This document shows positions 1 through 30,764 of a stretch of 30,764 bases of DNA, in pieces. Position 1 is the stretch's first letter; the number at the start of each line of letters is the position of its first letter. Position numbers and translations under genes: made by a program. Origin of the DNA: JBDREC01 sp043820105 [NCBI: Pseudomonadota bacterium] (GTDB lineage: Bacteria > Bdellovibrionota_F > JAHFAK01); the NCBI GenBank assembly GCA_043820105.1, contig JBDREC010000054.1, forward strand, positions 1 through 30,764. Direction: 5' to 3'. The notes under the pieces were generated by a model, which had not been told where the DNA came from, did no database searches, and saw only the letters and a list, made by a program, of their open reading frames with translations.

Positions 1-216
1 ATTTCCCATTTCATCAAAATATTCAACTTTAATCTTTTTATGTCTCTTTATTTTAATAAAAAATGCAACATCAAAACTAAAGCAAGAATCCCAAACTTCA
101 ATCAGTTCTTCGCTCTTCCAAACAACCTTTGGATTTATCATTACAATCGACCTATTTGGCAATTTTGCAAAAATGACTTGTTTATTTCTACCAATTTTTC
201 CCATATCCTTAAACAT
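1..216 (-). pseudogene. Peptide-deformylase-like gene, 5'-truncated and running off the window
   Basis: Read on the minus strand from 216 to 1, this frame stays open for 72 codons and continues beyond the window edge. From about residue 8 it matches the middle of peptide deformylases: IGRNKQV, then VMINPKVVW, SEELIEVWDSCFSF and KIKVEYFDE. In deformylases (removal of the N-formyl group from nascent proteins) motif 2 is EGCLSxP, and its Cys is a metal ligand. Here the Cys is kept within DSCFSF, as in divergent deformylase-like proteins. Motif 1 (GxGLAAPQ), expected just before IGRNKQV, is missing: the upstream bases read instead as the end of a transposase fragment in another frame. The gene therefore looks cut at its 5' end by an insertion or deletion. 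The HExxH motif would lie outside the window. Its presence, and whether the piece is expressed from the ATG at 216, cannot be judged. Confidence 0.6.
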
Positions 217-446
217 GTTAGATCAGATTCCTTATCCAAATAACTTAATATTGTATCCTTATATTTTGTAACAACACTTTCCTTATTAATTTTTGCATTA
301 AATGAAGATTCTCCTTTTTGATCATATTCATTAATAAATTTTCTAACAGTAGTTCTAGATATTTTTAAATCCTTTGCTATTTGCCTAATTGATTTTCCTG
401 ATTTTTGTAATGTTACAACTGTTATTCTTTCTGCCATGGTTTTCAT
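141..446 (-). pseudogene. IS21-type transposase (IstA-like) N-terminal fragment
   Basis: About 100 residues resembling the N-terminus of IstA-type transposases. A helix-turn-helix lies near residues 10-40 (SGKSIRQIAKDLKISRTTVR), followed by a linker and the DLTCLRIWEKL segment that corresponds to DLTGxRIxExL in IS21-family proteins. A full IstA has roughly 400-500 residues with a DDE catalytic core, none of which is here. The frame stops at 141, shortly after switching into deformylase-like DNA. I place the start at the ATG ending at 446, preceded by GGAGAAAGG; a TTG at 458 is also open in frame. No istB partner is present. This is a dead remnant whose HTH could still be expressed. Confidence 0.65.
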
Positions 447-589
447 ACCTTTCTCCAAAATTGATCGTTATTAATTTGTTTTTTTGATCCCTCTTGCTGT
501 TTAAATTCTTTTCAATCAACAAAAAGCTTATTTTTTTTTAATAACTAATCAATTCTTGGTTCTTTTTTTTTGCTATTTTTACTTTGGCA

Positions 590-627
590 GGTGGTCCACT
601 TTTGCGTCCCTTTGGTGGGTCAGTTTA
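590..627. mobile_element. Putative IS21-type left-end repeats
   Basis: Two related copies, GGTGGTCCACTTTTG (590-604) and GGTGGGTCAGTTTA (614-627), spaced 24 bp apart. They lie about 145 bp upstream of the IstA-like start. IS21-family ends carry several such GGTGGxCCAxTTTT-type internal repeats, so this is probably the surviving left end of the element whose transposase fragment lies at 141-446. The outer boundary and target duplication were not located. Confidence 0.45.
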
Positions 628-968
628 TCGGCCCATTTGCAATTTCTGTTTGTTTTTTAGTAGGCATAGAGAGATTGAAGCATAAAAACTATGCAATGTC
701 AATTAGCCGTGTCGCACAACCACTTGAAATTATTGGACAAATTTCCGATTTTTGGCTTAATATAAGGGCTTTAAATATTTTCCTAATACCCCACCGAATT
801 ATTGCCTGCTATGATTAATCATAGTCAACTGTAGTCCCTGTCAGGCATGTCCCTGTTAGCTTTGCATGTTGCTCTTAATTTTGTTGGTCTTGCAGGTTTT
901 AATAAAAAATATGATTTTTTTTTAATCCTTATGTCGAAATTTCAGTAGAGTATATTTAGGACTTGACC

Positions 969-982
969 GACTGGTGACTGGT
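969..982. repeat. ACTGGTG heptamer pair
   Basis: Two tandem copies of ACTGGTG directly next to the gspN stop codon. Related ACTGGTG-type copies occur at 23275-23300 and 27611-27632, so this belongs to the window-wide heptamer set. Confidence 0.6.
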
Positions 983-985
983 GTT

Positions 986-1897
986 CTATTCGAAATTGTC
1001 CATTGCAGGGATTGGATTAAAAAGGGTGCCCTGAAGGGTTAGTTTGTAAAATCCTGCTTCTGTTTTTGATGGGAAAAACTGGTCTAATATCATGCCGAAT
1101 CTTTTTTCTAAGTCCCCTAAGACCTTAAAATCAATAGTAATATCTATAGGTGATTTGGCTGGAATCTTTGCCAATTTAATATTTCCAGTGGCATTTCCTG
1201 ACAAGGAGTCTCCATCTATTTCAAGTTTTTTGATAATAGTCTTTCCTTCATTTATATCTGAGTTTAAGTTAAATTTACTAAATTTTAAATCTTTAAAGTC
1301 TAAGTTTCCCAGGGCTGTCATTATTGATAGTTGATCAAGTGTTAAGTTTTTAGAGTTTAAATTAATAAGGCCAGTTGTTTTAGATACATCTTTGAAAATT
1401 GTATCAAATTCAATATTACCATTTAGTTTTCCCCCTAAGTTAATGTCAAAAGATTCTTTTAAAATTAGCAGGTTACTTAATGGAACTGCAATTAAAGCTA
1501 GATCCAAATATAATGATTCATCGTCAAATTTAATACTACCCTTTATAATTCCAGTGTTGAGTTTTGCGTTAATGGAAAGAGATTTTTTACCCCAAAGCAG
1601 TGGTATGGGATTTAACCAAATGGACAGATCTTGTATTATTACAAGGTCACCTTCAGTTTTTTGCTTTTCTTTTTTTAGTTTAAGGTCATTTAGTGCAATT
1701 CCTGTAAAATAATGAGAATCCAGGGTTTTAATACTTATTATATAAGGTGAATTCTTTGAAACAAGATCTTCAATAATGGGTTTTAGTTTTTGAAATGGAA
1801 ATGTAAAATAAATTGATAATGCAAAGATAAAAATTCCCCACATTGAATATAACAAAAAGCTTTTTAAATTAAATTTTTTGATTATTTTTCTAGCCAT
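986..1897 (-). CDS. gspN: Type II secretion system protein GspN (AsmA-like)
   Basis: Last gene of the T2SS operon, 303 residues. A single membrane segment at about residues 13-32 follows a basic N-terminus, and the rest is predicted periplasmic. The long run of alternating beta-strand-like segments (SLYLDLALIAVPLSN, GKLNGNIEFD, SGNATGNIKL) and the final LTLQGTLFNPIP motif are typical of the deltaproteobacterial GspN/AsmA-like family, thought to help the inner-membrane or periplasmic part of the secreton; its precise role is unclear even in model systems. It starts one base after the gspM stop, so the two are translationally coupled. Its stop codon abuts two ACTGGTG heptamers. Confidence 0.8.
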   Translation of the reverse strand: MARKIIKKFNLKSFLLYSMWGIFIFALSIYFTFPFQKLKPIIEDLVSKNSPYIISIKTLDSHYFTGIALNDLKLKKEKQKTEGDLVIIQDLSIWLNPIPLLWGKKSLSINAKLNTGIIKGSIKFDDESLYLDLALIAVPLSNLLILKESFDINLGGKLNGNIEFDTIFKDVSKTTGLINLNSKNLTLDQLSIMTALGNLDFKDLKFSKFNLNSDINEGKTIIKKLEIDGDSLSGNATGNIKLAKIPAKSPIDITIDFKVLGDLEKRFGMILDQFFPSKTEAGFYKLTLQGTLFNPIPAMDNFE

Positions 1898-2452
1898 TTA
1901 TTCTTCCTTTTTCTCAAATGATGAGACATCAAAATTAACTCTTAAATGTAGAGGGCTTTCATATCTTGGTTTAATTGTAACTTTACCTATTTTTAATAAT
2001 AAAGTGTGGGTTTCAATTTTATAAAAGTAATCAACAAGTTCTGCTAAAGTTATTTTTCTAATACTTACTTCCCATTTGTTTTCCTTAAAATCGTCAAGCG
2101 GTGATGTTGATTTTGGAGTAATTGTATCAATCTGGATGCCTAATATGGTTGCCTCTTTATCTAGAAATGTAGAAATAGAATCAGTGGGGTTTGAAAGCAT
2201 TTTGCTTGTTTTGTTGAATTTTTTCTTGAGCTCCTGGTAATCATTTTGCATTTCGCCGATTTCTTTTAGTATATTTTCTTTTTTTAATACTTGTTTATCT
2301 ATTGTCCCTAGCATTGAGTTTAAAGCATAAATTGCATAAATTATTCCAAGAATAAAAACAAGCACAAGAAAAAAGCCGAGTTTTTTTCTTTGATTTTCAT
2401 CAATTTTTTCAAAAATCACATATTTTATATTATCCCAAAAAGGTATTTTCAT
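1898..2452 (-). CDS. gspM: Type II secretion system protein GspM
   Basis: 184 residues: a short cytoplasmic N-terminus, one membrane helix at about residues 26-47 (FFLVLVFILGIIYAIYAL), a coiled-coil stretch (residues 50-95) and a small alpha/beta periplasmic domain. This is the standard GspM/PilO plan. GspM binds GspL and stabilises the inner-membrane platform. Primary sequence in this family is poorly conserved, so the call rests on topology, length and position between gspL (4 nt upstream) and gspN (adjacent). Confidence 0.8.
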   Translation of the reverse strand: MKIPFWDNIKYVIFEKIDENQRKKLGFFLVLVFILGIIYAIYALNSMLGTIDKQVLKKENILKEIGEMQNDYQELKKKFNKTSKMLSNPTDSISTFLDKEATILGIQIDTITPKSTSPLDDFKENKWEVSIRKITLAELVDYFYKIETHTLLLKIGKVTIKPRYESPLHLRVNFDVSSFEKKEE

Positions 2453-2456
2453 GGAC

Positions 2457-4058
2457 TCATTCTCCCATATATATTGTTATTGAAAACCTCATTGATTCAT
2501 TTCTAAGTCCAGCTTTTACTGACTCCTTTTCAATTCGTGTAAAATGTTCATACTTTTTTAATTCTTCAATAATTTTATCTACTGATTGAATTGAATCAGT
2601 ACTTCCTTCAAGTTTTATTTTATTTTTTTCAATAATTAATTGTGTTACATCAATTTTAATGTCCTTTGATATTCTGGAAGAAATTTGTTTTAAAATTTCA
2701 AGTCTAGTAATCTCAGGAGGTTCAATCTGTGCAAGTTGCAGTTTTAATTCTCCCATTTTAGATTTTAGAACTTTAGATGCTTGTAAAGGATTCTTTAAGG
2801 GTTGATTATACTCAGGCATAATTTTTTTAAATAAAGTTGTTATTTTTGTGTCCAAACGTTTTTCTTGTTGTTTGGAAACAGAATAGCTTGAATAAAGATT
2901 TGCTATTACTAATAAAAAAATAATACCAGCTAAAATACCATATTTAACGACAATATTCTTAATGCCTGCATGATCTTTCAGATATGTATATTCAAATTTT
3001 CTGAAATTTATCTTTGAAAGTCTATACTGACTGATGCCACTTAAAGCAGACGCTAAAGATTGTGGAATAACACTTCCTTTTCCTTTTATATCTTCAAGTT
3101 TATTGTAGCTACCTTCAAGATATTTTAATGGAGAACACTTTATTCCTGTTGAAATGCTAACATATTGAGGAAGATTGGAGAGTCTATATGAACCACCACA
3201 TAGATATATTTCTTCAACCTTTTTTTGATTTTTCACGGCAAAGGATTTTATTGTTTGTGTAATTTCATTTACAAGTGGATCAATTGAAGTTTTAATTACC
3301 TTACCCAAAAGTTTCATTTCATCAGTTAAATTTGAGGAAGCATCAAGATCCATAAATCCTCGCTTATGTTTTAGCCTTTCAGCCTCTAAAAAACTTATTT
3401 TATATTGATCCTTAATGGCTTCTGTTACATTTTTACCACCAGTCATAATTGTTCTAATAAAAATTGGCTTATTATCATCAATAAAACAAATGTTGGTTTT
3501 AGAATGTCCTAAATCAAGAATAGCATAGCATTTGTGCTGTGTGGCTAGATTAAGCCTTGAAATATTCGCCAAATTTAATGAATCGATTTCAACAAACCTG
3601 GGATCTATTCCAATTGCTAAAAGCTTTGATAGAAGTGCTGATATTTCTTCTTTCTTTACAACACCAACAATAAGATTTGATTCTGTCTGAGTAGATGATA
3701 TTATTTGGTAGTCATAAATCACATCCTCGATATCAAATGGAATATAATTCTCAATTTCCAGTCCTATTGTCATTTCTATTTTCTTTTTTTCCTTAAAAGG
3801 AAGAGTTATTTGCTTAACAGAAACCTTGGTGCCAGAGATAGTACATATTACTTGCTCTGGATCAATGGCGTAGGATGTAAAAAGCTTATTTAAGGTATAA
3901 GCAATTTTATCAATTTCTTCCTCATTGTCTTTGCCAGGAGATCCTTCTGGATATCTGGTTTCATAAAAACGAATTAAATCAAAATTTTTATAGGTATAAT
4001 TAATCAAAGAAGCTTTGATTGAATATGTACCTATATCTAGGCCGAGTATTTTTTGCAT
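2457..4058 (-). CDS. gspL: Type II secretion platform protein GspL (PilM-type actin-like domain)
   Basis: 533 residues. The N-terminal ~345 residues are an actin/PilM-type fold: GLDIGTYSIK (residues 5-14) is the phosphate-1 loop, CYAILDLGHSKTNICFID (about 179-196) the phosphate-2 region, and EIYLCGGSYRL the adenosine-type motif. A membrane helix follows at about 373-392 (YGILAGIIFLLVIANLYSS), then a coiled coil and a ferredoxin-like PilN/GspL C-terminal domain. GspL links the GspE ATPase to the GspM/GspF platform. The N-terminal half looks more like PilM of type IV pili than enterobacterial GspL, which is usual in deltaproteobacterial systems. Its ATG directly follows the gspK stop codon. Confidence 0.88.
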   Translation of the reverse strand: MQKILGLDIGTYSIKASLINYTYKNFDLIRFYETRYPEGSPGKDNEEEIDKIAYTLNKLFTSYAIDPEQVICTISGTKVSVKQITLPFKEKKKIEMTIGLEIENYIPFDIEDVIYDYQIISSTQTESNLIVGVVKKEEISALLSKLLAIGIDPRFVEIDSLNLANISRLNLATQHKCYAILDLGHSKTNICFIDDNKPIFIRTIMTGGKNVTEAIKDQYKISFLEAERLKHKRGFMDLDASSNLTDEMKLLGKVIKTSIDPLVNEITQTIKSFAVKNQKKVEEIYLCGGSYRLSNLPQYVSISTGIKCSPLKYLEGSYNKLEDIKGKGSVIPQSLASALSGISQYRLSKINFRKFEYTYLKDHAGIKNIVVKYGILAGIIFLLVIANLYSSYSVSKQQEKRLDTKITTLFKKIMPEYNQPLKNPLQASKVLKSKMGELKLQLAQIEPPEITRLEILKQISSRISKDIKIDVTQLIIEKNKIKLEGSTDSIQSVDKIIEELKKYEHFTRIEKESVKAGLRNESMRFSITIYMGE

Positions 4059-5318
4059 TTACTCTATCCTCCAGTATAGAATTCTAATTTCGTCTGAAAA
4101 ACTTTTACCCCTGTCTATTACAGAAATAATTTTCTTTTCAGATTCCTTAAATAAGCCCTTTGCAATTACTTGAAACTTTGAACTAACATTTGTTATGTAG
4201 TTTTTTTTGTCTCTGCAAAGAGCACTTAAAAAAAGATCTGCGCAACTAGTGATTTCTTCCCCAAGGCTACCATTTTCTTTGAGTTTTAAGCGTACTGTGT
4301 CCAAAAACTTAGAAGCCTCCAGGTTTTCTTTTGATTCAGAAGTTCTAAGGTCAACAACTTTTTCAGCTAGCTCCATTTTATTAGTAATGGAATCATTGAA
4401 AAAAGTAGCTATAACTTCCTTGGGTGCTACTTTAACATTAATTTTAGCGTCAATTTTTCCTGATGAATCTTCACCATAAACAGTTAAATATGGAGAAAAG
4501 GCTTTATAATACTTATCCTCCATATCAGCGATTAAATTTAGTTCTTCTATTGAATGAAAGGGTCCATTTTTAGGCTTATATGGTTTTGACAAACGATAAT
4601 ATGGAGCATTTTCATCACCACCAACTCTAGGGTTTTCAGACTCATAATTTTCATCTATCCAGTCTAGAATTTGATAAGCAAGTACTTCTCTTTTGTTGGA
4701 AGCCTCATCTTTAAAAAGTTCTTTAAAGCTTTCTTGATTAAATAAATTAATTAACAAGTCTATAGTTAGTCTATGCTCGCCAGCCGCTGGAATTTTTTCA
4801 TCTTTTAAAGCATTTATATTAATTTTATGGCTTTCATCAATTACTTCAATTTCATATCTGCCATCATCATCTGCATCTTCATCTTGCGTAGAAGGCTCTT
4901 TTTCTTCATTATCTTTTTCATCTTCTTCTGATGAAGAAAATCCAAGTAGTGAGGTAAGTAACTCAACTTGAGGAGGATAGGACATTGGCATTACATCCCA
5001 TAAATGCATGCTTGAAGGATCTATGTTGCCAAGCTGAATACCCCCTAAACCTGAGCCTGATAACATTGATTCCATTTGTGAAGATATTTGCTCTTGTGCT
5101 TGCATGTCATATTTTAAAAATATTTTTGCAAAGTTAAATGCAGCCTTTGAAAGGTAGTAAGCTTTAACATCAGACGCGAAATTGCTGGATATGCGAGAAG
5201 ATACTCTGCTGGAATAAATCAGATCAAAAATAATAGAAGTCATGAGCATTACAACGATTAATACCATAAGTATTGCTACACCTTTTTTATAATTTTTTGT
5301 TTTAAATCTTATATTCAT
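4059..5318 (-). CDS. gspK: Type II secretion minor pseudopilin GspK
   Basis: 419 residues, much larger than the other pseudopilins, as expected for GspK. The pre-pilin site is KKG/VAILMVLIVV, with Val at +1 and no Glu at +5; absence of Glu5 is characteristic of GspK, the tip subunit. The conserved GspK region is visible: SHKININAL (about 168-176), DWIDENYESENPRVGGDENA, then KPKNGPFHSIEEL and the SAM-like helices. An acidic insert (SSSEEDEKDNEEKEPSTQDE, about 128-147) may bind calcium, as other GspK proteins do, or may only be a linker. There is no strong Shine-Dalgarno. The 5' flank towards gspJ is filled with heptamer repeats. Confidence 0.88.
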   Translation of the reverse strand: MNIRFKTKNYKKGVAILMVLIVVMLMTSIIFDLIYSSRVSSRISSNFASDVKAYYLSKAAFNFAKIFLKYDMQAQEQISSQMESMLSGSGLGGIQLGNIDPSSMHLWDVMPMSYPPQVELLTSLLGFSSSEEDEKDNEEKEPSTQDEDADDDGRYEIEVIDESHKININALKDEKIPAAGEHRLTIDLLINLFNQESFKELFKDEASNKREVLAYQILDWIDENYESENPRVGGDENAPYYRLSKPYKPKNGPFHSIEELNLIADMEDKYYKAFSPYLTVYGEDSSGKIDAKINVKVAPKEVIATFFNDSITNKMELAEKVVDLRTSESKENLEASKFLDTVRLKLKENGSLGEEITSCADLFLSALCRDKKNYITNVSSKFQVIAKGLFKESEKKIISVIDRGKSFSDEIRILYWRIE

Positions 5319-5335
5319 CGCATTTCTTTGTTTTT

Positions 5336-5367
5336 AGTCGTAAGTCGTAAGTCGTAAGTCGTAAGTG
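5336..5367. repeat. GTAAGTC heptamer array (4-5 units)
   Basis: Tandem GTAAGTC units ending in GTAAGTG, in the gspJ-gspK gap just upstream of gspK. They are complementary to the CACTTAC array that follows, so the pair can form a long imperfect hairpin in the gsp transcript. Confidence 0.85.
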
Positions 5368-5377
5368 TCTGTTCAAC

Positions 5378-5411
5378 ACTTATCACTTACCGCTTACCAC
5401 TTACCACTTAT
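5378..5411. repeat. CTTACCA heptamer array overlapping the gspJ stop
   Basis: Units CTTATCA, CTTACCG, CTTACCA, CTTACCA, CTTATT at period 7. On the coding (minus) strand the array starts with the TAA of gspJ itself and reads TAAGTGG TAAGTGG. It is inverted relative to the array at 5336-5367, with about 10 nt between them. Confidence 0.85.
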
Positions 5412-6151
5412 TCCTCTACACAACCTTTCATTTTAATATTATTTCTTATTTTTTTCATAAATTCTAATTCTATTGTAATAATTGTTTTGTATTCTTCTTC
5501 ATAATCTGATTTTGGGTCAGCTAAAGTGACAGAAAATTCCACTGCCATTGGTAACCTGTTTAAAAAGTCGGCTTTGCGCGAGTCCCAATCATCGCGCCAT
5601 ATAGATCTTAAGCCGTCGCAATATCTAATGTTAAACTTCTTGATGTTTTCAGCTAGTACATATTCCATTCCACCGCTTTCAGGGTCGTCATCAATTACTG
5701 TTCCCTCTCTTCTAATAAGGTTATAAAAGCTGGAATTTCCTTTTTCTGAATCTTGTTCAACCTTATATTGAAGTTCAGATTGATCTGATTCTTTGGAGTT
5801 TTTAATAAATCTATAATGAGAAAAAGAATCAAATATTAAAGAATCTGTATCACCTTCATTGCTTCCTATAAAAACAATTTTGCTGTTTGTTTCATTCTCT
5901 TTAATAAAAGTAGAATTGAGTTCATCTGTTAATTTTGAAAATAGTAGTTGTATCGAATGATTCTTGTTATCTTCAGTTGTTATTTCATCCTTAATTTTTA
6001 ATGTTTGACTAAGAGAACTGTATAATAAGGTTGAAATTGATGCTAGAATTGCAACTGCAACTAATAACTCGATCAAGGTAAAGCCTTTGGCTAGCTTGTA
6101 GCCTGTAGCTTGTAGCTTGTTGGTTTTATATGTAAGTCTATAAAGCATCAT
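5408..6151 (-). CDS. gspJ: Type II secretion minor pseudopilin GspJ
   Basis: 247 residues. Pre-pilin peptidase site KG/FTLIELLVAVAILAS with Glu at +5, then a GspJ body (SRKADFLNRLPMAVEFSV, typical of the C-terminal GspJ region). GspJ forms the tip complex with GspI and GspK. The ATG overlaps the gspI stop (ATGA), so translation is coupled and the start is well fixed at 6151 (or the next codon, also ATG). The leader before the cleavage site is about 23 residues, longer than usual. Its part NKLQATGYKLA is encoded by a GTAGCTT-type heptamer array read on the complementary strand. The stop codon is the first codon of another heptamer array. Confidence 0.87.
   Translation of the reverse strand: MMLYRLTYKTNKLQATGYKLAKGFTLIELLVAVAILASISTLLYSSLSQTLKIKDEITTEDNKNHSIQLLFSKLTDELNSTFIKENETNSKIVFIGSNEGDTDSLIFDSFSHYRFIKNSKESDQSELQYKVEQDSEKGNSSFYNLIRREGTVIDDDPESGGMEYVLAENIKKFNIRYCDGLRSIWRDDWDSRKADFLNRLPMAVEFSVTLADPKSDYEEEYKTIITIELEFMKKIRNNIKMKGCVEE
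6092..6122. repeat. GTAGCTT heptamer array inside the gspJ coding sequence
   Basis: Units TAGCTT, GTAGCCT, GTAGCTT, GTAGCTT at period 7, lying in frame within the 5' end of gspJ and encoding part of its leader peptide. The same heptamer forms the array at 28814-28838 after pdxA. Confidence 0.85.
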
Positions 6152-6798
6152 TGTGAATCCCCGTCAGATCTGCTTGGTCCACTTGTGTTTGGCGTGGTCG
6201 AAGAGCCTCCACTGCCTGGGTTACTACCACTTGATCCACCGCTTCCACCAGCACTTTTGCTTGCCTCAGGAAGACCTGGGATTGCCTGGAGGTTTTCATC
6301 TAAGTAATGTGTCCAAATAGTATAGTCACCTATGTCTAAGCCACGTTCCCATTTTATTGTTAAAGAAAGTCTTTTAATTGATTTAGATAAAGTTTCAGCA
6401 ATAATTTTGGGGTTTAGGCCCGCCATTTGTGCTGCCATTTGAACATTTTCATTTTCGCCTTTGTCACCTCCAGCTACGATTTCTCCAATTTTACTAAGCT
6501 TATTATCTGATTCAAATTTAGCTTCCCATTTAAAATCTGGATATCCTTCTTCTTCAAAATCACCACTTACACTTTCTGGGATTTCACCAAAAAACTTGCC
6601 TTTATACTCAAGCTCAAGTTTAGACATTTTTAACTTCGCTAAAATCGCGGCTTTGGTAATGCTATCAGAATATCCAAAAAGTTTAATGGCTACAGATTGT
6701 GAGTTTAAGATTGCAATCATAACAATAGCCATTATTGACATTGCTATCATGACTTCTAATAGGGTAAAACCTCTATGGATACAATCTTTTTTAATCAT
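6148..6798 (-). CDS. gspI: Type II secretion minor pseudopilin GspI
   Basis: 216 residues. Pre-pilin site HRG/FTLLEVMIAMSIMAI with Glu at +5; the conserved GspI-type KLKMSKLELEYKG follows, then a body ending near residue 180. GspI is normally about 120-130 residues long. This one has an extended middle and a C-terminal tail of about 36 residues made almost only of Gly, Ser, Pro, Thr and Asn (GGSGGSSGSNPGSGGSS). Coupled by ATGA overlaps at both ends, to gspH and to gspJ. Confidence 0.85.
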   Translation of the reverse strand: MIKKDCIHRGFTLLEVMIAMSIMAIVMIAILNSQSVAIKLFGYSDSITKAAILAKLKMSKLELEYKGKFFGEIPESVSGDFEEEGYPDFKWEAKFESDNKLSKIGEIVAGGDKGENENVQMAAQMAGLNPKIIAETLSKSIKRLSLTIKWERGLDIGDYTIWTHYLDENLQAIPGLPEASKSAGGSGGSSGSNPGSGGSSTTPNTSGPSRSDGDSQ

Positions 6799-7415
6799 TT
6801 TTTATTTTCTCTGTATTCAACATATTCATCATGAATAGTTGTATTTCCAGTAATTGGATTTATCTCCAAGGTATAAATTGATTCGCCTGGACCTCCAAGA
6901 TATATAAATGCTTTTTCAGCAAAGCCATTTGGTAAAAATAGTATAAAATCTGAACCTTCTTTTATCTCTGTTTCTGAATGCATAGTTCTGATTCCAGATA
7001 TTCTTGCCCCATTGGGCAGAGAATATTTTTTAAGTAAAATACTATCTTCTGGTTCAAATTTTCCGTTAAAGGATATTTTTGATGCTGCATCTGCATTGTC
7101 ATCAAAAATATCTTTATTTGCACTATCTGTTTTTTCACTGTTACTATCATCGCTAATATCTTCTTCAACTAAGACTTCAGGAATAATTTGATTTTGTTCA
7201 ATATTAAAAACTAATCTATATTTTTGGTTTTTAATTGTCGCTCTATCATAGGCTAATCTAATCATGCCAGCAATTTTTGAGCATGATCTTTTTACATTCG
7301 TATCAGAAAATATACCCATTCTAGGAAGTACAAAACCCGCCATTAAACCCATGATTACCATTACAAGCATGATTTCTATAAGTGTGAAGCCTTTGCTGCT
7401 TTTATTAAAATGCAT
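6795..7415 (-). CDS. gspH: Type II secretion minor pseudopilin GspH
   Basis: 206 residues. Pre-pilin site SKG/FTLIEIMLVMVIMGLMAG, Glu at +5, then the GspH-type VKRSCSKIAGMIRLAYDRA helix and a beta-rich C-terminal domain ending LEINPITGNTTIHDEYVE. Between them lies an acidic loop rich in Asp, Ser and Asn (about residues 80-105). GspH is the subunit just below the pseudopilus tip. It follows gspG by 30 nt and overlaps gspI by ATGA. Confidence 0.87.
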   Translation of the reverse strand: MHFNKSSKGFTLIEIMLVMVIMGLMAGFVLPRMGIFSDTNVKRSCSKIAGMIRLAYDRATIKNQKYRLVFNIEQNQIIPEVLVEEDISDDSNSEKTDSANKDIFDDNADAASKISFNGKFEPEDSILLKKYSLPNGARISGIRTMHSETEIKEGSDFILFLPNGFAEKAFIYLGGPGESIYTLEINPITGNTTIHDEYVEYRENKK

Positions 7416-7445
7416 AATTAGCCTTAGTTAGCTTGTAGAAGATCA

Positions 7446-7895
7446 TTATTCTTCCATTTCTTCACTTTTCCAGTTTCCAATGTCATCTTCAGTTCCGTCC
7501 ATTGAATCTGGTCCCATTGACCAAAGATCAAAACCTTTTGCATTATTGGTTCCTGGATAAGAATATTGATAAGGATTTCCCCAAGCGTCATTTGGCACAT
7601 CATCAACAAAACCACCCTCTGGATAATTTTTACATTTACCAGATGAAGGAGGATTCATGAGAGCATCAATTCCATCTTCTGTGCTTGGATATCTGCCACA
7701 TTTTAAGTTATAGATATCCAGATTACCTGCAATTTTACTAACTTGAATTTTCACAGTATCAATTCTTGATGACTTCATAAAGGATACGGTTTTTACTGTA
7801 ACCAGTGTTGCCAGGAAACCAAGGATTGTAATAACAATCATAATTTCAATTAAGGTCATCGCTTTTTTGTTTCTTAAAGTCTTAAATCTTTTCAT
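7446..7895 (-). CDS. gspG: Type II secretion major pseudopilin GspG
   Basis: 149 residues, the usual GspG length. N-terminal hydrophobic helix MTLIEIMIVITILGFLATLV with Glu at +5, then the hallmark CGRYPSTEDGIDALMNPP and the C-terminal calcium-site region DAWGNPYQYSYPG, FDLWSMGPDSMDGTEDDIGNW. GspG polymerises into the pseudopilus that drives secretion. The residue before the cleavage site is Ala (KKA/MTLIE) instead of the near-universal Gly. The start is set by an AAGGAG about 11 nt upstream. A 100-nt gap with a heptamer array separates it from gspF; elsewhere in the operon gaps are mostly shorter. Confidence 0.93.
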   Translation of the reverse strand: MKRFKTLRNKKAMTLIEIMIVITILGFLATLVTVKTVSFMKSSRIDTVKIQVSKIAGNLDIYNLKCGRYPSTEDGIDALMNPPSSGKCKNYPEGGFVDDVPNDAWGNPYQYSYPGTNNAKGFDLWSMGPDSMDGTEDDIGNWKSEEMEE

Positions 7896-7961
7896 TTTTC
7901 AATTAACTCCTTTTTGATCAAGCAAGCTATAAAATTTAAGCAAGAAATGTTTGTTTTTTTC

Positions 7962-7996
7962 CACTTACCACTTACCACTTATAGCTTACCACTTAT
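7962..7996. repeat. CTTACCA heptamer array between gspF and gspG
   Basis: Units of CTTACCA with one TAGCTTA variant at period 7. The array begins, on the coding strand, immediately after the gspF stop codon. Same family as 5378-5411 and the reverse complement of 25884-25928. Confidence 0.85.
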
Positions 7997-9226
7997 TTAT
8001 TTAACCATTTGCTGCATACTTAAAATTGGCAGTAATACAGCTACAACTACAAACCCAACTGTAAGGCCCATGCCTACAATCATTATTGGTTCAAGTAAAG
8101 ATGTTAAAGTTGTAATTTTTGCGTCTACTTGGTTTTCATATGAAGCAGACACTCTATCTAGCATTTCCTCGAGGTTTCCAACTCTTTCACCTACTGCTAT
8201 CATATGTATTAATAGTGGTGGAAAATGTCCTGCTTTTTTTAAAGGTGTTGCTAAGTTGGAACCTTCTTTAATATCAATAGTAGCATCCTTAATAACTTCT
8301 TTTATTATTTCATTTGAAATAATATTTTTAACAATATTTAAAGCATTTAGAAGTGGAACACCGGAAATTAAAAGAGTGCTTAAGGTTCCAGCGAACCTTG
8401 ATATCGCTACGAGTCTAAAGATGGGTCCAAAAATAGGAAGCTTTAATAAAAAAGCGTGATATTTGTATCTTCCTTCTGGCCTGGAAATGTAACGTTTAAA
8501 AAGCCATACTATGGCAGCAATAATTAAAATTACTACATACCACCAATTAACTAAAATATCACTAATTGTTAATAATATTCTTGTTGGAAGTGGCAGAGCA
8601 GTATTTAAATCTTCAAATAAGGCGGTGATTTTTGGAATAACAAATGTAAATAAACCAATAACCATTATTATGGCAATTCCTGCCATAATAATTGGATAGG
8701 CCATTGTACTTGTAATTTTATTTTTAAGCTTCACTTGATTTTCCAAAAAATCAGCGAGTTTTATAAGGACTTTATCTAAAGCTCCACTTGCCTCACCAGC
8801 CTTTACCATATTGATAAATAGATTTGAAAATACTTTTGGGTAAAGTTCTAAGGCATTTCCCAGGGAGCTGCCTTCATTAACACTATCTTTAATTGCTGAT
8901 AAGACCCCCTTTAATTTAACACTCTCTGTTTGTTCTACAAGGGCTGAAAGTGCTTCAACCAAAGGTATGTGAGCAGCTACTAATGTTGAGAGTTGTCTCG
9001 TAATGTCAGCCGTTTCCTGTATGGAAATTCTGTTAAAAATAGAGCTAAGCAGTGATCCCCCAGATTGAGAAGATGAGCCTTCAGAATTTGATGATTCTTT
9101 AACAAATGTTGGAAAAACACCATCTTTTCTTAGTTTTACTTTTGCTGATGCAACTGTATCAGCGTCAACTAGACCCGAAATGTTTTTGCCTTTTTTGTTT
9201 ATACCTTTATATTCAAATACTGCCAT
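7997..9226 (-). CDS. gspF: Type II secretion inner-membrane platform protein GspF
   Basis: 409 residues, normal for GspF. MAVFEYKGINKKGKNISG at the start and two repeated T2SSF domains (about 70-195 and 270-395). Family motifs visible: ITRQLSTLVAAHIPLVEAL, GEASGALDKVLIKLADFLE in the first, and ISRFAGTLSTLLISGVPLL, VGERVGNLEEMLDRVS in the second. Three membrane helices lie at about 172-195, 222-243 and 376-400. GspF couples GspE motion to pseudopilus assembly. Its ATG overlaps the gspE stop (TAATG). Confidence 0.95.
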   Translation of the reverse strand: MAVFEYKGINKKGKNISGLVDADTVASAKVKLRKDGVFPTFVKESSNSEGSSSQSGGSLLSSIFNRISIQETADITRQLSTLVAAHIPLVEALSALVEQTESVKLKGVLSAIKDSVNEGSSLGNALELYPKVFSNLFINMVKAGEASGALDKVLIKLADFLENQVKLKNKITSTMAYPIIMAGIAIIMVIGLFTFVIPKITALFEDLNTALPLPTRILLTISDILVNWWYVVILIIAAIVWLFKRYISRPEGRYKYHAFLLKLPIFGPIFRLVAISRFAGTLSTLLISGVPLLNALNIVKNIISNEIIKEVIKDATIDIKEGSNLATPLKKAGHFPPLLIHMIAVGERVGNLEEMLDRVSASYENQVDAKITTLTSLLEPIMIVGMGLTVGFVVVAVLLPILSMQQMVK

Positions 9227-11052
9227 TATTCTATCACCGTGTCGACTTGTGTAACTTTTAATACTTCTTCAATGGTGGTAAATGCATTGGCCACCTTGTC
9301 TGCGCCATCTTCTCTAAGGGTATACATCCCTCTATCAAGCGCGGATCGTTTTAATTTTATGGTATCAGTTCCACCTAATATGTGAGATCTGAGTTCGTCA
9401 TCTATTGGTAAAAGCTCGTAGATACCCATTCTGCCTTTATATCCTGTGCCACCACATTCTTTGCAGCCAACAGCTTTATATGCGTAACCTTTTTTCATGT
9501 TTTCTTGTTTTAATCCAAGTACTGCGAGTTCTTTGTCAGTGGGATTGTATTTTAGTGCGCAAGCTGGGCAAACTTTTCTAACCAGTCTTTGAGCTAAAAC
9601 TCCAACAAGTGAGGATGAAACTAAAAAGGGCTCAATGTCCATATCAGAAAGCCGGGTAACAGCACTAAAGGAATCATTTGTATGCAAAGTAGAAAAAACA
9701 AAGTGACCTGTAAGGGATGCCTGAACTGCAATTTTAGCTGTTTCAGTATCCCTGATTTCACCAATCATTATAACATCTGGATCTTGTCTTAGTATGGCTC
9801 TTAGGCCATTTGCAAAGGTCATGTCTATTTTAGAGTTAACCTGAAGTTGGCCAATTCCTTGAAGTTGATATTCAATTGGATCTTCAACTGTAATAATGTT
9901 TTTTTCAACAGAATATATTTTATTTAAACATGCGTATAGAGTTGTTGTTTTACCACTACCTGTTGGACCAGTAACAAGAAAAATACCATGGGGTTTGTAA
10001 ATGATTTCTAAAATTTTATTATACATTTTTTCCATGAAACCAAGATCTTTTAGGTCGATTAGAACATTCGATTTGTCAAGTAGCCTCATAACAACCCTTT
10101 CCCCATAGGCAGTAGGGAGGGTGTTCATTCTTATATCAATATCTTTTCCTGCAATTTTAAGTTTAATTCTGCCATCCTGTGGTAATCTTTTTTCAGCGAT
10201 GTTTAGATTTGCCATGATTTTAAGTCTGGATGTAATGCTTGATTGTAACCTTTTTGGCGGCCTCATAATATCATGAAGAGCACCATCAACCCTGAATCTA
10301 ACAGCCACATCTTTTTCAAAAGGTTCAACGTGGACATCACTTGCCCCTTCTTTTGCAGCACGATAAAGCAAAGAATTAACAAGTCTAATTATTGGTGCTT
10401 CATCATTTGCATCAAGTAAATCTTCTGGTTCATCAAGATTTATGTTTCCAAGACCATCATCAAGATCATCCATAACACCATCAGTTGTTGTTGCTTTGTC
10501 ATAAGATTTATTAATCGCGTCTAATATACTTGTATATTTAGAAATAACGGGTTTTATATTGCTCTCTAGTAGGATCCTAATGTCATCAAGAGCGGAAAAG
10601 TCAGATGGATCTGATATCGCTACAAGTATTGCATTGTCTTTTTTTTCAATTGGCAAGAGTTTAAATTTTTTAGCAAAACTAATAGGCACTTTTTTTATTA
10701 GCTCTATATCAATTTCACTTACATCAATATTTTTCAAAAATGGAATATTTAACTGATAACTTAATGCCTTATAAAGGTCATCTTCAGTTATATATTCTTT
10801 TTTCATGAGGATTTCGCCAAGTTTTTCTTTTTTCTCGCCTTCTTGGTTTTTTTGTGTTGCTAAAGCATCATTTAATTGGTCTGCTGTAACAGCCGCCATA
10901 ACAAGTAAAATATCCCCAATGAAAGAAGAATTTGAAATTTTAAAATCCTCAGATTTTGTAAGGTTTGATAGTTTTTTCTCATCTAATGATGATAAATCTT
11001 CGAGTAAGTCATCAATTGCTTCATTTATTTGGTTTCTAATTTGTGTTTTCAT
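9226..11052 (-). CDS. gspE: Type II secretion assembly ATPase GspE
   Basis: 608 residues. The N-terminal MshEN/GspII_E-type domain carries the typical LGEILMKKEYITEDDLYKAL (about 77-96). The ATPase part shows the Walker A GPTGSGKTT (362-370), Asp box and Walker B RQDPDVIMIGEIRDTETA, His box STLHTNDS, and the tetracysteine zinc motif CPAC...CKECG (about 493-531) that marks GspE among PilB-like ATPases. It powers pseudopilus extension from the cytoplasmic face with GspL and GspF. The first ~50 residues precede the usual family start and are acidic and helical. It follows gspD directly and overlaps gspF. Confidence 0.96.
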   Translation of the reverse strand: MKTQIRNQINEAIDDLLEDLSSLDEKKLSNLTKSEDFKISNSSFIGDILLVMAAVTADQLNDALATQKNQEGEKKEKLGEILMKKEYITEDDLYKALSYQLNIPFLKNIDVSEIDIELIKKVPISFAKKFKLLPIEKKDNAILVAISDPSDFSALDDIRILLESNIKPVISKYTSILDAINKSYDKATTTDGVMDDLDDGLGNINLDEPEDLLDANDEAPIIRLVNSLLYRAAKEGASDVHVEPFEKDVAVRFRVDGALHDIMRPPKRLQSSITSRLKIMANLNIAEKRLPQDGRIKLKIAGKDIDIRMNTLPTAYGERVVMRLLDKSNVLIDLKDLGFMEKMYNKILEIIYKPHGIFLVTGPTGSGKTTTLYACLNKIYSVEKNIITVEDPIEYQLQGIGQLQVNSKIDMTFANGLRAILRQDPDVIMIGEIRDTETAKIAVQASLTGHFVFSTLHTNDSFSAVTRLSDMDIEPFLVSSSLVGVLAQRLVRKVCPACALKYNPTDKELAVLGLKQENMKKGYAYKAVGCKECGGTGYKGRMGIYELLPIDDELRSHILGGTDTIKLKRSALDRGMYTLREDGADKVANAFTTIEEVLKVTQVDTVIE

Positions 11053-13536
11053 TTATTCCTCTTTGCCTAAGTCTGAAGTATTTAATTGAGGGTCAACAAG
11101 TTTGGGTTGTATTTCAAGTTGTTTGTTCTCTTCTTGCTCAAGCGCTTCCAGGCTTTCTCCAATTCGTTTTTGTCTTTCTTTGTCTTCCTTGTTTGTTTGT
11201 TCTTCTATTCGTTCTCTTTCATCTTCAGGAACAAAGTATGGAAGAGGTTTTACATCATAATAATAATTTTTTATTTTTTCTCTTTCATCAATATCATTTT
11301 CATTTAAGAACTGTCGTCTTTCTTGTACCTTTTTAAAGAATACACCACTTAAATCACTTGTATCATTTATTACATATGGTGTGAGAAATAATAGCAAGTT
11401 AGTTTTAGTTTTTGTGTTTGATGAATTTCTAAATAACCAGCCAAGCAAAGGAATATCTCCAAGTAGTGGAATTTTGGAAACAGTATTTGTAATTTTATCA
11501 CCAATTAATCCACCAATAACAACTGTTTGTTGATCTTTAACGACTACAGAGGTTTTTGCAGACCTTTTTGAAGTAGATGGTCCCATACTTTGTATACTGG
11601 AGGGATCTTGGCCAGGAATTATTTCAACTACTTCTTCTTCAACATTCAATTTAACGTAATTTCTTGAACTAACCTGTGGTGTGATTTTTAACTTGATTGC
11701 TACATCTTCTCTGGAGACCTGAATAACAGGGTTGTTATTGGCATCATACTTTGTTCCGGAGACAAAAGGAACATTTGATCCAACTAAGATTTCTGCTTCA
11801 GTATTATCAGTTGTTAAAATATGTGGAGTTGAGAGTATGTTGACTTTTGAGCTATTTGCAGCAGCTCTTAAGATCGCACCAACAACAGGGATTGTTATAT
11901 CGCTTGAGCCAGCCAGGTCAATTGTTGCAGTTTCATTACTATAAAAACCAAGTGCCATTCCAGTTAAAGTCATTGGATCAGATAGTCCAGATTCAAAACC
12001 GCCGAAAGTTGAGGCGAAAAAATTTCCAAAGGAAGATACACTGTCAAGTCCTGCATTACCAGTAACACCACCAATGTTATAGCCGGACCCAAGTGAGATT
12101 TCCATAATTATAGATTCAACAAAAACCTGAGGTCTCCATATATCAAGTTGATTAATGATTTTTGTTAGAGTTCGATAATCGTTAGGTGATGCTGTTATTA
12201 CAAGAGAATTTGTTGGTATATCTGAAACAATGTTAACATCTCCTTCAAAGGCGATTGAATTATTTGGACCAGATGGTGCGCGTGGAGCACTTTTTCTTTT
12301 AGAGCTTGAATTGCTGCTAGAAGAAGGGCTTGTGCCTGAGACTAATGAGGTTAAAGTAGTCGCTAAGTCTTCAGATTTTGCATATTCAAGTCTAAAGACA
12401 TGGAATTTCCCTGAAAGATTATTATTATCTGGTGGTACGTCTAACCTTTTTATAACATCTTTAACTTTTTCTATTCCAGTTTCTGTTGCTAAGACTATAA
12501 TGGAATTTGTTCTTTCATAAGGAATTATCTGAGAAACAGGTATTGAAGCCAGACCAACTTCTTCAAATGAATCGTCAGTTTTTTTAGTTTTGCTTTTACT
12601 TGTTGCTCTTTTTTTGTTGTTTTCATCATTATCTGGTTTAAAAATATCAATTAAATGTTCTGCAATTTCATCAGCTGCTGCATGTCTGACTGGTATTATT
12701 TCAAGACGTTCCTGGTAGCCTTTAACATCAAGCTTCGATATTATCTTATTTAGCCGTTCAATATTTTCTCTTGAATCTGTAACAATTAAAGTATTTGTTG
12801 GTGAGTAGGAAATAACATTTCCTTCTTTTGAAACGAGCCCCTTAATTACTGAATAAATTTCACTGGCGCTAATATATTTTATTGGAATTAAGGTTGTCAT
12901 AAATAAGTCTGCATAGGCCCATGTGGAATAATTGTCATTTGTAGCAGATTGTTTAGCTTCCCGACTTTTGATTATTTTTATAAATTTGCCTTGTATAACA
13001 GTTGCAAAACCTTTTATTTCTAAGGCAGCTAAAAAAGCACGATAAGCTTCGTCAACCCTAAGCTTTTGAGGTCCAACAATTGTAATTTTGCCTCTGACTG
13101 AGTCATCAAGGATGAAATTTTTATTAACAATGTTACTAACAGCTTTTACAACATCTTTTATGTCAACGTCATTAAAATCAAAGGAGTCAACAAAAAGTTG
13201 TCCATCTTTTTTAAAAGTTCCATCTGGAATATTTTCTTTTTTACTTGTTTCTTTTTCGCTAGAAGATGTTGGTGTTTCTTTTTCTTTTTTTGGCAGCGTT
13301 CTCGTTCTATCTCGGAAACTTGGAACTCTTCTTTTTTTAGACTTGATAGTTTCTTTTTTTGTATCATCCTTAATTGACTTATCTAAAACTTGTTCATTTG
13401 GCGAGTTTTCGGATGATGACTCGGATATTTCATCAATATCTTCTTCTGTTGGGTCTGTTTTGTCTTGCGCAAATAAAAAACTAAAAATAATTGATAGTGC
13501 AACAATCATTTTAATCATTTTTAAATTCATATACAT
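11053..13536 (-). CDS. gspD: Type II secretion outer-membrane secretin GspD
   Basis: 827 residues. Signal peptide with cleavage after SFLFA (about residue 23), then about 90 very charged low-complexity residues, then the N0 domain (DFNDVDIKDVVKAVSNI, about 117), N1 (LIPIKYISASEIYSVIKGL), N2 and N3 (FHVFRLEYAKSEDLATTL), with a Ser-rich insert in N3. The secretin channel follows from about residue 470 (VFVESIIMEISLGSG) to the conserved IPLLGDIPLLGWLF and TNLLLFLTPYVI. A ~110-residue charged C-terminal tail could be a pilotin-binding S-domain. The gene lies 5 nt after gspC; AAGG precedes the ATG at 13536, and an ATG two codons later is also possible. Confidence 0.95.
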   Translation of the reverse strand: MYMNLKMIKMIVALSIIFSFLFAQDKTDPTEEDIDEISESSSENSPNEQVLDKSIKDDTKKETIKSKKRRVPSFRDRTRTLPKKEKETPTSSSEKETSKKENIPDGTFKKDGQLFVDSFDFNDVDIKDVVKAVSNIVNKNFILDDSVRGKITIVGPQKLRVDEAYRAFLAALEIKGFATVIQGKFIKIIKSREAKQSATNDNYSTWAYADLFMTTLIPIKYISASEIYSVIKGLVSKEGNVISYSPTNTLIVTDSRENIERLNKIISKLDVKGYQERLEIIPVRHAAADEIAEHLIDIFKPDNDENNKKRATSKSKTKKTDDSFEEVGLASIPVSQIIPYERTNSIIVLATETGIEKVKDVIKRLDVPPDNNNLSGKFHVFRLEYAKSEDLATTLTSLVSGTSPSSSSNSSSKRKSAPRAPSGPNNSIAFEGDVNIVSDIPTNSLVITASPNDYRTLTKIINQLDIWRPQVFVESIIMEISLGSGYNIGGVTGNAGLDSVSSFGNFFASTFGGFESGLSDPMTLTGMALGFYSNETATIDLAGSSDITIPVVGAILRAAANSSKVNILSTPHILTTDNTEAEILVGSNVPFVSGTKYDANNNPVIQVSREDVAIKLKITPQVSSRNYVKLNVEEEVVEIIPGQDPSSIQSMGPSTSKRSAKTSVVVKDQQTVVIGGLIGDKITNTVSKIPLLGDIPLLGWLFRNSSNTKTKTNLLLFLTPYVINDTSDLSGVFFKKVQERRQFLNENDIDEREKIKNYYYDVKPLPYFVPEDERERIEEQTNKEDKERQKRIGESLEALEQEENKQLEIQPKLVDPQLNTSDLGKEE

Positions 13537-13541
13537 TTTCC

Positions 13542-14468
13542 TTATTTTACTTCATAACTAAAGGTTTCTTTTTTCCCTCTTCTTTTTAAGTCTATTGAAA
13601 AATTGGATTCGTTTCTTAGTGTTTGAAAAAGAGTTAAGCTTGATTCAATATTGTTTATTTCGCTGCCATTTACTCTTTGGATGACATCACCATTTCTAAT
13701 TCCAAGTTGTCTGTAAATACTGTCAGGCTTAATAGCCACAATTTTAAATCCTTCTGTTATGCCATTTACAATGTGAGGTATCGCCCTTGCTTGCCTAAGG
13801 ATTGAATTAAGATCACTCAAGGTGGCGTCAAGTTTTTCTCTGGAAATTTCAAATTGATTTTCTCCTTTTTTTACTATTCCCTTTGATGTTCCTTCTGAAC
13901 CTGATGAGCCTTCTTTATTATCACTTGTTTGACCAAAAATATCCATGCCCTCAGATTCTAAATATTCTAAATGATCGTTTCTATTGAATTCAACAATATT
14001 TCTTCTGATTCTAACAACAGTAGCGTCTGAAAAACTATCTTCAATCATATAAGAATCAATTTCTCCTTTAAATTCAATAATGGCAATAGACATGGAAGGA
14101 TCATTTAAAACAAGTGTGCCAAGGAGTTTTGCATCTAAGGTGGTTTTTACACCTGTTTGAGTTAATACTTTTTTGCTTGTGCTTCTTTCTTCTTCAACCA
14201 TTGCAGCTAGAGCATTCTCTGAATCAAAGATGTTTCTTTTAACAATGTACTTATATTCTGACTTTGATTGTCTTTTGTTTGGTATATTTTTTGCTTGAGA
14301 TTTTTGAGAAGTTTTATTTTGTTTTTCCAGAACAGCAAAATTTGGAATAAGACTAATGTTAATTGCACGAGCAAATAAAAAAGAACAAGTAGCAATAACA
14401 AAAAGGTTTAGTAAAAGGATTTTTTTGTTTATTATAATTTCAAATATTTTCATAATTTTATTCTTCAT
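13542..14468 (-). CDS. gspC: Type II secretion protein GspC
   Basis: 308 residues. Membrane helix at about 20-37 (LNLFVIATCSFLFARAI), the homology region (HR domain) around residues 75-165 (KYIVKRNIFDSENALAA, LLGTLVLNDPSMSIAIIEF, VRIRRNIVEF), and a C-terminal PDZ-like domain (about 228-305: AIKPDSIYRQLGIRNGDVIQRVNGSEI). GspC connects the inner platform to the GspD N0 domain and can help select substrates. First gene of the operon. The ATG at 14468 lies immediately next to the -12 element of a likely sigma-54 promoter. If that promoter is used, the real start would be the second ATG at 14453, and the mRNA would have almost no leader. Confidence 0.92.
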   Translation of the reverse strand: MKNKIMKIFEIIINKKILLLNLFVIATCSFLFARAINISLIPNFAVLEKQNKTSQKSQAKNIPNKRQSKSEYKYIVKRNIFDSENALAAMVEEERSTSKKVLTQTGVKTTLDAKLLGTLVLNDPSMSIAIIEFKGEIDSYMIEDSFSDATVVRIRRNIVEFNRNDHLEYLESEGMDIFGQTSDNKEGSSGSEGTSKGIVKKGENQFEISREKLDATLSDLNSILRQARAIPHIVNGITEGFKIVAIKPDSIYRQLGIRNGDVIQRVNGSEINNIESSLTLFQTLRNESNFSIDLKRRGKKETFSYEVK

Positions 14469-14469
14469 A

Positions 14470-14484
14470 GCAAAAATCGTGCTA
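14470..14484 (-). promoter_or_regulatory. Candidate sigma-54 promoter of the gsp operon
   Basis: On the minus strand this reads TAGCACGATTTTTGC: the sigma-54 (-24/-12) consensus TGGCAC-N5-TTGC with one mismatch (A for the first G) and the correct spacing. The predicted transcript start is near 14458, inside the longest gspC frame. A motif shared with the other sigma-54 promoter (21391) lies 36 bp upstream of the -24 element. Confidence 0.5.
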
Positions 14485-14510
14485 AGTTTATAATATTTTC
14501 AGTGCTTGCA

Positions 14511-14526
14511 TAACATGCTGGAATTA
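14511..14526. promoter_or_regulatory. Candidate activator site upstream of gspC
   Basis: TAACATGCTGGAATTA, 15 of 16 bases identical to 21351-21366. Both copies are centred 34-36 bp upstream of the -24 GG of a sigma-54 candidate, in opposite orientations relative to transcription. The ends (TAA...TTA) are symmetric, so orientation may not matter. This could be the binding site of the neighbouring activator or of another factor such as a DNA-bending protein. Confidence 0.35.
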
Positions 14527-14558
14527 TTAAAATTAAGGCAAAAGGTAATTTTAATAAT
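14523..14558. repeat. Perfect 13-bp inverted repeat between the regulator gene and gspC
   Basis: ATTATTAAAATTA (14523-14535) and its exact reverse complement (14546-14558) around a 10-nt loop. There is no T-run after the stem on the minus strand, so it is a poor intrinsic terminator. It might end or process the regulator transcript, or be an operator. It touches the shared motif at 14511-14526. Confidence 0.6.
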
Positions 14559-14625
14559 ATAAGGAGTAATGATAGGTTTTTCTGACAAAATGTCAATGTT
14601 AGTAATTTTATTTTAATTATGCTTG

Positions 14626-17600
14626 TCAATTTGTCAAGTAAGGCTTGATTTTATATTTTGCTAATTTTTTGTTTAAAGTATTCCTTGTTACGCCTAACAT
14701 TTCAGCGGTTTTGGATTTATTTCCTTTAGTTTCCTTTATAGCGTTTATAATGGCGATTTTTTCTATTTCATCAAGGCGTTTGCTTTGGGTAATTTGTTCT
14801 ATTGTTTCAAATTTTTTATTATACTCAATCAAAGATTCATCAATAATTTCATCATCTGAAAGAACTATTAATTTATTCACCTCATTTTCTAATTCGCGAA
14901 TATTTCCTGGCCAATCATAATTTGAAAAATATTTTAACAACTTTTTTGAAATCTTTTTTGGTTTTTCGCTTTTGTTTATAAAGTGATCTACAAGCAATGG
15001 AATATCCTCTGTTCTTTCTCTTAATGGCGGTATATTTAATTCGATGGCATTAATTCTGAAATAAAAATCTTGTCTAAACGCTTCATTTTTAACAAGTTGG
15101 GTCAGATTCCTGTGTGTAGCTGTAATGATTCGAACATCAATTTTTTGAGTTCTATCTGAACCAACTCTTCTTATTTCTTTTTCTTGTAAGACTCTTAAAA
15201 GCTTTTTTTGCATATTTAGTGACATTTCTCCAATTTCATCAAGAAAAAGTGTTCCTCCTTCTGCTTGTTCAAAGATGCCTTTTTTATCTCTAATGGCGTC
15301 AGTGAAACTTCCTTTTACATATCCAAATAGCTCACTTTCTAAAATTGTTTCTGTAATTGCCCCACAGTTTTCAGCAAAAAACGGTTTATTTGCTCTAGTG
15401 CTTGCATTGTGAATTGCTTTAGCAATAAGCTCTTTTCCGGTTCCACTTTCTCCTGTTATTAGAATTGGGATATCACTATCAATAGTTTTTTCAATAGTGT
15501 CAAAAATAGAAAACATTTTTGGGCTTGTAGTGATAATTTTAGAAAAAACTCTTTTTGGATCTGTTATTTCTAAAGCCTCATTTTCTTCTTTTTCAAGAGG
15601 TTCAAAAGAAAGCTGTGCCTTGATTCCTTCTGGGGCATCTGAGGCTTTCAGCTCATTTGTCTTTGATTTGCCAATTATTGTAGCTGCAAGCCCTGCAAGA
15701 ATGTTAATTTTATCTACATTCTTAGTTAGACTGATATCAATTTTTGGATTTTCAATATATAGAATGCCGATTATTTTTTGCTCAAAAACAATTGGGGTCG
15801 CCAAGAAATCTTGAATGTGCTTTATTGAGTCTATGGGATTTTGCTTTATGATTTCTAATATATCTTTTAAGCAAACAGTATTATCATCCTGGCAAGCTTG
15901 ATATATTATAGCTTCAATAAGTTTGGGTGATAATTCCCTTTCTGTTAACTTGTCTATACTTGACGAAACAGATTGCGAAAATCCCTTTGGGTTTATTAAA
16001 ATTACGCTAGCATAGCTTCCTTTTCCAAATAAAAGAGCATTGCTTATTATTAGATTTAAGTTATTATCATCTGTTTGATTGGAAGATATATTAGTTGTGA
16101 TTCTCATTATTCTTGCAAGGACTTCACTTTCATCTAATTCTTCATCTGTTATTTTTACTTGATTCATGAAAGAAAAAGCATCTTGTAGGGTTGGTAAAAT
16201 CATAAAAGGTAATTTTAATGTTGCTGGTATATATTTTTGAGTGCTTCTAATTTGGCTATTAATTTTTTCATAATAATATTTGTATTTTTCTTTATTATTT
16301 TTCTTTAAATAATAATTGCCCAGTACTTCATAATATCGAAGTAATATTTGAAAATTCGTATCTTCTGCTTCGAGGTTTTCAATTCTATTGGCTATTTTTT
16401 CTGCACTATCTAAGTCATTGTGTTTAAGGGCTATTTTAAGGGCAATTGTGTTTGATTCAATAATAATTTTTCTGTCTTGATTTGATACATTTCTTGCTTC
16501 TTCAAGGTAGTCTTCAATTTGATCGAGTGCACCTAGATTAATTTTACATGTCGCGATATTTAATATTGTTATACCAAGCTCAATGTTTCTACTAACTTTT
16601 TTTAATAGCTCACTAGCTTTTTCATAGGATTTAAGTGCATTAAGATAATCATTTTTAAATTGATAAATATCTCCCAGTAATGAGTAGCAGCTAGCGAGTA
16701 AGTGGAAGTTTTTTCTTTGCATTGCGAGGTTTTGTGCTTCTGATGCAAAAAAATGTGCATTTTCCATGTCACCTGTCTCTGAATAGATTAATCCCAGGTT
16801 AAAAAGGGAAATTTCAGCTCCTGAAGGAGACCCAAGATCTTGATAAATTGTGTTTGATTCCTTATATTTTTTTAAGGCATTTAGATAGTTTCCCTGTCTT
16901 AAATAGCAATTGCCTATGTTTTGAAGCATCTGGGCTTTTCCAAAAATATCTGAAACTTCTTCTGCTTTTTTTAAGGCACTTTCATGCCATTGTATAGCAG
17001 CTTCAAAATTTTCAAGCTGATAATATGCCAAACCAATATGGTTAAATGCTTTCATAAGGCCAGGCACATCATTGATTTTTTCTGCTAAATTAAGTGAAAC
17101 AAGAAATTCATCCTTTGCCTTTTCATAATTTCCTGTATAGAATTCAACAAGACCATTTAAATTGTGAAGAATGCGTTTTTGTCCAGCACCAACGGCTTGG
17201 ATTTTTTTTATTGAATCTATAAGCACTTTTGCTTCAGTATATTTTGTTACATTTATAAAGGAAGTTATTTTTAAAAACATAAGATCTATTTTTGTTTCTA
17301 AATGATCTTCGTACTCTTCAATTTCTTTAATTGTCCTATCAATAAGTTCATTGCCCTCATTTATTTGACCCTTATTAATTTTGATTTGGCAAAGATTCTT
17401 TTGAAGATTTATTCTCTCTAGGTCTGATTCAATATAATCATTAAGTAGCAGAAAGTTTTTTTCAGCTTTTATAAAGTCTCCAACTTTTAAATGGAAGTCA
17501 CTTATTTTTAAGTAACAGTGTTTTTTGATTTTATTTCTTTCATCATAAGCAAGCGTATTAGAAGCCATTAAGATTGTTTCATATAAATTAACAGCTTTTT

Positions 17601-19611
17601 CCCAAAGCCCATTTTGAAAGTAAAAGTTTGCGACCTTGTTGTAGTATTCAATTGCTTTATCATTAATTCCTGCTTGAAGAAAGTGATAAGCAATGTTTTC
17701 TTGATAGACATTTGAGTGAGTTGGATTTTCTTCAAGTTCCATTGCAAAATGTTTATGAATTTTTCTTGTTTGATTCTTGTCTAAAAATGTTTTTAAAGGT
17801 TCAAATATTTCCTTGTCTTCAATTATATATTCATCTTTTTTGTTTTCTTTAATTAAATTTAAGTCACCTAAGAGTTTAATTCCATCAATAATTTCATTTT
17901 CATTTATTAGCGGATTATATCTTTTTAAAATGTTCAATATGAGCAGATTAGTTATACTAATATTTGAAGAAGCTATTATATAAAGGATGAGTCGTTGAAT
18001 TTGATACAGGGTTTGAATTTTTGTTTTTTTGATTTCAATAAGGCTACTTGGCAGTTCATAATTTATTTTACTATTAAGGCAAATTGTTTTATTAATAACT
18101 TTAAGAATATTTTTGGCTTTTAAGTCTGCTATTAATGTTAATGCATATCCGGGATTACCTTTACTATAACGATTTAGAAACTGTATTAACTCATTTGAAA
18201 CCTTGTAGTTGCTTGCAGTGTCAATTATTTTGTTTTGAGTTTCAATATCTGTTCTTTTTAAATTAATATGTTGGCTTGTACCGCTTTGTGGAAACCGTTC
18301 TTTTATTAGTCTCTTAAATGAATTTATTTTTTCCTTATCTGTATTAAAGGTCAATAGCATGAACATCTTGTTTTCCAAGAGTTCAAGTTCTTTAAAATAG
18401 AGTTTTAAAAATAAATAAGAATCATGTTTAAGAAAATTACAGTTTTCTATAATTACTATTGAATCATTCTGTCTGTGTATTTTATTTACATCTGCAACAA
18501 GCTTTTTTAAGAAAGCTGACCTTCTTGCATAGGATGAGTCTGTTATTAGGGAACTTTCTTTGTATGAGATTTTTTTATATGAAGAAATAAAGTTTATAAT
18601 GTCGTCAATTGGCTCTGCTTCTGAGATTATAAGCCTGTAAACAGGGATCATGTCTTTAGAATTAAGTTTAACGAACTCATCAATCAGGGTTCTTTTTCCA
18701 ATTCCAGTTTCACCATTAATAGAAAAAAGACATAGTTTTTTTTCAGAGTTTTTTTGCTGGATATAATTTGTTTGTAATTCATCAATTTCTTCATCTCTTC
18801 CTGAAAAAGTTGGTTTTGTAAGGACTATTGTATCTTTTATATTATTTAAGGAAAATTTTTCCGCTTCTTTCAATTCCTTTTCAGCATATTCTCTTTCAGT
18901 TAGTATCTTTAATTTTTCAGATCTTAATTTCAAAATAGAACTGCATTCTTCAGGAATGTATTTTTGAAAACTTTTAAAAATATAGTTAAAATGGGGTTTT
19001 GACAAATGTGTTTGTTTGCTTGTTTCGAAAAGGTAGCGTTTAGCATTTTCTTTTAGTTTGATAAGCTCACTTTCTATTCTTTTTTTCCAGCTGTTTGAAG
19101 CAATGACAAAATATTCAACGGATTTTTCAAGATTTATAGTTACTCTATTTTCTTCAACAGTAATATCTGCTTTTTTTAATTTTGAAATTTGTTCAATGGA
19201 AAGACCAAACAAGATAAATAATAGGAAAACTGATTTTCTGTTATCAGCAATATTTTCAATTTTATTTAAAAAGACACTTATATTGTCATCTGAAATTGAT
19301 TCAATTTTATCAACCTTTTTAGTTTTTATCGCTTTAGCAAGATTTTTATAGTTATAAGTAGTTGATAAAAAATTATATAGGCTTTTTATAGATGAAATAC
19401 ATTGGTTTATTGTTCTTATTGAATAACCCGAATTTTTTATGTTATCTAAAATACTGTTTAAATCTTCGGCTGTTAGGTCTGCAATTTCTTTGCTTGGATC
19501 CTTGTGCTCAAAGAATACTTCCAGTCTTTTTTTGTATTGCTCAATACTTTTAATGTTTATTTTTTTTGTTTCTAAGAGCCATTTAAAATATTCATCAAAA
19601 ATAGGCTTCAT
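14626..19611 (-). CDS. Giant sigma-54 activator: dead integrase-like / AAA / TPR / GAF / sigma-54 AAA+ / Fis HTH
   Basis: 1661 residues. (1) About 1-240: a SAM-like core-binding domain of tyrosine recombinases (SIEQYKKRLEVFFEH, YSIRTINQCISSIKSLYNFL), then a shortened recombinase catalytic fold in which GLRxSE reads GLSIEQ and the HxxR and Tyr boxes are missing; it cannot be an active recombinase. (2) About 270-600: AAA_16/STAND NTPase with P-loop GETGIGKR (300-307). (3) About 635-1115: TPR array. (4) About 1155-1320: GAF domain. (5) About 1360-1570: sigma-54 AAA+ domain with Walker A GESGTGKE (1387-1394), the GAFTGA loop as GSFTDA (1434-1439), Walker B GTLFLDEIGEM and DWPGNIRELEN. (6) About 1615-1653: Fis-type HTH (GNKSKTAEMLGVTRNTLNKK). 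It should activate sigma-54 promoters in response to a ligand, protein or DNA state sensed by the N-terminal parts. The start is supported by AGAAGG 6-7 nt upstream. Likely targets: gspC and the RNA at 21417. Confidence 0.9.
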   Translation of the reverse strand: MKPIFDEYFKWLLETKKINIKSIEQYKKRLEVFFEHKDPSKEIADLTAEDLNSILDNIKNSGYSIRTINQCISSIKSLYNFLSTTYNYKNLAKAIKTKKVDKIESISDDNISVFLNKIENIADNRKSVFLLFILFGLSIEQISKLKKADITVEENRVTINLEKSVEYFVIASNSWKKRIESELIKLKENAKRYLFETSKQTHLSKPHFNYIFKSFQKYIPEECSSILKLRSEKLKILTEREYAEKELKEAEKFSLNNIKDTIVLTKPTFSGRDEEIDELQTNYIQQKNSEKKLCLFSINGETGIGKRTLIDEFVKLNSKDMIPVYRLIISEAEPIDDIINFISSYKKISYKESSLITDSSYARRSAFLKKLVADVNKIHRQNDSIVIIENCNFLKHDSYLFLKLYFKELELLENKMFMLLTFNTDKEKINSFKRLIKERFPQSGTSQHINLKRTDIETQNKIIDTASNYKVSNELIQFLNRYSKGNPGYALTLIADLKAKNILKVINKTICLNSKINYELPSSLIEIKKTKIQTLYQIQRLILYIIASSNISITNLLILNILKRYNPLINENEIIDGIKLLGDLNLIKENKKDEYIIEDKEIFEPLKTFLDKNQTRKIHKHFAMELEENPTHSNVYQENIAYHFLQAGINDKAIEYYNKVANFYFQNGLWEKAVNLYETILMASNTLAYDERNKIKKHCYLKISDFHLKVGDFIKAEKNFLLLNDYIESDLERINLQKNLCQIKINKGQINEGNELIDRTIKEIEEYEDHLETKIDLMFLKITSFINVTKYTEAKVLIDSIKKIQAVGAGQKRILHNLNGLVEFYTGNYEKAKDEFLVSLNLAEKINDVPGLMKAFNHIGLAYYQLENFEAAIQWHESALKKAEEVSDIFGKAQMLQNIGNCYLRQGNYLNALKKYKESNTIYQDLGSPSGAEISLFNLGLIYSETGDMENAHFFASEAQNLAMQRKNFHLLASCYSLLGDIYQFKNDYLNALKSYEKASELLKKVSRNIELGITILNIATCKINLGALDQIEDYLEEARNVSNQDRKIIIESNTIALKIALKHNDLDSAEKIANRIENLEAEDTNFQILLRYYEVLGNYYLKKNNKEKYKYYYEKINSQIRSTQKYIPATLKLPFMILPTLQDAFSFMNQVKITDEELDESEVLARIMRITTNISSNQTDDNNLNLIISNALLFGKGSYASVILINPKGFSQSVSSSIDKLTERELSPKLIEAIIYQACQDDNTVCLKDILEIIKQNPIDSIKHIQDFLATPIVFEQKIIGILYIENPKIDISLTKNVDKINILAGLAATIIGKSKTNELKASDAPEGIKAQLSFEPLEKEENEALEITDPKRVFSKIITTSPKMFSIFDTIEKTIDSDIPILITGESGTGKELIAKAIHNASTRANKPFFAENCGAITETILESELFGYVKGSFTDAIRDKKGIFEQAEGGTLFLDEIGEMSLNMQKKLLRVLQEKEIRRVGSDRTQKIDVRIITATHRNLTQLVKNEAFRQDFYFRINAIELNIPPLRERTEDIPLLVDHFINKSEKPKKISKKLLKYFSNYDWPGNIRELENEVNKLIVLSDDEIIDESLIEYNKKFETIEQITQSKRLDEIEKIAIINAIKETKGNKSKTAEMLGVTRNTLNKKLAKYKIKPYLTN

Positions 19612-19895
19612 TTTTATCCTTCTTACATATAAAAATTCTTAGACTAATAATGTATACAAAAATAAAAAATATTTCAAAGTTATTTTTAAAATAATTATTA
19701 TTTAATTATGTTCTAATAAGGTGTTTTTAATATAAAAAACATGGATATGTCTTGTATATATTTGAAAATAATGAAAAAAAACAAATTGATTGTTTTTCGT
19801 TCGCTATTATAACTTGTTTGGATTTAGATTTCTAAAATTCTGCATATTTGCTAATTTCCAATAATATGCTATAATAAGTGAATAAAGGGGTTGAA
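19612..19895. other. Divergent intergenic region
   Basis: Very AT-rich spacer between the divergently transcribed regulator and lipoprotein genes. It contains the sigma-70-like promoter at 19848-19875. No sigma-54 consensus was seen here, so I see no evidence that the regulator activates its own promoter. Confidence 0.5.
19848..19875 (+). promoter_or_regulatory. Sigma-70-type promoter of the lipoprotein gene
   Basis: TTGCTA (19848-19853), 16-bp spacer, perfect TATAAT (19870-19875). The predicted start, near 19882, is 14 nt before the ATG at 19896. It would lie after the GTG at 19878, which argues against that longer start. Confidence 0.55.
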
Positions 19896-21254
19896 ATGAA
19901 ACGAATTGTGAATATTTTATTCTTAATTATTTTAATTTTTATTTTATCTTGTTTTGAACAAGAAAATTCCGATAATTCTGCATCAGATGATGCAGATAAT
20001 GAAACTTCAGTTGTGCTAAGCCTGACAGGACAAATCAGTTCGGATTCATTATCCTCAAGATTTTCAGGGATTACAGATGTAAGCTTTACTGCTCGAAGTG
20101 AAATAACCTTACCAGTTGGTGTTCCAACACCAGGTATTATTACAAGAAACGACTTTAAATCAATAAAAAGCAGCTCAAATATTGATATAGTAGCTTTAGT
20201 ATTGGCAACTAATGAGGAAAATGTACCATTAATTGCTTCTCTAGTTTCAGAAGATGGCAGTTTTGAGCTTGAAATTGAAAATGAAGCGATCTTTAGGCTT
20301 TATGTTATTCCTGCGATTGATGAATGTACAAGTCTTGATATATCCTGCTTTATTGATTATGATGTTGTTTCTTTGTATAAAACCACAAACAATGAATATG
20401 ATTTTGCCTTTAATGCAAGTGTCGCTAAATCACTTTCACTTGGTTCTTTAAGTTTTGAAGACTATGATACAGTTGTTTCTCTTGATGCGATTGATATTAC
20501 TAGTGAACCTGAAATTGAAAGCTATGTCACTTTTAAAGATTCAGCAGAAAAAATGATTGCCTATTGGACCTTTAACGAGCAAACAGGAGCTGCTGTTTAT
20601 AATAGAAAAGGTGATGTTGATGGCGAAATTCTTGGAGGGGAATGGGCAAGTCTTGATGATATGGAGGCTTATTATTTTGATGGATATGATGATTATGTGG
20701 ATTTAGGAACAGTTCTTCCTGGTTCAAGTGAAATGACTAATAAAATGACCTTAGTTGCCAAGATCTATCCAATTACAATAGATAGCGAGCACAGGGCCGC
20801 TAATGGTACATATTCTACAATTTTAAGTAAAAAGATTTTTAGGGAAATTAAGGATGAGTCAGCTGAAGATAAATCAAGCTTTTGGTTTGGCTTAGAGTAT
20901 AATCAGAATTTAAAATATTCTCTTATTTTAATAGTTGAAACTGAAAATGGAAGAAGCGAATTTATTTCGTCATTAGAAGTAGATCCTGATAAGTGGTCCT
21001 TTGTATCTGCTGTATATGACGCTGGACTTATTAACTTTTATGTTACCAATCAAGAAGATCCAAATCCAACATGTATTTCTTTTGGATCCTTGGAAAACAT
21101 TCAAATTGATGAAACAGTGCCTTTGAGAATAGCAAATAGTCAAAATTATGTTGAATCAACTGAAACCATTGAAAATAATAAGTATTTTTATGGTTATATA
21201 GATATGGTTAGAATTTATAGTGTAGCAGTTATGGCTGATAATATAGTAGATTAA
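19896..21254 (+). CDS. Lipoprotein with C-terminal LamG/concanavalin-like domain
   Basis: 452 residues from the ATG at 19896, chosen because AAAGGGG lies 6 nt upstream and the signal peptide then starts normally (MKRIVNILFLIILIFILSC); a GTG at 19878 is in frame but unlikely. Lipobox ILSC puts the lipidated Cys at residue 19. Residues ~30-215 are an unrecognised Ser/Asp-rich beta-type region (VVLSLTGQISSDSLSSRFSG). From about 217 a Laminin_G_3-like jelly roll is clear: MIAYWTFNEQTGAAVYNRKG, YYFDGYDDYVDLG and the closing YGYIDMVRIYSVAV. LamG folds bind glycans or proteins. Probably displayed on the cell surface or outer membrane, and possibly a T2SS client or partner, but no sequence evidence decides that. 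Confidence 0.8.
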   Translation: MKRIVNILFLIILIFILSCFEQENSDNSASDDADNETSVVLSLTGQISSDSLSSRFSGITDVSFTARSEITLPVGVPTPGIITRNDFKSIKSSSNIDIVALVLATNEENVPLIASLVSEDGSFELEIENEAIFRLYVIPAIDECTSLDISCFIDYDVVSLYKTTNNEYDFAFNASVAKSLSLGSLSFEDYDTVVSLDAIDITSEPEIESYVTFKDSAEKMIAYWTFNEQTGAAVYNRKGDVDGEILGGEWASLDDMEAYYFDGYDDYVDLGTVLPGSSEMTNKMTLVAKIYPITIDSEHRAANGTYSTILSKKIFREIKDESAEDKSSFWFGLEYNQNLKYSLILIVETENGRSEFISSLEVDPDKWSFVSAVYDAGLINFYVTNQEDPNPTCISFGSLENIQIDETVPLRIANSQNYVESTETIENNKYFYGYIDMVRIYSVAVMADNIVD

Positions 21255-21350
21255 GTCTAAACTTCAATTAAATCTTACATTTTTAATATAATCAATTCTC
21301 ACCTGCTTACAAAGTGAACATTTTTAATGAAACAGGATGTTTTGTTTTCG

Positions 21351-21366
21351 TAACATGCTGAAATTA
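21351..21366. promoter_or_regulatory. Candidate activator site upstream of the sigma-54 RNA
   Basis: TAACATGCTGAAATTA, centred 34 bp upstream of the -24 GG at 21392. It matches the site upstream of gspC (14511-14526) at 15 of 16 bases. Confidence 0.35.
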
Positions 21367-21390
21367 CAGGATATGGAGAAAGTCTATTTA

Positions 21391-21406
21391 TGGCACACCA
21401 GTTGCA
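21391..21406 (+). promoter_or_regulatory. Sigma-54 promoter, perfect consensus
   Basis: TGGCACACCAGTTGCA matches TGGCAC-N5-TTGCW at every defined position with correct spacing. Transcription should start near 21416-21418 and needs an AAA+ enhancer-binding activator; one is encoded at 14626-19611. Confidence 0.75.
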
Positions 21407-21416
21407 ATAGTAATAT

Positions 21417-21559
21417 ATTAGAATTCATCGCGTGGCTTTAAAAAGCTATTATGAAACTTTTAACCTAATTTAATTAGGGGGCATACGCGGTGGGTTTCAT
21501 AGTGTCTGTACCCATATTTAAGGTTGATTGGAAGGCTAAGTTTAGCCTTCCTTTTTTTT
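21417..21559 (+). ncRNA. Predicted sigma-54-dependent structured small RNA or attenuated leader
   Basis: About 140 nt between a perfect sigma-54 promoter and a strong intrinsic terminator, with no plausible ORF; the only ATG (21451) gives five codons. Stems are visible: GCTTT/AAAGC (21435-21446); TATGAAAC (21450-21457) with GTTTCATA (21494-21501), enclosing CCTAATT/AATTAGG (21464-21478); and TGGGT/ACCCA (21491-21495 with 21510-21514). The last overlaps GTTTCATA, so the two could compete. No Rfam family is recognised by eye. Sigma-54-driven small RNAs such as vibrio Qrr are a precedent. Alternatively it is a regulated leader for the gene at 21751, with read-through past the terminator as the switch. 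Confidence 0.6.
21530..21559 (+). terminator. Intrinsic terminator of the small RNA
   Basis: GGAAGGCTAA and its exact complement TTAGCCTTCC enclose two bases (a real loop of four after one or two pairs open) and are followed by eight T. Works on the plus strand only; the other side has no T-run. Confidence 0.9.
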
Positions 21560-21750
21560 GTCTAAAATCCGGTGCCATAATGAACTGATATAGAGGAAAA
21601 AAGCACCACATAAATTCAGAAAAAACCATAGCAAAATGACCAAAACTATAATAGAAACAAAGCTTTGACTAGCTTGGACTCTTTTGGCGCTTTTCGGCAC
21701 GAACCTTGCTCTAACTAATTTACTGTTAACGGGGATTGGAAGGAGCCAAA

Positions 21751-23172
21751 ATGAAAAATACAAATCAAAAAGGGCAATTAATTATTCAAATTAAATTCTT
21801 AGTTGCTTCAATAATTGTTCTTTATTTTTTAATCATAAAAACCATGTTTGCTTTTTTGCTTCCTGATATTGAAGAAAAAGAAGCTGTTGCTAATATCGCG
21901 ATTATTTTGGATGTTGATTCAAGGCTTACTCACGCTGAGTTTTTTGAAGAGTTTTTGTTAAAGCTTGTTAATCAGGGTATTGAAGTTAATGTAGTTAGTA
22001 GAGAAGAAAAAGAAGCAGGCGAAAGTCCTATTAACAATGCTGATTATGCAAATTTAAAAGAACTTGAATCGGCGATTTTAGATGATGATAAAACTTTGTT
22101 TTATGTTGGACTTGATTTGTCAGATGAATTTTCAGTTCTATATTATAAGACTTCATTTCTAGGAAAATTATTAAGTGAAAATATTTCCAGCTTTTCTGAT
22201 GAGTGGCCACTTAGCTATAACACTAAAGACAAAAGAATAAGAAGCCTTTCTTCACCTGCCATTGTTGTTAATATTAATAATGCTTTAATCGTTGATAGTG
22301 ACAATGAAAATTTAGCTAAAGGTGTTGCTTATCCAATTTATAATGGAATTTTGAAATATTTAAAATTTTTGGAAAATGATTACAAATCAAATTTTCCACC
22401 TGTTGAAGATATTACTGAAATGAATTCTTCATTGCAAGCTGAAGCTCTTTCTAATCCGGAACAAAAATTTGAAACAGATCTTGTTTTTCAGCTTCCAACA
22501 ATTAATGGAGAAACAAGCCAAATTCCACTTGTTTATTCAAATCTCTTAGTAGATCTTTACATAAAAAAATATAATTATACATATTACTGTGACATTGAAA
22601 AATATCTTGAAGCAGGAAAGTTTGAAGCCTTTGCACCATGCAGACTTCCTATTTCAACTTTTCTATATAAAGTCTCAGGGAAAGACGATGAAAGAATGCT
22701 TTCTGAATATGTGACAGCTGGTGAATTTGTAAGCACAGCAACAGAAAGGGTTGCCAAAAAAGAGGGCAGAGATGTTTTGATTTATGCAACAGGTGGAGTT
22801 TTAAGACTTATTGATAACTTAAATCGCCTTGCTGAAAATTTTGGCTATCGCGCACCACGTATTACAAGCGGATTTAGAGATGCCGGTGGAAATAAAGCAG
22901 TTCCAGGAACAAGCTCAAAATCAGGCCACATGGAAGGAAGATGCGTTGATTTTTCATCTTCAAGTGGACTTTATGGACAAGTTGGAAAAGCCCGATTTAT
23001 GAATCTCTGGTCTCAAGCAAGAAGCGTTTCAGGTCAAAACAAAAAAGATTATTCAATTTTAATTCATGATGCAGGAACTGGTATGCATGTTCATACTTGT
23101 TCAATTGCAACTCCTTCTTCAGATCCTGAAGCTTATTTTAATTCAGTGTTAAGTAGGGAACAGGGGGCGTAA
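21751..23172 (+). CDS. Membrane-anchored M15-type peptidase (DD-/LD-carboxypeptidase-like)
   Basis: 473 residues from the ATG at 21751, preceded by GGAAGGAG (21738-21745); an in-frame TTG at 21736 lies in the ribosome-binding site and is rejected. One membrane helix at about 15-38 anchors a periplasmic protein. Residues ~45-300 (NIAIILDVDSRLTHAEFFEE and onwards) are an unrecognised alpha/beta region. The last ~110 residues carry the M15 zinc-peptidase pattern: ITSGFR (371-376), SKSGHMEGRCVDF with H393 and D400 as ligands, and HVH (446-448) giving the third. M15 enzymes cut D-Ala or L-Ala bonds in peptidoglycan stems, so a role in remodelling the wall, for example around the secretion apparatus, is possible. 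The C-terminal SREQGA is encoded next to repeat-like DNA (GGGAACAGGGGG). Confidence 0.7.
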   Translation: MKNTNQKGQLIIQIKFLVASIIVLYFLIIKTMFAFLLPDIEEKEAVANIAIILDVDSRLTHAEFFEEFLLKLVNQGIEVNVVSREEKEAGESPINNADYANLKELESAILDDDKTLFYVGLDLSDEFSVLYYKTSFLGKLLSENISSFSDEWPLSYNTKDKRIRSLSSPAIVVNINNALIVDSDNENLAKGVAYPIYNGILKYLKFLENDYKSNFPPVEDITEMNSSLQAEALSNPEQKFETDLVFQLPTINGETSQIPLVYSNLLVDLYIKKYNYTYYCDIEKYLEAGKFEAFAPCRLPISTFLYKVSGKDDERMLSEYVTAGEFVSTATERVAKKEGRDVLIYATGGVLRLIDNLNRLAENFGYRAPRITSGFRDAGGNKAVPGTSSKSGHMEGRCVDFSSSSGLYGQVGKARFMNLWSQARSVSGQNKKDYSILIHDAGTGMHVHTCSIATPSSDPEAYFNSVLSREQGA

Positions 23173-23190
23173 GTGCTTTAAGGGAATATA

Positions 23191-23231
23191 AATTTTGAAT
23201 TTTGAATTTTGAATTTTGAATTTTAAATTAA
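23191..23231. repeat. AATTTTG heptamer array
   Basis: Five to six tandem AATTTTG units, first module of a composite block (23191-23300) that recurs at 27537-27712. Confidence 0.9.
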
Positions 23232-23237
23232 TTCCTA

Positions 23238-23300
23238 TGTTCTCTTGTTCCCCTGTTCCCCTGTTCTCCATCTTTCTGGTGACAGGTGCTCTGGTGCTCC
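23238..23300. repeat. GTTCCCCT octamer array and GGTGAC/GGTGCTCTGGTGC module
   Basis: GTTCTCTT, GTTCCCCT, GTTCCCCT, GTTCTCC at period 8 (23239-23270), then CTGGTGACAGGTGCTCTGGT (23277-23296). The same order of modules (AATTTTG array, TTAAT-T-CC, GTTCTC, TTTCTGGTGAC-GGTGCTCTGG) is seen in the block upstream of pdxA. The rest of the gap, up to 23422, shows no gene. Confidence 0.8.
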
Positions 23301-23422
23301 TCCTATGTATATCATCAAGTACTTTCATAATTATCATAAAACTTTATTTGTCAAAGAACTGGCTATGCCACGTTAGGATATGAAGAAGAAAAAGAAATAT
23401 TCTTGAGTGGATTTAAATAAAT

Positions 23423-24739
23423 CTATATCAGCCAATATGGCCAATAAATAATCCTTTCTTTGTTTTTATTCCAAAAAGGAAGACCTTCATATAGGACTAT
23501 TCCAAAAGGCAATTTATTTTTTATAATAAACTTTTCAAGGTAGGGTACTTTTATGTTGTTTATATTATCACTTGATTTTACTTCTATTGGGATAATTCTA
23601 TCTCCAATGGTAAGAATAAAGTCTATCTCACCTTCTTTGAATTTAACTTTATTGTTGATATCAATGGAATATGGCTTGTAGTAATATATTTGAGATTTTA
23701 ATATGATTGATTCTTTTAAGATATGTTCAAGTCGCCATTGTACATAGGCTTCTATTTTAGAGCCTATTGTTGTGCCTAGGCTTGTATTTCCTGTTAAGTA
23801 ACTAACAATGCCGGAATCAATATATGAAAATGTGCTTAAATATGATTTTCGCGTACCATTTTCCACGAAAGGTTTTTTTCTTATTAAATAGCCATGGTTT
23901 ATTAGTTCATCTATAATATTATTAATTTGGTCTCTTCTTCGAAGGCCTGTCTTTTTGAAAATATTGCTATATGTAAACTCTTTTGCATTTAATTTTGCTA
24001 GTTCTATTCTAACAATATCATTTAAATCATCATTATTGCTTGATGAAGATTCAAAACCTCTTTCAATAGTGTTTCTAATTTCGATTATCTTGCTTTTGTT
24101 TGAACTAGTTGTGTGTGATAAAGGAAGGCCTCCATATGTGAAAAAAGATTTTAGGGCTTCTTGTTTATATTTGTTAAAACTTTCTCCTAGGGCAAGTGGA
24201 ATGGATATATCTAAATTTTTCAGGTTTTTAGGAGGATCACTTATGATGCCATTAAAGTAATCAATATCTTTCAAAGTAATATAGCCAATGTTAGAAAATA
24301 TTTCTGGTAAGGAAAATGGTTGTAGAGTAATAAAATCTGCTCTTCTTTGCAGTCTTTTTCTTGCAATTGTATTTAGGTAATCCGGGTTAGATCCCGAAAC
24401 AATGAAAGAGCAGTTTTTCTGGTCAAATGCATATTTTAATGCATCAAAAATATTTTCTGATTTTTGAACTTCATCAACAAAAACTAAGGCTCTTTTATTT
24501 GTTTTTGAACGGATGTCATTATATATATAAGTCGTATCTTCATGTATGGCGGATCTAAATCTGGCGTCATCTCCAGTATATTGGAATATTTCAAATTGAT
24601 CCTTTAGAGATTTTAATAAGTTTAATATAAGGGTAGTCTTGCCACACCCAACAATTCCAGCTAAAATCAAGCCCTTATCTTTGCTGATTTTGAAGGTTTG
24701 TAATACTTTTTCGTCTAATTCTCTTAAAATGTAATTCAA
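23423..24739 (-). CDS. AAA ATPase with DUF4143-type C-terminus
   Basis: 438 residues. Walker A GIVGCGKTT (about 28-36), Walker B RALVFVDEVQK (about 83-93), sensor motif FIVSGSNPDYL, then a winged-helix-like region (KTGLRRRDQINNIIDELINHGYLIRKKP) and the DUF4143 C-terminus with a PD-(D/E)xK-nuclease-like core: GEIDFILTIGDRIIPIEVKSS. This is the large archaeal/bacterial ATP-binding family of unknown function, often stand-alone and often horizontally moved. The start is TTG (24737-24739), supported by AGGAG 6 nt upstream; no ATG fits. Convergent with the M15 gene and divergent from the next gene. Confidence 0.85.
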   Translation of the reverse strand: MNYILRELDEKVLQTFKISKDKGLILAGIVGCGKTTLILNLLKSLKDQFEIFQYTGDDARFRSAIHEDTTYIYNDIRSKTNKRALVFVDEVQKSENIFDALKYAFDQKNCSFIVSGSNPDYLNTIARKRLQRRADFITLQPFSLPEIFSNIGYITLKDIDYFNGIISDPPKNLKNLDISIPLALGESFNKYKQEALKSFFTYGGLPLSHTTSSNKSKIIEIRNTIERGFESSSSNNDDLNDIVRIELAKLNAKEFTYSNIFKKTGLRRRDQINNIIDELINHGYLIRKKPFVENGTRKSYLSTFSYIDSGIVSYLTGNTSLGTTIGSKIEAYVQWRLEHILKESIILKSQIYYYKPYSIDINNKVKFKEGEIDFILTIGDRIIPIEVKSSDNINNIKVPYLEKFIIKNKLPFGIVLYEGLPFWNKNKERIIYWPYWLI

Positions 24740-24863
24740 AACAGGCTCCTTTTGTCAGAGAAATTAAAAATATATTCGCACAATACCTGGAGAAAGTCAA
24801 TGATAATTTGCAAAATAACCAGAGAAAGTTTGGTAATGTCTGTTGTTTCTCTTTTGTTGCTTG

Positions 24864-24892
24864 TTGACATTTGAGCTAGCTTAAATTGTTAA
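24864..24892 (+). promoter_or_regulatory. Possible sigma-70-type promoter
   Basis: Perfect TTGACA (24864-24869), 17-bp spacer, weak -10 TGTTAA (24887-24892), about 45 bp before the ATG at 24938. The -10 is poor, so this is tentative. Confidence 0.3.
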
Positions 24893-24937
24893 ATAAAAAA
24901 ACTTGTGTTTTATTATTTCTCGTATTCTATTTAGTTT

Positions 24938-25906
24938 ATGAAAAAGCTGTTTATAATATTTCTTTTTATAATTCTATCAATCATTATTCTTTTTATTATT
25001 TTTTCAAATAGTTTATCTAAAATTGAAGATGATGTTGATAAGAAAAAGAAAGCTAATCAGAAAATAGGATTAAGGATTGATGATAAGGATTATGATTATG
25101 GGGATTCACGGATTAAAGATTATGATGAAGATGATAGGATTAAGATTAAGAGTTATGATGAAGATAAAAGAAAAATAGAAAATAGAAATATAGAAAAAGG
25201 CGGTGGCAAAGCAGAGGAGATATTGAGAATAGTAGACAGTAGAAAAAAGAAGTTGATACCAGAAGTTTTGGATTTTGTTAAGGATGGGAAAAATGGAGAA
25301 GCGATAGTAGATGTAATTGAAAATATAATGAATAATACAGATGAAGATTATAAAAAAGAAGCATCAAAACAAGCTATCGAGCTTTTAAAGGGAAATAATA
25401 TTGTTGCAGAAAATAATATTTTAATGCATCTAATATCTCGTGTTGGTGGAGAAGATGCTCTAGAACTTTTGAAGAAAAAGACAGAGCACAATAATGAAGA
25501 AATTAAATTCTTGGCCTATCACAATCTAGGAAATTTTGATTTTAAAAAAATTAAAGACAAAACAGTGAAATCATTGTTTTCCAAACTCTTACAAGATCTT
25601 AAAAAAACAAATGATGAAGAACTTAGAAATAATATTTTTAATAAGATGAATGGGATTTCAGAGTCAGGGAAATTGAGTGGCAATATGCTTGGAATTATAC
25701 CAAAGTTATTAAGTGCTGAACTAAAGCTGAGATGGGCAAGGAGAGGGCAACTTGATTATTCGGTCATTTATTTAATAAATGAACTGGCTTTTTTTTATAA
25801 AACCCATGCTCGTCTTTTGGATATGGCTTCAGAGTTGGAGCCTTATTTTAGTAATGATCCTTTGATTTGGGGGTATATTGAGGAAGTGGTAAGTGGTAAG
25901 CTGTAA
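24938..25906 (+). CDS. Unrecognised membrane-anchored protein with HEAT-like helices
   Basis: 322 residues, function not recognised. A basic start and one strong hydrophobic helix (residues 4-24, LFIIFLFIILSIIILFIIF) suggest inner-membrane anchoring with an outside body. Residues ~45-80 hold an acidic Asp/Tyr repeat: RIDDKDYDYGDS, RIKDYDEDD, RIKIKSYDEDKR. Residues ~92-230 are helical pairs that look like HEAT/armadillo repeats (ALELLKKKTEHNNEEIKFLA), a protein-binding scaffold. The C-terminal VVSGKL and the stop are encoded by a GTAAGTG heptamer array, so the natural end has been replaced or extended. No Shine-Dalgarno is obvious. Confidence 0.7.
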   Translation: MKKLFIIFLFIILSIIILFIIFSNSLSKIEDDVDKKKKANQKIGLRIDDKDYDYGDSRIKDYDEDDRIKIKSYDEDKRKIENRNIEKGGGKAEEILRIVDSRKKKLIPEVLDFVKDGKNGEAIVDVIENIMNNTDEDYKKEASKQAIELLKGNNIVAENNILMHLISRVGGEDALELLKKKTEHNNEEIKFLAYHNLGNFDFKKIKDKTVKSLFSKLLQDLKKTNDEELRNNIFNKMNGISESGKLSGNMLGIIPKLLSAELKLRWARRGQLDYSVIYLINELAFFYKTHARLLDMASELEPYFSNDPLIWGYIEEVVSGKL

Positions 25907-25928
25907 GTGGTAAGTGGTAGATGGTAAG
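25884..25928. repeat. GTAAGTG heptamer array crossing a stop codon
   Basis: Units GTGGTAA and variants (with GCTGTAA) at period 7. The array spans the last codons and stop (25904-25906) of the upstream gene. Same family as 5378-5411 and 7962-7996, in the opposite orientation. Confidence 0.85.
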
Positions 25929-26022
25929 AGGGATTCCTGGTTGCTAGTAATTGTTTATTGTTTGAAATTATTTTGGCTTTTTCTAGTAACATTAATAAGT
26001 GTTCATTACAAAATATATTTCC

Positions 26023-26048
26023 CGTCATGCTGAACTAGTTTCAGCATC
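26023..26048. repeat. REP-like palindrome
   Basis: ATGCTGAA (26027-26034) and TTCAGCAT (26040-26047) around a 5-nt loop, inside CGTCATGCTGAACTAGTTTC. This CGTCATGCTGAACTxGTTTCAGCAT type of repeat is widespread in bacterial genomes. It sits between convergent genes, where it may act as a transcript end or stabiliser. The 3' flank (to 26110) shows nothing else I recognise. Confidence 0.6.
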
Positions 26049-26144
26049 TACTGGACGCAGCCATGTCTGGAATTCTGAAATAAATTTAGACGACTGTCAG
26101 GGAATTCTCTATTTATGGATGAGAACTAATTAGATTTAAGTGAA

Positions 26145-27392
26145 TTAGAATAAGCTCAGACAAATATGACCTTGTTCGGGAATGGATCTAATTTGGACTG
26201 TTTCTATATTATCTTCAATAAGATTTTCTGCCAGAGTAAGCTCTGCCAAAAGGTGAATTTCTTCATTTGTTAGGTTTGGACAATTTGGATCTTTTAAAAA
26301 TAAAATTACTTTTTCTTTTGCATCATCATTTATTTCAATCAAATGTTTGTTTTCAGTATTAAAAGCCAATAATGCTTTTACAATGTCTTCATTATCCACC
26401 TTATGAGAATAAGTTAAAATTATATTTAAATATTCTGCTTTTTCATTGTTATTATCTAATAATTCTATTTTGTGAAGAATTACTCTGACATATGACTTAA
26501 TTTCTTCATTTGTAGTCCATGAAAAGCCAAACAAATCTTTGAAATCTTTTGGTGAAAGATCTAAATGGGTCATTTCATTTTCACTAAGGCCTTTTTTTCT
26601 AAGACCTTCTTGTTTTCTTTTTGTTTCTTGCTCTTTTCTGTGTGCCTGATCTTTTCTTTTGCTTTCACTTAATAACCTTCTTTCTAATTGGTCTAAGGCT
26701 TGAAACTCATAATCAAGTAACTCGTCTTGTGGAATATTTGATCCAAACATTCTAGAATAATTATTTGTTCTTTCGGCTTTATCTTTTATCAGCGCGATTT
26801 TATAGCAAACTGTTGCAAATTTAAGCCATGCCCTTTCAAGATTAAAGGCACGAATGTTATATTTTGAAGGACTTTTCCAGGCCTTTGCAGCCCATTTAAG
26901 TGCACTATATGAGCCCATTGTGGAACTTTCAATATTATCTACAATTATCTCAAACTCAAAAGTTGGGAAAAACACGTCATATTGAAATGCAATGACAAAT
27001 GCATCAATCTGAGTAAATAAAATCATATCATTATGCAAAGCTAGTTTGTGAGTTGGATTTTTGAATGTTTCCTTCAACCTTTGAATTGCACTTTCAGGAA
27101 GTTTCCATGCTCGTTTTGTGAACTCAAATGCAATTGAAATAAATGTTTCATTATAAACCCTTTCTCCATTCATTAACATCATCATTAATATCTGAGACTT
27201 TTCTTTTTCATCTGATTCCAAGGCTAAATTTAAGAGCTTATCATTTACTAAAAGAATTTCCATTGGAGAATGCGCGTTTAATAGTTCTTGTTGATAAGAA
27301 ACAAGCGTTTCTTGTGAGATTAGTGAAAAGGCAAATATGCTTATAAATTGAAGATTAAGTAATATGAATAAGAAAAGTGATTTTTGTTTCAT
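26145..27392 (-). CDS. Unrecognised exported helical protein
   Basis: 415 residues from the ATG at 27392, chosen because it opens a clean signal peptide (MKQKSLFLFILLNLQFISIF, cleavage near AFS-LIS); a TTG 11 codons upstream is in frame but would bury it. The mature part is almost wholly helical: residues ~25-220 (WKLPESAIQRLKETFKNP, SALKWAAKAWKSPSKYNIRA), a basic coiled coil at ~240-265 (ESKRKDQAHRKEQETKRKQE), and a second helical domain (~285-395). No family or catalytic motif is recognised. Probably periplasmic. It stands alone, convergent with the previous gene. No Shine-Dalgarno is visible. Confidence 0.65.
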   Translation of the reverse strand: MKQKSLFLFILLNLQFISIFAFSLISQETLVSYQQELLNAHSPMEILLVNDKLLNLALESDEKEKSQILMMMLMNGERVYNETFISIAFEFTKRAWKLPESAIQRLKETFKNPTHKLALHNDMILFTQIDAFVIAFQYDVFFPTFEFEIIVDNIESSTMGSYSALKWAAKAWKSPSKYNIRAFNLERAWLKFATVCYKIALIKDKAERTNNYSRMFGSNIPQDELLDYEFQALDQLERRLLSESKRKDQAHRKEQETKRKQEGLRKKGLSENEMTHLDLSPKDFKDLFGFSWTTNEEIKSYVRVILHKIELLDNNNEKAEYLNIILTYSHKVDNEDIVKALLAFNTENKHLIEINDDAKEKVILFLKDPNCPNLTNEEIHLLAELTLAENLIEDNIETVQIRSIPEQGHICLSLF

Positions 27393-27774
27393 AATAGCCA
27401 AAAATTTAAATATTAATACAGTCAATTAATGTGCAAATAATATACCACTTTATGTTCTAATAATATCAACACCTTGTGGCTTGTGATTGTTTTGGTTTGC
27501 TCATTTATTGGACTAAAAGCTATTGTAAAATCAATTTTATGCTCACTTTATTGTTTAATTTTGAATTTTGAATTTTGAATTAAGAATTAATGCCTCTGTT
27601 TTTGTTCTTTCTGGTGACTGGTGCTCTGGCGCACTACTTTATGCTCACTTTGTTGTTTAATTTTGAATTTTGAATTTTGAATTTTGAATTAATTCCCTTG
27701 TTCTCTTTTTCCCTTGCCTATTGATCCTTATTTGATTTATAAATTTATTATTATTTACTTTTGAAAATCAAATC
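27393..27774. other. Intergenic region with composite repeats
   Basis: About 380 bp between divergent genes. Most of it is the duplicated composite repeat at 27537-27712. No gene was seen, and no clear promoter for pdxA could be fixed in the AT-rich 60 bp before it. Confidence 0.6.
27537..27712. repeat. Duplicated composite repeat block
   Basis: The sequence TTATGCTCACTTTxTTGTTT starts two copies (27538 and 27639), each followed by an AATTTTG array (three units, then four). Copy 1 continues with TTTCTGGTGACTGGTGCTCT (27609-27628), copy 2 with TTCCCTTGTTCTC. Together they rebuild the module order of 23191-23300. Confidence 0.85.
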
Positions 27775-28812
27775 ATGATAAAACGACTTAAAATCGGGAT
27801 CTCAATGGGAGATCCAGCCTCTGTTGGCCCTGAGATTGTATGTAAATTCCTGCATGAATATTTGAAAAATAAAGACAATGATTTTTATCCGATTATATTT
27901 GGGGATCTTTCAATTCTAAGTCTGGTAGCAAGTGATTTGGGTTTTAACCTTCCCTTTATTCCTGTTTATACACATGAGGAAATATTTCAAAAATATGAAG
28001 ATGGAATTTTGGTTTTTACTGATAAGAAATGGAACATTTATAATGATGAAATAATGCCAGGCAAGGGTTCAGTTAAAGGAGCAGAAATTGCCTATTTAGC
28101 AATTAAAAATGTGGCTGAAGCTGTGCTTAAGCAAGTTATTGATGCTGTTGTTACAGGACCTGTTAATAAATCAACAATTGCCAAAATTGAACCTAATTTT
28201 ACAGGGCACACTGAATTTTTTGCAGCTTGTACAAACAGCCATAACTATGCAATGCTCTTTGATACAAAGGATTTTAAGGTTGCTTTGGTGACCAATCATG
28301 TTTCGTTAAATGAGATTTCAGAACATATTTCTTATAATAAAATCTATCAAACAATTAAACTTATAAAGACTTCAATGGAAAGTGATTTTAATATTCCTGA
28401 ACCAAAGATTGCTGTTTTAGCCTTGAATCCACATGGAGGTGAAGGAAAATTTGCAGGCAAAGGCGAAGATTCCAGGATTGACCTTGCATGCAAAGAAGCA
28501 AAAACAAATGGCATTATTTGCGATGGTCCATTTTCTGCTGATGGTTTTTGGGGACAGTATTTTAATGAAGGAAAAAACAGAAAATATAATGCAATAATTG
28601 CCATGTATCATGATCAGGGTTTGATTCCAGTTAAGATGGCTGCCTTTCATGATTCTACAAATGTGACAATTGGTTTGCCAATAGTTAGAACATCAGTGTC
28701 TCATGGCACAGCTTATGATATCGCTGGAACAGGATCAGCAGATCACAAAAGCTTAAAGCGAGCTGTTGAAGTTGCGATAAAGATTGCGAAAAGACGAAGG
28801 AAAAGAGCTTAG
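27775..28812 (+). CDS. pdxA: 4-hydroxythreonine-4-phosphate dehydrogenase PdxA
   Basis: 345 residues, normal length (about 330). PdxA oxidises 4-phosphohydroxy-L-threonine with NAD(P)+ in the DXP-dependent branch of vitamin B6 (pyridoxal phosphate) synthesis, in the cytoplasm. Signature motifs: GISMGDPASVGPEIV (8-22), AVVTGPVNKSTI, FTGHTEFFA with the first metal His, LNPHGGEGKFAGKGEDSRID, MYHDQGLIPVKM with the second, and VRTSVSHGTAYDIAGTGSAD with the third metal His. The canonical GDPAGIGPE reads GDPASVGPE, a conservative change. The start has no strong Shine-Dalgarno. The stop is followed after 1 nt by heptamer arrays that separate it from the next gene. Confidence 0.93.
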   Translation: MIKRLKIGISMGDPASVGPEIVCKFLHEYLKNKDNDFYPIIFGDLSILSLVASDLGFNLPFIPVYTHEEIFQKYEDGILVFTDKKWNIYNDEIMPGKGSVKGAEIAYLAIKNVAEAVLKQVIDAVVTGPVNKSTIAKIEPNFTGHTEFFAACTNSHNYAMLFDTKDFKVALVTNHVSLNEISEHISYNKIYQTIKLIKTSMESDFNIPEPKIAVLALNPHGGEGKFAGKGEDSRIDLACKEAKTNGIICDGPFSADGFWGQYFNEGKNRKYNAIIAMYHDQGLIPVKMAAFHDSTNVTIGLPIVRTSVSHGTAYDIAGTGSADHKSLKRAVEVAIKIAKRRRKRA

Positions 28813-28813
28813 G

Positions 28814-28838
28814 GTAGCTTGTAGCTTGTAGCTTGTAG
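28814..28838. repeat. GTAGCTT heptamer array
   Basis: Three complete GTAGCTT units plus a partial, starting 1 nt after the pdxA stop. Same heptamer as inside gspJ (6092-6122). Confidence 0.9.
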
Positions 28839-28846
28839 TGGGGCAC

Positions 28847-28891
28847 TAGCAACGAGCAACCAGCAACCAGCAACCAGCAACAAGCAACAAG
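28847..28891. repeat. GCAACCA heptamer array
   Basis: Six units at period 7 (GCAACGA, GCAACCA three times, then GCAACAA twice), between pdxA and the NamZ-family gene. Confidence 0.9.
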
Positions 28892-28920
28892 AATATCAAC
28901 TTATCTTTAGGTTAATAGTT

Positions 28921-30087
28921 ATGGTAAAAACCGGCTTAGACATCTTCTTTGAAGATAAAATAAATAATTACAAATCAGCAAAAGTAGGACTTGTAGTTAA
29001 TCCAACATCAGTTAATTCAAAATTTGAACATGCTATAAATCTTTTTCACAATAGTAAAGCTCTTGAGCTTACTACTTTGTTTGGGCCGCAGCATGGTATT
29101 AGAGGTGAAACTCAGGATAATATGGTTGAATGGGAAGGTTTTGACGATTTAGCTACAGGCCTGCCTGTTTATAGTCTTTATGGAAAGCATAGAAAACCAA
29201 CTAAAGAAATGCTCAAAGATTGTGATGTTGTGGTTTTTGATATTCAGGATATTGGGGCAAAATTTTACACTTTTATTTACACAATGTCATATGTAATGCA
29301 GGCTTGTGCTGAATTTGGAAAAAAATTTATGGTTCTTGATAGACCAAATCCAATTTCAGCTGATATTGTTGAAGGAAGTCTTACATATGAAGATTTTACA
29401 TCTTTTGTTGGCTTGCATCCGATTTTGATTAGGCATGGCATGACTGTTGGAGAACTTGCTCATCATTTTAATAATGAGTTTCACATCAACTGTGATTTAG
29501 ATGTTATTAAAATGCAAGGTTATGATAGAAAAATGTGGTTTGATGAAACTTTTTTGCCCTGGATAATTCCCAGCCCTAATATGCCGACTCTTGAAACAGC
29601 AACTGTTTATCCTGGCATGTGTTTAATTGAAGGCACCAATATCTCCGAAGGCAGAGGCACCACGCGTCCCTTTGAATTTGTTGGCGCTCCTTTTATTGAG
29701 CCAGGGAAGCTGCTTTCTTTACTCAACTCCTTTAAACTTCCTGGAGTTTTTTTCAGACCGGTTTTCTTTCAACCAACTTTTCAAAAATGGTATGGAAAAC
29801 TTTGTGGCGGCTTGCAAATACACGTGACAGACAGAAATTCTTATAAATCGGTTTTAACAGCGGTGGCGATTATTAAGGCTATTTATGAGCTTTATCCAAA
29901 GCAATTTAAGTGGAAAGAACCGCCTTATGAATATGAATATAAAAAGCTTCCATTTGATATTTTGGCGGGTTCTGATAAGCTTCGATTCATGATTGAAAAG
30001 GGTAGTGATCTTAAAGAAATTGAAGAAGCCTGGGAAGTAGATAAAACTAATTTTATTAAGATAAGGCAAGACTATTTAATCTATTAA
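28921..30087 (+). CDS. Exo-beta-N-acetylmuramidase NamZ family (DUF1343)
   Basis: 388 residues, the full length of the DUF1343/NamZ family, whose characterised member in Bacillus removes terminal N-acetylmuramic acid from peptidoglycan fragments. Family landmarks: VGLVVNPTSV (about 22-31), LFGPQHGIRGETQDN (about 57-71), SLYGKHRKPT, VVVFDIQDIGAKFYTFIYTM, VLDRPNPI, and WIIPSPNMPTLETATVYPGM followed by EGTNISEGRGTTRPFE. There is no signal peptide, so it should act in the cytoplasm on imported muropeptides (cell-wall recycling), unless the N-terminus is misplaced. A Shine-Dalgarno is weak (TTTAGG, 9-10 nt upstream). It follows pdxA on the same strand, about 110 bp apart, with repeat arrays between. 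Confidence 0.88.
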   Translation: MVKTGLDIFFEDKINNYKSAKVGLVVNPTSVNSKFEHAINLFHNSKALELTTLFGPQHGIRGETQDNMVEWEGFDDLATGLPVYSLYGKHRKPTKEMLKDCDVVVFDIQDIGAKFYTFIYTMSYVMQACAEFGKKFMVLDRPNPISADIVEGSLTYEDFTSFVGLHPILIRHGMTVGELAHHFNNEFHINCDLDVIKMQGYDRKMWFDETFLPWIIPSPNMPTLETATVYPGMCLIEGTNISEGRGTTRPFEFVGAPFIEPGKLLSLLNSFKLPGVFFRPVFFQPTFQKWYGKLCGGLQIHVTDRNSYKSVLTAVAIIKAIYELYPKQFKWKEPPYEYEYKKLPFDILAGSDKLRFMIEKGSDLKEIEEAWEVDKTNFIKIRQDYLIY

Positions 30088-30142
30088 GATGTTTTCATAA
30101 AATTTTAATTGATAAGGTAGAAATTTTTAGAAAATTTAAATA

Positions 30143-30667
30143 TTAGTCTTCCACTGAAGTCTCTAGTGATCCATCTTTATAAGCATCAGCTGATCCAGTT
30201 TTATCTCTTTTTATCATTTGTTCATATTTTCCAATAGTATTATCATCATCTAAGTCTTGGAAAACAAAAACAACTAGATTTTCTGTAACGTTAGTTTTCG
30301 TAGCACATTCAAATGTTCCAAATAAGTCTCCATCAGGAACGTATCCAATTATTTTTGCGTTTGCATTATTAGCTACAATACCTTGAGAACCTGGAGCTTT
30401 ATTGCCAGTAAGTTTACTAAATGCACCTGTATTCCATGGAATTGCTCCTGCTCCTGATCCATCAGCTCCTGTAAATTGATGGAATTTTGCATTGTCAATG
30501 TTGTAATCAGCCTCAGCTGCAAAAACTCCATTGACAATCATTCCAACTTCAGACTTCTTTGACTTCTTAATATAAGCCATAAAAGATGGAATCGCGATTG
30601 CTGCCAAGATGCCGATGATGGCAACAACGATCATTAGTTCAACCAGTGTAAAGCCTTTCTTTTTCAT
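30143..30667 (-). CDS. Type IV pilin (PilA-like)
   Basis: 174 residues. Pre-pilin site [21 protein letters not shown] with Glu at +5, the full hydrophobic N-terminal helix, and the [20 protein letters not shown] segment seen in PilA proteins of deltaproteobacteria-type bacteria. The body is beta-rich ([19 protein letters not shown]) with one Cys visible, and ends in a hydrophilic tail. As a major or minor pilin it would be processed by a pre-pilin peptidase, which is not encoded in this window. AAGGAG lies 7 nt before the ATG. No sigma-54 or clear sigma-70 promoter was found in the 97 bp available upstream. Confidence 0.88.
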
Positions 30668-30717
30668 TGTGTTCTCCTTTGAAAAAAGTTGTTAATAATT
30701 GGGCTATTAGCCTATTT

Positions 30718-30750
30718 AGTATTCGGTATTCAGTATACAGTATTCAGTAT
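30718..30750. repeat. TATTCAG heptamer array
   Basis: TATTCGG, TATTCAG, TATACAG, TATTCAG, TAT at period 7, about 50 bp upstream of the pilin start. It may continue past the window. An 11-bp dyad (GGCTATTAGCC, 30702-30712) lies between it and the pilin. Confidence 0.85.
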
Positions 30751-30764
30751 GGAAAAGAAACTGA

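Follow-up and report, generated by a model that had tools for sequence, protein, structure and literature searches.

Sigma-54 activators bind upstream sites through their helix-turn-helix and from there remodel the sigma-54 polymerase with an AAA+ ring; their usual input domains are receivers, GAF, PAS or ACT domains, or kinases. Xer recombinases carry the catalytic set R-K-H-R-[H/W]-Y (PMC5357621). Tyrosine recombinases that have lost this chemistry and serve in regulation or site selection are few. MrpR (YopR), the master repressor of the Bacillus phage SPbeta, has a recombinase fold without recombinase activity (PMC10516654), and TnsF of Tn6022-like transposons holds an inactivated tyrosine-recombinase domain within a multidomain protein (PMC10293859). 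No report of an inactivated tyrosine recombinase in a sigma-54 activator was found in the literature searched; PMC8987985, in its sections available to us, deals with active rather than dead tyrosine recombinases. Here we describe a sigma-54 activator whose N-terminal part (hereafter the head) is, as judged from profile alignment and structure model, a tyrosine recombinase by descent.

The gene occupies part of a window of 30,764 nucleotides, which is the whole stretch of DNA that was analysed. Its 1661 codons form one frame uninterrupted by stops, and it lies exactly where a first-pass annotation had placed it; the ORF and its translation add that it is read from the minus strand (Table 1). 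The same annotation had seen AAA/STAND, TPR, GAF, sigma-54 AAA+ and Fis helix-turn-helix parts fused behind the head, with which the Pfam and NCBIfam models agree, the GAF part on weak evidence. Sigma54_activat matches residues 1359-1525 (E = 1.1e-70), AAA_lid_14 scores E = 1.1e-19, and AAA_16 reaches 33.2 bits from residue 269, against a cut-off of 32.6. The NifA model spans residues 1165-1629, which corresponds to GAF plus sigma-54 domain, and we infer a GAF region from the start of this model at 1165 together with weak matches to relatives. Judged by its sequence, the sigma-54 motor keeps its Walker A, Walker B and GAFTGA-type loop, the bEBP motor motifs being present as GESGTGKE in the translation and as GGTLFLDE and the loop GSFTDA in the alignment. 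With its AAA+ sigma-54 interaction domain and C-terminal Fis-type helix-turn-helix, the predicted protein has sequence features expected of a bEBP.

Table 1. Features of the regulator gene and of the adjacent gsp region, in window coordinates.
Feature	Position	Strand	Evidence
Sigma-54 activator gene with dead recombinase head (predicted)	14626..19611	minus	ORF, translation, Pfam, NCBIfam
Core-binding (SAM-like) domain, residues 1-100	19312..19611	minus	Phage_int_SAM_1; model pLDDT >90 in each ten-residue block; VIA
Truncated, inactive catalytic-domain remnant, residues 101-232 (predicted)	18916..19311	minus	Profile match to 215; lost residues; model
Tail/linker, residues 233-268	18808..18915	minus	pLDDT <50; recombinase profile match already ended at 215
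STAND/AAA_16 ATPase region, residues 269-640 (end approximate)	17692..18807	minus	AAA_16; alignment with relatives
TPR region, residues 641-1140 (approximate)	16192..17691	minus	TPR_12, E = 1.1e-29, four stretches (Pfam)
GAF-like region, residues 1141-1340 (approximate)	15592..16191	minus	NifA model from 1165; weak blastp to relatives
Sigma-54 AAA+ domain and lid, residues 1359-1596, L1 loop GSFTDA	14824..15537	minus	Pfam; motif alignment
Fis-type helix-turn-helix, residues 1613-1653	14653..14775	minus	HTH_8, E = 2.1e-14 (Pfam)
gsp (type II secretion) gene run, candidate regulated operon	986..14468	minus	ORFs, Pfam, collinear loci
Sigma-54 -24/-12-like site, one mismatch, candidate target	14469..14484	minus	Motif scan; directly before gspC ATG
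Two TGACA-N3-TGTCA-like palindromes	14583..14636	minus	14583-14595 exact; 14624-14636 one mismatch

Residues 1-240 had been read as a SAM-like core-binding domain followed by a cut-down XerC-type catalytic fold, and Pfam, profile and model are in accord with this reading. Phage_int_SAM_1 matches residues 6-82 (E = 1.7e-9; 38.3 bits, cut-off 22.3), and the best 25 of the 35 Pfam families at E <= 1 include none that models the recombinase catalytic domain. When residues 1-267 are searched against PDB sequences with phmmer, Pyrococcus abyssi XerA (4a8e) is matched over 19-217 with an E-value of 3.8e-7; this search alone is not decisive, because designed helical proteins are also in its match list (residues 39-75, E = 2.1e-5 and 9.1e-5). 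A profile of 63 Xer and integrase proteins, 48 from viral contigs and 15 from genome loci, aligns at positions 10-231 of its 298 to residues 2-215 with a score of 63.0 bits. Among 200 composition shuffles of these residues the highest score is 5.8 bits, so the match to the Xers is not due to chance; residues 85-270 alone score 16.6 bits.

An AlphaFold2 model of residues 1-270 (mean pLDDT 81.3, pTM 0.65) is good to about residue 232, with pLDDT below 50 from residue 233. Its input alignment consisted of the 48 viral-contig recombinases, that is, of true recombinases themselves, and a single-sequence model of the head, at a pLDDT of 36, is uninformative as a control; the sequence evidence for recombinase identity is independent of the model. 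Structure prediction and a fold search had been proposed as the check on this claim, and all 50 PDB matches listed by Foldseek are tyrosine recombinases, with lambda Int-DNA complexes reaching a TM of 0.56-0.58 of the query. Among the 50 viral matches listed, those that are named are integrases or recombinase-domain proteins and the rest are nameless. VIA-align gives a Z of 12.7 for lambda Int (1z19; rmsd 4.5 over 229 residues) and 12.8 for 3nrw, the N-terminal domain of an integrase (96 residues at rmsd 1.8), the first rows listed from another class being DNA topoisomerases at Z 8.8, preceded by one row (2khv) whose title gives no class; Z values of such size may be frequent among helical folds. 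At Z 10.4, VIA also matches the phi3T repressor SroF, both with its antirepressor and bound to DNA.

What has been lost is seen most clearly in the profile alignment. Arg I, invariant in the 63 Xers, corresponds to Ser138 of the head, and the Glu that follows it (63/63) to Gln141, which bears out the first-pass reading that GLRxSE has become GLSIEQ. The two hairpin lysines (62/63 and 52/63 Xers) are Glu162 and Val165, and the hairpin Arg (59/63) is Tyr167. The profile match then stops at residue 215, short of the HxxR, LGH (H/W) and Tyr boxes, so that the head comprises the core-binding domain plus about two thirds of the catalytic domain, counted from its start, rather than the complete fold; the HxxR and tyrosine boxes, described earlier as gone, are indeed absent from the alignable region. 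For 48 of the 63 Xers, retrieval relied on patterns of the RHSFATH and TTQIYTH boxes, and the conservation of those boxes is therefore partly by construction; Arg I lies outside the patterns.

Forced global MAFFT alignments can place the tail, residues 216-264, on the HxxR-to-Tyr segment, in two differing ways, and thereby bring Y242 in one and R230 in the other into catalytic columns. It is from these columns that a still-working recombinase with an unusual active site might be argued, but the two alignments contradict each other and neither is supported by the profile. The tail is not counted as recombinase, because the profile alignment ends at 215 and the model falls below a pLDDT of 50 from 233. 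With Arg I and the hairpin lysines replaced, and the HxxR, H/W and Tyr boxes absent, a working enzyme is extremely improbable. The set R-K-H-R-[H/W]-Y is not found in the head, and on looking we found neither a fold unlike that of tyrosine recombinases nor an active Arg-His-Arg-Tyr set. By alignment and model, then, the head retains a recombinase fold with a lost active site, as in the MrpR/TnsF class, and is catalytically dead, the last third of its catalytic domain missing.

The surroundings of this head become apparent by comparison with related regulators. The GspD of the window is nearest to that of the phylum of 'Deltaproteobacteria bacterium isolate OFTM172' (42-43% identity; 76 genomes), and its PdxA is nearest to that of another genome (42% identity over 4-338; 54 genomes); with the two markers pointing apart, the window can be assigned no more closely than to a deep Deltaproteobacteria-like lineage. 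The phylum with the nearest GspD, represented by 46 genomes, is rich in long regulators. Twenty stretches were fetched from it, frame length being the main ground of choice. Eighteen of their frames, 1444-1738 aa long, match the sigma-54 domain in full and were aligned with the present protein; two others (1305 and 1002 aa) lack such a match and were left out. Across the resulting 19 sequences, Sigma54_activat and TPR_12 each occur in 19, AAA_16 and GAF_2 each in 17, and HTH_8 in 16, and our protein follows the kinase-headed regulators in the order STAND, TPR, GAF and sigma-54, its GAF by weak evidence. All 18 fetched regulators have Pkinase at the N-terminus, where our protein instead has Phage_int_SAM_1, and so the recombinase remnant occupies the kinase position. 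A Ser/Thr kinase had been named as a frequent N-terminus of this layout, and a dead integrase as the replacement of the usual input domain; both fit what these relatives show.

An inactive STAND ATPase, proposed from GKR in Walker A and EN in Walker B, was rejected, as these motifs vary in the relatives too. The loop GSFTDA recurs in one of 21 loops from a pattern scan of the relatives' loci. Separately, the GAFTGA loop reads GAFTHA in six kinase-headed regulators of the same phylum.

A search of 1595 genomes from eight phyla turned up no second fusion; in it, few candidates were scored per genome (three to seven in the large groups, and 15 for query 1-1160 in the 46 genomes), so that it shows rarity, not absence, and a diverged fusion could be missed. 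Residues 1-620 served as the query for 1549 of these genomes (297, 195, 290, 245, 8, 347 and 167), and residues 1-1160 and 1-270 for the 46 genomes of the phylum with the nearest GspD. In neither the 1549 nor the 46 did the recombinase part match a frame of at least 500 aa. Those recombinase-part matches to query 1-620 that were obtained sat in frames of 217-496 aa, and the few matches in longer frames concerned the STAND or TPR part. Peptide patterns found no close relatives in the viral and genome contigs searched. In a tblastn search of plasmids with the whole protein, the best 20 of 2520 records included sigma-54 activators that match its C-terminal part, and no place covered 80% of the query. 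The fusion is apparently rare, an unusual rearrangement of known parts.

Such rarity, along with the strong divergence of the head from the Xers (about 20-29% identity in the matches listed), could also reflect a recent non-adaptive fusion or a decaying passenger, with a regulator that works without its head. Against this, the frame is intact over 1661 codons, and the GC3 of the head (0.20) resembles that of the rest of the gene (0.16-0.24) and of four gsp genes (0.19-0.24). Moreover, the core-binding domain has retained several of its hydrophobic core positions despite the loss of catalysis, which fits selection on the fold. We consider a passenger fairly unlikely.

Because no second member was found, conservation cannot show selection on any surface of the head. 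DNA binding by the head is plausible, and there is evidence on both sides. The core-binding fold is kept, its net charge of +3 is inside the range of 15 Xers (-2 to +12), and MrpR and TnsF are precedents; nevertheless, the Arg found in the core-binding domain of 48 of the 63 Xers is Gln70 here, and the head has lost both the residues that grip the phosphate and the C-terminal third. The first-pass interpretation is supported in part; the contacts at both ends of the protein, the DNA looping and the site sensing that it also proposed are conjectural. The losses, of catalytic and phosphate-contact residues and of the third that closes the DNA clamp, would suit a remnant that works off DNA as a protein-protein or regulatory module, be it for docking, as an oligomer clamp, or in autoinhibition of the STAND or AAA+ part, as would its position, which in relatives is held by a kinase, a signalling rather than a DNA-binding domain. 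Less easily accommodated by this alternative are the retained fold, the overall basic character of the head (47 K+R vs 38 D+E over residues 1-262) and the fact that known inactive recombinases retained DNA binding or site choice. A protein-contact role is possible if somewhat doubtful, and nearly as likely as DNA contact. The explanation that we prefer as a whole, tentatively and with a little less than even confidence, is a sigma-54 activator in which the kinase has been swapped for a dead recombinase that acts as a DNA-contact module.

Candidate target genes are close at hand. The gsp run lies downstream of the regulator on the same strand, across a gap of 157 bases. GspC is identified by Pfam and GspE by annotated matches, with collinear matches in the gsp loci of relatives; most other gsp names are a reading of sequence and collinear loci, and the last gene of the run has an AsmA match only (28.6 bits, under the cut-off of 29.8). 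A scan for TGGCAC-N5-TTGCW with at most one mismatch returned four sites in the window against 0.93 expected, with 2 of 100 shuffles reaching four; they lie at 3819-3834 (within the gspL frame), 14484-14469, 21391-21406 (perfect) and 21695-21710. The second abuts the gspC ATG and could serve this gene only if translation began at 14453 or was nearly leaderless. Two sigma-70-like promoters (TTGACA; 11/12 matches) are also present in the gap upstream of gspC. The TGACA/TGTCA palindromes in this region are candidate enhancer sites or, equally, -35 boxes of the two sigma-70-like promoters. The window has nine such pairs, which is not significant, as simulation gives 3.8 on average and up to 14, and no copy with up to two mismatches is found near 21391. 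Since the pair is not significant and overlaps the two TTGACA promoters, no enhancer is claimed.

Among 32 gspC loci of relatives, one of which has no upstream sequence, a single locus has a sigma-54 activator directly upstream of gspC, and in three others a sigma-54 match lies at a distance of 3-6.5 kb. The adjacent activator, an NtrC-type response regulator in 'Proteobacteria bacterium isolate ZC4RG40' (L066:1526-2908, plus strand), is a positional analogue. The sigma-54-like site suggests that the present regulator may control the gsp operon, an arrangement of sequence that is equally compatible with the two sigma-70-like promoters. Given the rare adjacency of activator and gspC and the competing promoters, we offer gsp control as a guess with some support; a literature search for gsp control by such a regulator, or for the architecture itself, found no report among the titles, abstracts and passages screened.

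Elsewhere in the window, the perfect site at 21391-21406 (plus strand) is followed by a strong intrinsic terminator at 21530-21551 and a T run, and no ORF of at least 60 aa is found on the plus strand between the two. The 145 nt of 21418-21562, terminator hairpin included, fold at -42.9 kcal/mol (z = -4.0; none of 200 shuffles as good) and match no Rfam family at threshold, the best being FopS with 26.3 bits versus 56. Positions 21391-21562 (plus strand) possibly encode a sigma-54-dependent small RNA. The site at 21695-21710 is just upstream of a gene, within 21695-23172 (plus strand), with a borderline match to M15 peptidase (23.5 bits, cut-off 23.2).

To return to the preferred reading of a DNA-contact module, the N-terminal kinase of the (kinase)-STAND-TPR-GAF-sigma-54 layout would have been exchanged for a tyrosine-recombinase domain that lost catalysis. 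The resulting one-component regulator would take signals via its STAND, TPR and GAF regions; these would release the AAA+ ring, which, anchored at enhancer sites by the C-terminal Fis helix-turn-helix, would open sigma-54 promoters. As in MrpR or TnsF, the recombinase remnant might contact DNA without cutting it and thereby tether or place the N-terminus. Of possible targets, the adjacent gsp operon would be the likeliest, which we propose with lower confidence than the rest. A remnant used as input would show that enzymes of mobile elements can be recruited into sigma-54 circuits. A more specific version, in which the dead recombinase reads a dif- or att-like palindrome and the Fis helix-turn-helix an enhancer, so that activation (perhaps of the secretion genes) is set at two DNA-reading ends by site presence, copy number or topology, strikes us as improbable; if true, it would mean that an integrase had become a sensor of sites, coupled to an AAA+ motor under STAND control.

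Compared with known systems, the protein shares with kinase-STAND-TPR-GAF-sigma-54 regulators the same domain order and a like length (1661 aa against 1444-1738), but where they have an N-terminal kinase it has a predicted inactive tyrosine recombinase. With XerC, XerD, XerA and lambda integrase the head shares its core-binding fold and, of the catalytic fold, the first two thirds; unlike them, it is without the catalytic residues and the C-terminal third. MrpR resembles the head in having Arg I replaced and its fold used in regulation, its first H and W/H being replaced as well. It differs as a stand-alone repressor that has a complete CB+CAT fold and keeps the Lys and Tyr, whereas the head is more degraded, lacks part of the fold and is fused to a sigma-54 activator; MrpR has been shown to bind DNA, and for the head such binding is plausible. 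TnsF is alike in the recruitment of a dead recombinase domain into a multidomain protein, but it is a transposon target selector with zinc fingers, and the present protein a predicted transcription activator. The short list of regulatory inactivated tyrosine recombinases would thereby gain a regulator of many domains, encoded next to a secretion operon.
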